A stretch of 64,000 bases of DNA, taken from contig NZ_CP030048.1 in the NCBI RefSeq assembly GCF_015291665.1, forward strand, positions 7,240,318 to 7,304,317, given 5' to 3'. This DNA is from Bradyrhizobium sp. CCBAU 53338. Its GTDB lineage: Bacteria > Pseudomonadota > Alphaproteobacteria > Rhizobiales > Xanthobacteraceae. Below, piece after piece: positions 1 to 64,000 of the stretch. Below the pieces are notes generated by a model that saw only the letters and a program-made list of their open reading frames with translations, was not told the origin of the DNA and did not search any database. The translations under genes were made by a program, and so were the position numbers. Every line of letters begins with the position of its first letter. Position 1 is the stretch's first letter.

Positions 1-320
1 TCCTGCCCGACATGAGCTCCGACGATGCCTGCACCATCGCCGAGGAAATCCGCCGCGCGGTCATGGCCTTGGCGATCACCCACGGCGCCCATGGCGCCGG
101 CGAGCACGTCACCCTCAGTGTCGGTGTCGCCAGTCACGTCCCCGGCGAGGGCGACGGTGCCCCCGACCAGCTTCTGGGCGCGGCCGACCAGGCGCTCTAT
201 GCCGCCAAGCGCCTCGGCCGCAACCGGGTCGTCTCGTCCGAGCGGGTGCTGGCCGAATTCGCAGGCGTCGGCTGGGATAACGTCCCGGTTCCTGGCCTGG
301 CCCCGCGCAAATCGGCCTAA
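1..320 (+). CDS. GGDEF diguanylate cyclase, C-terminal part
   Basis: The open frame enters from the left edge, so only about the last 105 residues are present. They match the end of a GGDEF domain: an alpha helix with AEEIRRAV, the strand VTLSVGVAS and the final helix LLGAADQALYAAKRLGRNRVV, which in this family follows the catalytic loop. The GGDEF signature itself lies outside the window. Such enzymes make cyclic di-GMP from two GTP at or near the membrane. After the domain come about 28 further residues before the stop. The gene is the chromosomal neighbour of the tRNA-Arg site used by the island. Confidence 0.85.
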   Translation, partial: LPDMSSDDACTIAEEIRRAVMALAITHGAHGAGEHVTLSVGVASHVPGEGDGAPDQLLGAADQALYAAKRLGRNRVVSSERVLAEFAGVGWDNVPVPGLAPRKSA

Positions 321-343
321 AGCGCGGATATTGCCGCGGCGAG

Positions 344-427
344 AGCGGTTGCCCACCCCTCGCCATTAGGCTAAATGAGGCCTCGCTGCACCCGTAGCTC
401 AGCTGGATAGAGCGTTGCCCTCCGAAG
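344..427 (+). repeat. Left island repeat (attL side), tRNA-Arg 5' half with upstream region
   Basis: This 84 bp stretch matches 41451-41534 with three mismatches. Its last 40 nt (388-427) are identical to the first 40 nt of the intact tRNA-Arg(CCG), through the anticodon loop CTCCGAA and one base beyond. After 427 the sequence diverges completely. It is therefore a truncated tRNA gene and marks the left boundary of the inserted element. Confidence 0.85.
388..427 (+). pseudogene. Truncated tRNA-Arg(CCG), 5' half only
   Basis: Acceptor 5' strand, D arm, anticodon 5' stem and loop are intact, but the 3' anticodon stem, T arm and acceptor 3' strand are missing. No folded tRNA can form from this copy. 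The function is kept by the complete copy at 41495-41571. Short antisense reading frames that cross it are the usual artefact of translating a tRNA gene. Confidence 0.85.
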
Positions 428-455
428 CTAGCCCGGCGGTCCACTCATTTCCTAT

Positions 456-673
456 AAAATCTAGTAGTTTGTTGCACTGGGATCCTACTTCCCGCGCTCC
501 ACGGCACAATTGGGCCACACGTTCACCATGGCGTCATCGTCCGGTTGCTCAAGATCTGGGCGATCGCAGCGAAGCTGCGCGAGGACTATCTCGAACGCTT
601 CCGCGTCAGATCGGAAATCGTTCAAGTTGATCAACCCGGCGAATTCGTCCTGATGCAGTCAATACGCGCATAG
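456..673 (+). pseudogene. Possible remnant of a broken gene at the island edge
   Basis: One frame ending in TAG at 671-673 is open for about 70 codons and has protein-like composition (for example LLKIWAIAAKLREDYLERF followed by a beta-like tail ending LMQSIRA). It has no start codon with a ribosome binding site. It looks like the 3' end of a gene cut off at the left island junction. I do not recognise the family. The rest of 428-742 shows nothing I can support. Confidence 0.3.
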
Positions 674-742
674 AACGCCTGTAGTTCTCCTGTTACTATA
701 GCCACCATTCATGACGGCCATTAGCCCTCCAAGGGGTTCGGG

Positions 743-3700
743 ATGCAATGCTCACGTTGCAATTCTCAGAACAAAGCTACCAATGATTATTGCGAAGCAT
801 GCGGTGCCGCCCTTGGAGTCGCATGCGACTCTTGTGGCCACGTCAATGGTGCAACCAGTCGCTTCTGCGGGCGATGCAGCGCCCCGCTGAAGCCAACCAC
901 GATTGCGACCCAACCGCACAATTGGAAACAGCTCCTTGCGGAGCTAACTGCCAAGGGTGGCGAGCGCAAGCGTTTGACCATTCTGTTCGCCGACATCCGC
1001 AACTCGACCAGCTTGATCGACAACCTCGGTGATCCGGAGCTGGGACTAAATCGGCTGCAGCCCGTTTTGAACTTAATGAACGAAGCCGTCCGTCGCTACG
1101 ATGGGACCGTGAATAAGGCCCAGGGCGATGGCATAATGGCGCTGTTTGGCGCACCTCAGCCCCACGAAGATCATCCGGTTCGCGCCTGCCTGGCTGCTTT
1201 GGCGATGCAGGAAGAGATGAAGCGGCTGGATGACAACGACCTTCGGATTCGGGTCGGGATCCACACCGGTGAAGTCGTTGTTCAAGCGATAGAACACGGA
1301 ATCTATCAGACTTATGACGCCGCGGGCGCGAATGTGCACCTAGCAAATCGCCTGGAGCAGCTAGCTGAAGCTGACTCCATTCTGGTCTCAAAGGAAACCT
1401 ATGAAGCGGCGAAGCAGTTCGTCGAAGTCGACCCGCTTGGTCAGCAGACGATACGGGGCATCAGCAAGCCGGTTGAAGTTTTTAAGCTGACCGGTCTTCG
1501 ACATGCGCCGTCAAGCGGGGCGTTTCGCAGTGGCCGACGACTAAGTCCGCTTACAGGTCGAGCCAAGGAAGCATCCGCGCTTGCATTGGAGCTCGAGGCA
1601 ACCCTGAAGGGCGATGGGCGCGTTGTCGGCGTCGTGGGCGAGGCGGGGATCGGGAAAAGTCGCCTTTGTTTTGAGTTTGCGGAAGGTTGCCGCGCGCGGG
1701 GAATTCGCGTCTATGAAGCTCGTGTGCTTGCTCATGGTCAGGCGACCCCCTTTCAGCCTGTCCTAGAACTGCTCCGGGATGTCTTCGGGTTGAAAGCAAT
1801 AGAGGGTGTTGAGGCGTCGCGGCGACGGGTCTTGGACCGCTTGGCTAAGCTTCCCGTGCCCGAACATTTGGCACCAGTTTTGCTCGATTTCCTAGGGCTA
1901 GCCGATCATCGGCAAGCGGCGATCAAGCTTGACCCTAAATCACGCAAGATTCAGCTGCTTGAGTTTGTGCAAACACTCGTGCGGTCGAGTTCTCCGGATG
2001 AAGCAACCGTCGTGCTGATCGAAGATCTGCACTGGATCGACGCCGCTAGCGAAGAATTCGTCGAGGCGCTCGCCGATGCAGTGGTCGGCAGCCCTACACT
2101 CCTAGTTCTGAACTTTCGCCCGGGCTTTGCAGCGCCGCTGGTGCAAAGAATGCATTACCGGCAGATCAACATCCCGCCGTTGTCATCATCGGATGCACAC
2201 CAGATTGTGCAAGATTATTTCGGGGCCGACTCTTCCATCGCGTTGGTAAGCCGGAATATCGTCGAACGGGCTCAAGGGAATCCGTTTTTTTTAGAAGAAT
2301 TGATGAATTCGCTCATCGAACGTGGCGAGCTCGACGGAACAAAAGGCGCTTATCGCCTTAGAGCCGGTATCGACTCGATCCCATTGCCTGCGACGGTGCA
2401 GGCCGTTGTCGCCGCTCGCATCGATAGACTTGACTACTCCTCGAGACAAGTCCTCGAGATCGCTTCGGTCGTCGGTCGTGAGATCTCCATTCCGGTCTTG
2501 GAGTTGGTTTCGGTGTTACCTCATGTCGAGATTCTCGACGCGATTGGGCGCTTGAAAAGAGCAGAACTTCTCTACGATGTTCCGCCATTTGAGCAGAAGG
2601 TAATTGCATTCCGTCATCCGCTGATTCAAGAAGCCGCCTATCGATCATTGCTACATGCGCGTCGCCGTGACCTTCATTCATCCGTCGCAGACGCGATTGG
2701 AAAGGTCTTCAAAGCTCAACTTGACGAGAAGGCTTCGCTCCTCGCGTATCACTTCGAACAAGCGACAGAGTTGTTCAAAGCGGCGCAATGGAACATGCGT
2801 TCCGCTGTTTGGGTTGGTGCCAACGACCCCCGACAGGCATTGAAAGACTGGAAGAAGGTTCGCGAGCTTCTTTCAAAAGAAGCGTCATCTGCGCAGACTG
2901 ATTATTTGCGAATGATGGCTGCTGGCCAGATCGTCAACTTTGGCTGGCGTGAGGGCATTTTAGCGGACGAGGCTACCGTTTACTTTAACGAAGCAAAGGA
3001 TCTAGCACTCTCGTTAAAAGATATGAGGGCCAGCGCTCTGATCCACGCAGCTTATGGACGGATCTTAGCGAACGGCGGCTCAGCAGACGAATATGTGGAC
3101 AGGATCCGCGAAGCCAAGGCGATTGCGGACCAAGGTAGCGATCGAAGCGTGAGCGTTACATTAAAGGCAATCCTTTGCCACGCACTCCGACTCTCTGGTC
3201 GGATGTCCGAGGCCCTTGCAATGAACCTCGAAGCGTCGGCTTCTGTGAACGAGATCGTCGAATCAGATCGCAAGATGCTGGGCTTCGACGTTGAGATATG
3301 GCTGACCGCCATGCGGGGGCACACTCTAGTGACTTTGGGTCGAGCGGCGGAGGCTAAGCCACTTCTGGACCGCATTCTTGCGTTAGACGAGGGCAGCGTT
3401 GACGTCATTCATCACGCGATCCCTAGCTTTTCTTACGTGGATATTGCTTGGTTCGAAAAGAACGCCGAATTGGCGCGCGAGCATGCGAATCGCGCTTACT
3501 CACTTGCTCTAAAGAGCGGAAATCCGTATTTGCGGGTCTATTCACAAGCTTGTCGCGGCCTCGCTCATAGCATCGCCGGAAGGCTTACGTCGGCCATCGC
3601 CGATCTGTCGGAGGCGCTAAATTTCGCTCGCACTCGAAAAGTCGGCCTCGAGAATGAAGCGAGAATCCTGGCAGATTTGGCAAACGTCCACATGCAGAAT

Positions 3701-3967
3701 GGGGATAAAGAGATTGCTCTATCCATTGCTGAGGAGGCCATCGAAGTTGCGACTGCGCGTCACGCCCGTGTGCCCGAGTGCCTAGCTCGAATTGTGCGTG
3801 GGAATCTGTTGATCAACAGCAGCACAGCGGATCAAGCGACGGCAGGATTAAGCGAGCTCAGTCGCGCAAACGAGCTTATGGTGCAAACAGGGGCTCTAAT
3901 CTTCGAACCTTTGCTTCGAGGCGCAAATCCAACATTCGCTTTGAACAAGCTGGCTGGCTCGGCTTAA
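743..3967 (+). CDS. Zinc-ribbon / class III adenylate cyclase / AAA ATPase / TPR protein
   Basis: The 1074-residue protein begins with two zinc ribbons (paired CxxC motifs, about residues 3-46). A class III nucleotide cyclase domain follows (about 75-250) with the metal-binding segment FADIRNST, the GDGIMALFG segment and the strand RVGIHTGEVV. An AAA/STAND-type ATPase comes next, with Walker A GEAGIGKS near residue 300 and Walker B-like VVLIEDLHWID near 425. The rest, about 700-1060, is helical and TPR-like. The family is presumed to make cAMP under control of the ATPase/TPR module. The start follows a weak GGGG motif. It is the first complete gene in the island and is transcribed alone. Role here unknown. 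Confidence 0.85.
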   Translation: MQCSRCNSQNKATNDYCEACGAALGVACDSCGHVNGATSRFCGRCSAPLKPTTIATQPHNWKQLLAELTAKGGERKRLTILFADIRNSTSLIDNLGDPELGLNRLQPVLNLMNEAVRRYDGTVNKAQGDGIMALFGAPQPHEDHPVRACLAALAMQEEMKRLDDNDLRIRVGIHTGEVVVQAIEHGIYQTYDAAGANVHLANRLEQLAEADSILVSKETYEAAKQFVEVDPLGQQTIRGISKPVEVFKLTGLRHAPSSGAFRSGRRLSPLTGRAKEASALALELEATLKGDGRVVGVVGEAGIGKSRLCFEFAEGCRARGIRVYEARVLAHGQATPFQPVLELLRDVFGLKAIEGVEASRRRVLDRLAKLPVPEHLAPVLLDFLGLADHRQAAIKLDPKSRKIQLLEFVQTLVRSSSPDEATVVLIEDLHWIDAASEEFVEALADAVVGSPTLLVLNFRPGFAAPLVQRMHYRQINIPPLSSSDAHQIVQDYFGADSSIALVSRNIVERAQGNPFFLEELMNSLIERGELDGTKGAYRLRAGIDSIPLPATVQAVVAARIDRLDYSSRQVLEIASVVGREISIPVLELVSVLPHVEILDAIGRLKRAELLYDVPPFEQKVIAFRHPLIQEAAYRSLLHARRRDLHSSVADAIGKVFKAQLDEKASLLAYHFEQATELFKAAQWNMRSAVWVGANDPRQALKDWKKVRELLSKEASSAQTDYLRMMAAGQIVNFGWREGILADEATVYFNEAKDLALSLKDMRASALIHAAYGRILANGGSADEYVDRIREAKAIADQGSDRSVSVTLKAILCHALRLSGRMSEALAMNLEASASVNEIVESDRKMLGFDVEIWLTAMRGHTLVTLGRAAEAKPLLDRILALDEGSVDVIHHAIPSFSYVDIAWFEKNAELAREHANRAYSLALKSGNPYLRVYSQACRGLAHSIAGRLTSAIADLSEALNFARTRKVGLENEARILADLANVHMQNGDKEIALSIAEEAIEVATARHARVPECLARIVRGNLLINSSTADQATAGLSELSRANELMVQTGALIFEPLLRGANPTFALNKLAGSA

Positions 3968-4086
3968 CTAAATGTCTCAAAGAATTCGGCTTCCGGCTAC
4001 AATTACCCGGATTTGGACAGCAGACTTATCCTTCGGCATCTAGCGGGTGTCGGCGCGGTTCGGGAAGCCCCGCGCCTACAAATCGC

Positions 4087-4674
4087 CTAGCTGCGCTTCG
4101 ATTTGCTCGCCTTCTTGGTCCTTTTCGCTGTCTTCTTCTTCTTGCCTTTCCTTGCTTTCTTCTGGCCCAGTGGATGAATGGGGGACTTCTCACCGTTATC
4201 TGGTCCAGGATTTGGGTCACCTCCTTCGCTCGAAGGGATTTCGTGGTCAGTGAGTATTGTTATTTTTCTAAATATTTGACCAGCACCAGCCGGCACATCG
4301 GAGACGACAACGATATAACTATTGGGAGCAACGTTCGGATCATATTGCGCCCAAAACTGCATTCCGATTACATTTCCGGTATTATTCAGGACGGCGTTCT
4401 TCAGAGCGCGTTTTATGTCGTCCCGATTTGTCTTAGAAAGTATTCTTCCGAGAAACGCAAACCATCTTCGCTTGGGACTCGGAGTGGTGGTCGCTGTCGG
4501 CCATATTCCCAGTCTCCAAGAAGCGCGTGCGAGGTTTCTGCTGTTACCCCACAAGAAATCGTCGCCTGTGGAGGCGACGAATTGTCTAATCGCATCAAAG
4601 CTCGACCCCGTAAACTTGTTATTCAGCTGATTGATGACGTCGAGATCGTTTCCATTCGGTAGCGCGTCGCCCAT
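4087..4674 (-). CDS. Hypothetical protein with lysine-rich C-terminal tail
   Basis: The 195-residue product starts at the ATG preceded by GGAGGCGG, which is better than the longer upstream start at 4719. It has no signal peptide and no family I recognise. A central segment (FWAQYDPNVAPNSYIVVVSD) looks like a beta-rich fold. The last 25 or so residues are almost all lysine, arginine, serine and threonine, suggesting nucleic-acid or membrane contact. It lies 29 bp downstream of the metalloprotease-like gene and is probably co-transcribed with it. It converges with the cyclase gene on the other strand. Confidence 0.6.
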   Translation of the reverse strand: MGDALPNGNDLDVINQLNNKFTGSSFDAIRQFVASTGDDFLWGNSRNLARASWRLGIWPTATTTPSPKRRWFAFLGRILSKTNRDDIKRALKNAVLNNTGNVIGMQFWAQYDPNVAPNSYIVVVSDVPAGAGQIFRKITILTDHEIPSSEGGDPNPGPDNGEKSPIHPLGQKKARKGKKKKTAKRTKKASKSKRS

Positions 4675-4703
4675 TACCGCCTCCCTTCTAAAAAATGTTG
4701 AGA

Positions 4704-5414
4704 TCAAAATAGCCCGCACTGCTTAGGGATAACTGATCCCCTAAGCAGACTCCTTTTCCTCTCGACCCAATTTGAATACGCACAACGCCTAGGCGCCTGC
4801 TTCGAACTAGAACGCTTGTTGAGATTTGCGGCTCTCTCCAACTGCGTTAGCGCAATTGTCAGACTAAACTCGCAATTGTTTTCAGCCAGTTTGGCCCTTC
4901 CTTCCGTGACTGCCCAGCAGTCAGCGGCGCAATCACAAGCGATTTGCTGATTGCATGGATGCCGACATCCCTTGCTGAGATGATGCCCCGCTTCATGCAA
5001 ATAGGCAAAGACAAGCCCGTCATGATCTACTGCAGGATTGAACGCGAGCCCGCCAAAAATGTCGACGGAGCGAAGACTATCGCGAACCGAGGCTTGCGCG
5101 TTGATTGCTGCGATCCGGTCAAAAATACGAAATCTCAAACTCGGGAAAGATAGCCGAAACACCTTAGCCAGGGTGGCGATTAGCTCCTGACGTTCCCCTG
5201 AGCGGTCTTGGTTTTCAGCTATGCACCGAGGTTGATCAAAGATCATCTGCGTATAGTGGCCCCTTTGCGGATAAAGCTTACCGTTGCCATCGAAATCCGC
5301 AATGGCTGTTCGACTGCGGCTCTTAGCTGGACCACGGCAGCTTGGATCGTTGCTCCGTTGCGCGTGCTTGGAAGGCGCCTCCCGCACGCTCGCGCGACGG
5401 AAAAGGCCGTTCAA
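4704..5414 (-). CDS. Putative zinc metalloprotease (HEAGH motif)
   Basis: Up to 236 residues; an internal ATG at 5246 may be the true start, because the N-terminal 40 residues are low-complexity and basic. The centre holds AYLHEAGHHLSKGC, a zincin-type HExxH motif, followed by a cysteine-rich CDCAADCWA helix that could give the third zinc ligand. The gene is upstream of the lysine-tail gene in a likely two-gene operon. A perfect 10 bp inverted repeat (arms 4719-4728 and 4739-4748) sits in the last codons and could form an mRNA hairpin between the two genes. Family unassigned; function inferred from the motif only. Confidence 0.55.
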   Translation of the reverse strand: MNGLFRRASVREAPSKHAQRSNDPSCRGPAKSRSRTAIADFDGNGKLYPQRGHYTQMIFDQPRCIAENQDRSGERQELIATLAKVFRLSFPSLRFRIFDRIAAINAQASVRDSLRSVDIFGGLAFNPAVDHDGLVFAYLHEAGHHLSKGCRHPCNQQIACDCAADCWAVTEGRAKLAENNCEFSLTIALTQLERAANLNKRSSSKQAPRRCAYSNWVERKRSLLRGSVIPKQCGLF

Positions 5415-5810
5415 AATCTCGCCTCTTGGAAAACAACAGCCCTCTTGCGACTGCGAAAAGGGGTGCCTTTAATGCTTCATACAAAGGCTGGCGTGAGCAG
5501 CACGCCTCGGCGAGGAGAGCGCACCTAATTCAGGTGGGCTACACTCCTCCCAAGCCCGCGGCTTTGGGTATATCCCATTGCAAATGGGGTTTTTGGGGCC
5601 GAAGCCGTCGCTCTTGCGGTGGGAAGTTAGACCAAGCTTGGCGACGTATGCCGCTGATGCGGCACAAGAATCCGACATGGCCGCGGGTCTAAGACACTCC
5701 TCCCTCCGCGCCCTGCATTCGTGCTCCAGTTGCATTTGCAATGCGTGCTTGCCGAAAGTCGGTAAGGAGTTCTAATCTGCTCTGATTACCAATTCATTTG
5801 AGAGGTAATC
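5415..5810. other. Intergenic stretch, no supported gene
   Basis: This stretch lies between the divergent metalloprotease-like gene and the IS-interrupted gene. The short frames on both strands have no plausible start signals and no recognisable protein features. Promoters for both neighbours presumably lie here, but I could not assign -35/-10 elements. Confidence 0.4.
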
Positions 5811-6049
5811 ATGGGCGATTTCATAGGGGCAGCGGGTGCGGCATTCACTACGGGCTCGCTGAATTGGATGTTTGACACCGACATCAAAGCAACCTTCGCC
5901 ACTATCGAGGAGCTGAGGAAGACTTTTCCCAACTTGCTTCTGCCCATGCAGAACCCTGGGCCGAAGGAGGCCAGGAAACAGACACTCCGCTTCGCGGCCT
6001 TCCTTCTTACTGAACCGCCCCGGGTTTGCCGGAGGCCATTTGGTTTGAG

Positions 6050-6955
6050 TTAGGCCGCCATGGCGGGTTGTTCCAGCATGGCGTAGTAGCGTTGCTCGGC
6101 TTCGGCTGGCGGGATGTTGCCGATGGGCTCGAGGAGCCGTCGGTTGTTGAACCAATCCACCCATTCCAGGGTCGCGAACTCGACGGCCTCGAAGCTGCGC
6201 CATGGCCCGCGCCGATGGATCACCTCAGCCTTGTAGAGCCCGTTGATGGTTTCGGCGAGAGCGTTGTCATAGGAATCTCCTACGCTGCCGACAGAAGGCT
6301 CGACACCAGCTTCAGCCAAGCGCTCGGTGTACTTAATGGATACGTATTGGCTGCCCCTGTCGCTGTGGTGCACGAGCCCGCCACGATGGACCGGCCGTCG
6401 ATCATGCAGCGCCTGCTCCAGCGCATCGAGCACGAAGCCTGCATGCGCCGTGCGCGAGGCTCGCCAGCCCACGATCCTGCGGGCATATGCGTCGATGACG
6501 AAGGCGACGTAGACAAAGCCCGTCCAGGTCGCGACATAAGTGAAGTCGGAGAGCCAGAGAACGTTCGGCCTTGGCGCCTTGAACTGGCGGTTGACGTGAT
6601 CCAGCGGGCATGGCGCGGCCTTGTCGCTGATCGTGGTCTTGACCGGTTTGCCGCGGATAACCCCTTGCAAACCCATCTCCCGCATCAGTCGCGACACCGT
6701 GCAACGGGCAACATCGAAGCCTTCGCGCTTGAGCTGGCGCCAGACCTTGCGCACGCCGTAGACGGAGAAGTTTTGATCGAAGACGCGCCGAACCTCCATC
6801 TTCAGCGCAGCGTCCTGCCTGGCGCGCGTCGACCGTTTGGCCGGATCGCGCCGTTTGACCACATGAGCGTGGTAGGTCGAGGGGGCGATCGGCAACACCT
6901 TGCAGATCGGCTCGACCCCATGCGCCCCACGATGATCGTCAATGAAGGCGATCAT
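6050..6955 (-). CDS. IS3-family transposase OrfB (DDE integrase domain)
   Basis: The 301-residue protein has an N-terminal HTH_21-like region ([21 protein letters not shown]) and an rve-type DDE core: first Asp in LWLSDFTYV, second Asp in HHSDRGSQY, and Glu in [13 protein letters not shown]. It normally acts as an OrfAB fusion made by a -1 ribosomal frameshift, which cuts and joins DNA at the terminal repeats. Its ATG overlaps the orfA stop in an ATGA. All catalytic residues are present. Confidence 0.95.
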
Positions 6956-7281
6956 GGCTTGGACCGGCGGTCGAGCTCCGCCATCGCAAAATAAGCGCTC
7001 GCCTTGCGCAGTATCTCGTTGGCTTGTCGAAGCTCACGGTTCTCCCGTTCCAGGGCCTTCAGCTTCTCGGCCATCTCGGTCGGAACACCAATCCGCCGCC
7101 CGCTGTCGATCTCGGCCTTCTTGACCCAGTCATGCAGCGTCTGCGGCGTGCAGCCGATCTTGGCCGCAATCGATGTCACTGCCGCCCAGCGCGAAGGGTG
7201 CTCGCCGGCGTGATCCAGAACCATCCGAACCGCACGGTCCCGGACCTCGGGTGAAAACTTGTTCGTCGTCTTGCTTGTCAT
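6952..7281 (-). CDS. IS3-family transposase OrfA (HTH_Tnp_1)
   Basis: The 109-residue protein starts [20 protein letters not shown] and has the typical helix-turn-helix ([19 protein letters not shown]), which binds the terminal inverted repeats. A leucine-zipper coiled coil follows ([19 protein letters not shown]). It ends four bases into orfB. Length and domain order are normal for the family. Confidence 0.95.
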
Positions 7282-7732
7282 GGCTCCATCCTCTCAGGAG
7301 TTGGAGCCTCCGGCAAACCCGGGGCGGTTCATACCGACGCAGTTACTTTCAGCGGCAATTACCCGGCTCCCAATTTTAAGAATTGGCTCAAATGGCTCAC
7401 CTGGCTTGGAAAGAAGGCAGGAGGAACGGTCACTCTGGATGGCGCGGACTACCCGGGAAAGGCTAGCGAGATGATCTTAGATGTGATGGCGAGAGCTCTG
7501 CCGCACGGCGGCCCACCCTCTCCTATTCATTTCTCCTGGACCAATGATGCCGCGGCCGCTCATTTCGCTGTGGCCGGCACGACGGTCGGCGGATTTCGCA
7601 TTGATATCACCGCTCCAGATCACGGCCACGTAGCTGCCAACTCTGACGATGAGGATGGAATTTAGACATAGCTCAGCACAAGCCGTCACACGTGCGACGT
7701 GACACAACGCACCCGTTTCATCATCGGTCCAT

Positions 7733-8665
7733 ATGGATACTGAAGCGGCATCGCTTGACAAGCCGATGCGTATTGCAGCCTTCGACCACGTCCGAAGGCT
7801 AACTGAGCTCCATTCGCATCTGACCGCAACAGAATTGAGGCCAGGCTTCCCATTTCAAGGCGAGCGCGTGCCCCTGCTCAACGAGCGCCGCGGCATCTTC
7901 AAGCCGCGCCAAATGCGCTATTTGCTGTCTATCAAAACGGTCTTTCCCAAGCCAGGAGGCAAAGTTTGGTATGACGATCAGAGGGAGGTTCATCGTCAGA
8001 TATTCCAAAGTGACGAGACCGTAGACTACGCCTTCATGGGTCAAGACCCTGACTCCGCTGACAACCGATGGCTAAGGGAGGCGTATGAGAACTCCATTCC
8101 AATCATATACTTTCTCGGAGTGGCGCCGGGGCGTTATCAAGCATTTCTTCCGGCATTCATTTCAAGCTGGAATGGCAGCGCCTTGAGGGCTGGGGTAGCG
8201 TTCGGTTCTGTCGAGCATGGCTTGATCCCACCAGCTGAGGGGCCAGAGCGCAGATATGCGCTTCGGACGATAAAGCAACGATTGCATCAAGCTACTTTCA
8301 GAGAGGCAGTGATTGCGGCTTACAATGGACGGTGCGCCCTTTCGGGACTGCCAGAGCCCCTCCTATTGGATGCCGCTCACATCGCCGCCGACGCACACGA
8401 AAAGCTGGGACAGCCAGTAGTCTCCAATGGTCTCCCGTTATCTAAGATCCACCATGCCGCCTTCGATGCACATTTAATCGGGATCGACCCCGACTTTGGG
8501 ATACATGTTTCAGAGCGGCTACTGGGCCAAAGAGATGGCCCTATGTTGGACGCGCTCAAGCAACTGAACGGTCGGCAAATTCGGCTTCCCGATAGAATGC
8601 GAGATCGTCCAGACCGAGATAGGTTGGCGGCACGCTATGAGACCTTCAAAATTGCCTCGGCTTAG
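7733..8665 (+). CDS. HNH endonuclease, restriction-like
   Basis: Up to 310 residues, with a second possible start at 7766; neither has a convincing ribosome binding site. The C-terminal half carries an HNH_2-type nuclease: a GRCALSGLP knuckle, then LLDAAHIAAD with the catalytic His, and NGLPLSKIHHAAFDAHLIGID as the Asn/His part. The N-terminal half (to about residue 160) resembles the domain that precedes HNH in modification-dependent or solitary restriction enzymes; this is inferred from architecture. No methylase gene is adjacent. It sits between the IS-interrupted gene and the recombinase operon, with no close operon partner. Confidence 0.75.
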   Translation: MDTEAASLDKPMRIAAFDHVRRLTELHSHLTATELRPGFPFQGERVPLLNERRGIFKPRQMRYLLSIKTVFPKPGGKVWYDDQREVHRQIFQSDETVDYAFMGQDPDSADNRWLREAYENSIPIIYFLGVAPGRYQAFLPAFISSWNGSALRAGVAFGSVEHGLIPPAEGPERRYALRTIKQRLHQATFREAVIAAYNGRCALSGLPEPLLLDAAHIAADAHEKLGQPVVSNGLPLSKIHHAAFDAHLIGIDPDFGIHVSERLLGQRDGPMLDALKQLNGRQIRLPDRMRDRPDRDRLAARYETFKIASA

Positions 8666-8737
8666 CGCATCTTAATTCGCTCCCCGAGCCGCTCAACCGA
8701 GGGACTTCGCTCGTTGAGCCACGCCGACTTCAGTCCA

Positions 8738-9055
8738 TCAGCGTCGCCGAACAAGGTCTATCAGTTCCGCCAGTCTCCGCTCGAGGTCCTCGATTTTTGC
8801 ACTCATCAGCAGGTTTTCACGGCCGGCCATCGAGAGCACCGCCATCAACACAGCGTCGCAGTGTTTGATAAGCGTAACCAGATGATCCCCACTCGGACCG
8901 TAGTGACCCGCGAACCAATTCTTCACAGTGCGTTCATTGGCTCCAGTCCAAGCCGCTACAATCTTCACATGCGCACTTGTCTTTCCGAGCTCTTCGTTCA
9001 GGGCAGCTGCAACTCTCGTAGCGAAGATTCTGGAATTTGTTCCATTTTCGCTCAT
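8738..9055 (-). CDS. Small helix-turn-helix protein divergent from the recombinase
   Basis: The 105-residue product from the ATG at 9055 has a helix-turn-helix-like stretch: AAWTGANERTVKNWFAGHYGPSG. A C-terminal coiled-coil helix follows (AKIEDLERRLAELIDLVRRR). The frame is open further upstream to 9145, but that part lacks a good start. It is transcribed away from the serine recombinase gene, with about 115 bp between the starts. It is well placed to regulate that operon from the shared intergenic region. Confidence 0.65.
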   Translation of the reverse strand: MSENGTNSRIFATRVAAALNEELGKTSAHVKIVAAWTGANERTVKNWFAGHYGPSGDHLVTLIKHCDAVLMAVLSMAGRENLLMSAKIEDLERRLAELIDLVRRR

Positions 9056-9171
9056 GTTTCTGCTCGCCAGGAAACATCTTGCCCCTTTTTGGAAACGACA
9101 TTCCCTCAACCTGCTTCCTATGATCGCCAAGATCGGCGGCCGCAAAGTGACAGCACAAAAAGAGCATTTCG

Positions 9172-10740
9172 ATGGGGCGCCGTTTGATACGCCGACCTTT
9201 CAAAACCGAAGATCGCGATGGCGACATCAAGCCCGCAGCGGCCTATGTCCGTATGTCAACTGACCATCAGAAGTATTCGACCGAAAACCAGCTGGAGACG
9301 ATCGAACGATATGCCGCAAACCGCGGCTTTCGGATTGTCGCGACATTTGAAGACTCTGGCCGAAGCGGCCTAAGAGTGGACGGCCGAGAAGGCCTCCAAC
9401 GCCTTATGCGCGAAGTCCAGAGCGGCCAAGCCACTTTTTCGGCCATTCTTGTTTATGATGTCAGTCGATGGGGCCGCTTCCAAAACGCAGATGAAGGCGC
9501 ATACTACGAATACGTCTGCTCTCGCGCGGGAATCCGAGTTCACTATTGCGGCGAACAGTTTGACAATGATGGCAGCATTGGATCGGTTCTGCTTAAGAAC
9601 GTGAAGCGGGTGATGGCCGGTGAATATAGCCGAGAATTGTCGGTCAAAGTATTCGCCGGCCAATGCAGACTTGTCGAGCTTGGGTTTCGACAAGGTGGAC
9701 CTGCTGGATTTGGCCTCAGGCGCCAGCTCATTGACGAACACCGCGCACCCAAGGCGATGTTGAACCGCGGAGATCGGAAAAGCCTGCAGACAGATCGAGT
9801 TGTGCTTACCCTCGGGCCGGCAGAGGAAGTGGAGCAGGTCCGACAAATCTATAGGATGTTTGTTGAGCAGGGACTATCTGAGAAGGAGATTGCAGCACAG
9901 CTAAATATGGCGGGCACTCTCACAGATTTGGGTCGTCCTTGGACACGTGCTTCGGTCCATCAGATCCTCACCAATGAGAAATACATCGGAAACAACGTTT
10001 TCAACCGCGTCTCGTTCAAGCTCAAGCAGAAGCGCGTCGTGAATAATCCCGATACCTGGGTTAGAGCTGACGCGGCCTTTCCCCACCTAGTCAGCCATGA
10101 ACTCTTTGACCGAGCTCGCGCGATCATTGATGCTCGTAGCGCTCACTATTCAGATGAGGAACTGCTGGCCCTGCTGCAGGGGATTCTGAAGGAGGAGGGC
10201 TACCTCTCCGGGCTTATTATTGACGAGCGAGAGGACATGCCTTCGGCAAGCGCCTATCGTCATCGCTTCGGAAGCCTGATCCGAGCCTACAGTCTAATCG
10301 GATATATACCGGATCGAGATTACTCTTACATTGAGATAAATCGCCAAATAAGAGATACCTATCCGACGGTTGTCGCCACCATAGTTCACGGCTTCGAGCT
10401 ATCTGGCGCCGGCGTCTCTGCAGATCACAATCAGCTTCTGACCATAAATGATCAATTCACGGTAGCCGTCGTAATCGCGCGAGCGCGCATTTATGGCAGC
10501 GGATATCGCTGGCATGTGAGGTTTGACACGGGCTTGGTCCCAGATCTTACGATCGCAGTCCGATTGTCAACTTCGAACGCGGACGTATTGGACTATTACG
10601 TTTTTCCTAGACTCGACCTCACGACACCTCGGCTGAAGCTTGCTCAAGACAACGCGCTTCATTTGGATGCATATCGATTCGACGCGTTGGATTCGCTCTA
10701 TGCGCTGGCCAGACAGTGTCCCTTCGAGGAGGCCGCATGA
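9172..10740 (+). CDS. Large serine recombinase (resolvase/invertase family)
   Basis: The 522-residue protein has a resolvase N-terminal domain with the catalytic serine in AAYVRMSTDHQ (about residue 30) and the conserved LVYDVSRWGRF segment. It has the recombinase domain (GFGLRRQLI to the NEKYIGNNVFN segment). The C-terminal region (about 310-520) is longer and is not the usual zinc ribbon. Such enzymes catalyse site-specific integration or excision through a 5'-phosphoserine intermediate. The gene overlaps the next one in an ATGA, so the three-gene unit 9172-12547 is translationally coupled. It could act on this island or on a nested element. Confidence 0.85.
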   Translation: MGRRLIRRPFKTEDRDGDIKPAAAYVRMSTDHQKYSTENQLETIERYAANRGFRIVATFEDSGRSGLRVDGREGLQRLMREVQSGQATFSAILVYDVSRWGRFQNADEGAYYEYVCSRAGIRVHYCGEQFDNDGSIGSVLLKNVKRVMAGEYSRELSVKVFAGQCRLVELGFRQGGPAGFGLRRQLIDEHRAPKAMLNRGDRKSLQTDRVVLTLGPAEEVEQVRQIYRMFVEQGLSEKEIAAQLNMAGTLTDLGRPWTRASVHQILTNEKYIGNNVFNRVSFKLKQKRVVNNPDTWVRADAAFPHLVSHELFDRARAIIDARSAHYSDEELLALLQGILKEEGYLSGLIIDEREDMPSASAYRHRFGSLIRAYSLIGYIPDRDYSYIEINRQIRDTYPTVVATIVHGFELSGAGVSADHNQLLTINDQFTVAVVIARARIYGSGYRWHVRFDTGLVPDLTIAVRLSTSNADVLDYYVFPRLDLTTPRLKLAQDNALHLDAYRFDALDSLYALARQCPFEEAA

Positions 10741-11651
10741 ATATGCCAGACATAACAGGCGGCTCTCGGCTAGAGATCAAGGCCATACCGATCAGCCAGA
10801 TTCGTATCCTAAACCCTCGCGCGCGCAATCAGCGGAATTTTCACGAGATTGTAGAGAGCATAGCGAAGGTAGGCCTGAAACGTCCTATCACGGTTAGTCC
10901 TTGCACTTCTGACGGCGGGCCTTACCGATATGATCTGGTATGCGGGCAGGGTCGAATAGAAGCGTTCATTCAACTAGGCCAGCAAGAGATTCCGTCGATC
11001 GTTATTCATGCAGAGGAGAGTGATTGCCTCGTTATGAGCCTGGTCGAGAACTGTGCTCGCCGTCAGCATCGAGCAATCGATCTATTGGAGGATATTAGCA
11101 CCCTACGAGGTCGCGGTTACGATGAAAGAGAGATTGCCAACAAGATCGGCGTCAGCCTGGACTATGTTCGAATGATTAGCACACTCCTCTCGAAAGGCGA
11201 GGAACGCCTCGTTCACGCGGTCGAAACCGGCATTATACCCCTCAACATGGCGATCGAGATTGCCCGATGCGACGACAATGAAGTGCAGCGCGCTTTGACA
11301 CAGGCGTATACGGAGAAGAAGTTGCGGGGCAGAAAGTTAGTTGCGGTCAGGCGGGTAATTGAACAGCGTCAAAGGCGCGGCAAACATCTGCACGGGCAAA
11401 GTTTTGGACGGCAGACTGCCAAGAGGCCTCTTACCAGCGAATCCATGATTAGGGTCTACAGGCAGGAGGCTGATCGTCAGCGCCTTTTGATCAAAAAAGC
11501 TGAAATAACTCAAAACCGGCTATTGTTTGTGGTCGAGGCAATCCGAGCGCTGCGTGATGACGCCGAGTTCGTCAGACTGTTGCAGACAGAAGATCTCGCG
11601 ATGATGCCCTCGATATTGCAAGAACGACTCGCAGCGAGGCCAAGTCAATGA
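10737..11651 (+). CDS. ParB-like nuclease/CTPase-fold protein
   Basis: The 304-residue protein starts at the ATG following GAGGAGG. That ATG overlaps the recombinase stop codon. The N-terminal ParB/RepB domain has the box II-like CGQGRIEAFIQLG and box III-like LVENCARRQHRAIDLLED, which in ParB bind CTP and load the clamp on DNA. A helix-turn-helix follows (DEREIANKIGVSLDYVRMI). The C-terminus is basic and helical. No ParA-type ATPase is near. It may serve recombination control or maintenance rather than classical partition. Confidence 0.8.
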   Translation: MNMPDITGGSRLEIKAIPISQIRILNPRARNQRNFHEIVESIAKVGLKRPITVSPCTSDGGPYRYDLVCGQGRIEAFIQLGQQEIPSIVIHAEESDCLVMSLVENCARRQHRAIDLLEDISTLRGRGYDEREIANKIGVSLDYVRMISTLLSKGEERLVHAVETGIIPLNMAIEIARCDDNEVQRALTQAYTEKKLRGRKLVAVRRVIEQRQRRGKHLHGQSFGRQTAKRPLTSESMIRVYRQEADRQRLLIKKAEITQNRLLFVVEAIRALRDDAEFVRLLQTEDLAMMPSILQERLAARPSQ

Positions 11652-12547
11652 ATCAATACGTCGATCTCGTTGCTTTGGGCGAAGTCGTGCAGGCCTTTAG
11701 CTCCGACACCATCCACATCGATCTCTCCAAAATCCTGCCCGTGCGAGCAATCGGGAAGACCGTAAAGTCTAGCCGGAAATACCAGCAAATTGCTTGTTCC
11801 ATTAGGGAGATCGGCCTAGTCGAACCGCCAGTGGTTTGCCGAGATAAGCAGAGGACAGATACGTTTCTCTTGCTAGACGGCCACCTTCGAATTGAAGTGC
11901 TGAAAGATATTGGCGAAACGCAAGTGGAATGTTTGCTGTCTAGCGACGACGAGGCCTTCACTTATAACAAGAGGGTAAGCCGCCTGTCAGCCATTCAGGA
12001 ACAGCGAATGATCGCGAAGGCCATAGAGCGCAACGTTCCGAAAGAGAAGATAGCTAGAGCACTTGATATCAACGTTCGTAGCTTAGTCCGGAAGGCAACG
12101 TTGATTGAAGGAATATGCGAGGAGGCCGTGGCCCTTCTGAAAGATAAGATGTGCCCGATGGCCGTATTCGACATATTGCGGAAGATGATTCCAATACGGC
12201 AGATTGAGACAGCAGAGCTTCTGATCAACGCGAACAACTATTCGGTGGGATACGCCTCGGCCATCCTCGCGGGCACCGCTCAAGCGCAGCTCGTAAACTC
12301 GTCGACGCCGAAGCGGATAAAGGGGATGACTGCAGAGGCTCTTTCTCGAATGGAAACCGAGCTTTCGAGGCTTCAGCAGGCGATGACATCGATTCAGGAC
12401 AGCTACGGTCAAGACCACCTGCACCTCACGGTGCTCAGAGGTTACTTAGCCAAACTTGTCGGTAACACGAAAATTGCCAAGTATCTTGAGAGACACCACC
12501 CGGAATTCTTCTGCGAATTCAAGTCTATCGTTGAGACGTCGGCATGA
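11648..12547 (+). CDS. RepB/ParB-like plasmid-partitioning protein
   Basis: The 299-residue protein has a ParB-type N-terminus (QIACSIREIGLVEPPVV, LLLDGHLRIEVLKDIG) in which the usual GxRR motif is GHLR. The central and C-terminal parts resemble the RepB_C domain of rhizobial plasmid partition proteins (KIARALDINVRSLVRKATLIEGI; MCPMAVFDILRKM). It overlaps the previous gene by four bases (ATGA), giving a fixed recombinase-ParB-RepB order. Its exact job is not known; the coupling suggests it works with the recombinase. Confidence 0.8.
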   Translation: MNQYVDLVALGEVVQAFSSDTIHIDLSKILPVRAIGKTVKSSRKYQQIACSIREIGLVEPPVVCRDKQRTDTFLLLDGHLRIEVLKDIGETQVECLLSSDDEAFTYNKRVSRLSAIQEQRMIAKAIERNVPKEKIARALDINVRSLVRKATLIEGICEEAVALLKDKMCPMAVFDILRKMIPIRQIETAELLINANNYSVGYASAILAGTAQAQLVNSSTPKRIKGMTAEALSRMETELSRLQQAMTSIQDSYGQDHLHLTVLRGYLAKLVGNTKIAKYLERHHPEFFCEFKSIVETSA

Positions 12548-12893
12548 CGGCGTAGACACGCTGAAGTCTTTTTGGGCCTAAGGGGACCCGGACCCTACAA
12601 GCGCGGGGACCACGGGAGAAGCCGCACCTGGAGGCGGAGCAATCGTGGTGATGGGGATGGCGGCGAACCCGCTCGGAGCCCATCAGGCCGGCGAGCTTTC
12701 GCTGGCTGAACGACTAATCGGGGTGGCGGCCGCTTCGCGGCCGACACTCCTTCTGGATATAGAGTTCGGCTTCAATCGGTGTTGCAACTCTAAGTTATTC
12801 GCGTTTCAATGGCATACGGCAGTTATATATTGAACCATAATTCCTCGGGGGTAAGGGCGTCCAATTGCTCCTATATGGAAGAGAGACTTTTTG
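12548..12893. other. Intergenic region upstream of the NACHT gene, contains repeat copy A
   Basis: No gene is supported here. It holds a 57 bp segment (12674-12730) with a diverged direct copy at 16989-17046 downstream of the NACHT operon. The last 100 bp before the gene are AT-rich and probably carry its promoter. GGAAGAGAG ten bases before the ATG at 12894 is a plausible ribosome binding site. Confidence 0.5.
12674..12730 (+). repeat. Diverged direct repeat, copy A
   Basis: It shares the core GAGCCCATCAGG, then CGGCG, GCTTTCGC and finally GTGGCGGC with copy B at 16989-17046, about 80 percent identity by eye with one gap. The two copies bracket the NACHT gene pair in the same orientation, as if the pair were a cassette. 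Confidence 0.6.
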
Positions 12894-15800
12894 ATGTGTG
12901 CGCGGCTGCTGCTCGGCATCACAATCGGCGTTTATTTCTGCGGCGCCGCAAACGCGGCAGCTCTTTCCACCGACCAAGCTAAGACGAGCTTTGGTCGAGC
13001 GGTGTTCTCAGCCCTGAGTGACCCCGACGCTCGAATACGAAGTTACGGGTGGCAGGCAATTGGACAGCTTGGCCGCTTGTCCGGCGCCAATCAGCTCCAC
13101 ACCCTGAAATTTGAGCAGTTTATCCTTCAAGATCGTGACGCGGCGATCGCGCACATTGACAACCTGTTCGACCGCGCTGCTGTGGCTACCGACGACGGAA
13201 GCACAAAAACCGAGCTTGCCGAATTCCGACAACTTTCCTTATCAGTTCCGGAGGTAGCAGCACTAGCTCTTGGCCGGCCAAAGCTCGGTAAGGTCTTCGA
13301 TTCTGAGACGTTGAGGCAATTCCGCGAAGCAGCACAACGTCAACGTCCTCAATTGATGATCACTCCCAGCGGCGACTCAGCAATCGCAACCTCTCTCGAT
13401 GCACTCGAATCGTCGAACGCGAATGAAACCGAAATGCGGCGGGATGGTTCGGCAACCCTGGCTCGATCTACACTTCAGCCCTCTCTCCTCGATCGAATCG
13501 AGATCCTCTTGAACAACAATAGCTTCCGACCGGAAGCTCGGCGCAACCTCGCTCTCGCAATGATCCGCAACGGACGCTCGGCCAAAACATTATTGGTCGT
13601 GGATGACTTATTGGCCGCCGGCGTCAACAGTGCCGAACAAAACGGATTTGCACTCGACATCCTCACAACAATGCTGCTGGTAGCTCCGTCGCAAGGACGA
13701 CAAGCAACCATAGATCGCGCGAACCAAATTATTCCTCTCTTATCGGACACAGAATTGTTCGTGAAGGCGAGCGCGGTTCTAAGTCAAATAGCAAGAGATG
13801 ACTTCGCAAAGATTATTTCTCTTCAACTCATGAGGCGGATCGAGATTGGAGATGGACTTGGAGGAAATCTTTGCGTTTACTCTCAAGCACTTCCCCGGTC
13901 GCGAGATCTTCCGCTAGAGTTGGCTCTGGTGTCGCGAATCCCTAGCGAAGGCGCTAATCGAATAGACACTGCAGGCTGCGTGATCATCCTGGGTGAAGAC
14001 TCCAACCTCACCAGCAGTCTTCGGGAGCTGGCTCTGAAAATTGAGCCGGCGGAAAAAGAAGAGCGACAGCGTCGCCTCAAGGCCTTGGACGCCCTCTGGA
14101 ACGAGGCTTCCAACCTGGACGGTCGTCAATTCCCAAACATAGTCGAGGCAGCTCGAAAACTATTGATATTGGATGCAGCTAGCCTCGCGAGCGATTTTCC
14201 CTTGACGTCGACCACCTCCCTTTCAAATTGGATGGAGCGCGCTGAAACTGCTAGAATTCCAACACAGCTCTACCGGTCGTATCTGTTGCGCAAAGCGCTC
14301 ATTTGGCTTCCAACAGTAGTTGGAGGAATACTGTTGTGGCCAATTGCGCTCATTCTTATAGTTCTGACGTCTCGTTCAGAGACCATACGGGTATTCCTAT
14401 TGTTTCATCCTCTTGGACGCCAAATTGGCGCGCTTGGCCAAACAAACACGTTAATTTTCTCCATTCCAATCCTTCGGCGCTTGTTCTTTCTTCCCTATCG
14501 AACGATCATGTTAGGACAATTAGCTCAGGACATCGCCTCCGAAAGCCCCGAAAATAACTACTATTCTAGTTCTGGCGTAGCTGAACTTGAGCGAGGGGCC
14601 ATCGCTCATCAATTACGGGAGCTTGATAGAAGCACACTAAGCGTGGCTCCTCCCGAGCGGCCCACAGTTGTCGAGAAGCTTAGCCAATGGGAAGGACTGC
14701 TCTTTCTGATCGGACAGTCTGGAAGGGGCAAATCAATGTTCGTCCGTTATCAAATGTCCATCACTGGACAAGCGCGCGATCCTGAGATCTTCGCAACTGC
14801 TATCGAGCTGGGTCGAGAACCCGCAAAAGCAATACAAGCAAGATTTGGATCGGCCGTGCCGGACGATCGTCTCATCGACTCGCTAATCCAATCGAAGCGA
14901 CTGACCTTGTATATCGATGGCTTGAACGAGGTAGACCCTGATACGCGTGCATCAATCTTGGACTACATGGCCGCGCGCCCCCACTCGAACATCCTTGTAA
15001 CGACCCAACCTCTCGATCGTTACCCTAGTGGAGCTAAGTTGCTGGCCTTACTCCCATTAACTCGGTCGCAAATAGTTTCATTCCTCTCCAGCCGCGCCCG
15101 AGATAAAACGGAGGATAGCGAAATCAGCGGCTATCGCACACAGTCTCTAGCTTTTGTCGCTGAGAAGCTAGCCGAGGCCGACGGAGAGTTTGAGGTTGGC
15201 GATACTGACGGGCGAGAAAGATCTCGCGCGCTTGTCGAACGATTGTCCAACCCGATGGATTTGCAGACTATCGCGGACTTGCTCCTTCTTGGTCAAAGGC
15301 CCGACGTGTGGGCCCTTCAAAAGCAACGACATAGGTTAGTAGACGATCTATTTCGCGAGCAAGGAGGAGGTGATCCCTTCCCACTTCGGGCGTTTTCTCG
15401 ATCCGTTTATGAAGCGCGAAGGGACGGCACTTCCGAAATTGACGGAGATCACTTTCCACGCGTCGCGGAAGTCCTGCTGAAAGAGAAACAGATTCAACGA
15501 TACGTAACAGTCGCTTCTGGATTTAAGTCGGATGGTTATATTTTTCGGCATGACAAGATAAGAGACTTCTATACATGCGCAACGTTTGTTGCGGATCCAG
15601 AGCTTAGAACGATGCACGCAGGTGACGATAAATTTGCAGGCGTCTACGACCTCCTCTGCCAAGAATTGCCTCCGCGAGAGGCCACTGAGCTACGCGAATA
15701 TCTTGCCGAACGAGCGTTGGATAACGGAGACCATCGCATGTCGGACCGATATTTGGAGGGACTTCGCACGCGCCGCGCTCTCGATAGTAAAGATCCGCCA

Positions 15801-16352
15801 TGGTTGGCCGAGTTTGACCGAGATGATGTCGCAGGCGAAAACGACGTGGTGGCCCGACGAGAGGCCGTGCGCGCCCAGGCCGTCGCTTCAATGGCAGAGT
15901 CGCTAGCTCGATTGGATGCCGGCCGAACCGGAACTCGTGTAATCTCAGCGCCGCGCTCAGACCTTCTGCTCGAGGCAACGACATCCTTGCTATCTGAGGC
16001 CGGCGTTGTCCCAGCGGGCGTAGGGTCGGCCCAGAAGCTCCTCTTCGTTACACCATCCCAATTCAAGTTTGGCGTTCTCGGCTTAGCGCACTATGGAGAC
16101 CTCCCTACGTCGATGCTCGAAGGAGCGAGAGCGCTGTTAGGCTTAATTCCAGCGGATAGCGTGCCGACGATGGTCGTTGTGAACGCGCAGGCGGATCTAG
16201 AGCCATCTAAGCGCTCTGAAGCAAGCTTGTCGGCGATAAGAGTCATCTTTGAAGATCAGCTTGTGCCGGTAATCACAGCTTGTGATTTGCTATCGCTTGT
16301 GAGGTCAGAACAAAAGGGTGTCCGATATGATCTTGCGGGGCTTTGGAGTTAA
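12894..16352 (+). CDS. Membrane-spanning NACHT/STAND NTPase with exported N-terminal domain
   Basis: The 1152-residue protein begins with a Sec-type signal (LLLGITIGVYFCGAANA). About 440 residues follow that look alpha-helical and HEAT-like (ARRNLALAMIRNGRS) and should lie in the periplasm. One membrane segment comes at about 468-490 (LPTVVGGILLWPIALILIVL). A cytoplasmic NACHT-type ATPase follows: Walker A GQSGRGKS near 606 and Walker B LYIDGLNEV near 671, where the NACHT signature is hhhhDGxxE. The remaining 400 or so residues include a FRHDKIRDFY segment like the winged-helix part of STAND proteins. Topology suggests signalling from the cell envelope to an inner ATPase. The C-terminal effector is not recognised. 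Its stop overlaps the next gene. Confidence 0.75.
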   Translation: MCARLLLGITIGVYFCGAANAAALSTDQAKTSFGRAVFSALSDPDARIRSYGWQAIGQLGRLSGANQLHTLKFEQFILQDRDAAIAHIDNLFDRAAVATDDGSTKTELAEFRQLSLSVPEVAALALGRPKLGKVFDSETLRQFREAAQRQRPQLMITPSGDSAIATSLDALESSNANETEMRRDGSATLARSTLQPSLLDRIEILLNNNSFRPEARRNLALAMIRNGRSAKTLLVVDDLLAAGVNSAEQNGFALDILTTMLLVAPSQGRQATIDRANQIIPLLSDTELFVKASAVLSQIARDDFAKIISLQLMRRIEIGDGLGGNLCVYSQALPRSRDLPLELALVSRIPSEGANRIDTAGCVIILGEDSNLTSSLRELALKIEPAEKEERQRRLKALDALWNEASNLDGRQFPNIVEAARKLLILDAASLASDFPLTSTTSLSNWMERAETARIPTQLYRSYLLRKALIWLPTVVGGILLWPIALILIVLTSRSETIRVFLLFHPLGRQIGALGQTNTLIFSIPILRRLFFLPYRTIMLGQLAQDIASESPENNYYSSSGVAELERGAIAHQLRELDRSTLSVAPPERPTVVEKLSQWEGLLFLIGQSGRGKSMFVRYQMSITGQARDPEIFATAIELGREPAKAIQARFGSAVPDDRLIDSLIQSKRLTLYIDGLNEVDPDTRASILDYMAARPHSNILVTTQPLDRYPSGAKLLALLPLTRSQIVSFLSSRARDKTEDSEISGYRTQSLAFVAEKLAEADGEFEVGDTDGRERSRALVERLSNPMDLQTIADLLLLGQRPDVWALQKQRHRLVDDLFREQGGGDPFPLRAFSRSVYEARRDGTSEIDGDHFPRVAEVLLKEKQIQRYVTVASGFKSDGYIFRHDKIRDFYTCATFVADPELRTMHAGDDKFAGVYDLLCQELPPREATELREYLAERALDNGDHRMSDRYLEGLRTRRALDSKDPPWLAEFDRDDVAGENDVVARREAVRAQAVASMAESLARLDAGRTGTRVISAPRSDLLLEATTSLLSEAGVVPAGVGSAQKLLFVTPSQFKFGVLGLAHYGDLPTSMLEGARALLGLIPADSVPTMVVVNAQADLEPSKRSEASLSAIRVIFEDQLVPVITACDLLSLVRSEQKGVRYDLAGLWS

Positions 16353-16941
16353 GTTAGCTAGACGACTATTCTGGCGACTCTCGGTGATCGCATTCGTTTA
16401 CGAAGGATCGGGGACAGCGGTCTTTGCGCAGGTTGAGACGAAGGTATTTCAAAACAGCTACATTTCTCTCGAAGTGCCTACCACATGGGATTGCGTTCGA
16501 GAGGGGGACGCCTTCGTCTGTCAGGAGAATGGCCTTCCTACGGTATCTTCAATGGCTGTCATTGCTGCAAAGATAGCTGACCCAGAGACCGACACTCCAG
16601 CTGTTTTTGCATCGGAATTGGGCCTTCAGCGCACTAAGAAGGCTTTGGATGGAACGACGATGCTGTCGAAGCCGATAGACAGTCGCCTGCGATGCATCCG
16701 AGGAACGAGATGGCAATGGGCGAAGCAATATCAATCCGAGCTAGCCAACTACTACACTGAATATTTTGCCACCGTAACAAAAGGCATCGCGATCCTTGTA
16801 TCTATTTCATACCACACCAGTGTCGAGGCCGACGGACGAGAATTTGCACGTTTGATAGCGAGACGTCTCACCGTAACATACGGCGCTGCAAATCCGCTTG
16901 CATCTCTGACAGACAAGTCCGCTTGCAAATGGGAGGACTAG
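16327..16941 (+). CDS. Exported partner of the NACHT protein
   Basis: The 204-residue protein overlaps the end of the NACHT gene by 26 bp (or 35 bp if the GTG at 16318 is used), so translation is coupled. The N-terminus is basic then hydrophobic (RRLFWRLSVIAFVYEGSGTAVFAQ), a signal peptide. The mature part is beta-rich (FQNSYISLEVPTTWDCVREGDAFVC) with four or five cysteines that could form disulfides. It should lie in the periplasm, next to the exported domain of its neighbour. No family recognised. It may be a ligand, sensor or regulator of the NACHT protein; this is inference from topology and coupling. Confidence 0.65.
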   Translation: MILRGFGVKLARRLFWRLSVIAFVYEGSGTAVFAQVETKVFQNSYISLEVPTTWDCVREGDAFVCQENGLPTVSSMAVIAAKIADPETDTPAVFASELGLQRTKKALDGTTMLSKPIDSRLRCIRGTRWQWAKQYQSELANYYTEYFATVTKGIAILVSISYHTSVEADGREFARLIARRLTVTYGAANPLASLTDKSACKWED

Positions 16942-16988
16942 CCGCTGCCATCGATATTGATTGCAGCTGAGTAATAGCGGCGGACCCG

Positions 16989-17046
16989 TCGAGCCCATCA
17001 GGTCGGCGCGCTTTCGCCGGCTCACTGGTCAGATCGGAGTGGCGGC
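16989..17046 (+). repeat. Diverged direct repeat, copy B
   Basis: This is the partner of 12674-12730, in the same orientation, about 50 bp after the end of the exported-partner gene. See copy A for the shared blocks. It marks the right edge of the putative NACHT cassette. Confidence 0.6.
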
Positions 17047-17409
17047 TTAACCTTGTCACTCCGTCTCTCGCAGGTCAGATAGACCAGGGCTCTGGCAGGG
17101 CAAAGCTCTGCCGTCAAATTCCCCCTCCAAATCAATGCTGACTTGCTTCTTTGGCCTGGCTGATTCACGATCTGTCACATTGGCGGCGCGTGTAAATGGA
17201 CCGCGGTCTTCCGCAGCTGGACCGGCAGCTGACCGAATCCATTGAAAGCTACTGGTTTCCAAGGCTCGGTCCGCCTTCGCCGTAGGCAACATTCGAGTCA
17301 CGTTCGCGCACCTCTTATCGGCGATTGGGGGCCAAGCCGTCCGCTTTGACGCGCCCATAACGATTAGAAGCAGGAACAACATCCTCTCAATTGTCAGGCA
17401 TGCATAATT
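17047..17409. other. Intergenic, possible small antisense exported ORF
   Basis: A minus-strand frame (17056-17421) contains a hydrophobic start, MLFLLLIVMGAS, at about 17382 and could encode a short exported protein of about 108 residues. Its C-terminus is low in structure signals, it has no clear ribosome binding site, and it would diverge from the next gene with almost no promoter space. I do not call it as a gene. Confidence 0.25.
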
Positions 17410-17985
17410 ATGGCGAAGCAAAATCAGGATAGCTCCAAAAAACTGCGTGGGGGTTCACCTGCAACTAGCCAAGGGGGAGGTATATGGGTGCAGCTTCAGC
17501 CGGATCAACTGGAGGCCCTGGATGCTTGGATTGAAAAACAGGCTAGTCAGCTATCCCGTGCCCAAGCGATATGCTGCATCGTGAAAAGTCGATTGAAGGG
17601 CAAAACCAACCCTAACCGCTCAAAATTATACTCCAAGACTCAGTTGCGAGATGCCTTAGAAACGCTCCGAGCGCCAACTCCGATATCAGACCGATTGAAG
17701 AAGGAGAAGGATGACGACTATCGCAAACGTTTAATAAGGTGGACCGTCAAGAACAGTAAATCGCGCAACGCGCGTGAGGTATATAATCGACTTCAAGTCC
17801 CTGAGTGGATCCTTTGGATCAATGAGGCCGCAGGCGTGTCAGCAGAACTCATTAGAAAAGCGAAATCTGAAATGCGGCGCAGCGTAACGAGACAGCAGCA
17901 GGCCGCAAACGTTAGAAGCGTCTTGCAATGGGGGCGGGCAGCCCAGCTGCTATTCGATAAGCACTCGGCCGCTCAACGTCGCTGA
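17410..17985 (+). CDS. Ribbon-helix-helix-like DNA-binding protein
   Basis: The 191-residue protein has an N-terminal segment IWVQLQPDQLEALDAWIEKQ followed by SRAQAICCIVKSRLK. This fits the strand-helix-helix pattern of MetJ/Arc-type (CopG) proteins. The rest is highly basic and helical (LKKEKDDDYRKRLIRWTVK). No toxin partner is next to it on the same strand. It converges with the HD-PRTase operon, about 100 bp away. It may be a regulator of the island; function unproven. Confidence 0.55.
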   Translation: MAKQNQDSSKKLRGGSPATSQGGGIWVQLQPDQLEALDAWIEKQASQLSRAQAICCIVKSRLKGKTNPNRSKLYSKTQLRDALETLRAPTPISDRLKKEKDDDYRKRLIRWTVKNSKSRNAREVYNRLQVPEWILWINEAAGVSAELIRKAKSEMRRSVTRQQQAANVRSVLQWGRAAQLLFDKHSAAQRR

Positions 17986-18082
17986 CTTCCTTAGCTGTTA
18001 TATGTATCGCTTCTGGACTTTCACTAGGCGTTAGCTCTTGCCAATTTCGCGCGCATTGCAAATTGTGCTCGACGCGATCCCT

Positions 18083-20935
18083 CTATGAGATCACCAAGTT
18101 AGATAGCTTGCTGCTTCTTAATAACAAAGGAACCCACGGCTCACCTCGGTGAACGCCAGGGCACCAAAGAGCACTAACCGTCGAAGTCGGAACGGAGCTA
18201 TTTGTGGCAACTAACGCTCCAACATTCCCGTATCCAAGAGCCCTCTCTCTGCACTTCGCTTTCTGGCTTGGAGTCAGCTCACTAAAATTCCGCTGGTAAA
18301 GTGTTGAAGCGATAACGGATTGGCCAACCTCAGATAGATAGTTCTTCAGTTTCGATTTCCACTGGAAAGCACGGTCAATCCTTATTGAATATCGCAAGCC
18401 TTTGAAGCTATCGAAGTCATTCTTCTTCATTTCAGCCTTGATTGCTTTGTTTGCAGCCGGACTTCCCGCACAAACGATTAGATGCACGTCACGAGTCTTG
18501 AGCAACGAGACCTGCTCTTGGCTCAAAGGGGATAGGAGATCGTGCTCGTCCTGGCATTCGATTGGCCAGTCGGCTCTGTCGACGCCTAGCAGATTTAATA
18601 GTTGGGCTCTGGCTTGAACGCCAGATGCAGAATTATCATCGACAAATACTATCGGATCATCACTCTCGTGAGCGAGTGCCGCCGCGATATCGGCCGGAAA
18701 TCTGAGATCTCCCTGCCCTCGCAGCTCGCGTTTGAGCATTGCATGAACCTGATATCCACTGGTCGCAGAGAATGCGACAACGTCAGCCCCCGTTTCGAGG
18801 CCCTCAAGAATTGGCTGGATGCCGGCCACTATCGCATCCGCGTCAAAGACTGTTATCGCCAAAAGCGAATCAGCCATGGCATCCCTCAAGTCGATCGGAA
18901 ACTGACTTAGATATGCTGCGACGGACTTAGGTGTCACAGACCACCCGCGAACTCCGTTGAATTTCTCCAGACGGCGCGCAATCTGTATTGCAGCTTCACT
19001 ACTGTCGTCGAACGGCTCCGCTGCCCAGCACTTGTCGTCAAAATATCCTACGCTCGCTAGAGCCGAGTGAACCTGTCTTATCCGCGTTCCGGAAACACCG
19101 GACCGCAAAATCGATGTAGTATAATCTGGCAGAAAACGAGTGTATTGACGAACAGTATCGACTATCGTTTTTTCCGGACCGATTTTGAACTCGAGATCAA
19201 TGTTGCCGATCTTGTTCTCCATACGAGCTAGGACCACACGCGCGGCGAAGAAGATAACTGCTCGCCACTGTTCGTCGCAAAGAACGAAACCAATTTCCTT
19301 CAAAAGCTCAAAGGCGTCCTGCTGCTCCCGCGCGTTACTATAATCTCGAACCGTCAGCAGGTGATCGTTCTGGCAGATTATTGGATTGTGGTTTTTCTGC
19401 TTTTCATGAGCATTGCCTACTGCGATCAAACAGTCGGGTCCAATCGTATCGAACTGATCGATCAACTCGAGATCATTCGAACTCGAAATTGCTTCGATAA
19501 TTTTCTTCGCCTCTGAGCGAATATCCCTCTCGAGGATCGCTCCATCTCCACGCCAGAGCCGTTCTTCTCGCAAATGCTCCTCAATAATCGTGTTCTTTAC
19601 CTGCTTTTTTATTCGTTTGATCGAAGCGTCAGAGGTATTTGGAAGAATCTCGTGGATCGGTGTTTGAAGGTTACCCAATCCGGGACTAAACGAGTATGCC
19701 TTCTTGGGTAAGTTTCTCGTCGTCACCCTGCTAATTAGCTTTTTGACGACTGGTGATCTTGACTTTCCGATCCTCTCGAGCAGCTCAACGTCTCGGTATG
19801 ACCAGATTTTGAGGATGTTTGTTAAGTCACGATCAGCATTAGCCAGGCCGCCATTCAACTCAAGAGCTCGGCCAAATATTCGCTCTGCTGTGCGAGTAAC
19901 CGCATGAAAGTAGACACGCTGATAGAGCGCAGTTCTCGCTTGAAGGATCTCATCGATGGTATCAAGTCCTGAAGAGTTTATTACGAAGAGATACTCTTCC
20001 GTCGTCGGAGCGCTTTTGAAGCCCAACGACCTTATTTGTTCGATGCTAGCTAGAATAATGCCACTGCGTAGGAATACTCGAGCTACGTCCACCCCAACAG
20101 GAATTCCGCAGTTTAAAGCGTCACGATTCACATAGTCGACCTTGTCTGCGTCGACAGCTCCTGAAATGAGTTCGGAGACCCCAGTAAGTTTTTGGTTAGG
20201 TGGTATGCCTGCAATCAGGCAGCATATTGTTAGCAGCGGAACCTGGGAATTCGGCAAATCTGCGCAAACAAAATTTCGATAGAAGTTTTCGAATCGGCGC
20301 GAGAGAAGAATTATGAGTGTCAAAACCTCGGACAGAGGAAGGTTTTTACCCAGCTGCAGATTTGCAGCGAGCAATATGTCAGTTGCGCTTTTTCCTCCAA
20401 TCGAAAAAAGCTGAGGTTGGCTTGTCAGAACCTTTTCGGTGACATGAGAAAATGGAAGATGACCGATGTCATGCAACAAAGCTGCGTGGACAAGATCGGC
20501 CGAAGACAGACCCGGAATAGAATCTAGAGACTGATACTTGATACTGTTGTCAGGATTTTGCTCGAGCGCTCTTTTATCAATCGCCCGGATGAAGTTTTTG
20601 ACAACATGGCCGATACCCAGAGAATGACTAAAGCGAGAGTGCTCCGCTGATGGGTATGTTAGATAGCTGAATCCAAGCTGCTTCACATATCTTAGCCGCT
20701 GCAGCACTGGACTGTCGATCAAGCGCATTTCGCGCCAATCGAACTCCATCATGCCCCATTGATTATCTTTGATCTGCTTGCTTTTTTGGTGACTGGTGGC
20801 TTTTGCTCGAGAAATCGATGACTTGACGTAGGCATCGGTAAATCCAATGGCGTCAAGGGCTCGTTCGATCGCTTGCTGAAGCGAATTATCGCTCTGCCAA
20901 TTGTTTTTTAGTGAGCGAGCTCTTTCAATCGACAT
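18083..20935 (-). CDS. HD-domain hydrolase fused to a phosphoribosyltransferase-like domain
   Basis: The 950-residue protein has an SAMHD1/dGTPase-type HD domain: HSRFSHSLGIGHVV near residue 100, the metal site LLHDIGHLPFSH near 155, and DADKVDYVNRDA near 258. The middle (about 400-640) is helical and unassigned. The C-terminal third carries a phosphoribosyltransferase-type PRPP loop, IVFVDDNSASGVQARAQLL near 765, preceded by VVAFSATSGYQVHAMLKREL. This resembles the PRTase-CE type linked to bacterial conflict systems (from memory). HD enzymes of this kind hydrolyse dNTPs; the PRTase part might modify nucleotides or sense PRPP. It follows the small gene 20954-21418 by 18 bp. Confidence 0.7.
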   Translation of the reverse strand: MSIERARSLKNNWQSDNSLQQAIERALDAIGFTDAYVKSSISRAKATSHQKSKQIKDNQWGMMEFDWREMRLIDSPVLQRLRYVKQLGFSYLTYPSAEHSRFSHSLGIGHVVKNFIRAIDKRALEQNPDNSIKYQSLDSIPGLSSADLVHAALLHDIGHLPFSHVTEKVLTSQPQLFSIGGKSATDILLAANLQLGKNLPLSEVLTLIILLSRRFENFYRNFVCADLPNSQVPLLTICCLIAGIPPNQKLTGVSELISGAVDADKVDYVNRDALNCGIPVGVDVARVFLRSGIILASIEQIRSLGFKSAPTTEEYLFVINSSGLDTIDEILQARTALYQRVYFHAVTRTAERIFGRALELNGGLANADRDLTNILKIWSYRDVELLERIGKSRSPVVKKLISRVTTRNLPKKAYSFSPGLGNLQTPIHEILPNTSDASIKRIKKQVKNTIIEEHLREERLWRGDGAILERDIRSEAKKIIEAISSSNDLELIDQFDTIGPDCLIAVGNAHEKQKNHNPIICQNDHLLTVRDYSNAREQQDAFELLKEIGFVLCDEQWRAVIFFAARVVLARMENKIGNIDLEFKIGPEKTIVDTVRQYTRFLPDYTTSILRSGVSGTRIRQVHSALASVGYFDDKCWAAEPFDDSSEAAIQIARRLEKFNGVRGWSVTPKSVAAYLSQFPIDLRDAMADSLLAITVFDADAIVAGIQPILEGLETGADVVAFSATSGYQVHAMLKRELRGQGDLRFPADIAAALAHESDDPIVFVDDNSASGVQARAQLLNLLGVDRADWPIECQDEHDLLSPLSQEQVSLLKTRDVHLIVCAGSPAANKAIKAEMKKNDFDSFKGLRYSIRIDRAFQWKSKLKNYLSEVGQSVIASTLYQRNFSELTPSQKAKCRERALGYGNVGALVATNSSVPTSTVSALWCPGVHRGEPWVPLLLRSSKLSNLVIS

Positions 20936-20953
20936 CGCTCAAGAACATTTCAT

Positions 20954-21418
20954 CTATCTCCGAGCTGCGACAAATGCCTTTGCTGCCGTCGTCGCAAGAG
21001 CTCGCTGAAAATCTGGAATTGTCTTTGCAAAACTCTGAGCTTGGGACTTTGAAATTGGGAACGCTATGTCATCGTAAAATGGGTTTGGCGATGCCGTAAA
21101 TGTTAGTTGTAATGATCGCAAGGCGGCTTCGAAACCCTCATAGCTACCAGTATTGCTCGCCCGAAGTTCATTTGCAATTTTTGCAACTGCGAGCACAGCG
21201 TCCGAAGACACTTTTTCCTTGAGGAGCTTCTTAACTTCGCCGTCCAAAATTCGGACCACGTTCGCGAAACCCTGGCGGTCTTTAGGATTATGAGGATAGA
21301 CCGCCTCGACATTTAGCTGAACTAAGTGAGCTACCAAGGCTTTCGTGAACGACTGAAGATCAACGGACCTCGCAGCTTCGTTTATAGCTTGTGCGGCGGA
21401 TGAAGAGGCTTTCGGCAT
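20954..21418 (-). CDS. Small helical partner gene upstream of the HD-PRTase
   Basis: The 154-residue protein starts MPKASSSAAQAINEAARSVD and is predicted almost wholly alpha-helical (LDGEVKKLLKEKVSSDAVLAVAKIANELRAS), with no signal peptide or membrane segment. I do not recognise a family. It ends 18 bp before the HD-PRTase start, so the two form an operon. Small helical proteins in such positions often regulate or bridge the large enzyme, but nothing in the sequence proves this. Confidence 0.65.
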   Translation of the reverse strand: MPKASSSAAQAINEAARSVDLQSFTKALVAHLVQLNVEAVYPHNPKDRQGFANVVRILDGEVKKLLKEKVSSDAVLAVAKIANELRASNTGSYEGFEAALRSLQLTFTASPNPFYDDIAFPISKSQAQSFAKTIPDFQRALATTAAKAFVAARR

Positions 21419-22044
21419 ATATTTCTCTACATGTCAGGCCTGACGCGCTTAGCTGACACACTATCTGGTAGGGAGAAGAAGCTAGATTGCAACTTTTGTC
21501 AAAGCTCGGGTAGCCATGACAAATGCTGCGAGCAATATAAGAGTCATTTGAATCACTTAGCCATCTAAGATTCCGGGCTCGAGGTTCGTCCTGTCGTCTG
21601 TCTATCAGTTTTAACGAAAATGATTCGTCCTGGCTCAGGATACGACTGGATAAAAGGAGTGGTAACTTCGGGGAAAACCACGATCCGAAGCACAAACAAT
21701 TCGCCTTTTTGAACCAGCCTCTATGACAAGGTCTCCACAGCTATCGAATTGCTGTCTGCAACGATCGCAATTCACACGCCCGGCCGATTTTCTAGCACGT
21801 CGCGCATGAAACTCAAGAACATTTAGAGAACAATCTTAATGGCGCAAAATGGCACCGTGATCTAGTTCTGCCTGAGCAAGGTTGACTCGCAGCACTGGGG
21901 CTTGGTTGCACAACAGCGCGTGGACAGGAGCAGGGAGCCGCTCGTAGCCACAACAGCAGCGCACAACATGACGCTGCTGAGGTAACCATCAGACTGTAAT
22001 TGGCTGAGCATGATGGCCCTACAATTTTGCCGACCAGGATCCAC
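21419..22044. other. Intergenic stretch upstream of the HD-PRTase operon
   Basis: About 625 bp without a supported gene. Frames on both strands are short and lack start signals. It contains an AT-rich part just upstream of 21418 that should hold the operon promoter, and the 3' end of the UPF0489 gene lies at its right border. Confidence 0.4.
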
Positions 22045-22857
22045 TTACGGCAAAGCAAAATCGATACCCAGTCGGGAGAGCCCGAGCCGCGCAGTTTCCA
22101 CGGCAGGGCCCCATCCTCCGGTTAAATCTTTGGTCGAGGTAAGGGCAATCGTAACTACGCCAATAGTGCCGTCATTTCGCTTTCGCGCAATCACGTCGAA
22201 CACTCCCGAGATGAAATCTGGCGAGAGAAAGCGCTGGGGCGGTTGGTCGTCAGAGGCGTCGCAGAAGAAGTAGTCGAGATCGACATTCATAATCCAAGGC
22301 GCCAGTTCCGGCTTAAGCCAGTAGTCGAGATTTTCAGGAACGTCCCATACGTCATGTTCCCAAATCTCTTGCTTTGGCCTCTCTCCAACTCGATGGGTTG
22401 CAAAATTTACCGAGTTCAAATGGCGCCCGAATAGCTCCAGATAAATCGAAAGATAATTATCCCAGCTAAGTAGGGGAATCTCCCCTATAGCCGGATGAGC
22501 GACAGTAAGAGACAAATAATCTTCAATTGGAATGTCCCAGCATGAAGGAACCTTCTTCAGCCACTCATTCATATGGCTTGTTCTCGTGTCGTAGTGTTGG
22601 TCGATGTGGAAGAGTGAGTGCGATGACGTTGGCTTTATGCGCTGCAACCAGCACCACATCGCCGCCCGGTGGTTGTCCATTACGAAAACATTCTCGTGTT
22701 GCCACAGGAAGTTTAGCTGGGTGTAGGCTGACGAACCTCTTCCTTTAAACGGAACAAGCCATTTTCCTTCATCCATCGAGATCATTGCATGTCCTTGCTT
22801 CGACAATTTCATCCACTGGAAGTGGACAGCGCCTATTCTGACGCAAAACCCAGACAT
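22045..22857 (-). CDS. UPF0489 family protein
   Basis: About 270 residues from the ATG at 22857; starts at 22905 and 22812 are also possible. Features of the UPF0489 (C5orf22-like) family are visible: VFVMDNHRAAMWCW, LFHIDQHYDTR, WIMNVDLDYFF and IGVVTIALTSTKDLTGGW. The Asp/His pairs recall the metal site of arginase-fold enzymes, to which this family is thought to be related. The biochemical function is unknown. It lies alone, 626 bp upstream of the HD-PRTase operon on the same strand. Confidence 0.75.
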   Translation of the reverse strand: MSGFCVRIGAVHFQWMKLSKQGHAMISMDEGKWLVPFKGRGSSAYTQLNFLWQHENVFVMDNHRAAMWCWLQRIKPTSSHSLFHIDQHYDTRTSHMNEWLKKVPSCWDIPIEDYLSLTVAHPAIGEIPLLSWDNYLSIYLELFGRHLNSVNFATHRVGERPKQEIWEHDVWDVPENLDYWLKPELAPWIMNVDLDYFFCDASDDQPPQRFLSPDFISGVFDVIARKRNDGTIGVVTIALTSTKDLTGGWGPAVETARLGLSRLGIDFALP

Positions 22858-23115
22858 CAATGTGCCCGAATAGGTTCGATCTTTAGAAATGGAGCTTTGC
22901 CTCATCACGGCAACGCGGCTTGGCCGCGATCGCTGCTGACCCGGTCCGGTCCCCATTGATCGCATAGGTGTTTCCGCGTCCTAGCTCGGATTGTCGCTCG
23001 GAATAGGCACACAAGCGGCACACCCGACTTTTCCCGCACCGCGCCGGGATAATCCTTGGCACCGACTCGCCGGCGTCCTTGTATCGAGAAAACAAGGTGA
23101 TCCGAGCAAGCGACT
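22858..23115. other. Intergenic between UPF0489 gene and integrase
   Basis: GC-rich, 258 bp, divergent promoter region. I looked for a tRNA or a second attachment site next to the integrase and found none. Confidence 0.3.
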
Positions 23116-24105
23116 GTGGCGACTATTCGAAAACTCAGAGGGCGTTGGCAGGCGCAGGTGCGTCGTCGAGGGGTCCCGCCCCGCGCCAAGTCGTTCGATA
23201 CCAAAACTGCTGCGGAGCGCTGGGCCCGCGATCTTGAGGCGGAAGCTGACCGGTCTGGCTGGGTCGCTGATACACGCGCTGCCGAGAAGACGACGCTGGG
23301 CGAGCTTCTCTCCCGTTACGCCAATGAGGTGACACCTACCAAGCGCGGGGCCGTCTCCGAGAAGGCGCGGATCAATTCGATTGTGCGCTGCCCCATCTCG
23401 CACCGCACGCTCGCCAAACTAACGAGCTCGGACGTCGCGACATATCGGGACGAGCGCCTCAAGACGGTCGCTCCGGCGACGGTTGTTCGCGAGCTCAACA
23501 CGATATCGCATGCGATCGAGGTTGCGACCCGTGAGTGGGGCCTCTGGGTGCCCCGCAATCCGGTTAAGCTGATCCGACGCCCGCCAGTCCCGCGTGGTCG
23601 AACGCGAAGGCTCAAGGAGGGTGAGGAGCAGCGCTTGCTCGACGCTTGCGACCGTGGGCGCACCCCGCTGCTCAAGCCGCTTATCGTCCTCGCAGTCGAA
23701 ACAGGTATGCGGCGGGGAGAGCTGCTAGATCTCAAATGGGAACACGTCGACCTGAAGCAAGCTGTTGCGCATCTACCACTGACCAAGAATGGCGATAGCC
23801 GCGACGTGCCATTGTCACGTCGCGCGATCCAGACACTGCAAGACCTTCAAGCCAACAGCGCAAAACAACAGCGAGTATTTCCTGTGACGGGCAACTCGGT
23901 GCGGCTAGCGTTCGAGCACCTGCGGGTCCGCGCCGGAATGTCGGATTTGCACTTTCATGATCTGCGCCATGAGGCGATCTCTCGGTTCTTCGAGAGGGGT
24001 CTCAACATCGCCGAGGTTAGCGCGATCTCGGGACATCGCGAGCTCAAGATGCTGCAGCGCTACACGCATTTGCGCGCCGCCGATCTGGTCGCTCGGCTCG
24101 GGTAG
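23116..24105 (+). CDS. Tyrosine site-specific recombinase (phage-type integrase)
   Basis: The 329-residue protein from the GTG at 23116 has an N-terminal AP2-like arm-binding start (ATIRKLRGRWQAQVRRRG), a SAM-like core-binding domain and a complete catalytic domain. Arg I is in VETGMRRGELLDLKWEHV, the HxxR box in FHDLRHEAISRF, and the third His in SGHRELKMLQRYTHL with the nucleophilic Tyr. All residues needed for strand exchange are present. Tyrosine recombinases are the usual enzymes for integration into tRNA genes, so this is a candidate for moving the island. It is unusually far (18-23 kb) from either boundary. Confidence 0.9.
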   Translation: MATIRKLRGRWQAQVRRRGVPPRAKSFDTKTAAERWARDLEAEADRSGWVADTRAAEKTTLGELLSRYANEVTPTKRGAVSEKARINSIVRCPISHRTLAKLTSSDVATYRDERLKTVAPATVVRELNTISHAIEVATREWGLWVPRNPVKLIRRPPVPRGRTRRLKEGEEQRLLDACDRGRTPLLKPLIVLAVETGMRRGELLDLKWEHVDLKQAVAHLPLTKNGDSRDVPLSRRAIQTLQDLQANSAKQQRVFPVTGNSVRLAFEHLRVRAGMSDLHFHDLRHEAISRFFERGLNIAEVSAISGHRELKMLQRYTHLRAADLVARLG

Positions 24106-24150
24106 CGCCCCTATCAACTCACTTCACCCGAGCAAACAGGAAAAGAGAGA

Positions 24151-24531
24151 ATGCTCAAAACTACACTTACGCTTGTCGTCCTAGCCACCACTCCGATCGG
24201 CACCAGTTCCGTCCAACAGCGCCCACTGACAGATGCCGAGAAGAAGATCATCGCGAACACGTATGGCAACCGGCTAAAGGATCCACAGTCTGCTCAATAT
24301 CGATGGCCTAACCTGATCAAAGCTCAGGCTGAAGGGCCCGACTACTGCTTCCAAGTCAATGCCAAGAACTCCTACGGTGGCTATGTAGGTTTCCAGACTG
24401 TGTTGGGCTCAGTAACACAGCGGAACGGAACTATCGTCGGCTATAACTTCAAAATGGGAGCCGAAAGCAGTTCGATGATGAATGATACAGCAAGCGAATT
24501 CTGCGCGATCGGTGGCTATAAATTCCAATAA
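24151..24531 (+). CDS. Small exported hypothetical protein
   Basis: The 126-residue protein follows a good AGGAAAAGAG ribosome site 45 bp after the integrase. The N-terminus LKTTLTLVVLATTPIGTSS is a short signal peptide. The mature domain has the pattern PLTDAEKKIIANTYGNRLKDPQSAQYRW followed by beta strands and two cysteines. Similar small exported proteins are common in rhizobial genomes, but their function is unknown. It may be co-transcribed with the integrase. Confidence 0.65.
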   Translation: MLKTTLTLVVLATTPIGTSSVQQRPLTDAEKKIIANTYGNRLKDPQSAQYRWPNLIKAQAEGPDYCFQVNAKNSYGGYVGFQTVLGSVTQRNGTIVGYNFKMGAESSSMMNDTASEFCAIGGYKFQ

Positions 24532-25312
24532 CCTGCTTTTGCGGTCGTCCCTCTGGGGCTTCGCGACGAGCGAAGTCCTAGAACTTTTTTAGGAAGCCCA
24601 ATCCATTGCGTAACGGGTCCACCACACTTTTCCGCTTTAGCCTTGGCCATTAGTCTTCATCTTCAGAGCGTTAGCGCGCAGTCGACGCCTCGATGTTTAC
24701 GTCAACGGCTTTGCCCTCCTCCCGGCGGCGGCTCAGACAACCCGATCTCGACCAATGGCGCTATAGTTCGCTTCGGCGTGCGCTAAGCTCCTTGCGCCAC
24801 TTGAACAGCCGTCGGAATTCACGCCACTATCCGATCCACCCCCGAGCCAACTCCGCCTATGTGTCGCAGCAGAACATCAGCAGCTCGCCGGCAACGTCGT
24901 CAAGCTTGTCGATGTCTGGCCCAAGGCGGCTTTGTCCAGCAGCGGCATGCCATGGTCGCCGGAATACTCGCGCACGTCGAAAGCAGGCGCGGTGCGAAGA
25001 TCTGGCGCTTCAACCGAAGCTCACCAGCGGCCCGGTCGAGCCACTTCCAATTGCCCCTGCTCAACAGAAGCGGTGGTCGACGCGGAAATTCTGTGGGGCT
25101 GTCGGGCCGTTCCACTCTTGTCCACCATGATCACGATGCGCCGCGTTCTGTCGACCCAACTAGAAGCCCGCTGACGCGTCAGGACCCTTCACTTGTGTCA
25201 GGTAGCGGGCACTTCGAAATAGCGAATCCAGAGTCACGGCTCGCGATCCTAGACGCGACCGGAACGCCCATCCGTCAAACCGATGGCCCGCAGTGAGCCG
25301 CCGGAGCCGGCG

Positions 25313-25367
25313 ATCATGGCCGGAGGTGGCTCATAGCCGGAAGGGTTCTCATAGCCGGAAGGCTTGC
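25313..25367 (+). repeat. Three tandem 18-19 bp repeats
   Basis: Units at 25313-25330, 25331-25348 and 25349-25367 share TCATAGCCGGAAGG (first unit ATCATGGCCGGAGG). Read on the minus strand they would encode repeated PSGYE, but the frame has no start. A further single AGCCGGAAG occurs at about 25453. Confidence 0.7.
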
Positions 25368-25520
25368 TCCCCTGGAGTGTTATCGACCAGGACTTGAGCC
25401 GGCCGGAGGCCGGCGAATGGCCGGGAGCATTCATATCCTGGAGGTCCATTCTAGCCGGAAGCAGTCCCTTCTCCGGAGATGATCAGAAGGCGGCGCGCGC
25501 CGCGCGCCCCGAACGAAATG

Positions 25521-25554
25521 AAGGAAGGAAGGAACGAAGTGACTGACTGACTGA
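25521..25554 (+). repeat. Tetranucleotide runs
   Basis: AAGGAAGGAAGGAA at 25521-25534 and GACTGACTGACTGA at 25541-25554. These are simple-sequence tracts prone to slippage. They lie outside any supported gene. Confidence 0.8.
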
Positions 25555-25588
25555 ATGGAGTGAGGTCTTAGCGACCGTGACGCCAGAT

Positions 25589-25717
25589 CGTGCTAACCTA
25601 ATTCTCTGATTTTACTGACACAAACCGAAAAGAAAGAGAAGTCCGTGCTACTCCTTTCGTGCTAACCTCGTCACGCTTTCACCGGAAACTGTGCCGTGAC
25701 GAAAAGCGTGCTACCCT
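25589..25717 (+). repeat. Four iteron-like copies of CGTGCTA(A/C)CCT
   Basis: Copies lie at 25589-25599 (CGTGCTAACCT), 25644-25655 (CGTGCTACTCCT), 25658-25668 (CGTGCTAACCT) and 25707-25717 (CGTGCTACCCT), all in the same direction. The last overlaps the stop codon of the gene at 25711. They could be protein-binding sites, for example iterons or a regulatory array. Confidence 0.6.
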
Positions 25718-26373
25718 AGCCCGTGCCACGGTCCGCCGGGCTGCTCTAGCTTGCGGACCTTATCAAGCAGGTTCCGTATCTGCCACTTGGTGATCTTGCC
25801 CGGATAGCGCTTCGCAATCTCGGCCAAAGACGTCTTTGTTCCTCCAAAGCTTGCCTTGGCTTGCCATGCGGTCGTGATCCTCTCCTCTTCATCCCTGATC
25901 TGCACCAGCGATTGCCGGGCGTTGGGCGCGTGGGTGGCGGCGACCAGTGCCGCTAGTCGCGTGTTGTAAATCTTGCGCAAGGTGCGATCGAACGGTGGGC
26001 GCGGTATGGCGTCCAACTGCTCAATCACCTTGTCCACGTCAATGGTGCGCTCGCGCCGCTCCCGGTCGCGATAGTTTTGGGACCGAATGGCGCTCTTGCG
26101 CCGCTTGCGTTTCAATTTATTGGCCGCGATGAGTGCTGATACCGAGTGACCTGGCTCTGGCGTCAAGGCCTGCGACTGATCTGCGGCGTGCGTGGGTTCG
26201 TCATCGAGTTGCGAAAGCAAGCCGTTAATATGAGCCTGTTGGTCGCCGAATGAATGATCGGAGCGCGGCCCGTCGAGCTTGCTCTCCAGCGATCGCTCAA
26301 AGCTATCGAAGTCGGAGATGCAATCTTCAGGGTTTTCGCTTGCGCCGCCGAGGGCTGATCGAGTATTCTTCAC
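25711..26373 (-). CDS. Hypothetical basic protein
   Basis: The 220-residue protein has an acidic N-terminal half (ENPEDCISDFDSFERSLESK), then a strongly basic patch (NKLKRKRRKSAIRSQNYRDR), and a C-terminal helical part with a helix-turn-helix-like SLAEIAKRYPGKITKWQIRNLLDKV. That part suggests DNA binding. I do not recognise the family. It is followed by the iteron-like repeats, which overlap its stop. A hairpin terminator for the gene on its right lies upstream of its start. Confidence 0.5.
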   Translation of the reverse strand: MKNTRSALGGASENPEDCISDFDSFERSLESKLDGPRSDHSFGDQQAHINGLLSQLDDEPTHAADQSQALTPEPGHSVSALIAANKLKRKRRKSAIRSQNYRDRERRERTIDVDKVIEQLDAIPRPPFDRTLRKIYNTRLAALVAATHAPNARQSLVQIRDEEERITTAWQAKASFGGTKTSLAEIAKRYPGKITKWQIRNLLDKVRKLEQPGGPWHGLG

Positions 26374-26412
26374 GGGTCGAAACTTTCTTGCAAAGTAGGG
26401 TCGACATTCTAG

Positions 26413-26442
26413 AAAACGACGCGCCGGCCAGCGCGTCGTTTT
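26413..26442. terminator. Hairpin terminator, possibly bidirectional
   Basis: Perfect 12 bp inverted repeat, AAAACGACGCGC / GCGCGTCGTTTT, with a 6 nt loop. The outer A/T ends give T-runs on both strands. It lies downstream of the minus-strand ORF 26492-26818. Confidence 0.75.
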
Positions 26443-26491
26443 GCGTTTTGGTGTCTACTGTAGCATGCCGTCGCCGGCTTGTGTTGGGCTT

Positions 26492-26818
26492 TCAGCGCCG
26501 GAACAGCACGCCGCCAGGACGCGACTGTTGCCGTAGCTCCTGGCCGATCAGCGATCGCACATGAACCATGGCCGCGTCGGCGACTGACTTGCCCAGGCGC
26601 TCGTTATCCTGTGGCGACTGCCCAGGCGAGCCCTGCACCGAGACGTTGATCGAGGGCGCTATCACATGAGGAGGCCGATCAAGGAGCAGCCACCGAACCT
26701 CCGCCGACCAGTCCGCCGTTGGCGAACTTGGGAACGCCGCTAGGCTCGGGTTGCTGACACCAAGCTGATTCGAGGAACCCGGGACGACGGACGAGACGAT
26801 AAAACTACGCACGCTCAT
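26492..26818 (-). CDS. Small ORF resembling a tail tape-measure C-terminus (remnant)
   Basis: A frame of 108 residues from the ATG at 26818. Its C-terminus (SVADAAMVHVRSLIGQELRQQ then SRPGGVLFRR) recalls the end of phage tail tape-measure proteins, which often finish with RQ-x-RPGG-L. The rest is unlike a complete tail protein, so it could be a phage fragment with a new start. It is followed by the hairpin at 26413-26442. Identification is tentative. Confidence 0.35.
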   Translation of the reverse strand: MSVRSFIVSSVVPGSSNQLGVSNPSLAAFPSSPTADWSAEVRWLLLDRPPHVIAPSINVSVQGSPGQSPQDNERLGKSVADAAMVHVRSLIGQELRQQSRPGGVLFRR

Positions 26819-27557
26819 CGAGAGGACCTCTCGCGGCCAGAGCTCCAGCACCCGTCAGGACATGCTGATCGATCAGCCGGTGTTTTGATGTGCTCAACGC
26901 GAGCTTGGCCCCGCACAGATCGGAGCGCTTATACAGAACACGTCGAAAGTTCTGTAGGAACGCACAGAATTTCTGTGCACTTCGCACAGAAAACGACATG
27001 CAAATCTGTATGAAGTGACAAGAAAAATGGCGCTGCAAAGCTATCTCATAAGAGTGCAGCATGCGATTTCCGCGGGAATTCGCGAACTGGACGCCAAATG
27101 GCAGGGAGAAAATTTTGCATTCTGTTTTCAGCTGGCTGCAGGTTGACTACGTTGTTGGGGAGTCAACGGGAACTTATTGCGGAAAACTACCTTCTGAAAA
27201 TAGGTTACATTTTTCGTGTCGGATGAGCCTGAGGCCGGCCTGACAATCTCCGGAAATGCTTTCGCACGAACTCGAATGCATATTCGCTGCGCGGTTAGCA
27301 GGCGTGCGTTATATCCGGCCCGAGGCCGCATTCCTGCAATTGCACGCTCCAAATCAACGTGCGAGCTCACAACGAACGAGAAGCTCAAAACGGGTTCGAG
27401 TAAAATGAGTGAACTTCGCTAAGTCAGCTGCTGACATCTGACACAGTTGAATCCCTTCGATTGCCCTTGGGGTTTGTTTGAGCCAGTAGCCAACATAACC
27501 TCAGAATCAATGTTTCATGTCATGGTTCATGAGCGTAATTTTGTTGCTCAGATCGAC
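26819..27557. other. Intergenic stretch with operator-like palindromes, downstream of drmB
   Basis: About 740 bp without a supported gene. 26912-27010 contains repeated CACAGA/TCTGTG half-sites (described separately). The part next to drmB (27420-27557) shows no PLD-type frame, so drmC is not hidden here. Confidence 0.5.
26912..27010. promoter_or_regulatory. Cluster of ACAGAA/TTCTGT inverted sites
   Basis: The strongest site is GCACAGAATTTCTGTGC at about 26962-26978, with perfect 8 bp arms. A second pair is ACAGAA (26933) ... TTCTGT (26950). Single half-sites are CACAGA at about 26914 and at 26985, and TCTGTA near 27005. The density suggests an operator region for a dimeric repressor. No regulator gene is directly adjacent. 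Confidence 0.5.
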
Positions 27558-29405
27558 TTAGAAGAACGCTTCACCCGCCGCGGACATCGTCGCGGTCAGA
27601 AGCGCTCGGTCCAGGTATAGATTTCGGCTTTCGCAGCTGGTCTCTGCGATGAGCAAACAGCTATGGCAAGCGGCTCCATGAGTTGCGCGATCGCCACTCT
27701 GGGTGTCTGGCTCGTGATCAGAGCAAACCGGGTCGTTCGAGCATATCGCAACTCGATCCAAGGCCGATTTGAGGATGGAGGCGAATCGAGGGGCGGTCGC
27801 TACTAGGCCCCCCAAAGTTCCCTGTGCTCCGGCCGTCGCGGTATAGATCAGTATCCCGAAGCGGCCTCCGTCACCCTCCGGCAACGCGTAAATCCTTTCC
27901 TTGAGGGCACTGGCTGGATATCCGCAATCAAGGGCGATTTCGGACATGAGCGCGTGCGACAGGCTATGCAGTAGCGCGTAGGGCAGACCGGGATACTTCG
28001 GACCTTTGCCCCCAAATCGGAGCGACCAATGCTGAAATCCAGCAATCAGCTTCGAATTTCGTTCTTTAGCCGGCTCCCCGTTCATCCAAGCGCGGATTTT
28101 GGCCTCGTCAAAGTGCACAAACAGGCCTTCGCCAAACTGTTCGATCGCGGGTAACCAATCGGCGTCTCTCGATATTGGCGCACCGTCGACCGCCAGGCTC
28201 ACGTCCTCGATGTCGCCATCGCTAGACGTGGGTGCGGCTTCGAATCGCGTAAAGCCATATAGGCAAGAAACCTCTCGAAGCCTGTGGACTGCCACGAGGC
28301 TTTTTACACTCGATAGATCGATATCCGTCGCGCTGGCCCAGGCCTCCCGCTTCAAAGTTTGAGCGTAAAGTTTGGCGGCCGGATGGTTCTGCCCTATCTC
28401 GTCGCGGCCGCTGGCGAAAACGTCGAACTCGGCCACCTTGGGAGACTTTGAAGCATCGGCCTTTGCCCCTTCGCGAATTCTGACAAGGCGATCAAAAATG
28501 TCTTGGTCGGCGAACCCTCCGAGCGAAGCAGAAACCTTGGGATTGAACAGCTTTGCTCCGTCTACATGCTCAACTGATTTCACGTTGGTGAGCTCCCCCG
28601 AGAGATCCGCAACCAACTTCGTTAGCTCATCCTCTTCTGAGGGGAGCGAGATGATCGTTAAAACCTGGGGGAAATAGGTATTGGTGGCCGTTCGGGTGAG
28701 AAGCTTTAGATTCAGATCACACCCATCCGGGTCCTTGTCGAGCAACCACGGGCGCTCACCTCGGCATTTTCCGAGCCTGCCCGGAATGAACGCCTCTTGA
28801 AGGGATAGCCGCCTGCCACAGCCGCACACGACGGAAGTATCTGCGGGGTCGGCGCTGGTCCCCTTTTCTTCAACCCACATCGGCTCCTGGCAAACCGTGG
28901 TGCCGTGCACGACCCAGCGCCAATCGATGTCCTGCAAGTGCCCCTTTGTGCAGGCGCAAACGAAGCGGATTGGCGTTACTTCACTCTTTCGGCCATCGTC
29001 GAAGTTGAAACGCTTGCGGCCCGTGGCGTCCAAATCTCTCCATCGCACCAGCCTCCGGCGACGAAAGCCCGCAGGCCCCGTTCCCACGACGTCGACCTCC
29101 TCACAGACGAACCAAGCCGGGAATATCGCCGATGATATGCCGCGAGGCTCTCCGTTCGGTGCTGCTTCAGTAATCGGGGGCGTTCGAAGGGAAAGACTCT
29201 TGCTCTGATCCAGCCGGCTCCGCTCCTTCAGGAGCTTTTCGAGACGCTCCTGAAGCCGCGGCTCCGATAAAGTCGTGAACCCGCCGCCCTTCATGTCCCA
29301 TTGCTCGAGTCCGCCAATGACTACGGATCGCGTTGGCAAATCCACCATGGCCCCCGGGCCGAACGTGGAGATGACCTGGCTGAGTCGCTGCGTATTCTTG
29401 CTCAT
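27558..29405 (-). CDS. drmB: DISARM protein DrmB (DUF1998 domain)
   Basis: The 615-residue protein starts SKNTQRLSQVISTFGPGAMV, the typical DrmB opening. Cysteine pairs at FVCACTKGHLQDIDW and VVCGCGRRLSLQEAF form zinc-binding sites. The C-terminal DUF1998 part has CGYPASALKERIY, then CSNDPVCSDH and GAACHSCLLIAETSCESRN. DrmB works with DrmA as a core complex that blocks incoming phage DNA. Its start overlaps the drmA stop by one base (TGATG), so the two are coupled. Normally drmC follows drmB; here nothing similar follows. Confidence 0.9.
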   Translation of the reverse strand: MSKNTQRLSQVISTFGPGAMVDLPTRSVVIGGLEQWDMKGGGFTTLSEPRLQERLEKLLKERSRLDQSKSLSLRTPPITEAAPNGEPRGISSAIFPAWFVCEEVDVVGTGPAGFRRRRLVRWRDLDATGRKRFNFDDGRKSEVTPIRFVCACTKGHLQDIDWRWVVHGTTVCQEPMWVEEKGTSADPADTSVVCGCGRRLSLQEAFIPGRLGKCRGERPWLLDKDPDGCDLNLKLLTRTATNTYFPQVLTIISLPSEEDELTKLVADLSGELTNVKSVEHVDGAKLFNPKVSASLGGFADQDIFDRLVRIREGAKADASKSPKVAEFDVFASGRDEIGQNHPAAKLYAQTLKREAWASATDIDLSSVKSLVAVHRLREVSCLYGFTRFEAAPTSSDGDIEDVSLAVDGAPISRDADWLPAIEQFGEGLFVHFDEAKIRAWMNGEPAKERNSKLIAGFQHWSLRFGGKGPKYPGLPYALLHSLSHALMSEIALDCGYPASALKERIYALPEGDGGRFGILIYTATAGAQGTLGGLVATAPRFASILKSALDRVAICSNDPVCSDHEPDTQSGDRATHGAACHSCLLIAETSCESRNLYLDRALLTATMSAAGEAFF

Positions 29406-32400
29406 CAGACGTCATCCGCGTTGGCTATGACTTTTCCATCTGGGTCTTTCACCTTCAACGTCACACTGGGTTCAACATCCCGCATCGACCGCCCCGCAAT
29501 GAAGAGCTGATGGCCTTGCGAGAGGTTTGGTATTTCCGGCGCGAGTGGCATATGAAGCAGTCGGTTTGGACTCTTTTTATGGGCGTAGGCGAAGACGTTT
29601 CCGCCAGCCGCCTGATCTTGCGCAGTCGCTATCCACGCGTCGAGAATGGTGTCAATCTGTAAGGCAAGAGCCGCCTTGCCCCCGGCAATTGCCCTGTCAG
29701 GAGCCCGACTGAGAATTGCATCACGGACACGTTGTCGCGTCAGAGGATGGTCCTTCAGCACCCCGACGGCGGTATCCGGAGTTAGGCTCTCATCCACGTG
29801 ACGGGCCGCGGCAACCACGATTGCAGCCAAGGCCCTGTCGAGTGCCCTGGCTGCCCACGGAGTTACGCTGGTGGCTTCAACGGCTCGATAGAACGTTCGG
29901 TGAAATTGGCAGAATTGCTCAAAATGCATCCGGTCGCGCGGCTTATGCACGTTGAGCACAACAACTACCAAGCCAGGGCGGTCGTGATCGCGACCGACGC
30001 GGCTCGTAGCCTGAATATACTCTGCCGCAGTCTTTGGCTGCCCCTGCACCAGCATCAAGCCTAGGCGGGTGATGTCTAGGCCGACCGAAATCATGTTGGT
30101 GGCGAGCGCCACGTCGACGACCTCATTCGGCGAACCGAAGACAGCTTCAAGGCGCTGCTTGGCCTCGGCCACTTTGTCGGTCGACTCGCGCGATGTCAGC
30201 TCCATCGGAGCTTTGATTTGTCGATCCGCGAAAATAACGTCCGGTGGTTCGACCCGGCGTCGCTGAGTGCCGTAACGACTGACGCGATCGCGAACTTCGT
30301 CTTCGACGATCCGTCTCGCCCCACCCAGTTCGCGGAGAGCGTTGAAGTAACATAGCGCCGTCATGTAGGGATCGGCCGGATTGTTCTTGCCCGGTGGAAC
30401 AGACGCCGCAGCCTGGTCGTAAGCAGCTTGCGCCGCGGACAACAGTGTTGTCAGAGCACGCAGATAGACAAGCTTGGGGCCTTTACCTTGCGCGGCGATG
30501 CCTAGATACCAGCGTGCAGGGTTCTTTGACGACGGGACCGTCTGAGCAAAAAAGCTATCCGTGCGGTCGATCCCCGGTGGCGGAAAGATCTGTGTCGAAG
30601 CCCGGTCGAAAAGCGCCTCGATCTGTGCCGCGGCACGTCTAACGGTTGCGGTCGAGGCGACAATCTTTGGTCGGATACGCTTGTCGCCTTTCGTGCGTGT
30701 TGCAAGCTGATCAATCGCGCATTCGTAGAGACCCGCGACGGTGCCCAGTGGCCCAGCGATCAGATGAAGCTCGTCCTGAATGATCAAGTCCGGCGGGTCA
30801 AGCGACCAACCGTTCCCCAGTGGCTGTCCTTGTCGAGGTTCGGATGCCCCAAAGAAGCCGAGCCCCTCCTGATATCGATCGACATGCCCAAAGAATGCGC
30901 CTGTCTGCCCTTCCCAAGGCAAGCTCGCGAATTTGTCGACTGTGGCGATCAGAAACGCGGGCAGCCGACGGTAGATCGGCTCGTCAACGGTGAGCACCGG
31001 CAAAGCGCGGTTGCCCGTGAAATCGCATGAAAGATTGTCGCAGCGGATCTCAAGATTGGTCGGGGCCGTCTCGTTGGGACGGCAAGCAAAGGAGTTTTTC
31101 GTAAAAGGCGTTCCGCACCAAGGACAGGCTTTTAGGGGAGCTGGCGCTCTTTTGTCCTTTTTGTTGCGATAGCGGCGAACGCGACCAACGGCCGTGTGTT
31201 CGTCCGTATCGCCCTTGCCGCCCAGTTTGTTCGGAGATGCATCGGAGCCGACCCAAAGCCCGATTTCGATCGGCCAATCACCCAGGAGCCGCCTCCCCTT
31301 CTCATCGAGATTAGCCGAATTTGTCCGCATTAGTTCGAGGGCGCAGACCACGCCCGCGGCACGGGCAAGCTGGTCGAGCGTCAGGAGGCGCAAAGTGTAG
31401 CGCATAATGACGGCCACGCCGGCGCCCAGAATGCCTGGGCCGGTCAGCCGCCGGAACGCGATGACGAAAGCGGCGAGACCCAGATAGGCTTCGGTCTTGC
31501 CGCCGCCCGTCGGGAAGAACAGCAGGTCCGCCTTCTCTCGATCGGGATGCGACTTGTCCACAAGACCGGACAGATTCAATAAAATGAAGGCGAGCTGAAA
31601 CGGTCGCCATTCAGGCTTGCGCTGGGCCGCCGGGTCTCCATTCGGACCGGCATTGCGCCGACGGGCAGCCATTGCGATGGATGCATTCATGAAGCGAAAT
31701 GCCGTCCGCGCAATGCTGCTTGAGCTTACGAGATTAATACCGGCCGCGATGCGGTCGCGAGCGGCTTCCATATCCGTTATCAGGCGATTCGCTGTCGCAC
31801 GACGTTGCCCTGAAAGCCGCGTGGCTTTAACGCGTTCCAGTCCAATCCACGCCTCGTATAGTGCCGGTAGAGCCGTGAGAGCATCTGCGAGAGACTTCTC
31901 GCCTTCAGTTGCCCTCTCAACGAGATCCTCCATGCCGAAGACGACGCGGGATGTCAGCTTCGCATCCTCATTGGGCGCTACACGTTCGACCTCTGCAACT
32001 GGGAGCGGGTCAGTCCAGACGCGTTGAACGGCTGTGGCCTCATTTTCTGGAGCACTCCAGCCCGCGGCTGCATTACGGCCGACGGCCCATTCGCGGATGT
32101 CGCGATAGTGCAGGTCGGCAAGCTGCAGATCGCCATCCTTGGTTTTCGTGCCCGACAAGTCACGACGCGGCTGAAAGCCGGATGGACAGATAAGCTCAAG
32201 CCGGGTTTGAAATGCGAAAGAGACGTCGGCGTAACTGCTTTGGGGCACGATGGCCCGCCGATTAACAAGGAAAACGGTTAATGCTCGCACTCTCTCCCGC
32301 GTGCCATCCGGCGTCACATAATCGAAAATGCGCGAATGAGACTCGAGCTGAAGTCCGCCGCCACGTCGTTGCTCGGCTGCGCTTTCCCGAACAACAATCG

Positions 32401-32974
32401 GGCTGCCTCTTCCCTCTCTTGTTAGCTTGATCGTCTCGGTGCGCGTCTTGGGAACTCGAACCCATTCAACTGCAACGCGAGCCTTCCGCTTCCGTTTACC
32501 ATCCGTGCCGACCTCCTCGGGCTCGGATTCTCCGATCAAAACACTCTCAGGAAGCGGAGGTTCTGTCCGATAGTCGCCCCAACTGACGTTTGCTTCGATT
32601 TCATTAACGTCTGGGTCGAGCAGAACTGTAAGTCCGATCGACGAGGGCAAGAACCGGCGCGACGCATTTGGCGCATCTGGGGTTTCGTTGTCACCAGCGG
32701 CGCCGCCCGACCCGGCCGGATCGGGAGCGTCAACCTCGGGATCGAGTTCTTCCTGAGCATTCGGATCGACAACATCGTCGTCGGCGGCATCAAGCGCCAT
32801 GGGATCGTCGGTGGGAGCAATAAAGCCAGCAAGATACCAGCGCGACGGCCTATCGCTCAGCCGTTCCATCTCCAAATCCTTGTCGGCGAGCTCTACGCTA
32901 ACCGGCAGTGGGCCAATCAAGTCGCGGCGGAAAGTATTGACGATGCCACGGCGGATTTCGTTACTGGTTGTCAT
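29405..32974 (-). CDS. drmA: DISARM helicase DrmA
   Basis: The 1189-residue protein has an acidic, variable N-terminal third and a superfamily 2 helicase core: Walker A FPTGGGKTEAYLG near residue 490, the DEAH-like IIQDELHLIAGPLG, and the C-terminal motifs ATNMISVGLDITRLGLM and QATSRVGRDHDRPG. A cysteine cluster (CPWCGTPF ... CDNLSCDFTG) lies between the lobes and should bind zinc. DrmA is the DNA-translocating ATPase of DISARM. It sits 20 bp after drmMI and is coupled to drmB. Length and motifs look complete. Confidence 0.92.
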   Translation of the reverse strand: MTTSNEIRRGIVNTFRRDLIGPLPVSVELADKDLEMERLSDRPSRWYLAGFIAPTDDPMALDAADDDVVDPNAQEELDPEVDAPDPAGSGGAAGDNETPDAPNASRRFLPSSIGLTVLLDPDVNEIEANVSWGDYRTEPPLPESVLIGESEPEEVGTDGKRKRKARVAVEWVRVPKTRTETIKLTREGRGSPIVVRESAAEQRRGGGLQLESHSRIFDYVTPDGTRERVRALTVFLVNRRAIVPQSSYADVSFAFQTRLELICPSGFQPRRDLSGTKTKDGDLQLADLHYRDIREWAVGRNAAAGWSAPENEATAVQRVWTDPLPVAEVERVAPNEDAKLTSRVVFGMEDLVERATEGEKSLADALTALPALYEAWIGLERVKATRLSGQRRATANRLITDMEAARDRIAAGINLVSSSSIARTAFRFMNASIAMAARRRNAGPNGDPAAQRKPEWRPFQLAFILLNLSGLVDKSHPDREKADLLFFPTGGGKTEAYLGLAAFVIAFRRLTGPGILGAGVAVIMRYTLRLLTLDQLARAAGVVCALELMRTNSANLDEKGRRLLGDWPIEIGLWVGSDASPNKLGGKGDTDEHTAVGRVRRYRNKKDKRAPAPLKACPWCGTPFTKNSFACRPNETAPTNLEIRCDNLSCDFTGNRALPVLTVDEPIYRRLPAFLIATVDKFASLPWEGQTGAFFGHVDRYQEGLGFFGASEPRQGQPLGNGWSLDPPDLIIQDELHLIAGPLGTVAGLYECAIDQLATRTKGDKRIRPKIVASTATVRRAAAQIEALFDRASTQIFPPPGIDRTDSFFAQTVPSSKNPARWYLGIAAQGKGPKLVYLRALTTLLSAAQAAYDQAAASVPPGKNNPADPYMTALCYFNALRELGGARRIVEDEVRDRVSRYGTQRRRVEPPDVIFADRQIKAPMELTSRESTDKVAEAKQRLEAVFGSPNEVVDVALATNMISVGLDITRLGLMLVQGQPKTAAEYIQATSRVGRDHDRPGLVVVVLNVHKPRDRMHFEQFCQFHRTFYRAVEATSVTPWAARALDRALAAIVVAAARHVDESLTPDTAVGVLKDHPLTRQRVRDAILSRAPDRAIAGGKAALALQIDTILDAWIATAQDQAAGGNVFAYAHKKSPNRLLHMPLAPEIPNLSQGHQLFIAGRSMRDVEPSVTLKVKDPDGKVIANADDV

Positions 32975-32994
32975 GGTTCATCCCGCGCTCTCAT

Positions 32995-35900
32995 TCACTC
33001 CTCGTCGTTTCCGTCATCGTCACTCTCATTATTGCCCATCATCCCCGGAGCATTGCCCAGACGCACTTCTTCGGCATGCCTTTCGGCATTGAGAGCGAGG
33101 AGGCGCGCCAGAACTTCATCATGAAAATCGGACGGCCAGAACAGGCGATCCTGATAAGTGTGGTCATCCTCGTTTGTCTCATCTAGGAAAATAGGCTCAG
33201 CGCGCGTTGCCAGATCTTGCCAGCCGTAGGCTTCTAGAACGGCGCGATCCATAGCGGCGTGTAGTTCCCGCAAGCGTGTGACGTCTTCAGCAGTCTCAGT
33301 GCGGCTGTGGAAGCGATTGTAGATTTTGGTCATACCCTCCTTGCGGGCGGCCATGAGAGTTGCGCGGTAGCTGTTGTAGGCTTGGCCTACGACTTCGAGC
33401 TCGGGCAATTGCTCAAGGCCGCGCGGGAAGGCAAAGGTCTCAAAGCAATCGGACGGCGTATAACGAAGACGATCCTCCAGAGTTGAGGCGAAAAGTCGGG
33501 CCCAGATTTCGTGAGGTCGTGCCTGCATCCGCGAAAAGGCCGACCAAGAGTCTAGTGCAAATATATTCAGCCCATGGCCCCATATGCGCCCCAGGGGTTG
33601 CATGGCAAACGCTAGATGCGGGCTAACCGACGAATTGACAATAACGCCACGCAGACTCCTAATTCTATTGTAAAATGACCGACGTTCGGCGTGATAGCAC
33701 CACCATTTCCTCTTCAATTTCTTATTGTTCGGATTGTCGTTCAAGTGATCTCGCTCCGGTTTCACCTTTTCTTTCACGATCTTGTGCAGGGCCGGGAACC
33801 TGCGAAGCTGATCTTCGTCTTCGAGGTCGCTTACATTGATAACGTATCGCTTCGGTAGCTGTCCCGGCGAAACATTGATCTCTTCGCCACCAAGATAGGG
33901 GAAGATCCTGGACATGCATTCTGGATGGTTTACTCGCAACTGATCTAAATCGTTCAACGTATTCGGTTCGCCCTCATCACCAAACAGGAAGCCAGGGGAT
34001 CGAATGTTCGTTCCTTGAGAAAATAATCCGGATAGAGCGCTCAATCTGTGAGGCGCCCGATTTCCACCCGACGCTAACAAGAACGCTGTAATTGTGGACT
34101 GCCGCCTTCCATCAAGCTCCACCAGGTGCCGGTAATTTTCTCCTTTGAAAATATGGACCGTCGAAACAACTATTGTCGCCTCGCCGGGCCATCGCAATCG
34201 TTTGATTGCGCGATAGATCGTGCCTCGATGCTCAACAATCCAACGCAAGCCTGATTCCCGGGTATCTCCCTGAGCAATTGTGTTTGTCGCGATAAGGCCG
34301 ATGGTGCCCTGCTCACGGCAGAGGATAAAAGCCTGACGAAAGAAATAAGCCACGTAGTCGGCGAGATGTCCTGTCTCAATAAAGATCGACGTTAGAAATG
34401 AGAAATATGACATCCCGAGTAGATTGGATATTTTTACTCCCCCCAGAAACGGAGGATTACCAATGATCGCATCAAAGCCCCCCCTCTCGCGCGCAAACAC
34501 CTCTGGAAACTCGATGTCCCAATGGAATGGTGTGAGCGGATGAGCTCCTTGTTTCAACTTTGCGGCTACTGCTGCGAGCTTTTCCCACGCCAAGTCGAAC
34601 GATCCGGTCAACCAACTCTCAACCTCGGCGCGTTTTGTCTCCCGCGCCTTCGGCTTGTCGGTTGAGAAGAATGCCGCGATCACCGCATCGCCCATCAGCC
34701 TGATGTCTCTCAATCGCACTTCCAACGCGCGATGCCGCGCCTCCTGAATCGCACGCGAAGTGTCGTCGGGCGCAGCTTGGATTTCGGCACGGCCTTTCAT
34801 TGCCTCAGCAACGCGCTGTTTCACCAACTGCCGAAACAACGGCAGTCCGGGCTTCGATACGTCCCAGTGCACTGCTGCTATTTGAGCTTCAGTCAGACCT
34901 ACCAAGCTGTCGCCGGATTTAAGCGTGTGATCGAGGAAGGTGAACTCGTGATCTCGCGCCAAGGTTGCAAGCCATAGCGATAGCTTGGCGAGGTCGGTGG
35001 CGAGGGGATTCTTGTCGACGCCGTAAAGGCAACGTTGCGCTACAAGCCGCCGCGCATGCAGCTCCTCGTCCTCATCGGCGGGAACGACCGGCTTCGTCTC
35101 CGGCCAGCGCGCCCACGCGGCGACTAGCCTTGCGGCAAGTGCGCGGCAGGCCTCGACCAGAAACGCGCCCGAGCCCATCGCGGGATCGCAGACCTTGAGA
35201 TTAAGAATTTGTTCGGGCGTGGCGTCCGGGCCGAGCCGCTCGAATGCCGGCTCAAGCGCGTAACGCACGATCGGCTCGGTGAGGCTCCGCGGGGTGTAGT
35301 GACTGCCGGTGCGGCGGCGCTCGTCGGTCGGCTGCAGGATCGGCGTGCCGGCGGACAACTCACGCTTGCGCGGCGAGGCGCGCTCGTCGACGATTGAGTC
35401 CAGCGCCGCAACCATTTCGGCGACACTCCTGGCTGTCTCGACAGGCCTGGCCTGCGCCGCGGTCAGCGCGCGATCGCCGTCTTCCTTCAGATATTTGACG
35501 CGATCCTTGCCGCTTTTGGCCAGCAGCGCGTCGAGATCGACGAAAACCGGCGTGTGGTTGTTTTTGCCGGCCCTGATGGCGAGCACGCGGCCCGCCGCCT
35601 GCTCGACAGTAAACCCCATCACGGTCTCGTAGACCGAGCCGATTTGCTCGACATCGAGGGTTCGGTAGGATAGGCGCTCGCGGGCTCGGTCCGCGCCACG
35701 GCCTTTGGCTTCGAGGGTCATCAGACCTTCGAGCACGCGCAGGATGCAGCCGTCGGACACGGTCATAACGGCCGGCTTATGGGAGCGCGCCGCGCGTCCT
35801 TCGAGAAACGGGAAGACATCCGGATCGAACAGCTTGCCACCGCGCGCCTGGATGATGTGGGAGGGATGGCCACCATGGATCAGCCGGAACAAAGCCAACA

Positions 35901-36915
35901 AGCGGCCCCAGCCGCCGCGCCGCTCATCCATGGTGTCGGGGTTCAGCGCCGCGTCCTCGGCCAGCTTGGCGTAGAGCCCGCGAATGGAGTAGCCGTTGTC
36001 ATAGAGCGCGCGCGAACGGCCATCGGTGCGCGACGGCAGGAGATCGCGATCCTCTGCGTAGAGCACGAACACCAGCCGCATCAGGACCGTGAGCAGGCCT
36101 TCGTAGAGGTGTCCCGGTTGTTCGGCCGCCAGCTTTCGGATCGCGTCCGGATCGGCGGCGTTGAGGCCACGCAGCAATTCATGCAGCGCACCGAGCACCT
36201 GCTCGGCGAGGGCGATCGATACCGCCGCCTGCGCCTCGCGGCTTTTCTTCAGGACGGCGGGCAGACGCCGGTCCTCAGCATCGGTGAAAAGCCGTCCCCG
36301 ATCGAGCATCAGCTTGAGCCCACCGAGCATGGCACGCCCGGCGACTGTCGCGAGCGATCGAATCGGGAAGGCGAGCCATCCAGAGGTCTCGCCCTTCGGG
36401 GCGTAAACCAGCCGGATATCCTTGTCGGTGATCATTAGCCCCGCGGAGACACCGGTCTCGCGCAACAGCCGCTCGAACCGTTGATGCGGGGTCGCCTCCC
36501 ATCCGCCGAGCGCGCCGCGCTGATCGGGATCGATGCCCGGCCCTTCCAACCTGACAAGTATCTGCCACGGCTGCTCGCCACCCGAGGGGTCGAGGACGGC
36601 CCAATCGGGTGAAAGTGTCGTGTCATACTCCGGCAGGCGCAGGCTAAGGCTATCGAGTAGAGCGGGGCCGCCGGGCGCGCCCGCAACCATCCGCGCTTCC
36701 CAGCCGAGGATCGCTTCCGCGAAGGCCCATGGATCAGCCAGAGCCGGCTTGGCCGGATCGGGATCGACAAGCAGTTCGACCTCGGCGCTATCGATCTGGC
36801 TCTGCGGCGTCGGCTCAAGGATCAGATCCTTGACTACGGCTGGTGCGACCACAAGGCCGACCGGCTGCACGTGGTCCAGCCATTCAAGCGCAGGATCGCG
36901 GTATGTCTCTCGCAT
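32995..36915 (-). CDS. drmMI: DISARM adenine-specific DNA methyltransferase DrmMI
   Basis: The 1306-residue protein has SAM-binding motif I as VCDPAMGSGAFLVEACRALA near residue 570 and the N6-adenine catalytic motif NPPF in DAIIGNPPFLGGV near 810, as in Eco57I-like enzymes. A long N-terminal region and a C-terminal target-recognition part flank them. In class 1 DISARM this enzyme marks host DNA so that the complex spares it. It starts three bases after the drmD stop, within one operon drmD-drmMI-drmA-drmB. The recognition sequence cannot be read from the protein. Confidence 0.9.
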   Translation of the reverse strand: MRETYRDPALEWLDHVQPVGLVVAPAVVKDLILEPTPQSQIDSAEVELLVDPDPAKPALADPWAFAEAILGWEARMVAGAPGGPALLDSLSLRLPEYDTTLSPDWAVLDPSGGEQPWQILVRLEGPGIDPDQRGALGGWEATPHQRFERLLRETGVSAGLMITDKDIRLVYAPKGETSGWLAFPIRSLATVAGRAMLGGLKLMLDRGRLFTDAEDRRLPAVLKKSREAQAAVSIALAEQVLGALHELLRGLNAADPDAIRKLAAEQPGHLYEGLLTVLMRLVFVLYAEDRDLLPSRTDGRSRALYDNGYSIRGLYAKLAEDAALNPDTMDERRGGWGRLLALFRLIHGGHPSHIIQARGGKLFDPDVFPFLEGRAARSHKPAVMTVSDGCILRVLEGLMTLEAKGRGADRARERLSYRTLDVEQIGSVYETVMGFTVEQAAGRVLAIRAGKNNHTPVFVDLDALLAKSGKDRVKYLKEDGDRALTAAQARPVETARSVAEMVAALDSIVDERASPRKRELSAGTPILQPTDERRRTGSHYTPRSLTEPIVRYALEPAFERLGPDATPEQILNLKVCDPAMGSGAFLVEACRALAARLVAAWARWPETKPVVPADEDEELHARRLVAQRCLYGVDKNPLATDLAKLSLWLATLARDHEFTFLDHTLKSGDSLVGLTEAQIAAVHWDVSKPGLPLFRQLVKQRVAEAMKGRAEIQAAPDDTSRAIQEARHRALEVRLRDIRLMGDAVIAAFFSTDKPKARETKRAEVESWLTGSFDLAWEKLAAVAAKLKQGAHPLTPFHWDIEFPEVFARERGGFDAIIGNPPFLGGVKISNLLGMSYFSFLTSIFIETGHLADYVAYFFRQAFILCREQGTIGLIATNTIAQGDTRESGLRWIVEHRGTIYRAIKRLRWPGEATIVVSTVHIFKGENYRHLVELDGRRQSTITAFLLASGGNRAPHRLSALSGLFSQGTNIRSPGFLFGDEGEPNTLNDLDQLRVNHPECMSRIFPYLGGEEINVSPGQLPKRYVINVSDLEDEDQLRRFPALHKIVKEKVKPERDHLNDNPNNKKLKRKWWCYHAERRSFYNRIRSLRGVIVNSSVSPHLAFAMQPLGRIWGHGLNIFALDSWSAFSRMQARPHEIWARLFASTLEDRLRYTPSDCFETFAFPRGLEQLPELEVVGQAYNSYRATLMAARKEGMTKIYNRFHSRTETAEDVTRLRELHAAMDRAVLEAYGWQDLATRAEPIFLDETNEDDHTYQDRLFWPSDFHDEVLARLLALNAERHAEEVRLGNAPGMMGNNESDDDGNDEE

Positions 36916-36918
36916 CGT

Positions 36919-39900
36919 TTAGCCTGAAACCGGCCAGAGATAGACGATACCGACCGGTTCGAGTCGATGCGCCGTCACGTCGTAAGAATGCAGGATACGC
37001 TCCGGCTCCGTTTTCATTTCCTGATCGAGCCGTTCAAGCCGCGTTCGCCAATGACGACGATCCGCCTCCTGTTCCCGCCGCTCCTCCTCGGCGATTCCAG
37101 GGAGGGCAAGCTGATTGGGGTCGAATTCGTCCGCCGCCTTGGAAATCCGGCCAAGCTGCCGCTCCAGCAATTCGCGCAGGGACTTTGACTCCTCTTCGCC
37201 ACGCTTGCGCAACAACTTGATATTGGCTGCAATGCGCTCGCCGGCGATGCTCTCGAGTGCGGGGCGCAAATCCGTGATGTCTTGCTCAATCAATGCCTGA
37301 ACGCGCGCAACCGCCATTTTAGGGGCGGGCGTCGCCGTTCTCAACGCTTGCTCCAGCTGATCAAGCGTCCGCGCCTCGCCGCTCTCGCCCAGAGCTTTCA
37401 ACGGCTTCCTGGCACGCTCGGCCTCGGACCAGATCGCAGCGATTGGAATGACCTCCTCGTGCAAGCGTGTCGCGCCGCTGCCATACAAGCTGAGGCGTCC
37501 CATCAGGACGATGCGCGGCTGCGCGCCCGGACCCATGATCACCGAAACGCGTGATAGGCTTGATTCGAAGCCTTGCGAAATGAAGCGTGACAACAGCCTT
37601 CGGACAAGACGGTGTTCGAGATGGACCTGGACGACGTTCGGCGCGTCGCGACCGTCCGCCAGCACCGGGGGTTTGAAGGAAATCGAGCGGATCGGTGCGT
37701 TACGCCGCCAATCCGAATAACGTTCGCCTCGCTTTCGCGGCCGGATTCGCAGATCGTCGAACGCATCGCCCCAGCCGCCCTCGCCCTTGAAGGCCAGATG
37801 TGAGGGATCGAAACGATAGGTTTCGACCGGGCCAACAGCTTCCGCCCGGGCCTCGTCGAAATGATAGCCCGCACGATCAAGCGCGACAGCCACCACATGC
37901 CTCAAATCATCTTGGTTGACGCCGACCTTCTCTTGCGAGTCTTCCAGCACCCGTTGTAGCTCGCGCTGCTCCTTGGTGATCTTGTCAAAGCGGACGCGCT
38001 CATCATCGTCCATCTCAGCCCGCGCCCGAGTAAGACGTTCGGCATCGCTCTCCGCCTCGATGGCTTTGGCGATCTCCGCCGCCGCACCCTGACGGATGCC
38101 GCTTTCCGCTAGCCGCCTCGTCACACGCTCTTCGATTACCTGACCGACCGAGCCGAGCTGATTGCGAATCGACTCGGTCTTGCGCACGAGGGCGTCGAGA
38201 ACTATGTCCGCTTCGCGCTGCTCATATTTGAAGTAGCGGCAAACGATTAGCTTTGCCGGCTGCAGCTTGCGATCAATGCGCCCGTTGCGCTGCTCAAGAC
38301 GAGAAGGGTTCCAAGGCAAATCGAAGTGGATCAAGTCCGAGCAATAAGTCTGGAGATTGATACCTTCGCGGGCGGCGTCGGTGCAAAGCAATATCCGGAC
38401 AGGTTCGATCGCTGGATCGGTGTTGAAGGCGCGTTTGACGGCTTCGCGCTTGTCTGTGCCGGTGGCACCTGAGAACACAAGGATGCGTTCATCTGATTTA
38501 TCGGTGGCATCGATTGCCTCAAGCAGCCGCCGTTCCAGCCATCTGCGCGTGTCTTCGTATTCGGTAAAAATGATCAGGCGTCGGTTGTTCCAGGTCTTAC
38601 TCGAGAGCATATTGCCCTTGATCCATTCGACCAGCCAGCGAACCCTGGCGTCGGGGCGGCTTGCGGAAGCCTCTGCGACAGCAAGCATGTCATCGACCGC
38701 GGCAAGCTCTTCTTCAAGCGCGCCTTTGGTAGCTCCGAGCGCTCCCGCGCGAGACGCGGCCTCGGTCGCGGAGGTTTCGTCTTGATCTATTGTTGCTTCG
38801 GCGTCCGAATCCTCTAGGTCAAGCTCGGCAGTGACCTCACCGCTCGGCGAAGCCACGAATGTCAGCGCGGCTTGTGATTCACGCGCCGTAACCTCCCCGT
38901 CTATCAGCTTTGCCAGCGAACCACGATGAACCTTGAGCGTTTTGGCGAACGCAGCGTTTGATGAAAGCAGGCGTTGCTGCAATCCCACGAACGCAAGCTT
39001 GGCTAACGCCGCCTTTTGGCTCGGCAGGGTCGATATGCGTGCCATCCGCAGTTCGCCATACGCTGCGAGCCGGCGAGCGAGATCGAGTTCCGGCGCATCG
39101 GCCGGGAGCCCAGAAATTGGGATCGCCTCGATCCGCCGTTCCGGAAATGCCTCACCGAGCCGGCGAAGATCCGATTTCAGCCGGCGAACCATGACCGGCT
39201 CCAAATCCCTCGGTCGAACCTCAACTCCGCGCGTAAACCGCTGTGGGTCGAGCATCTCTAACAAGGCGGAAAAGCTGTTGCTGTGACCATTGTGCGGAGT
39301 TGCAGAGAGAAACAAGCGATGTTCGAAGCGCTCAGAGATATTGCGCACGGCCTTGGTGAACTGGCTTGAGATCGCATAGCGCGATCCTCCCGCCGGGGCC
39401 GCATGATGCGCCTCATCTAGGATCAGCAACGCACGAGCACGAAACTCTCCGAGGACATCCCTCAAGCCGGAAACATACGTTTCATCAGTGAGCAGCCGAT
39501 GCGAAATGATGAAGCGAGAGCCCGTGCGCCACGGATTGACACCGAAGCCGTGCAAACGCCTCATCTCGGCGAGATGCTCTCGGTCGACAATCTGGAAGGC
39601 TAGACCAAATTTCGCCTGCAGTTCGTCCTTCCACTGCAATGTCATGGACGGTGGCGCTGCCACAACGATGAAGTCTATGCGGCGCCGCAGCAAGAGCTCC
39701 CGGGCGATCAGGCCGGCTTCAACAGTTTTGCCCAGCCCGACGTCATCCGCGATCAGCAGATTTACTCGGGGCAACCGCAGGGCCTTCCGCAAAGGTAGAA
39801 GCTGATAGGTATCCAACCGAATTCCCGCCCGGAAGGGCGCTTGAAACAAGTCCCGTTCAGCTGCGGTGGAAGAATTCCAGCGAATTACCCGCAGATGGGC

Positions 39901-40206
39901 TGCGAACACGTCGGCCGAATCCGGTCCGCCTGCCCCGACACGTTGCCAATTATCCTCGCCTAGGATCCTTGGTCCGATCTCGGCATCCCAAATGACCTCA
40001 AGTTGCTCGCCCTGGGCGTCGTCGGCAATGCACGAAAGCCTCAGCGACTCGAACTCTCCGTCCCCCTTCACGGTCTCCTCGACCAACCAAGGGCGCCCCC
40101 GGAGCTCCACAAAAGCCCCGGCCTCAAGTTTCCCCGCCATTTCAAGTGCTTCCAGTGTGGCCTTATCGATCGGGATAGGACAATAGTTGCGCCTAAAGCG
40201 CCACAC
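36919..40206 (-). CDS. drmD: DISARM SNF2-like helicase DrmD
   Basis: The 1095-residue protein (GTG start at 40206) is an SNF2/RapA-like ATPase: Walker A IADDVGLGKTVEAGLI near residue 155, DEAH box LLILDEAHHAAPAGG near 265, and motifs V-VI CTDAAREGINLQTY and QRNGRIDRK near 620. The C-terminal half is coiled-coil rich. DrmD is the class-1-specific DISARM helicase. It is the first gene of the operon, so the promoter should lie in the 67 bp between it and the divergent gene at 40274. Confidence 0.9.
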   Translation of the reverse strand: MWRFRRNYCPIPIDKATLEALEMAGKLEAGAFVELRGRPWLVEETVKGDGEFESLRLSCIADDAQGEQLEVIWDAEIGPRILGEDNWQRVGAGGPDSADVFAAHLRVIRWNSSTAAERDLFQAPFRAGIRLDTYQLLPLRKALRLPRVNLLIADDVGLGKTVEAGLIARELLLRRRIDFIVVAAPPSMTLQWKDELQAKFGLAFQIVDREHLAEMRRLHGFGVNPWRTGSRFIISHRLLTDETYVSGLRDVLGEFRARALLILDEAHHAAPAGGSRYAISSQFTKAVRNISERFEHRLFLSATPHNGHSNSFSALLEMLDPQRFTRGVEVRPRDLEPVMVRRLKSDLRRLGEAFPERRIEAIPISGLPADAPELDLARRLAAYGELRMARISTLPSQKAALAKLAFVGLQQRLLSSNAAFAKTLKVHRGSLAKLIDGEVTARESQAALTFVASPSGEVTAELDLEDSDAEATIDQDETSATEAASRAGALGATKGALEEELAAVDDMLAVAEASASRPDARVRWLVEWIKGNMLSSKTWNNRRLIIFTEYEDTRRWLERRLLEAIDATDKSDERILVFSGATGTDKREAVKRAFNTDPAIEPVRILLCTDAAREGINLQTYCSDLIHFDLPWNPSRLEQRNGRIDRKLQPAKLIVCRYFKYEQREADIVLDALVRKTESIRNQLGSVGQVIEERVTRRLAESGIRQGAAAEIAKAIEAESDAERLTRARAEMDDDERVRFDKITKEQRELQRVLEDSQEKVGVNQDDLRHVVAVALDRAGYHFDEARAEAVGPVETYRFDPSHLAFKGEGGWGDAFDDLRIRPRKRGERYSDWRRNAPIRSISFKPPVLADGRDAPNVVQVHLEHRLVRRLLSRFISQGFESSLSRVSVIMGPGAQPRIVLMGRLSLYGSGATRLHEEVIPIAAIWSEAERARKPLKALGESGEARTLDQLEQALRTATPAPKMAVARVQALIEQDITDLRPALESIAGERIAANIKLLRKRGEEESKSLRELLERQLGRISKAADEFDPNQLALPGIAEEERREQEADRRHWRTRLERLDQEMKTEPERILHSYDVTAHRLEPVGIVYLWPVSG

Positions 40207-40273
40207 AACTATTTGCTAAAACGTCCGAACGTGTCAGATTTGGGCGCCCCCTTTGTCAAGTCCAAGAACGCCT

Positions 40274-40603
40274 ATGGCCAATGCAAGACACAACTTGGTC
40301 GACTACAGATTTGCGCCTAGTGGCGCACACCTGCAGATCGAAGTTCTTTGGAAGGGACCTCATCCCCAAGCCGCCATCAATCACGCGAAGGCTTGCCTGG
40401 AGCAGTTTGCGCGCTCGCAACACGACGAGATAAAGATCTTCTCAAAGAAATACATGGGTCGAGTCTACTTCCATGTTGCCGGCGCCGAGCAGATGATCGA
40501 CTGGCAGCCAGCCAAGGCGCCCCCGCGGAATTCGTATGGGGGAGAAGTGAGGGCTCGCGGCGTCGATACTCTCGCTCGCCGGGGCGTTTCCTATCGCAAG
40601 TGA
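40274..40603 (+). CDS. Small hypothetical protein divergent from DISARM
   Basis: The 109-residue protein starts at the ATG at 40274; a TTG at 40253 is less likely. It is soluble and basic, with ARHNLVDYRFAPSGAHLQIEV and a segment HAKACLEQFARSQHDEIKIFSKKY typical of a small alpha-beta fold. Family not recognised. It shares the short divergent intergenic region with drmD, so it might regulate the operon, though no clear helix-turn-helix is visible. It converges with the HEPN gene. Confidence 0.5.
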   Translation: MANARHNLVDYRFAPSGAHLQIEVLWKGPHPQAAINHAKACLEQFARSQHDEIKIFSKKYMGRVYFHVAGAEQMIDWQPAKAPPRNSYGGEVRARGVDTLARRGVSYRK

Positions 40604-40637
40604 CCTTCCCAGCACCTAATCCATCGTTAGATTGTGC

Positions 40638-41162
40638 CTAACCTCTCAGCGCGCGACGAATCTCTGATCGGACTTGATTTATAACGATTTCGCTATAACA
40701 ACCTTGCGACTTTTTCTCAATCAGCCTTGCGAACTTTCCAAATATCTCGCGAAGATCACTGATGCTCAAATAGCAAACCCAGTTCGGCGGTTCGGTCTCG
40801 CGCGACCTATTCCAAAGATACACACCTTTGATTGCACCTTTGTCAGACGCAAAGTCGATATTGAAGTGCGCAAAACTGTTTCGCATGTTCTTTACCAGGT
40901 CGCGGAGGTTCTGCGTTCTCTCCTGCCCGTGCTCAAAGGAGGGGATTGGCCATCCATCCTTCTTCAATTCCGCAAGACTCTTCTTTGGGATATCGTCAAA
41001 GAATTCCTGCTGGGGGAACATCAGAAGTCCAATGGCGGAAATGATCAGCTGAGTCACTTCGAAATATTCGTTGGGCTTGAGCTTGCTCAGCTCCTCTATC
41101 TTTTCAAGATTTTTGCGAGTTCTCTGCGCAAAGTGGCGAACAGTAACCGCGTAGTCAGTCAT
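40638..41162 (-). CDS. HEPN-domain putative RNase
   Basis: The 174-residue protein from the ATG at 41162 is all-helical. It contains the HEPN RNase motif as RNSFAH (Rx4H, in LVKNMRNSFAHFNIDF near residue 90), and SDKGAIKGVYLWNRS follows. This matches the pEK499_p136-type HEPN family as I recall it. HEPN toxins cleave RNA, often tRNA or mRNA, and act in toxin-antitoxin or abortive systems. No nucleotidyltransferase antitoxin is adjacent; the only near gene is the convergent 40274-40603. The motif is intact. Confidence 0.7.
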   Translation of the reverse strand: MTDYAVTVRHFAQRTRKNLEKIEELSKLKPNEYFEVTQLIISAIGLLMFPQQEFFDDIPKKSLAELKKDGWPIPSFEHGQERTQNLRDLVKNMRNSFAHFNIDFASDKGAIKGVYLWNRSRETEPPNWVCYLSISDLREIFGKFARLIEKKSQGCYSEIVINQVRSEIRRALRG

Positions 41163-41369
41163 GCTTAGGTCCGCCCTTGCCAAACTACTCGATGAGATAG
41201 CCTCGCCGGTCCCTCCGCTCAAGTCGGCGGGTATTGCAAACCCTCGGGTAGTTCCGAGCAAGGCTGACGCTCCAACACAGGGCCCGGAGGCAGCAAGTGG
41301 CGCCGAGGTCCTGCCTCGCCGCGGCTGTGGCGCCACAGCCGCGGCACATGCGGCCGACCCTAGACCGGT

Positions 41370-41440
41370 GCACCCGACACGATTCGAACGTGTGACCTTT
41401 GCCTGAGGAGGGCTACGCAACCATCCGACCGAGCCACCCC
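41370..41440 (-). pseudogene. tRNA-Arg-like remnant in inverse orientation
   Basis: Positions 41370-41403 are the exact reverse complement of the 3' 34 nt of the tRNA-Arg body (anticodon 3' stem to acceptor end; 41534-41567). Upstream on the minus strand, a tRNA-like sequence continues with loop CTCCTCA (anticodon would be CCT), but the D arm and acceptor do not pair. I read it as a defective hybrid or an old attachment site, not a working tRNA. Confidence 0.6.
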
Positions 41441-41450
41441 AGGCAAACCT

Positions 41451-41534
41451 AGCGGTTGCCCGCCCCTCGCCGTTAGGCTAAATGAGGCCTTGCTGCACCC
41501 GTAGCTCAGCTGGATAGAGCGTTGCCCTCCGAAG
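41451..41534 (+). repeat. Right island repeat (attR side)
   Basis: 84 bp matching 344-427 with three mismatches, all in the part before the tRNA. It contains the tRNA-Arg upstream region, probably with its promoter, and the first 40 nt of the gene. Recombination between the two copies would excise about 41.1 kb and leave one intact tRNA gene. Confidence 0.85.
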
Positions 41535-41571
41535 GCAAAGGTCACACGTTCGAATCGTGTCGGGTGCGCCA
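41495..41571 (+). tRNA. tRNA-Arg (anticodon CCG)
   Basis: The 77 nt including CCA fold into a full cloverleaf: acceptor GCACCCG/CGGGTGC, D arm GCTC...GAGC, anticodon arm TTGCC-CTCCGAA-GGCAA with anticodon CCG, T arm ACACG-TTCGAAT-CGTGT, and encoded GCCA end. It reads CGG codons. The 5' 40 nt belong to the island-side repeat, so the gene was rebuilt at the insertion junction. Confidence 0.97.
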
Positions 41572-41765
41572 CTTCCTTGCAAGGCCGCGAATCCCTCCCT
41601 TGTCAGCCCGCTTGGGCGGCGGTCTCGGTGGGCGAGATCGACAATGTCGCTTCTCTTCCGCAGCACTTCCGCATCATGTGGGCGCGGGCCTCCTGGAGGC
41701 TGACGAAGGTCGCATCGACGTCGACGTCCGGACGAGGGCCGTGCGTGGCCCCCGTCCTCGCGTTC

Positions 41766-42059
41766 TCAGTGCCTGATATGCTCGAACACGACGATCACGC
41801 CGGTCGGCTCGGGCTCGTGCGCCATCAGCCGTGTCAGATCGGCATCGCTCCAGTCGGCGAGGCTGACGACTTCGCCGGTCTGGCGTTCCGCGCCCTGTGA
41901 CGGCGTCGGCTCCAAAACCTTCAATCCCATCTCGTCGACGAAGAACGTGTGCTCGCCGAACATGCTGTTGAGCTGGGGCATCGCGGGATGCTCGTCGGGC
42001 AGCACCTGTGCACCGAGCTGGTTGACGGTTTGCTTGACCTGTTCGGATGTGAGCTTCAT
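41766..42059 (-). CDS. Conserved hypothetical protein
   Basis: The 97-residue protein starts MKLTSEQVKQTVNQLGAQVL with a good GAGCAGCT upstream. It has HPAMPQLNSMFGEHTFFVDEMGLKVLEP and ends near VIVVFEHIRH. It has no signal peptide and no domain I can name. It has the look of a short conserved rhizobial protein and is the first chromosomal gene right of the island. Confidence 0.65.
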   Translation of the reverse strand: MKLTSEQVKQTVNQLGAQVLPDEHPAMPQLNSMFGEHTFFVDEMGLKVLEPTPSQGAERQTGEVVSLADWSDADLTRLMAHEPEPTGVIVVFEHIRH

Positions 42060-42275
42060 GAGCTGCTCCGTTCTATCGTTCGAGTTTCACGGCTTGAGCC
42101 AAATTGTTGGCCGGAGCGCGCGTGTTCCCTGCGCCTGTTGGCTGGCTCAAACTCCCGAACGGGTGCTGCGCACAAATGTTCCTGCGAAATGAATTTCGTG
42201 ATCGCGCGCAGCGTCTGCCGCGCCGACGGCGCGAGATCGCCACACGATATCCACGATCTGGCCGGCGGCGCTAGT

Positions 42276-42569
42276 CTAGTCGGCCGCTTCGACGATCCTG
42301 ATATCGCGATCGGCGCCGTCGCCAAGCAGATCGTGCGCGGCCTTGTAGGCCGGGCTTTCATAGGCGGCCCTGGCGCGTTCGACGCTGTCGAACTCGATGA
42401 GAACGACCCGTTCCATCTGGCCGAGCTCGAAGGCCGCAGCCGGCATGCCCCGCGCGAGCACGCGGCCGCCGGCGGCCTCGATCGCCGGACGCGACAGCTT
42501 GGCATAGGCCGCCATGGCATCGGGATTTCTGATCGCGCGGTAGGTCGCAACCCAATAGGCTTTGGCCAT
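42276..42569 (-). CDS. DUF1330 domain protein
   Basis: The 97-residue protein from the ATG at 42569, after GGAAGACGAG, starts AKAYWVATYRAIRNPDAMAAYAK and has EAAGGRVLARG and ERVVLIEFDSVERARAAYESPAY. This is the complete DUF1330 ferredoxin-like (dimeric alpha-beta barrel) pattern. Members are small cytoplasmic proteins of unknown function. It lies 25 bp downstream of the glycosylase gene and may be co-transcribed. Confidence 0.85.
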   Translation of the reverse strand: MAKAYWVATYRAIRNPDAMAAYAKLSRPAIEAAGGRVLARGMPAAAFELGQMERVVLIEFDSVERARAAYESPAYKAAHDLLGDGADRDIRIVEAAD

Positions 42570-42594
42570 TCTCGTCTTCCTGGTTTCTCGTGAG

Positions 42595-43284
42595 CTAATG
42601 CTCGCTCCGGTTTTCACCGACCGAGAGCGCGCAGATGCGCGACAGATAAGTGTAGGGCAGACCGGTCTCCTCGGCCCAGGCATTGAACTGCGCCTGCACC
42701 TTGGCGAGATCGCCCTTCGACTTGACCTCTTCGGCGATGTCCAGGCCCGCATCGCGCAGGCAGGCAACGACGTCCTTGGAGGTGACAAAGCCGTCCCAGC
42801 CGACGAAGCGCAGCAGCATCTGCCCGGTGTTGCCCCCTAGCCGGCTGCCGCGCCTGGTCAAGAGATCAAGCAGGCCGACCTCGTTGGACGGCGGCCATTG
42901 CGCCAGGAATTTACCGAAGCTGCCGTGCTCTTTCGCGATCTCCTGCACGAAGGCGGCATTCTCGCGCACCGACATGATCTTGGCGCCGTTGCGCACGATC
43001 CGCGCATCGCGCAGCAGGCCTTCCCAATAGTCTTCGGGCTGGAAGGAGAGCTTGGCCGGCTGGAAGCGCAGAAAGGCGTCTTCGAAACCGTCCCATTTTG
43101 CGTCGATCACGCTCCAGGCAAAGCCCGCGCAAAACACCCGCTTCGTCATCTCGGCGAGGATGCGATCGTCGCCGAGCCTGGCCAACCGCTTCAGGTCGGG
43201 CTTGTCAGGCATCAGCTTGTCGAGCGCCTTGGAGCCGCCCTTGCGCTTCTCGGCGCGGGTACGAATGGTCTTGAAGGACGTCAT
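42595..43284 (-). CDS. DNA-3-methyladenine glycosylase I family protein
   Basis: The 229-residue protein from the ATG at 43284 contains RVFCAGFAWSVIDAKWDGFEDAFLRF and DARIVRNGAKIMSVRENAAFV, patterns of the TagI helix-hairpin-helix glycosylases that remove 3-methyladenine from DNA. The C-terminal part SKDVVACLRDAGLDI also fits. Zinc-site cysteines of classical Tag are not obvious, so it may be a diverged member. It is followed by the DUF1330 gene. Confidence 0.75.
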   Translation of the reverse strand: MTSFKTIRTRAEKRKGGSKALDKLMPDKPDLKRLARLGDDRILAEMTKRVFCAGFAWSVIDAKWDGFEDAFLRFQPAKLSFQPEDYWEGLLRDARIVRNGAKIMSVRENAAFVQEIAKEHGSFGKFLAQWPPSNEVGLLDLLTRRGSRLGGNTGQMLLRFVGWDGFVTSKDVVACLRDAGLDIAEEVKSKGDLAKVQAQFNAWAEETGLPYTYLSRICALSVGENRSEH

Positions 43285-43484
43285 GGCGATACCGGCGTTG
43301 AGGGCGCGCCACGACACCAGAATTCGGCGATCCGGTCCAGCCCAGCGACGACCCGGGGCTTGCGCGCTTCAATCCGCCGCAGCATGGTTGACGGGACAGG
43401 CCATCCGTACTGGTCCGCTTCTTGCTTCATGAATAACGTTTTGAAATTCCCAAATACTTTCACACTCCCGCCGACGGATCCCCA

Positions 43485-44312
43485 ATGCGCTGCCTGGTCG
43501 TGGCCGACCTGCACTATTCGCTGCCGCAGCTCGACTGGCTGGTTAGCGCGGCGCCGCAGTTCGATCTGGTGATCTTCGCAGGCGACGCGCTGGACGTCGG
43601 CTCGATGGTGGATTTCCGTGCCCAGATCGTGGTGGTGAAAAAGTACCTGGCGATGATCGCGTCGAAGACCCGCGTCATCCTCTGCTCCGGAAACCACGAC
43701 CTCGACGAGCGCAACGCGGAAGGCGAGAAGATCTCCCGCTGGATTTCAGAGGTCCGCGAGCTCGGCATTGCCTGCGACGGCGACAATCTCACCATCGGCG
43801 ATACGCTGTTTACGGTGTGCCCGTGGTGGGACGGACCGCTGGTGAAGCAGCGCATCGTCGACCAGTTGCGCGATGCCGCGGTCGATCACCCACGGCGCTG
43901 GATCTGGGCGCATCATGCGCCGCCGGCCGATTCACCGACGAGCTGGGGCGGCAAGCGCTTCTTCGGCGATGTCGAAGTGGTGCAGTGGATCATGCAGTAT
44001 CAGCCCTCGATGGTGATCTCGGGCCATGTGCACCAATCGCCGTTCATCAAGGACGGCTCGTGGTACGACCTGATAGGCCAGACCTGGGTGTTCAACGCCG
44101 GCCTGCAGCCGGGACGCCCGCCGACACGCATCGTGCTTGATCTCGATGAGAACAGGGCGTTCTGGCTGGCGGCCGGCGAAGCGCAGTGGATCGATCTCGG
44201 CGCACCGCTGAAGCGGCCGGCGTCCCATGTCACTGAGCCGCCGGACTGGCTCACATCCTTGGATCGGATTTCCGATCCGAGCCTGGCGAGACCTCGAGCG
44301 GCGGCAGGTTGA
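43485..44312 (+). CDS. Calcineurin-like metallophosphoesterase
   Basis: The 275-residue protein has all metallophosphoesterase motifs: VVADLHYS (DxH), FAGDALD (GD), LCSGNHDLD (GNHD), WAHHAPP and ISGHVHQSP (GHxH). These bind two metals and hydrolyse phosphomonoesters or diesters. The substrate cannot be told from sequence. The last 62 bp overlap the convergent cyclic-nucleotide-binding gene, so the C-terminal 20 residues (proline/arginine rich) may be an extension past the normal end. Confidence 0.85.
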   Translation: MRCLVVADLHYSLPQLDWLVSAAPQFDLVIFAGDALDVGSMVDFRAQIVVVKKYLAMIASKTRVILCSGNHDLDERNAEGEKISRWISEVRELGIACDGDNLTIGDTLFTVCPWWDGPLVKQRIVDQLRDAAVDHPRRWIWAHHAPPADSPTSWGGKRFFGDVEVVQWIMQYQPSMVISGHVHQSPFIKDGSWYDLIGQTWVFNAGLQPGRPPTRIVLDLDENRAFWLAAGEAQWIDLGAPLKRPASHVTEPPDWLTSLDRISDPSLARPRAAAG

Positions 44313-44736
44313 TCATGCTCTGGAGCACCTCGCCGACCATGGCGAGATGCGTGCCGTGGCCGGCATATTGGCGCTTGAGATCGGCGAGATAGGTGTTGGC
44401 GGCATTGAGCCGCTGCGCCAGCATGCGCGCGAGCAAGAGCGCGAGCTCCGGCTGCTGCTTGAGGAGCGAGGCAGCATCCTCGAACTCATAGATGACCGTG
44501 TTCGTACAGGCTCGCACGGTTGCAGTATGCGGCACTCCCAGCAACACCGACATCTCGCCCAGGACCGCGCCCGGCTCCGTGACGGTGGCGACGATCATCT
44601 CGCCCTTGAGCACCTCGAGCTTGCCGTCCATCAGCACATAGAGATGGCCGGAAGCGCCGCCCTCTGTCACCAGATCGGTGCCGGCGGCAATCCTCCGCTC
44701 CGTTCCACCGGTGCAACAATCCAGAACCGCGCGCAT
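44251..44736 (-). CDS. Cyclic nucleotide-binding domain protein
   Basis: The 161-residue protein from the ATG at 44736 consists of one cNMP-binding domain: RIAAGTDLVTEGGASGHLYVLMDGKLEVLKG, then GAVLGEMSVLLGVPHTATVRA, the phosphate-binding cassette with Glu and Arg. A helical tail follows (QRLNAANTYLADLK). There is no DNA-binding domain, so it is a Crp-like sensor module rather than a regulator. It overlaps the convergent phosphoesterase by 62 bp. Confidence 0.85.
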   Translation of the reverse strand: MRAVLDCCTGGTERRIAAGTDLVTEGGASGHLYVLMDGKLEVLKGEMIVATVTEPGAVLGEMSVLLGVPHTATVRACTNTVIYEFEDAASLLKQQPELALLLARMLAQRLNAANTYLADLKRQYAGHGTHLAMVGEVLQSMINLPPLEVSPGSDRKSDPRM

Positions 44737-44895
44737 CGCCGCATACTCCCGCAAGAGACGGCAGTAGAGCACGATCCGCAGGGAGATGCAGCGGTTTTTG
44801 CGCATGCCGCCGCACAGCACTACATCCGGCGCGAAGCGGTTCGCCTCAGCGTCCGAGAACCGCGGCGGAGACCCTTGCCCGGCTCCGCCTCGGTG

Positions 44896-45636
44896 TCAGG
44901 CCCGCGAGAGTGCGGGCACCTCTTCCGGCATGATCGCCTGGAGACCGCCGAAGCGACGCTCGCGGCCGTGGAAGGAGGCCAGCGCCGCGGCGAGATCGCC
45001 CGCATCGAATTCGGGCCACATCCTCTCGGTGAAATGCAGCTCGGCATAGGCACCTTCCCAGAGCAGGAAATCCGACAGCCGCTTCTCTCCCGAGGTACGG
45101 ATGATGAGATCGACGTCGCGGAGGCCAGCTTCGCCAGTGACGAGCTGCGAGAAGGCCTCGCGGGTCAGGCTGGTCAGCGCAGCCGCCTTCGCCGCGGCGT
45201 TCAGGATGGCCTCACGCGCGGAATAGTCGACGGCGATCCGCAGATGCAGCGTCGTGCCGCGCGCGGTCGCGTCTTCTGCACGCGCAATTGCGGTGGCGAT
45301 GCCGTCAGGCAGGCGATCGCGACGGCCGATCACGTTGAGGCGCACGCCGTTCTTCACCAGGCTCTGCACTTCATTGGCGAGATAGAAGCGCAGCAGCGTC
45401 ATCAGGGCTGCAACCTCGGCCTTGGGCCTGCGCCAATTGTCGGTCGAGAAGGCATAAAGCGTCAGCGTGCCGATGCCCTGCCTGGGTGCGGCCTCGACGA
45501 TGCGGCGGATGGTCTCGACGCCGGCCTCGTGGCCGCGCACGCGCGACAGCCCGCGCCGCGTCGCCCATCGTCCGTTGCCGTCCATGATGATGCCGACGTG
45601 AAGCTTCTCGTTGTGGGACGTGACGTCACTTTGCAT
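44896..45636 (-). CDS. uppS: Isoprenyl transferase (undecaprenyl diphosphate synthase)
   Basis: The 246-residue enzyme has the UppS motifs: GIIMDGNGRWATRRGLSRVRGHEAG at the start (catalytic Asp and Gly-Asn-Gly-Arg), TLYAFSTDNWRRPKAEV, and DLIIRTSGEKRLSDFLLWEGAYAELHF at the end. It condenses isopentenyl diphosphate onto farnesyl diphosphate to make the lipid carrier for wall synthesis. The start at 45636 is preceded by CGGAGA. No frr or cdsA lies near, so this may be a second, stand-alone copy. Confidence 0.92.
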   Translation of the reverse strand: MQSDVTSHNEKLHVGIIMDGNGRWATRRGLSRVRGHEAGVETIRRIVEAAPRQGIGTLTLYAFSTDNWRRPKAEVAALMTLLRFYLANEVQSLVKNGVRLNVIGRRDRLPDGIATAIARAEDATARGTTLHLRIAVDYSAREAILNAAAKAAALTSLTREAFSQLVTGEAGLRDVDLIIRTSGEKRLSDFLLWEGAYAELHFTERMWPEFDAGDLAAALASFHGRERRFGGLQAIMPEEVPALSRA

Positions 45637-45666
45637 CGCAAAGTCTCCGGTCAAAAAAGGGGACGA

Positions 45667-46041
45667 TCAGGTCGAAAGAAAGCCGAGGCGGCCGAGCGGC
45701 GACGCCTCGCGGCCGGCGGCCTTGGCGGCGTCGCGCACCAGCCGCTCGAGCACGGCGAGATAGTCGAGGAAGCGGCGACGGCCGGCCTTGGTGAGGCGGC
45801 AGGTGGTGTGCGGGCGATTGCCCTCATAGCCCTTGGTGACCTCAACGAGGCCGGCCTCCTGGAGCACCGCGAGGTGCCGGCTGAGATTGCCGTCGGTGAG
45901 GCCGCAGAGCTGCTTCAGATCGGCGAACGCAAGCCCTTTCGGGTGCGCCATCAGCGAGGTCAGAAGCCCGAGCCTCGCCTTCTCGTGGATCACACGGTCG
46001 AGCCCTTCATAGGAGAAAGGCGCGCTGTCAGTCTTCGACAT
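45667..46041 (-). CDS. Winged-helix transcriptional regulator
   Basis: The 124-residue protein has the pattern VIHEKARLGLLTSLMAHPKGLAFADLKQL, then the recognition helix TDGNLSRHLAVLQEAGLVEV, then the wing GYEGNRPHTTCRLTKAGRRRF. This is a MarR/PadR-like single-domain wHTH. Its start overlaps the end of the membrane-protein gene by 14 bp, so it is the second gene of a two-gene operon, and the pair probably autoregulates. UppS follows 30 bp later and could be read through. Confidence 0.85.
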   Translation of the reverse strand: MSKTDSAPFSYEGLDRVIHEKARLGLLTSLMAHPKGLAFADLKQLCGLTDGNLSRHLAVLQEAGLVEVTKGYEGNRPHTTCRLTKAGRRRFLDYLAVLERLVRDAAKAAGREASPLGRLGFLST

Positions 46042-46657
46042 CGTTGTCTCCGGACGCGAAATACAGAATGGCCGCCATCACCGACTGGCCGATCACGAAG
46101 GGCAACCCCATGGTCCAAGGCGACAGCATGTGTGTCTGGCTCGCCAGCACCACCACCGCAAAGCCCGAGACGAAGTACCAGGCTCCCGCGAACGCCACGC
46201 TGCGCGGCAGCGAGCGGACGGACGCGAAAATGCCGAGCGACACCAGGATCTGCCACAGGCCCGGCAGCAGCCACAGCGTCTCGCTTGCGAACTTCCACAT
46301 CACCACCGCAAGCAGGACGCCTGCGACGCCCGCAGGCAGGAACTGCTCGACCGCCTGGTGGATCATGGCATCGGCAAGGCCGGAATGATGACGACGCGAA
46401 CGCGCGCGCATCTCGATCCAGATCATCAGGCCGGATAGCGCGGCTGCAATGAACCAGCCGAGAAAGAAACCGAGCGGCTCGCCGGTCGGATCGCCGAGCA
46501 ACCAGAACTGCAGGACAGCGGTGACGAGCGCGACCGCGCCGGTCGCGGCCATCGTCGCCGGACCGTAACCGCGGAACGCCGTGCCGGCCGCAATCTGGCT
46601 GCGGATCGCCACGATGTCGGCCAGCGCCTTGTCGAGATCGCGCATCGGCAATGCCAA
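46028..46657 (-). CDS. Integral membrane protein, partner of the winged-helix regulator
   Basis: The 209-residue protein has about six hydrophobic segments (AATGAVALVTAVLQFWLL, FLGWFIAAALSGLMIWIE, FLPAGVAGVLLAVVMWKF, LWLLPGLWQILVSLGIF, FAGAWYFVSGFAVVVL, GLPFVIGQSVMAAILYF). Such proteins are common partners of this wHTH type. Function unknown. A possible operator is the repeated TTTGTATCGC/AAAGTATACC in the 46690-46715 region upstream. Confidence 0.75.
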   Translation of the reverse strand: MALPMRDLDKALADIVAIRSQIAAGTAFRGYGPATMAATGAVALVTAVLQFWLLGDPTGEPLGFFLGWFIAAALSGLMIWIEMRARSRRHHSGLADAMIHQAVEQFLPAGVAGVLLAVVMWKFASETLWLLPGLWQILVSLGIFASVRSLPRSVAFAGAWYFVSGFAVVVLASQTHMLSPWTMGLPFVIGQSVMAAILYFASGDNDVED

Positions 46658-46843
46658 GACTCCGCTCCACCCGGTTCATGGACTGGCTTGTCCAGGTACT
46701 TTGTATCGCAAAGTATACCGCGCCGCAAAGTAAAGGCAAGCCGGAAGGTCGCCCGACGGAGACGATATCTGCACGGACAACTGCTGGTTGCGCGCCACCC
46801 GCTCGTGCAGCTAAGATGCGGCCAAAGTGTCCGGGGGGAAGTC

Positions 46844-48100
46844 ATGTGGTTGAGGTCGTTTGCCGTTGCGGCTGTGCTGCAACTGGCTTTTGCGGGGCTA
46901 GCGCATGCGGCGGGACCGTTCGGCTCCGTCAATGTCGGCAACTGGATCGGCGGCGCCTTCAGCAACGACCAGACCGGCGCCTTCTCCCATTGCGCCGCAA
47001 CGGCACCGTATGCAAACGGCGTCAACCTTGTCGTAAGCCAAAATGTCACCGGCATATGGTCGCTGGCCTTCGCAAGTCCCAGCTACCACTTCAACAAGGG
47101 CGAGAATGCTGCGATCGACGTGACGTTTGACGGGCAGGAGCAAGCCAGGCTGTACGCCACGGCCTATCAGACCAACATGCTTACGGCCGTCATGCCGGTC
47201 AACGTCGCGCGTAGATTTCAAAAGGCGAGCCTCATGGTCGCAACAGCCGGCCGCGCTGTCCTGAATTTCGACCTGACCTCGACCGGGCCGGTGATCGCCG
47301 CATTGGCCAACTGCGTAAATCGCGTGAAGACCGACGGGCTGAGCAAGGCCGGCGATTTTGCGAAGAGTGCCGCGAAGCCGGCAGTAACGGCGGACAAGCA
47401 GGGATCATCGCCGGCCGGCAAGGCCGGCAGAGGAGCAAAGAGCAGCTCCGGCTTTGGCACCGGCTTCGTGGTCAGCGCCGGCGGGCACATCGTCACCAAC
47501 AACCACGTGATCGACGGTTGCAGCGAGCTCAAGGGCAATCTCACCGGTGAAGCCGCGATGGTGTTGCGCGTCGTGTCGAGCGACGCAAACAACGATGTCG
47601 CTCTGTTGCAGGCGCCCTCGACCGCGACATTCAAGGAGTTTGCCCGGATCCGCGACCGTTCGATCCGCTCCGGCGATTCCGTCGTGACGATCGGCTTTCC
47701 GTTCCACGGATTGCTGACCTCGGACTTCACAGTGACGACGGGCATTGTGAGCTCGCTCAGCGGCATGCGCAACGATTCACGCTTCCTGCAGATCAGCGCA
47801 CCCGTGCAGCCCGGCAACAGCGGAGGCCCGCTATTCGATACGACCGGCCAGGTCGTTGGCGTCGTCACCGGGAAGCTCGATGGATTGCGAGTCGCCGCCG
47901 CGACCGGCAGCATCCCCGAAAACATCAACTTCGCCATCAAGACCGGCGCGCTACGCGACTTCCTCGACAATTCGGTGGTGCCGTACCGGACGGCCGAGCC
48001 GAAGGGCGAACTCAAGACCACCGACATCGCCGGGAACGCACGCGCCTATACGATGCTGATCTCGTGCAACGGCACGGAACAGGCGGACGCGAAGAAGTGA
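46844..48100 (+). CDS. Exported trypsin-like serine protease (DegP/HtrA-like core)
   Basis: The 418-residue protein from the ATG at 46844, preceded by GGGGGGAA, has a signal peptide (MWLRSFAVAAVLQLAFAGLAHA). A 120-residue unassigned domain follows. The protease domain has all triad residues: His in IVTNNHVIDG, Asp in ANNDVALLQAP, Ser in QPGNSGGPLFD. No PDZ domain follows, unlike DegP. It should act in the periplasm. Expressed alone. Confidence 0.9.
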   Translation: MWLRSFAVAAVLQLAFAGLAHAAGPFGSVNVGNWIGGAFSNDQTGAFSHCAATAPYANGVNLVVSQNVTGIWSLAFASPSYHFNKGENAAIDVTFDGQEQARLYATAYQTNMLTAVMPVNVARRFQKASLMVATAGRAVLNFDLTSTGPVIAALANCVNRVKTDGLSKAGDFAKSAAKPAVTADKQGSSPAGKAGRGAKSSSGFGTGFVVSAGGHIVTNNHVIDGCSELKGNLTGEAAMVLRVVSSDANNDVALLQAPSTATFKEFARIRDRSIRSGDSVVTIGFPFHGLLTSDFTVTTGIVSSLSGMRNDSRFLQISAPVQPGNSGGPLFDTTGQVVGVVTGKLDGLRVAAATGSIPENINFAIKTGALRDFLDNSVVPYRTAEPKGELKTTDIAGNARAYTMLISCNGTEQADAKK

Positions 48101-48183
48101 GGTCGCCGCCTGTGGTGCCTCCCTTCCGGCGTCGCCCTGGCGAAACCTGGCAAAAACCAGGACCACATCTGTGAACGCCCCCC

Positions 48184-48918
48184 TCACCCGTGACAGCAAG
48201 CGCCCTTCGCCTGTGGCTCGTACTGGTCCCGCAGGCGAACCCAATCCATCGGATAGGGCAACCCTTCTTCGTGACGGCCGAGCGGGGTAAGGTCGAGATA
48301 TTGATAAGCGGCGTTCATCATGTCGAGGCCGCGGGCGAAGCAAGAGTAGGTATGAAAGATCTCGCCGGCTTCGTTGCGGAAGAACACGCTGATGCCGGGC
48401 AGCTCGGGCCCATAGAACGGTGTGGTGCCGAAATTGTATTTCGGTACGCCCCGATCGATCTGCTCGGGCGTGAACGAGACCTCGTAATCGTAGTTGAAGT
48501 CGCTGCCGCCTGACGACACCCAGTCAAAACTCCAGCCCATGCGCTTCTTGAACGCCTCGAGCTTTTCGACTGGCGCCAGCGAGACTGCGACCATGGTGGT
48601 GTCGCGCGCCGCCAGATGCGGCACCATCCGCTCGAACCCGTCGACCCAGAACGAGCAGCTCTTGCAGGCCGCCTCCCAATCCGGCGCGAACATCACGTGC
48701 TGGACCACGAGCTGCGGGCGGCCCTTGAAGAGATCGTCGAGCGTCACCTTGCCATTCGGCCCGTCGAACACGTAGTTCTTGTCGACCTTCACCCAGGGCA
48801 GCGCGCGGCGCTCCTCGGCCAGTCGCTCGCGCGCCTGCGAAAACTCCTTTTCGTGCGCCAGATGGGCTTTGCGGGCGGCGACCCATTGCTCGCGCGAGAC
48901 GATCTGATGTTGCTGCAT
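48184..48918 (-). CDS. DUF899 family thioredoxin-like protein
   Basis: The 244-residue protein shows the DUF899 pattern throughout: VSREQWVAARKAHLAHEKEF, LPWVKVDKNYVFDGPNGKV, PDWEAACKSCSFWVDGF and GISVFFRNEAGEIFHTYS. The fold is thioredoxin-like with a CxxC-like CKSC. Function is unknown. It ends an operon-like run with the AHSA1 and ArsR genes on the same strand (gaps of about 20 bp and an overlap), a common rhizobial arrangement. Confidence 0.9.
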   Translation of the reverse strand: MQQHQIVSREQWVAARKAHLAHEKEFSQARERLAEERRALPWVKVDKNYVFDGPNGKVTLDDLFKGRPQLVVQHVMFAPDWEAACKSCSFWVDGFERMVPHLAARDTTMVAVSLAPVEKLEAFKKRMGWSFDWVSSGGSDFNYDYEVSFTPEQIDRGVPKYNFGTTPFYGPELPGISVFFRNEAGEIFHTYSCFARGLDMMNAAYQYLDLTPLGRHEEGLPYPMDWVRLRDQYEPQAKGACCHG

Positions 48919-48939
48919 GGTATCCTCCTCGGACGAAGA

Positions 48940-49407
48940 TCAGGCGACGAAGCTCTCGAGCTTGTCGAAGAACGAGCTCCAGCCGCGCTGGTGGTTGTCG
49001 CGCGCGGTCTCGTCGAAGAACTGGGCGTGATGGAAGATCATCAACGTGCCGGCGCTGTCGGGCTTCAGCGAGATCGTCACCAGCGATTCGCGCTCGGGCG
49101 TCGAATGCCAGGCCCAGGTGAAGACCAGGCGCTCGTTCGGCACCACCTCGCGGTAGATGCCGCCGGCCTCGAAATACTCGCCGTCGTCGCGCGTGAACGA
49201 GATGCGATAGCGGCCGCCGGTACGAACATCGAGCTCGGCCTTCAGCGTCGCCGGCTTCATGCTCGGCGGCCCGAACCACTGCACTAGCTGCGCGGCCTGC
49301 GTCCAGGCGGCGAAGACTTTTTCCGGCCGCGCGCGGAGGCGCCGCGTGAGCGTGAGGCTTGGACCTTCGCTTGCGCGTTCGGCGGCACCGGCGGCTGCGT
49401 TGACCAT
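48940..49407 (-). CDS. AHSA1/SRPBCC family protein
   Basis: The 155-residue protein has LTLTRRLRARPEKVFAAWTQA, LVQWFGPPSMKPA and ERLVFTWAWHSTPERESLVTISL, the typical START-like SRPBCC/Aha1 C-terminal-domain pattern with a hydrophobic cavity. Its first 124 bp lie inside the ArsR gene in another frame. It probably belongs to the same unit as ArsR and DUF899. The ligand is unknown. Confidence 0.88.
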   Translation of the reverse strand: MVNAAAGAAERASEGPSLTLTRRLRARPEKVFAAWTQAAQLVQWFGPPSMKPATLKAELDVRTGGRYRISFTRDDGEYFEAGGIYREVVPNERLVFTWAWHSTPERESLVTISLKPDSAGTLMIFHHAQFFDETARDNHQRGWSSFFDKLESFVA

Positions 49408-49736
49408 GGTTTGTCCTCCACAAAGTCGGCAAGGCGGTCGAACCTCTCGGACCAGAATTGCGCATAGCGATTGAGCCAGTTCATCGCCCGCTCCATCGGA
49501 TGCGCGCTGAGCCGGCAGGACACCGTGCGCCCGGTCTTCTCGCGCACGATCAGGCCCGCGTCCGTGAGCACGTCGAGATGCTTCATGATTGCGGGCAGCG
49601 AGATCGCGAACGGCGCCGCCAGCTCGCTCACCGACAGGCCGTCCTTTTCGCCGAGACGCGCCAGCAATGCGCGCCGGGTCGGATCGGACAGCGCGGCGAA
49701 GGTGCGATCGAGCGTCGCGTCCTGATACTTAACCAT
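49284..49736 (-). CDS. ArsR-family transcriptional regulator
   Basis: The 150-residue protein from the ATG at 49736 has an ArsR winged helix: FAALSDPTRRALLARLGEKDGLSVSELA, then recognition helix ISLPAIMKHLDVLTDAGLIV, then wing REKTGRTVSCRLS. The metal-site cysteines of ArsR are absent. The last 35 or so residues are a basic proline/arginine tail formed by reading into the AHSA1 gene, overlapping it by 124 bp. ArsR-AHSA1 pairs are common; this long overlap is not. Confidence 0.88.
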   Translation of the reverse strand: MVKYQDATLDRTFAALSDPTRRALLARLGEKDGLSVSELAAPFAISLPAIMKHLDVLTDAGLIVREKTGRTVSCRLSAHPMERAMNWLNRYAQFWSERFDRLADFVEDKPWSTQPPVPPNAQAKVQASRSRGASARGRKKSSPPGRRPRS

Positions 49737-49792
49737 ACGGTTTAGCATACGCGCAGATGCCATTCCGTCAAGGGGAAACCCACGCAAGCAAA

Positions 49793-49816
49793 AAGCCCCG
49801 CCTTCCGGCGGGGCTT
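49793..49816 (-). terminator. Rho-independent terminator
   Basis: Stem AAGCCCCGCC / GGCGGGGCTT with loop TTCC. On the minus strand it is followed by TTTT. It ends the TctC gene transcript (stop at 49841). Confidence 0.88.
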
Positions 49817-49840
49817 CGTTCGTGGTCGATCACGAGACTG

Positions 49841-50815
49841 CTACTCAACCTTGAGGCCGGCGAACTCGACGACCTTCTTCCACTTGGCGGTCTCGGCCTC
49901 GATGTCCTTGCCGAACGCCTCTGGCGTCTCCACCAGCGGATCGCCGCCGAGCTCGACCAGGCGCCTGGTCATGTCGGGCTCCTTCATGAGCGTGTTCACC
50001 TCGTTGTTGAGCTTGGCGATCAGGTCCTTGGGCATGTTCTTCGGTGCGCCCATGCCGAACAGCGCGCTCGCCTCGTAGCCTTTCACGGTCTCGCCGATCG
50101 CCGGCACGTCGGGCAGCTGCGGCGAGCGCTGCGCCGTGGTGACGCCGAGCGCGCGAAGCGAGCCGGAGCGGATGTGCTGGATGATCGAGGGCATGTTGTC
50201 GAAGATCACCTGCACCTGGCCGCCGAGCATGTCGGTGATGGCGGGCGCTGCGCCGCGATAGGGCACGTGCTGCATCTTGCAGCCGGTCATCGCCATGAAC
50301 ATTTCGCCGGACAGATGCACCGAGGTGCCGTTGCCTGAGGAAGCCATGTTCACCTTGCCGGGATTGGCCTTCACATACTCGATGAACTCGGCGACGGTCT
50401 TGGCCGGCACGTCCTTGTTCACGGTCATCACGTTCGGCACGCGCTGGAACGCGGCGATCGGCGCGATGTCACGGACGAAGTTGAACTTGAGATTGGTGTA
50501 GAGCGTGGAGTTGATGTAGTTCGCCGGGTTGACCAGCAGCACGGTGTAGCCGTCGGGCTCGGCGTTCACGACGGATTCGGTGCCGATATTGTTGCCGGCG
50601 CCCGGCTTGTTCTCGATCACGAATTGCTGGCCGAGCCGCTCCGACAACCGCTGGCCGATCAACCTTGCCAGAATGTCGGTGGCGCCGCCCGGCGGATAAC
50701 CGACCACGAACTTCACCGGCCGAGACGGATAGTCCGCTGCAAAGGCTTTCGACAGCGGGCTGGCTGCAAGCGGGGTGGCGGCGAGCAGGCCCAGCGCGGA
50801 ACGGCGAGTGATCAT
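49841..50815 (-). CDS. TctC/Bug-family periplasmic substrate-binding protein
   Basis: The 324-residue protein from the ATG at 50815 has a twin-arginine-like or Sec signal (MITRRSALGLLAATPLAASP). The Bug pattern follows: YPSRPVKFVVGYPPGGATDILARLIGQRL, FVIENKPGAGNNIGTESVV, PGKVNMASSGNGTSVHLSGEMF and HVPYRGAAPAITDMLGGQV. It binds a carboxylate in the periplasm. Neither TctA nor TctB is near, as is common for Bug proteins. Ligand not predictable. Confidence 0.92.
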   Translation of the reverse strand: MITRRSALGLLAATPLAASPLSKAFAADYPSRPVKFVVGYPPGGATDILARLIGQRLSERLGQQFVIENKPGAGNNIGTESVVNAEPDGYTVLLVNPANYINSTLYTNLKFNFVRDIAPIAAFQRVPNVMTVNKDVPAKTVAEFIEYVKANPGKVNMASSGNGTSVHLSGEMFMAMTGCKMQHVPYRGAAPAITDMLGGQVQVIFDNMPSIIQHIRSGSLRALGVTTAQRSPQLPDVPAIGETVKGYEASALFGMGAPKNMPKDLIAKLNNEVNTLMKEPDMTRRLVELGGDPLVETPEAFGKDIEAETAKWKKVVEFAGLKVE

Positions 50816-50923
50816 CTCGAGGGTTCTCCCAGTGTTGTTCTTGATGGCGGCGTCAGCGGCCTTGTAACAAAGCCCGCCCTTTGCGAAAAGTGCGCCAGGC
50901 TCATGGCGACGAAAGGATAAGGC

Positions 50924-51334
50924 ATGCCCGTCAAGGTCCAGGCCCTCGATCACCTCGTGATCAACGTCGCCGACGTCGCTGTCACTACCGAGTGGTATCG
51001 CAAGATCCTCGGCATGGAAGTCAAGGTGTTCGATCCCGGCGGCGGCAAAGCGCCGCGGACCTCACTTCAGTTTGGTCAACAGAAGATCAACGTCCGGCCG
51101 CGCGACGCCGACAAGGTGGAGTGGTTCACCGCCGACCACCAGACCGCCGGCAGCGAGGATCTGTGCTTCCTCACGTCCTCGACCCCCGACGAGGTGGTGG
51201 CGCATTTGAAGGCGCATGGCGTCGCCATCGAACAAGGCCCGGTTCCCAAGCACGGCGCCCGCGGCACGCTGCGCTCGGTCTATTGCCGGGATCCGGACGG
51301 CAGCCTGATCGAGATTTCGTCGTACGAGGATTAG
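50924..51334 (+). CDS. VOC/glyoxalase family protein
   Basis: The 136-residue protein has two beta-alpha-beta-beta-beta repeats: LDHLVINVADVAVTTEWYRKILGMEV with a metal-ligand His, and YCRDPDGSLIEISSYED with Glu, typical of virulence proteins in the glyoxalase/bleomycin-resistance fold. It is a single-domain, probably dimeric, metal enzyme of unknown substrate. The divergent TctC gene starts about 108 bp upstream, so the two share a regulatory region. Confidence 0.9.
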   Translation: MPVKVQALDHLVINVADVAVTTEWYRKILGMEVKVFDPGGGKAPRTSLQFGQQKINVRPRDADKVEWFTADHQTAGSEDLCFLTSSTPDEVVAHLKAHGVAIEQGPVPKHGARGTLRSVYCRDPDGSLIEISSYED

Positions 51335-51442
51335 ACGGCGAACGACGCCCCTCCCGGTTTGCGCCCCACACCATGTGATGGCAGGAAGACGCAATAATAG
51401 AAAGGCGGCCGCCATCAAGATGCCGGCTGCACGGGAGGACTC

Positions 51443-53023
51443 ATGGCCATTCAACAAACCTCAACTGGTATCGCGAGCCCGTTCGATGGGCTCGACGTGC
51501 CGTGGCTTCTCAAGATGCGCGCCGAGGTTCGGCGTGATCATCCATTTCTGATCTGGGCGCCATTCGACGCGCCGGCGCGGCGCTGGAGCTACGGCGAATT
51601 CCACGAGCGGGTCGGCGCGCTCGCGGCGGGGCTCGCCCGGCGCGGCGTGAAGCCGGGCGAGTACGTGCTCATTCACCTGGACAATTGCATCGAGGCGCTG
51701 CTCGCCTGGTTCGCCTGCGTCGAACTCGGCGCAATTGCCGTTACCACCAACACGCGCTCGGCGCCGGCGGAGATCGAGTATTTCGCCGATCATTGCGGCG
51801 CGGTCGCTGCGATCACGCAGCCGGCCTATGCGGAAATCGTCGCGCAGAACTGCCGCAACATTCGCTGGCTGGCGGTGACCTCGCACGATGCGGGCGCCGC
51901 ACCCACGCAGGCGGTTTCGCGCGGCGATAGCTTTGAGTCCCTCTTCGCCGACAGCGCCGATCGGCCGAAGCGTGCGACCGATCCGCTCGCGCCTTGCAGC
52001 GTGCAGTACACGTCGGGCACGACGTCGCGGCCGAAGGCGGTGCTGTGGACCCACGCCAACGCGCTGTGGGGCGCCAAGATCAACGCTGCGCACGAGGACC
52101 TGCACGCCGGTGACGTGCACCAGACCTATCTGCCTTTGTTCCACACCAATGCGCTGGCCTATTCCATGCTGGCGGCGCTGTGGGTCGGGGCCACCTGCGT
52201 GATCCAGCCGCGCTTTTCCGCGAGCCGGTTCTGGCGCGTCGCGCGCGAGCATGGCTCGACCTGGACCTCGACCATCCCGTTCTGCATGAAGGCGCTGCTC
52301 GAGCAGGAGATCCCTAGGGATCACAAATTCCGCTTGTGGGGCACGGCGGTCAACGAGCCGCCGGCCTTCGCCGCGTTCGGCGTCAAGATCATCGGCTGGT
52401 GGGGCATGACCGAGACCATCACCCACGGCATCATCGGCGAGATCGACCAGCCCAACATCCCGATGTCGATCGGCCGCCCCGCGCCGGAATACCAGATCCG
52501 CATCACTGACGATGATGGACGGCCCACCGCGGTCGGCGACACCGGCAATCTCGCGATCAAGGGCATTCCCGGCCTGTCGCTGTTCGCCGAGTATCTGCAC
52601 AACGAGAAGGCGACGCGGGAGAGCTTTGACGAGCACGGCTTCTTCCTCACGGGCGACCGCGTCGAGCGCCTCGCAAACGGCTTCATCAGGTTCGGCGACC
52701 GCGCCAAGGACATGCTGAAGGTCGGCGGCGAGAATGTCGCGGCATCCGAGATCGAGCAGGTGATTGCACTCGTATCAGGCGTGCGCGAGGCCGCGGTGGT
52801 GGCGAAGAAGCATCCGATGCTGGACGAGGTGCCCGTCGTCTTCATCATCCCGCATGGCGGCGTCGCGGGCGCCACACCTGACCTGCAGGACCGCGTGATG
52901 ACGGCCTGCCGCAAGGGCCTCGCCGACTTCAAAGTGCCGCGCGAGATCCGCCTCGTCGACGACATGCCGCGCTCGACCCTGGAGAAGGTGGCGAAGGCAG
53001 AGCTCAGGAAGATGCTGGGGTAG
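51443..53023 (+). CDS. AMP-dependent acyl-CoA synthetase/ligase
   Basis: The 526-residue protein carries the ANL motifs: the P-loop-like QYTSGTTSRPKAVLWTHAN, GWWGMTETI with the active-site Glu, FLTGDRVERL and DRAKDMLKVGGENVAASEIE, and the C-terminal catalytic lysine in TLEKVAKAELRK. It makes an acyl-adenylate and then an acyl-CoA thioester in the cytoplasm. Substrate unknown; it may use the same compounds as its neighbours. The ATG follows GGGAGG. Confidence 0.92.
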   Translation: MAIQQTSTGIASPFDGLDVPWLLKMRAEVRRDHPFLIWAPFDAPARRWSYGEFHERVGALAAGLARRGVKPGEYVLIHLDNCIEALLAWFACVELGAIAVTTNTRSAPAEIEYFADHCGAVAAITQPAYAEIVAQNCRNIRWLAVTSHDAGAAPTQAVSRGDSFESLFADSADRPKRATDPLAPCSVQYTSGTTSRPKAVLWTHANALWGAKINAAHEDLHAGDVHQTYLPLFHTNALAYSMLAALWVGATCVIQPRFSASRFWRVAREHGSTWTSTIPFCMKALLEQEIPRDHKFRLWGTAVNEPPAFAAFGVKIIGWWGMTETITHGIIGEIDQPNIPMSIGRPAPEYQIRITDDDGRPTAVGDTGNLAIKGIPGLSLFAEYLHNEKATRESFDEHGFFLTGDRVERLANGFIRFGDRAKDMLKVGGENVAASEIEQVIALVSGVREAAVVAKKHPMLDEVPVVFIIPHGGVAGATPDLQDRVMTACRKGLADFKVPREIRLVDDMPRSTLEKVAKAELRKMLG

Positions 53024-53033
53024 CGGCGCGGGA

Positions 53034-54128
53034 TCAGAACGATCCCAGCGCCACCGGACGGAACGCCTGCAGGAGCTGCTGGTCCAGCTTGCCGCCCATG
53101 CCTTCCATCATCGCGAAGGCACGCGAGTGGGTGAAGGGCATGCGGTAGGCGCGCTTCTCGACGAGAGCTGCGTAGATGTCGACGATCGTCGTCAGGCGCA
53201 CGATGTCGCTGATCTGGTTCGACGACAGGCCGTTGGGATAGCCGCTGCCGTCGAGGAATTCGTGGTGATGCAGCACGACGTCGAGCATCTCCGGCGGGAA
53301 GCCGCCCTGGGCCGCGAGCGCATCATAGCCGCGGCGCGGATGCTGGCGGACTTCGGCCATCTCCTCGTCGGAGAGCTTGCCTGGCTTGTCGAGCAGGTTG
53401 GAAGCAACGAAGGCCTTGCCGACATCGTGCAGCAGCGCGGCGCGGGTCAGGCGGCGCTGGTCGTCCTCGCGCATGCCGAGATGCTGGGCGAAGGCGACGG
53501 CGAAGCCGGTGACGAACAGGCAATGCCGATAGCTGCCGACATGGTGGCAGCCGACGGTGGTGAGCCACTCGCGCAGCGAGGAGTGCTTGATCGCCTTCAG
53601 GATCTTGTTCTCGGCGGCGATGACGTCGTCGAAGGTCAGGGGCACGCCGAGCGGCAGCTTCTCGAACATCTTCGCCAGCACCGCGTGCGCCGCCTCGACG
53701 CCGCGGTTCAGCGTCTTGCCGCGATCGGTCGCGTCGTAGGTCGCCGTGTCGGGGAACGCCGCGCGGATGCGCTGCAGGATCGCCTCGGGCTGCAACGGGC
53801 GCGAGATGGTGTCGGTGGCGCCGAGCGCCCAGGCCTGCATGGTGCCGTGATGCAGCGCGTCGGCGAGCACGAACAGACGCGGCATCGAGCGATAGGCATC
53901 GCCGCGCAGCTTGTTGCGCACCCGCTGCACGCTTTCGGGCGAGCGCAAATTGATGTCGACCACGAGGCCGGAGAGATCGCGCGACGGCTGCTCGGGGATC
54001 TCCTGCGTCGTCACCGTCGAGACGTCGCCGACGGCCTTCAGGATGCTGGCGAGCTCGGTGCTCGCATCACTCCGGTCGGAGGCGAGCAGAAGCCGGCGTT
54101 TGGCGGCGGATTTGGCTGGCGCGTTCAT
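53034..54128 (-). CDS. HD-GYP domain protein with receiver-like N-terminus
   Basis: The 364-residue protein has an N-terminal CheY-like domain (about 1-125: LLLASDRSDASTELASIL, VVDINLRSPESV, RLFVLADALHHG). A C-terminal HD-GYP domain follows with LLHDVGKAFV (HD), the HHHEFLDGSGYPNGL signature and IVRLTTIVDIYAALV. HD-GYP enzymes hydrolyse cyclic di-GMP. The canonical phosphoacceptor Asp of the receiver is present as VDIN but its neighbourhood is degenerate. It ends about 10 bp from the convergent ligase gene. Confidence 0.9.
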   Translation of the reverse strand: MNAPAKSAAKRRLLLASDRSDASTELASILKAVGDVSTVTTQEIPEQPSRDLSGLVVDINLRSPESVQRVRNKLRGDAYRSMPRLFVLADALHHGTMQAWALGATDTISRPLQPEAILQRIRAAFPDTATYDATDRGKTLNRGVEAAHAVLAKMFEKLPLGVPLTFDDVIAAENKILKAIKHSSLREWLTTVGCHHVGSYRHCLFVTGFAVAFAQHLGMREDDQRRLTRAALLHDVGKAFVASNLLDKPGKLSDEEMAEVRQHPRRGYDALAAQGGFPPEMLDVVLHHHEFLDGSGYPNGLSSNQISDIVRLTTIVDIYAALVEKRAYRMPFTHSRAFAMMEGMGGKLDQQLLQAFRPVALGSF

Positions 54129-54322
54129 GGCTTCCCCAAAAGCACGGGACTGTCTTTGGCGTCAGCCTATGCCGGATCAGGTTCTCCGGCCCTTAAGAGG
54201 CGTGCTCAACCGAACCTGCCGAAATTGCACGCAATTTTACGGGTCGGGTTTCCCCCCACGGCGAAAACAACCCCATGCACAGTAGGAGGACCATTGAAAA
54301 TGCTGAGCTTTTCGCAAAAAAA

Positions 54323-54350
54323 GTCCGCCGGAGGTGCCCCTCCGGCGGAC
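54323..54350 (-). terminator. Rho-independent terminator of the molybdenum hydroxylase operon
   Basis: Stem GTCCGCCGGAGG / CCTCCGGCGGAC with loop TGCC. On the minus strand it is followed by a run of seven T. It lies about 30 bp after the stop of the large subunit. Confidence 0.9.
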
Positions 54351-54378
54351 GTCTCACCTCACAACTGCAAGACGCAGC

Positions 54379-56664
54379 TTACGCCTTCATCGCCCCCTTC
54401 ACGGCCTCCGCCGTGATCGGCAGGGCCCGGACGCGGGCGCCGCTGGCGTTGAAGATGGCGTTACCGATGGCAGGCGCCACGACCGTCACCGCGGGCTCGC
54501 CAACGCCGGTGGCCTTCTCGCCATTGGCGATCACGGCGACCGCGACCTCAGGCATCTGGCTCATGCGCAAGGGCCTGTAGCTATCGAAATTGGTCTGCTC
54601 GATGCCACCGTCCTTCAGCGTCGCCTTCTCGTGCATCGCAAGCGACAGGCCCCACAGCGCCGCACCCTCGACCTGGGCGCGGATGTTGTCGGGATGCACC
54701 TGCGTGCCGACATCGGTTGCGACCGTGAGCTTCTTCACGGTCACCTCGCCCGACGGCGCGACGGCCACATGCGCGACGCAAGCGGTCCAGCTTGCGGTCG
54801 CACGCTCCTGCGACGACACGCAGGCGACGCCCATGCCTTCTCCCTTGGGGAGCTTCTTGGTGCCGTAACCGGCAAGGCCCATCGCGGCGAGCAGCGTGTT
54901 GCGCAGCCGCTGCGCGCCACCGTCGTTCTTGCCGGCACCGTCGAGCAGCGAGATGCGAAATTGCGCCGGGTCCTTGCCGGTCGCCGCCGCGATCTCGTCG
55001 ATCATGCTCTCGACCGCCCAGAAGGTCCAACCCGGCGCCACCGAACGGAGCTGGCCCGACGGGGTGGCGTTGTGCGCCATCTCGTTCTTGATCGCGCGCA
55101 CATTGTGGTTCGGCACGGTATAGAAGAAGTCCGAACCGTTCACTGTGAACGCGTCGAGCGGGCCCTTCTTGTCGACCGAGGGCGACAGGAAGTCGGGGAT
55201 GCCCCAGCGCGCGGTCGGCCAGGCCGAGACCACGTCGTGGCTGAGCGCCACGAGCTTGCCGTCGCCGTCCACGCCGGCCTTCACTTTCTGGTAGGTGAGC
55301 GGACGCGAGAAATCCATCGTCATGTCGTTCTCGCGCGTGTAGATCACCTTCACCGGCTTGCCGACGGCCTTGGCCGCCTGCACCGCCGGCACCATCATGT
55401 CGGCGTCCAGCCTGCGGCCGAAGCCGCCGCCGAGCCACATCTGGTGCATCACCACGAACTTCGGATCGATCCCGGCAGCTCCCGCCGCAATCGCGCCGGA
55501 GCGCGTCGCGAACTGATTGCCGGAATAGATGTGCAGGATGTCGCCCTTGAACTCCGCAGTGGCGTTCATCGGCTCCATCGGCGCGTGGATGTTGATGCTG
55601 GTGGTGTACTCCGCCTCCAGCACCTTGGCCGCCGTGCCGAGCGCGGCTGCGACATCGCCGTCCTTGACGAAGAACTGGCCGGAATCATCGAGCTTCTGAA
55701 GCCGCATGGCTTCGTCGAGCAGCGACTGGCTGGACAGTTTTGCATTCGGGCCTCCGTCATAGCTGATCTTCAGCGCCGCCGCCGCCTTCTTGGCGTTGGC
55801 ATAGGTGCTGGCGACGGCAACCACCCAGCCCGACGTCGTCTGGGTCTTGTCGTCGATTGTAACGGCCTTGATGAAGCCGGGCACCTTCTTCGCAGCGCTG
55901 TCGTCGACCGATTTCACCGTCGCGCCGAAGCGCACCGGCGGCGTGACGAGCGCGCCATAGGCCATGCCCGGAATCATCACGTCGATACCGTACTTGGCCG
56001 TGCCGTTGGTCTTGGAGGGGATGTCGAGCTGCGGCACCGACACGCCGATCATGGTGTATTGATCCGGCGTCTTCAGCTTGATCGCCTTCAACTCGTCAGG
56101 CGTGAAGGTCTTGGTCGCCTTGCCGCTCTTGACGACGTCGGCGAACGACATCTGCTTCTTCGACTTCGGATGCGAGATCACGGAATCGCGCACCACGAGC
56201 TCGCCCGCGGGCACGCCCATGGACGCGGCCGCGCCCTCTGCGAGCGCCATGCGCCCGGCGGCACCCGCCCGGCTCATCGCGTCGAAGTTCATCATGGTCG
56301 ACCAGCTGCCGCCGGTGATCTGCGCACCGAGGACCGGGTCGTTGAACTTCGGATCGTTGGAAGCGAGGTTGACCCGCATGTCGCTCCACTTCGCGCCCAG
56401 TTCCTCGCAGACGATCTGCGCCATGGTGGAAGCGATGTGCTGACCCATGTCGGCCTTGCCGCAGGTCACGGTGACCAGGCCATCGGGCGCGATCGCGTAC
56501 CAGACGCTCGGCTCGAAATTGGCCGGGGCCGCGGCGAGCGCTTCACCAATGCCGGGCACGCCGGCATAGCCGAGCACGAGGCCGGCGGCGGCGGTGCCGA
56601 CCAGGAATGAGCGGCGGCTGAGATCGGTCGTCTCTGGCATGACGTTCTTCACGTGCTCGTTCAT
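54379..56664 (-). CDS. Molybdopterin-binding oxidoreductase large subunit (IorB-like)
   Basis: The 761-residue protein from the ATG at 56664, after GGAGGCAC, has a twin-arginine signal ([16 protein letters not shown]). The aldehyde oxidase/xanthine dehydrogenase large-subunit domains follow: [51 protein letters not shown] and [20 protein letters not shown]. It is the periplasmic Mo-cofactor subunit of an isoquinoline 1-oxidoreductase-like enzyme. No FAD subunit is encoded. Its start overlaps the 2Fe-2S gene by four bases. Substrate not predictable. Confidence 0.9.
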
Positions 56665-57152
56665 GTGTGCCTCCGCTCGTTGCCGGCGGCGGATGCGGTA
56701 CGCATCTCGGTGGCGGCGCGCATGATCGCCTTCTGGATCCGCGAATAGGTCATGCAGCGGCAGAGATTGCCGTCCATATGCGCCACGACCTCTTCCTTGG
56801 TCGGGTTGGCATTCTTCGCCAGCAGCGAAGCCGCCTGCATGATCTGCCCGGACTGGCAGTAGCCGCATTGCGGCACCTGCTCGGCAATCCACGCCTTCTG
56901 CAGGGGATGATCGCCCTTGGCCGACAGGCCCTCGATGGTGGTGATCTTCTTGCCGGCGACGTCGCCGACCATGGTCTGGCACGAGCGCACGGCTTCGCCG
57001 TTGACGTGCACGGTGCAGGCACCGCACAGGCCGGCACCGCAGCCGAATTTCGTGCCGGTCATCTGCAATTGCTCGCGGATGGCCCAAAGGAGCGGCGTGT
57101 CGTTTGCCGCATCCACGGACATACTCCGCCCGTTGATCGTGAGCGTTGGCAT
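56661..57152 (-). CDS. 2Fe-2S subunit of the molybdenum oxidoreductase (IorA-like)
   Basis: The 163-residue protein has the plant-type 2Fe-2S motif [17 protein letters not shown] with a fourth Cys in RSCQTM, and the second cluster motif [17 protein letters not shown] with [14 protein letters not shown]. Length and order are normal for the small subunit. It passes electrons from the Mo subunit, its partner downstream, with which it shares an ATGA overlap. The start is the ATG at 57152, after GGGGAAG. Confidence 0.93.
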
Positions 57153-57460
57153 AGGCGTCTTCCCCTGCCGGTGCATGAAGCCGCTTACGGCGGCAACTTG
57201 AATGGCGGCCGCCCACCGGGTCAGCGACCGCCTTGCGCGCGAGAATGATCGGGTTCGTGCGCAGAGGCAAATGCAATCTGGAATCGATTGAAGCTATCGC
57301 GGCATCTGCCTGTTGTGCGTTGCGAGAACAGCGCTGACGCTAGCGACTGAACGCAACTAGCAACACGACAAGCATGCGTATCATTGCGATCGCGGCGGTT
57401 TCCTCCGAGTAACCTCGCAGGCTAGGATGGATCGAACCAAAACAAAATAAGGGTGGCGCA

Positions 57461-58225
57461 ATGCCAAGGATCGATCGTGAAGGCGTCGGCATTTATTACG
57501 AAGTGCACGGTGACGGGCCGCCGCTGCTGCTCACGCACGGCTATTCCTCGACCTCGGCGATGTGGCATGGTCAGGTCGACGCGCTCGCGCGCGATCACAA
57601 GCTGATCTTGTGGGACATGCGTGGTCACGGTCAGTCCGACTACCCTGACGATCCCAAAGCCTACAGCGAGGCGCTGACGGTCGGCGACATTGCGGCGATC
57701 CTCGATGCGGTCGGCGCCCCGCGCGCCATCATCGGCGGCCTCTCGCTCGGCGGCTACATGTCGCTCGCATTCTATCGCGCCCATCCCTCGCGCACGCGCG
57801 CGCTGCTGATCATCGACACCGGTCCCGGCTTCAGGAAGGACGACGCGCGCGAGGCGTGGAACGCGCGTGCGTTCGCCACCGCCGACAAGCTCGATCGTGA
57901 AGGTCTCGACGTGCTGAAAGCAGCCACGCGCGAGCGCGCCACCGCCAGCCATCGCAACGCCAGGGGCCTGGCGATGGCCGCGCGCGGCATGCTGACCCAG
58001 CGCGACGCCGCGGTGATGGAGTTGTTGCCGAATATAGAAGTGCCGTCGCTGATCGTGGTCGGCGCCGACGACACGCCGTTCCTGGCGGCGTCGGACTACA
58101 TGGCGGCCAAGATCCCGGGCGCACAAAAGGTCGTGATCCCCGCGGCCGGACACGCCGTCAACATCGATCAGCCCAAGGCTTTTGTTGACGCCGTGGCGCC
58201 TTTCCTGAAGAACTTGCCGGAATAG
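57461..58225 (+). CDS. Alpha/beta hydrolase
   Basis: The 254-residue protein has the alpha/beta-hydrolase pattern: oxyanion loop LLLTHGYSSTSAMW, DMRGHGQSDYP, nucleophile elbow GGLSLGGYMSL, acid Asp in VVGADDTPFL, and His in AAGHAVNIDQP. All triad residues are present. Substrate unknown; most similar architecture is to esterase or enol-lactone hydrolase types. It is followed nine bases later by a small exported gene on the same strand. Confidence 0.9.
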   Translation: MPRIDREGVGIYYEVHGDGPPLLLTHGYSSTSAMWHGQVDALARDHKLILWDMRGHGQSDYPDDPKAYSEALTVGDIAAILDAVGAPRAIIGGLSLGGYMSLAFYRAHPSRTRALLIIDTGPGFRKDDAREAWNARAFATADKLDREGLDVLKAATRERATASHRNARGLAMAARGMLTQRDAAVMELLPNIEVPSLIVVGADDTPFLAASDYMAAKIPGAQKVVIPAAGHAVNIDQPKAFVDAVAPFLKNLPE

Positions 58226-58242
58226 GCGGCGAGGTGAGGGTC

Positions 58243-58590
58243 ATGACGATGAAGCGGGCATTGGCGGCTGCGGGCGCGGCGCTTCTCATCATGGCGGCGT
58301 CCGCGCGGGCCGAACCCTTCGGCACAGTGCCGCCGCGCCGTCCCTTCGTCGACACCCTGTCGAACAACGCGCCCCTGGCGTTCGGGATGGACGCGGATCA
58401 GACCGCGCACGCGCTGGGGCAGCCCCTGCGATACATCCGCGGACGTCCCGGCAATGAAATCTATCTCGCGCTCCGCGACATCGGCGGCAGCGGACTGATC
58501 CCCTATCGCCACCGCCTGTTCCTGCAATTCCGTCACGGACGGCTGGCAGGATGGAAGGAGGATTACGGCGAGAACTGGATGTGGGAGTGA
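58243..58590 (+). CDS. Small exported protein
   Basis: The 115-residue protein from the ATG at 58243, preceded by GAGGTGAG, starts with a signal peptide (KRALAAAGAALLIMAASARA). The mature part is beta-rich: FGMDADQTAHALGQPLRYIRG, then YRHRLFLQFRHGRLAGWKEDY. No family is named. It follows the hydrolase closely and precedes the dienelactone hydrolase by about 50 bp, so the three may be one transcription unit. Confidence 0.7.
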   Translation: MTMKRALAAAGAALLIMAASARAEPFGTVPPRRPFVDTLSNNAPLAFGMDADQTAHALGQPLRYIRGRPGNEIYLALRDIGGSGLIPYRHRLFLQFRHGRLAGWKEDYGENWMWE

Positions 58591-58641
58591 CGGGCAAAGA
58601 CAAGCGCCCGCATTGACGATCAACCAAGAAGGACAACCCGC

Positions 58642-59313
58642 GTGGGACAAGACATCAGACTGACGGCCTCCGACAATTTCCAGCTCGGCGCCTATCGCGC
58701 CGATCCCTCGGGCAACCCGAAGGGCGCGGCGGTGGTGATCCAGGAGATCTTTGGCGTCAATCATCACATCCGTTCGGTCTGCGACCGCCTCGCCGGCGAA
58801 GGCTATGTCGCGATCGCGCCGTCGATCTTCGACCGAACCACGCCGGGCTTCCAGTCCGGCTACACGCCCGACGAGATCGCCGAAGCGCGCAAGTTCGTCG
58901 CCAATCCCGATTGGAGCGCGATGCTGCGCGACACACAGGCTGCGATCGACGCGGTGAAGAGCGTCGGCCCGGTCGGCATCATCGGCTTCTGTCTCGGCGG
59001 CAGCGTCGCCTTTGTCGCGGCGACGCGGCTGAACGGCCTCAAGGCCGCGATCGGCTATTACGGCGGCGCCGTGGTGCGCTTCGCCGACGAGAAGCCGAAG
59101 GTGCCGACGCAGTTGCATTTCGGCGAGAAGGATGCCGGCATTCCCCTCGCCGACGTCGAGACCGTCAAGGCGAAGCGGCCCGATGTCGAGGTCTTCATCT
59201 ATCCGGGCGCCCAGCACGGCTTCCATTGCGACGAGCGGCCGAGCTACGACAAGGCCAGTTCCGACATCGCCTGGCCGCGCAGCATGGCGTTCTTTGCGAA
59301 GCATTTGACGTAA
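58642..59313 (+). CDS. Dienelactone hydrolase family protein
   Basis: The 223-residue protein (GTG start) has GAAVVIQEIFGVNHHIRSVCDRLA, the cysteine nucleophile elbow GFCLGGSVAF, Asp in FGEKDAGIPL and His in GAQHGFHCDERPSYD. These form the Cys-Asp-His triad of dienelactone hydrolases. The substrate is probably a cyclic ester but is not shown. It lies downstream of the small exported gene. Confidence 0.9.
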   Translation: MGQDIRLTASDNFQLGAYRADPSGNPKGAAVVIQEIFGVNHHIRSVCDRLAGEGYVAIAPSIFDRTTPGFQSGYTPDEIAEARKFVANPDWSAMLRDTQAAIDAVKSVGPVGIIGFCLGGSVAFVAATRLNGLKAAIGYYGGAVVRFADEKPKVPTQLHFGEKDAGIPLADVETVKAKRPDVEVFIYPGAQHGFHCDERPSYDKASSDIAWPRSMAFFAKHLT

Positions 59314-59337
59314 AGCACACGGGCCGTCTCTCTCCAC

Positions 59338-59440
59338 CGTCATTCCGGGATGCGCCGCGGAGCGGTGCAGGCCCGGAATCCATAATCCCGATTCGTGGTG
59401 ATGGATTCCGGGCTCGCGCTACGCGCGCCCCGGAATGACG
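59338..59440. repeat. Intergenic palindromic repeat, copy 1
   Basis: 103 bp beginning CGTCATTCCGGGATGCGCC and ending CCCCGGAATGACG. The ends are inverted (CGTCATTCCGG / CCGGAATGACG), with internal pairs around GGCCCGGAATCCAT and ATGGATTCCGGG. A second copy is at 60040-60141. It can form a long hairpin after the dienelactone hydrolase gene. Confidence 0.85.
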
Positions 59441-59549
59441 AGAGGAGAGAGTTGCGCCGCGCTGCCCCCCGAGCGGAAATCGGGTGGCTGCACCACACCG
59501 CCCGGCGATAGAGCTGGCTGATCGAGCCAGTTCACGCCGGGAGAGCGTC

Positions 59550-60032
59550 ATGCAGCAGGCCAACACGAACATCGTCATCCGCAACCCGTTCGGTACCCTG
59601 GACGTGCCTGATCCCGGCGATGCCGACGTCATGCACTATGCGATATCAGCTTCGCTTGCCGGCGATGCCGCCGACGGCAATGCGGCGCATTGGGCGACCG
59701 TTCCCGCAATCGGCGACCCGCTCGAAGGCGCCTGGGCCAGCCGCTGGAACGGCGGCGCCGATCCGACCATGTCAGGCGATACGCCCGAAGCATGGAAGCA
59801 AGGGCGCGCGGAGGTGCGCGTCGTCGGTGAGCGCATTTATCTGCGGTTCGACTGGGACAATGGCCGACGCCACGGGCTGATCGACGCTGTGCGCGAGAGC
59901 GGCAATGGCCTGATCGGGAAATACATCAACCTGACCAATCCCGCGATCGTCAGGCCGTGGATCGGGCGCGTGGTCGACGCCTTCAGGATCGACGGATGCT
60001 TTCCGAATGGGCGGCTGGATTTCAGGCGGTGA
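59550..60032 (+). CDS. Conserved hypothetical protein
   Basis: The 160-residue protein from the ATG at 59550, preceded by CGGGAGAG, has PFGTLDVPDPGDADVMHYAI and AEVRVVGERIYLRFDWDNG and ends FRIDGCFPNGRLDFRR. It is soluble, without signal peptide or named domain. It is bracketed by two copies of the palindromic repeat, one on each side, and is expressed alone. Confidence 0.6.
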   Translation: MQQANTNIVIRNPFGTLDVPDPGDADVMHYAISASLAGDAADGNAAHWATVPAIGDPLEGAWASRWNGGADPTMSGDTPEAWKQGRAEVRVVGERIYLRFDWDNGRRHGLIDAVRESGNGLIGKYINLTNPAIVRPWIGRVVDAFRIDGCFPNGRLDFRR

Positions 60033-60039
60033 CCCTATC

Positions 60040-60141
60040 CGTCATTCCGGGATGCGCCGCGAAGCGAAGCGGGCCCGGAATCCATAACCACCATCGGGAG
60101 TATGGATTCCAGGCACGCGCTACGCGCGCCCCGGAATGACG
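60040..60141. repeat. Intergenic palindromic repeat, copy 2
   Basis: 102 bp, same family as 59338-59440, with CGTCATTCCGGGATGCGCCG at the start and CCCCGGAATGACG at the end. The middle differs (GAAGCGAAGCGGGCC; CACCATCGGGAGTATGG), so the loop is variable while the arms are conserved. Confidence 0.85.
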
Positions 60142-60166
60142 AAAGGATGGGATCGGGCTGAAGCCT

Positions 60167-60907
60167 CTAGAACCAGCGCTCGCCGACGAACACGGTGTCG
60201 CCGGGGCTGACGGGGGTGCCGAGCGGCACGACGGCACGCATGGCGCCGCCATTCTCGGTGTGGGTCACGGTGACCACGTCGCGCTTGGCGCGCGGCGAGA
60301 AGCCGCCGGCGATCGCCACGGCGCTCTCGACCGTCATGTTGGGCACGTACGGATATTGGCCGGGGGCTGCGACTTCGCCGAGAATGAAGAACGGACGATA
60401 GGAGTCGATCTCCACGGCGACGGAAGGCTCACGGATATAGCCGTTGCGCAGGCGCGCGGCAATTTCTCTGGCGAGCCCCGCCGTGGTGCGGCCGCGCGCC
60501 GGCACCGCGCCGATCAGCGGCATGGTGATGGAACCGCCGGCATCGATGGCGTAGCTGTTGGTGAGACCTTCCTGGCCGTAGACCACGACGCGCAGCTTGT
60601 CGCCGGCGTCGAGGTGATAGGAAGCGTCGTAACGCACGGGCGCGGCCATCACCGGTCCGCCATAGGCGACCGGAACGGGTGCAGGCCCCGCGGCAAAGGA
60701 ATTGGTGAGCGCATCGATGGCACCGCCGCCGCTGTTGGCAACGACGACCGGCGGCGGAGCGCCGTAGGGCTGGCCGTAGGCCATGGCGTCGAGATCGGGA
60801 CGGGGTTGCACCATCGCGACAGGGCCGGCGGTCTGCATGCAGCCGCCCAGGGCCAGCGCGGCGGACGCTGCCAAGATCGACCATCGAAACGCGCGCAGAA
60901 CCCGCAC
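60167..60907 (-). CDS. Polysaccharide export (Wza/GumB-like) outer-membrane lipoprotein
   Basis: The 246-residue protein from a GTG at 60907 (a start at 60946 is possible) has a lipoprotein signal with lipobox LGGC (SILAASAALALGGC). Poly_export and SLBB domains follow: YHLDAGDKLRVVVYGQEGLTNSYAIDAG, then SITMPLIGAVPARGRTTAGLAREIAARL and RPFFILGEVAAPGQYPYV. Such proteins form the outer-membrane channel for exopolysaccharide. No other export gene is near. Confidence 0.9.
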   Translation of the reverse strand: MRVLRAFRWSILAASAALALGGCMQTAGPVAMVQPRPDLDAMAYGQPYGAPPPVVVANSGGGAIDALTNSFAAGPAPVPVAYGGPVMAAPVRYDASYHLDAGDKLRVVVYGQEGLTNSYAIDAGGSITMPLIGAVPARGRTTAGLAREIAARLRNGYIREPSVAVEIDSYRPFFILGEVAAPGQYPYVPNMTVESAVAIAGGFSPRAKRDVVTVTHTENGGAMRAVVPLGTPVSPGDTVFVGERWF

Positions 60908-61049
60908 CGGACCATCCCTACAACCGAGACAGGTCCAGTCTTGCACCGGTTATGGTTAATAAAGGGTTGAGGGCACTTGCTCGGTGCGCCCCCTCTCCCG
61001 CTCGGCAAGCGGGAGAGGTGCAGCGGTGCTCGTGGCGCGACCGAATGCC

Positions 61050-61706
61050 TTAAGCGCTCACACCCACGCCGATGGGACACGACACGCCGGTGCCGCCGAG
61101 GCCGCAATAGCCGGCGGGATTCTTCGCCAGATATTGCTGATGATAGTCCTCGGCGAAATAGAACGGACCCGCGGTCGCGATCTCGGTGGTGATGGCCCCC
61201 AGGCCCTTTGCACTGAGCGCCTTCTGATAAAGCGCCTTCGACTCGTCGGCGGCTTTCTTCTGCGCATCGGAGAAGGTGTAGATCGCGCTTCTGTATTGCG
61301 TGCCGACATCGTTGCCCTGGCGCATGCCCTGCGTCGGGTTGTGGTTCTCCCAGAAAGTCTTCAGCAGCTTCTCGTAGGAGATCCTCGTCGGATCGAACAC
61401 GACCAGCACCACTTCGGTGTGGCCGGTACGGCCCGAGCAGGTCTCTTCATAGGTCGGATTCGGCGTGTGGCCGCCGGCATAGCCGACGGCGGTGGAATAG
61501 ATGCCGTCGCCGAGCTCCCAGAATTTGCGCTCGGCGCCCCAGAAGCAGCCGAGCCCGAACACGGCCTGCTCGAGACCTGCGGGATAAGGCGGCTGCAATC
61601 TTGCGCCGTTGACGAAATGGATGCTCGCGGTGGGAATGGCTTGCGCACGGCCGGGCAGCGCGTCGGCTGCGCTCGGCAATGCGGTGGACTTGCGCATGAA
61701 CAGCAT
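61050..61706 (-). CDS. msrA: Peptide-methionine (S)-S-oxide reductase MsrA
   Basis: The 218-residue enzyme from the ATG at 61706, after GGAGG, has the catalytic [15 protein letters not shown] with the nucleophilic Cys, [26 protein letters not shown] and the resolving-Cys tail [15 protein letters not shown]. It reduces methionine sulfoxide with thioredoxin as electron donor. Its N-terminal 40 residues are longer than in E. coli but lack a clear signal peptide. Transcribed alone. Confidence 0.95.
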
Positions 61707-61829
61707 GATGAACCTCCGCAAACGAGATGTGCGTCGCCCGAGCCAGATGCTTCAGGCGGCGTGCTCGCGATCGAGTGGGAATATAGGTGTTTACGCAACG
61801 AGAGGCAGTCTTGTTACGCCGCCGGGAGC

Positions 61830-62147
61830 TCAGTCGCGGGAATAGCCGATCAGCGGCTTGCGCGGTCGGAACAGGATCATCAGCAAAATGCCGAGGATGC
61901 CGAGGACGGCGAACACCGGCTGGTCCAGCACGAGGCGGATCACCGAGGTCCAGAGCCAGGGCGCCTTGGCCTCGACCCAGGCCCGGAAGGCCGATTGGCT
62001 GGCCTGGTTGATGTCGTTCCAGAACTGGCCGAACCGGGTGAAGCGGAGGGTCTGGTCGGCCACCCAGCGGGCGCCGTCATAGACCATGAAGATGAACCCG
62101 CCGGCCAGCAGCAACAGGCCAATCAGTCGGAAAAAGCCGCGGATCAT
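61830..62147 (-). CDS. Small membrane protein
   Basis: The 105-residue protein from the ATG at 62147, after GGGGTGGGG, has two hydrophobic segments: FFRLIGLLLLAGGFIFMVYDG near the start and QPVFAVLGILGILLMILFRP near the end. A soluble helical loop lies between (FNDINQASQSAFRAWVEAKA-like region). This is a common conserved membrane protein of unknown function in this group. A TTG 12 bp upstream is a weaker start. Confidence 0.75.
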   Translation of the reverse strand: MIRGFFRLIGLLLLAGGFIFMVYDGARWVADQTLRFTRFGQFWNDINQASQSAFRAWVEAKAPWLWTSVIRLVLDQPVFAVLGILGILLMILFRPRKPLIGYSRD

Positions 62148-62536
62148 ACCCCACCCCAATTGATCGTCCGATCGGACGACCCCTATCGACGCCGCCAGCC
62201 AATAGCCGGGAGACGGCAGAAATTCAACCTCATCAGGGCGTTACGCCCCCTTCCTGGCACGCCGGAAGCCTGCTTTTCCAACCCCGAAAGCGTTGACGGT
62301 GCCAAAGACCCCCTCTATAAGGGCGCCAACTGGCGGCGGGCGCAATCCTGCCGCCGCTGTTCTTTGAGCAGTTGCAGGCTCTTTTGGGGCCTCAGAGAGG
62401 GCCGCAAGGCTTTTCGCTCATGTTCCGGGAACGGCCCAGCAACCGAACACCCTAAATCCGAGCGTCGATTCCGCGGTCAAGCTGCCGGCGCTACCCGACC
62501 AAGACGCGACCGGTACCCGCAAAGGACATTGAGACC

Positions 62537-62803
62537 ATGGCCAACACTACCTCTGCCAAGAAAGCGACGCGCAAGATCGCCCGCCGCACCGCCGTCAACA
62601 AGTCGCGCCGCACCCAGATGCGCGGCGCCGTGCGTAACGTCGAAGAAGCCATCAAGACCGGCGACCGCGCCGCCGCCGCGAAGGCGCTGGCCGCTGCCGA
62701 GCCCGCGCTGATGCGCGCCGCCCAGCGCAACATCATTCACAAGAACAACGCCAGCCGCAAAGTCTCGCGCCTCACCGCGCAGATCGCCAAGCTCGCCAAG
62801 TAA
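62537..62803 (+). CDS. rpsT: 30S ribosomal protein S20
   Basis: The 88-residue protein is recognisable throughout: [32 protein letters not shown], then [28 protein letters not shown], then a short basic tail. It binds 16S rRNA early in small-subunit assembly. The start ATG is preceded by an AGGACATTGAG ribosome site. A terminator follows at 62881. In related rhizobia rpsT stands next to dnaA (established synteny as I recall), which suits the gene-poor region to its right. Confidence 0.97.
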
Positions 62804-62880
62804 GCTCGCGAAGTAAAGTTCGTCGCGCGAAGCCGGTCGCTTCACGCGATCGGTCGAAGCGAACATCGCGCACGTCAATC

Positions 62881-62907
62881 AGCCCGGCTTTCACGCCGGG
62901 CTTTTTG
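62881..62907 (+). terminator. Rho-independent terminator of rpsT
   Basis: Stem AGCCCGGC / GCCGGGCT with loop TTTCAC, then TTTTTG on the plus strand, about 80 bp after the rpsT stop. Confidence 0.9.
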
Positions 62908-64000
62908 CTGCCTGTCACAATTACCGTTTGTGGTCACTTCCCGCCTGCGGTCTTTGGGCGAGCGATCTTCGGCTGGAAGAGTCTTCGCGGCTTCGCCAGG
63001 CTGCGTCCGTAATTTCACCTGTCGCTGTTTTTGCAACAGCGGAAACTTTCACTGCGCTGCGAAAAACCCCTGCGGCGCGGGCCTAAGTTGAATTCCCGCG
63101 CGCCAGAGTTCTGCACACCGTAGTTTCACCGGAACGCGTTTCCACGACGGGTTACCCTCTGAAACGAGACTCAAAAAACGGTGTCTCGCTAACCACTTAT
63201 CGACATAGCGGCGACAAGCATTTGGAAAATTCGCTCGCGCGTCGCGAGCGTGACGCTTTTGTAAAAATTTTTTGGCGATTGGGGAGTCATTGTCACATGA
63301 TGCGCCGCATTTTCGAATCTGTGCACGAATCCAAAAACTTGGTCTCGAGGCTGTGTACAACTCGTGCGCGGCGTTAACGCTGGTCAAGTTTTTTGATGCC
63401 TCAAGTGTGAATCAATTTCGTTGCGAGTCTTTGCGCATAGTGTATTCCTTAAGTCGTTCGCGGCGCCCACGATCTTGAGACCAGCGCGGTTTGGGAAACG
63501 GGGCGGGCGTGCAAATCGGCGGCGGTGTGCACGTAGGCGACGCTTCAACAAGCGATTGTCGGATCAAAAACCCATAGCAATATGGGAACGGTAGCTCTTT
63601 GTCTTGACGTCTCCAAGCGATATCTCAGCGATCGCGCGAGGGGGATAAGAGAGGCATCTCGAGACTGCCCCGACACGCATGATGGCGTAGCCGAACGGAC
63701 GATACGAAAAGACGGGCAGGGCATCCGCAATTGGAGCATTCCAGGAGTGGCTGTCTTTTAGACACGCAGGACCTTGCCGTGAGCGATCACGGCAGGACGG
63801 GGAGGTATCATGTCCTACGGATTCAACGCGGTATTGACTTTGGCTTCATCGTTCAACGATGCCGTTTCCAATCCGTCCTGCGATCAGCCCCCTATCCGTG
63901 AGGGCGCGTCGAGTACGCGCTGACCTCGCGAACTCTCCATCCAAGACATCGCTGACCTGACCCGCGGCGTTTCCGCCGAACGGTCGAGCCATGCCTGAAG
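62908..64000. other. Gene-poor region right of rpsT, possible origin/dnaA upstream region
   Basis: Over 1 kb without a convincing gene; the few frames have no start signal. It contains TTATCGACA at 63197-63205 (one mismatch from the DnaA box TTATCCACA), TGTGAATCA at 63406-63414 (reverse of TGATTCACA, close to the Caulobacter-type box TGATCCACA), TGTGTACAA at 63352-63360, and an AT-rich tract at 63257-63273. No dnaA start is in the window, so the origin idea is inference. Confidence 0.35.

Follow-up and report, generated by a model that had tools for sequence, protein, structure and literature searches.

The window analysed here, a 64,000-nucleotide stretch of the genome of Bradyrhizobium sp. 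CCBAU 53338 (NZ_CP030048.1, positions 7,240,318 to 7,304,317), carries, on a mobile genomic island, two overlapping genes that encode a membrane-spanning HEAT-NACHT protein (hereafter the receptor) and a small, probably exported protein (hereafter the partner). The features are as follows:

388..41494, no strand: genomic island, 41,107 bp, with a 40-bp exact copy of the 5' half of tRNA-Arg at its left end
12894..16352, + strand: receptor gene, ATG start, frame intact, 1152 aa (coordinates include the stop)
12894..12956, + strand: receptor signal peptide (rule scan), cleavage placed by eye near residue 21, between ANA and A
12957..14303, + strand: helical, HEAT-like half of the receptor (residues 22-470), predicted to be periplasmic; Cys327 and Cys362 present in 14/14 paired proteins
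14313..14369, + strand: transmembrane helix, residues 474-492
14376..14528, + strand: juxtamembrane segment (residues 495-545), basic and conserved, judged amphipathic by eye
14661..15773, + strand: NACHT NTPase module, about residues 590-960
15822..16349, + strand: C-terminal part of the receptor (residues 977-1152), a helix plus an alpha/beta domain, present in the partnered subfamily
16327..16941, + strand: partner gene, 204 aa; Mog1/PsbP-like fold with Cys56 and Cys65 invariant, product probably exported
27558..40206, - strand: class 1 DISARM genes drmB, drmA, drmMI and drmD, on the island; context, outside the receptor-partner pair
41495..41571, + strand: tRNA-Arg (ccg), right boundary of the island

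In the receptor, a signal peptide precedes a HEAT-like half, and a single membrane helix separates this half from a NACHT ATPase whose Walker motifs are intact. Its N-terminus (MCARLLLGITIGVYFCGAANA, followed by A after the cleavage site) is signal-peptide-like and passes the rule scan (as L002), and residues 474-492 form a strong hydrophobic segment (mean Kyte-Doolittle hydropathy 2.46). The same hydrophobicity scan marks a weaker segment, residues 486-504, that overlaps 474-492, and an in-frame TTG (12891) lies just before the ATG at 12894. Structure prediction, which the initial annotation had proposed for each half and for the complex, gave an AlphaFold2 model of the receptor that is helical over residues ~32-452 (block pLDDT 61-89) and of low quality around the membrane segment and the NACHT module (pLDDT <50 for residues 532-672). 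All elements that the initial annotation had read in the open reading frame at 12894-16352, namely a signal peptide, about 440 helical residues, one membrane segment, and Walker A and B motifs, were recovered.

The Walker A sequence GQSGRGKS (residues 607-614; positions 14712-14735) and the Walker B sequence IDGLNEV (residues 674-680; positions 14913-14933) fit NACHT-type Walker A and B motifs, the NACHT-type Walker B pattern being hhhDGhxE. Residues G607, S609, G610, G612, K613, D675, N678 and E679 are invariant in 34/34 aligned relatives; because these key residues are invariant and the partner lies directly downstream in every testable locus (below), the receptor observation is not a chance one. 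The best PDB profile match of the receptor is NLRC4 (E 8.2e-6), with sigma-54 activators following from 0.0056, which places the receptor nearer to NACHT proteins of solved structure than to other AAA+ ATPases. The Pfam NACHT model scores the receptor at 14.1 bits, below its cut-off of 26.7, and therefore does not by itself file the receptor as NACHT; it matches 8 of the 34 relatives at E 0.01. No PADLOC model matched the receptor at E 1.

Had the N-terminal half proved cytoplasmic in homologs, the initial annotation would have counted this against its reading. What we find is a signal-peptide-like start in 61 of 67 family open frames (window included) vs. 95 of 374 other open frames in the same loci, in a scan of plus-strand frames of at least 700 aa starting inside a locus, with copies left out by name and L002 kept as the window; the six family frames that fail the rule are L013, L028, L031, L048, L074 and L085. 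In addition, Cys327 and Cys362 of the ectodomain are kept in 14/14 paired proteins, and in 33/34 relatives positive charge is greater on the C-terminal side of the membrane helix than on its N-terminal side. A further cysteine column, kept in 12/14 paired proteins, lies in the cytosolic half (residue 639), and the outer half is therefore not the only site of conserved cysteines. These signal-peptide-like starts, the two conserved ectodomain cysteines and the charge bias support an N-terminal half of the exported type across the family. The contrary view, of a cytoplasmic N-terminal half and a pairing that reflects mere operon inertia, can point to the silence of the AlphaFold model on topology, to the weak signal peptide of the window partner, and to the conserved cysteine column in the C-terminal half; set against the three lines of evidence above, and against a linkage that is kept on both chromosomes and plasmids, we consider it very improbable.

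The partner gene overlaps the receptor gene by 26 bp if it starts at the ATG at 16327, or by 35 bp if it starts at the GTG at 16318, and ends at 16941, which bears out the 26-35 bp overlap reported initially. The second gene had also been described as encoding a signal-peptide protein, a description that suits its relatives better than the window copy. The start of the window partner is basic and an A-X-A-like site is present, but the protein lacks a hydrophobic stretch of 11 uncharged residues, and the hydrophobicity scan finds no membrane-length segment in it; its database entry (P0014, 185 aa) starts 19 residues later. Among 14 partners, 7 pass and 7 fail a strict signal-peptide rule. The partner, itself probably exported, belongs to a family that mostly looks exported. 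Cys56 and Cys65 are invariant in 43 aligned rows.

Structure prediction for the partner gives a Mog1/PsbP fold, and in a fold search most of the domain matches members of that fold with solved structures; a profile of the partner family searched against the PDB returned no Mog1/PsbP-fold chain, its sole listed match being a nitroreductase (E 0.0067). The fold is shared with the periplasmic immunity protein Tsi3, and one could suppose that the trigger is a rival bacterium rather than a phage, with the partner binding a periplasm-injected toxin, in the way that Tsi3 binds Tse3, and the receptor starting a response in turn. We regard this as rather unlikely, since PsbP, LpqN, DcrB and Mog1, with unrelated functions, match the partner fold at like scores and no toxin gene recurs beside the pair. 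There are also partner-like proteins without known NACHT neighbours: among the 120 matches listed, 82 exceed 215 aa and carry a C-terminal membrane-like segment, and of these the ones bearing names are mostly from Bdellovibrio; the fold may therefore serve general envelope roles.

The results of a linkage survey, also proposed initially, indicate that receptor and partner form a stable unit; a lack of conserved linkage, which the initial annotation would have counted against its reading, is not what the subfamily shows. The partner lies directly 3' of the receptor in 14/14 testable loci of the subfamily (window included), loci that we take to belong to Alpha- and Betaproteobacteria, and it is missing in 62/62 of the other relatives kept whose sequence extends 700 bp or more past the gene; 10 of the 13 paired loci outside the window have a 4-bp gene overlap. 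For this count, 80 of 152 confirmed loci were kept, 70 of them without partner, 8 of these with less than 700 bp after the gene (L015, none); the 94 core matches include several copies of one locus (L002-L011), and the close relatives P0002-P0007 and P0009, database proteins without context, were left out. In 72,556 plasmid records the partner query has 3 matches, all 3 adjoining a match to the receptor query. Across 17 loci (14 NACHT, 3 TIR; see below) no third neighbour recurs within 6 kb, apart from transposases and one L034/L099 frame pair. Partner distances track the C-terminal domain of the receptor (r 0.94) as closely as its ectodomain (r 0.93), and the distance test therefore does not single out the ectodomain as the partner contact.

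Within the subfamily the two genes are obligately linked and mostly overlap, as those of toxin-antitoxin pairs do, which would fit a partner that acts as an inhibitor, an antitoxin-like lock that silences the receptor until an invader removes or degrades it. This is an unlikely reading, given that short-form relatives keep the signal peptide, HEAT half, membrane helix and NACHT module without a partner. Relatives have another cytosolic output part or none; the C-terminal domain is absent from the 62 kept partnerless relatives, which are mostly cyanobacterial. In the AlphaFold2 model the order of elements in this domain looks nuclease-like by eye (the fold search mainly covered residues 155-455), and a profile search of the PDB with the domain gave no match at E 10. 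PD-(D/E)XK nucleases have a conserved D...(D/E)xK catalytic set, and the invariant columns of 14 rows hold no such set. The domain would thus combine a nuclease-like order of elements with a lack of conserved catalytic residues.

In 3 of the 6 partner-holding genomes of the order (L098-L100), the partner follows not a NACHT protein but a TIR-membrane protein. With a profile of this TIR-TM receptor, SARM1 and tir-1 account for all 16 PDB matches at E <=1 (best 0.0025, 9 at <=0.011), and TIR_2 is listed for 5 of 53 relatives; the single proteins are weak, 1 of 3 matching TIR_2, below its cut-off. By profile, the receptor coupled to the partner in L098-L100 is a TIR domain protein. A TIR-TM-WD40 relative has no partner within 3 kb downstream. 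The coupling makes testable the question whether one partner family drives two cytosolic immune outputs, NACHT and TIR. A broader idea, which we put forward tentatively and hold to be possible at less than even odds, is that these are bacterial Toll-like transmembrane receptors, in which a shared periplasmic Mog1/PsbP co-receptor would serve two unrelated receptors, one signalling through a cytosolic NACHT module (signal peptide and HEAT outside) and one through a cytosolic TIR domain (helical repeats outside), so that envelope events would trigger immunity ahead of any cytosolic action of invader DNA or proteins.

The island that carries the pair has a GC content of 0.558 vs. 0.644 in the right flank. 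Elsewhere, Avs3a/b lie beside L019, and AbiEi/AbiEii and AriA beside L068; known defence genes are near 3 of the 11 paired loci with scanned flanks, L101-L103 being outside the scan. A set of 62 flanking proteins came from 11 loci, 10 of them paired, and was hand-picked from a rough gene list with small or doubtful frames dropped. These defence genes, the mobile-element settings and the coupling to TIR receptors argue for a defence role, which, like the ligand and output of the pair, we infer. An envelope-sensing NACHT protein with a periplasmic partner was the initial interpretation, and it is supported in part, by the exported-type N-terminal half and by the tight linkage of the pair within its subfamily.

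STAND proteins can also be regulators that change gene expression, as MalT does, and the switch might instead be a non-immune envelope or host sensor through which periplasmic stress or plant compounds alter gene expression in root-associated bacteria. We think this improbable: no DNA-binding family matched the window receptor in the domain search; the receptor core is rare and patchy, occurring in 3 of 397 genomes of the order, its own included; the pair is carried by plasmids and, in the window, by an island that also holds a defence system; and the paired subfamily also occurs in Nitrotoga, Massilia and Azohydromonas, which are not known to be root symbionts. The initial annotation would also have taken a known non-defence role of close homologs as a refutation. 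Such homologs are named as hypothetical or HEAT proteins, and neither these names nor the literature searched gave such a role, which is weak evidence.

We favour, with a probability of about 0.55, the reading that the pair is an outward-facing, NLR-like inner-membrane immune receptor that senses the envelope with a periplasmic co-receptor. According to this hypothesis, the partner, in the periplasm with the HEAT ectodomain, would serve as co-receptor for a signature of envelope attack, candidates being phage entry, peptidoglycan damage and an injected toxin; a change in the ectodomain would cross the membrane, and the NACHT module would bind ATP and oligomerise; clustering would act via the conserved juxtamembrane segment and the C-terminal domain, with harm to the cell's own membrane or effector recruitment as the most likely output; and the cell would stop or die before the invader spreads.

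A distant relative of the receptor (P0011) lists among its Pfam domains PF19964, which we take to be EAD11. Conflict systems of multicellular bacteria comprise STAND NTPases, HEAT/TPR repeats, effector-associated domains and trypsin-/caspase-like peptidases, with some membrane-associated members (PMC7159879, eLife 2020; PMC8195603, eLife 2021); the portions of these papers available to us describe no exported-HEAT NACHT protein and no Mog1/PsbP-fold partner. In Zorya, an anti-phage system with a MotAB-like ZorAB complex, a periplasmic peptidoglycan-binding part is proposed to sense peptidoglycan damage and to signal inward, and Zorya as presented in the available text has no NACHT, HEAT or Mog1/PsbP protein (PMC11890865). 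The literature searched, part of it in excerpt, yielded no coupling of Tsi3 or other Mog1/PsbP-fold proteins to a NACHT or TIR receptor, and no description of the receptor-partner pair; the coupling of the partner family to a TIR-membrane protein in place of NACHT is new here.

The pair also resembles bNACHT/Avs proteins, which share with the receptor a NACHT/STAND ATPase with intact Walker motifs and an NLR-like character, and one relative (L019) adjoins Avs3. Characterised bNACHT/Avs proteins are generally known as intracellular. Their effectors are usually N-terminal, the STAND domain being central, as summarised in the available part of PMC10907252. Here, in contrast, a sensor-like half is N-terminal, begins with a signal peptide, lies across a membrane helix from the NACHT module, and comes with a dedicated partner gene. 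The Avs/bNACHT order of N-terminal effector, central NTPase and C-terminal sensor was rejected for the window protein, given its exported-type HEAT N-terminal half and the PADLOC result above. To our knowledge, work on bacterial NLR relatives has so far treated them as guards of the cytosol; if the envelope-sensing reading is true, a family with its sensor half across the inner membrane and a co-inherited partner gene would carry bacterial innate immunity out to the envelope, and would be a prokaryotic counterpart of Toll-like and other surface receptors with their co-receptors.

The pair comprises two genes:
12894-16352, forward strand, receptor (HEAT-TM-NACHT protein, 1152 aa)
16327-16941, forward strand, partner (Mog1/PsbP-like protein, 204 aa)

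The receptor contains, from N to C terminus, a signal peptide, a helical half, a membrane helix (residues 474-492), a basic juxtamembrane stretch, a NACHT module (Walker A, residues 607-614; Walker B, residues 674-680), and a C-terminal helix plus alpha/beta domain. Pfam matches to the window receptor (AAA_22, Sigma54_activ_2, NACHT, and HEAT) are all sub-threshold; across 34 family members, HEAT_2 is found in 22, AAA_22 in 21, and NACHT in 8. A profile that starts ahead of the membrane helix and runs to the C terminus has NLRC4 as its best PDB match (8.2e-6). In the AlphaFold model, the HEAT half is fair and the region from ~480 to 800 is poor; a fold search matches the HEAT half to ARM/HEAT proteins with middling Z scores (best 10.8), and these model-based matches would carry little weight on their own. 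When 5.8 billion proteins were searched with the receptor, 12 matched: the window protein itself, 8 close relatives at 45-61% identity, and 3 distantly related HEAT proteins.

The initial annotation proposed that the N-terminal half is exported, and three results bear this out. First, by a fixed rule, signal-peptide-like starts are present in 61 of 67 family open frames (at least 700 aa, beginning inside the locus) versus 95 of 374 other frames of the same loci (at least 300 aa). Second, cysteines 327 and 362 are present in 14/14 paired receptors, and a second ectodomain cysteine pair is present in 12/14; the cytosolic half also has a cysteine column (residue 639, 12/14). Third, in 33 of 34 rows the 45-residue stretch following the membrane helix has a higher net charge than the 20-residue stretch preceding it (raw values, unequal lengths). 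Together, these results are taken as good evidence for an N-out, C-in orientation. At L013, the B. yuanmingense locus (5344-6363 and 6126-10220), the receptor frame is without a signal peptide and is overlapped by an upstream frame, which may hold the N-terminal part of the receptor.

A profile search of genome contigs identified 152 confirmed receptor relatives, of which 80 were kept. The partner gene is directly downstream in all 10 kept loci in which the match extends past query residue 700 (L012, from Bradyrhizobium sp. Arg816, and L013, L014, L016, L019, L027, L034, L035, L039, and L068), with a 4-bp overlap in 7 and gaps of 2, 17, and 17 bp in the rest. No partner is present in the available sequence of the other 70 kept loci, and in 62 of these the sequence continues for 700 bp or more beyond the gene. 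In a separate search of 72,556 plasmid records, 4 match the receptor query and 3 the partner query; all 3 partner genes adjoin a receptor gene and overlap it by 4 bp, and the remaining plasmid receptor, from Calothrix, is without a partner. The partner thus directly follows the receptor in 14/14 testable loci (10 contig loci, 3 plasmid loci, and the window), and the two genes are tightly linked in this subfamily, as initially proposed.

The partner has two invariant cysteines and a confident Mog1/PsbP-like model; Pfam detects no family above chance in it (43 rows), and 1041 relatives are found in the protein database at E 0.001. Its proposed identity as a signal-peptide protein stands in part: under a strict rule of the same kind as that used for the receptor, 7/14 partners pass, but the window partner fails, although its sequence, inspected by eye, shows a basic start together with an A-X-A-like site. 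As read from these sequences, export of the partner is less sure than that of the receptor. Many database relatives among P0046-P0132 are ~240 aa in length with a C-terminal membrane-like segment, and the named ones are mostly from Bdellovibrio.

The partner family is also found with a second receptor type. The partner profile matches 6 of 397 genomes of the order, and in a comparable draw the receptor core matches 3 of 397, all of them among the partner-positive 6. Each of the remaining 3 partner genes sits next to the end of a gene encoding a TIR protein:
L098, 7666-10613, TIR-TM-helical receptor beside partner
L099, 7381-9773, TIR-TM-helical receptor beside partner
L100, 6544-8522, TIR-TM-helical receptor beside partner

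Each of these receptors combines a TIR domain with a single membrane helix and a C-terminal half that is helical. In the PDB, the TIR profile finds SARM1 and tir-1 chains (best 0.0025); an invariant glutamate, residue 113 in L099, lines up with the glutamate in the tir-1 WVHKE stretch, which we take to be the catalytic one. At E 0.001, 53 members of the family are found in the database; TIR_2 is listed for 5, and several are named as TPR proteins. In these loci the partner starts with a long hydrophobic helix, which resembles an anchor more than a cleaved signal. For a related TIR-TM-WD40 protein (L106; L109, 3031-6333), the 3 kb downstream contain no partner. At L100 (4930-6534 and 9346-10482), a trypsin-like peptidase gene is directly upstream and a caspase-like gene is nearby; at L103, a NACHT pair, a trypsin-like gene (3125-5239) is two genes upstream. 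Each receptor type has one locus with a trypsin-like peptidase gene close by, and the caspase-like gene accompanies the TIR pair. Database proteins P0037 (partner relative) and P0161 (TIR receptor relative) both have a longest contig of 6260 bases and are perhaps on one contig.

Because most short-form receptor relatives, chiefly cyanobacterial, stop right after the NACHT part, the minimal unit, as judged from sequence, is signal peptide, HEAT, membrane helix, juxtamembrane segment, and NACHT. Since no catalytic effector is visible in this unit in the short forms, output would likely proceed through the conserved membrane-proximal segment or through recruitment of another protein. In the window subfamily, the C-terminal domain, which is without nuclease residues, would be the output side. 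Three cyanobacterial relatives (L059, L084, and L088) have, by eye, an extra ATPase-like stretch fused after the NACHT part; such varied C-terminal parts fit exchangeable outputs. Mean distance among the 14 paired proteins is 0.75 for the ectodomain, 0.70 for the C-terminal domain, and 0.50 for NACHT, a pattern that would be expected of sensing and output parts but also of loosely constrained ones. Candidate triggers are phage entry, injected toxins, and conjugation. A Bacteroidia locus (L077, 1-7426) contains two neighbouring HEAT-TM-NACHT open frames.

The window corresponds to bases 7240318-7304317 of contig 1 of the 8.28-Mb genome, and the pair is carried on a 41,107-bp island (window 388-41494; GC 0.558, versus 0.644 to the right) with the following features:
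starts 388, 40-bp exact copy of the tRNA-Arg 5' half, left boundary
6053-6955, transposase with integrase core
23116-24102, phage-type integrase
27561-40206, class 1 DISARM set drmB-drmA-drmMI-drmD
41495-41571, intact tRNA-Arg(ccg), right boundary

Of the 30 bases preceding the 40-bp copy, 28 are also alike. The island further contains a serine recombinase gene, two ParB/RepB-like genes, and an HNH gene. A 950-aa protein with HD and PRTase-CE domains (18083-20935; weak dGTPase and PRTase_III-A matches) is a possible further defence gene, and a zinc-ribbon, guanylate-cyclase, AAA_16, and TPR protein (743-3964) lies just within the left end.

Known defence genes are near 3 of the 11 paired loci with flanks scanned: the window (DISARM, ~10 kb downstream of the pair), L019 (Avs3a/b), and L068 (AbiEi/AbiEii and AriA). 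For 62 proteins chosen from the flanks of 11 loci (the 10 paired contig loci and L015), PADLOC reports 32 families, many of them generic; Pfam detects phage integrases in 3 and, in single members, F-type transfer proteins and a MobA-type relaxase.

The open-access PMC papers searched contain no description of an exported-HEAT NACHT protein with a Mog1/PsbP-like partner. Related work was drawn on in excerpt (PMC7159879, PMC8195603, PMC10907252, PMC3792639, and PMC11890865). For a single target protein encoded at a DGR locus, PMC10907252 predicts that the NACHT and lectin domains are periplasmic; periplasmic NACHT-linked sensors have, on that prediction, already been suggested in a different setting.
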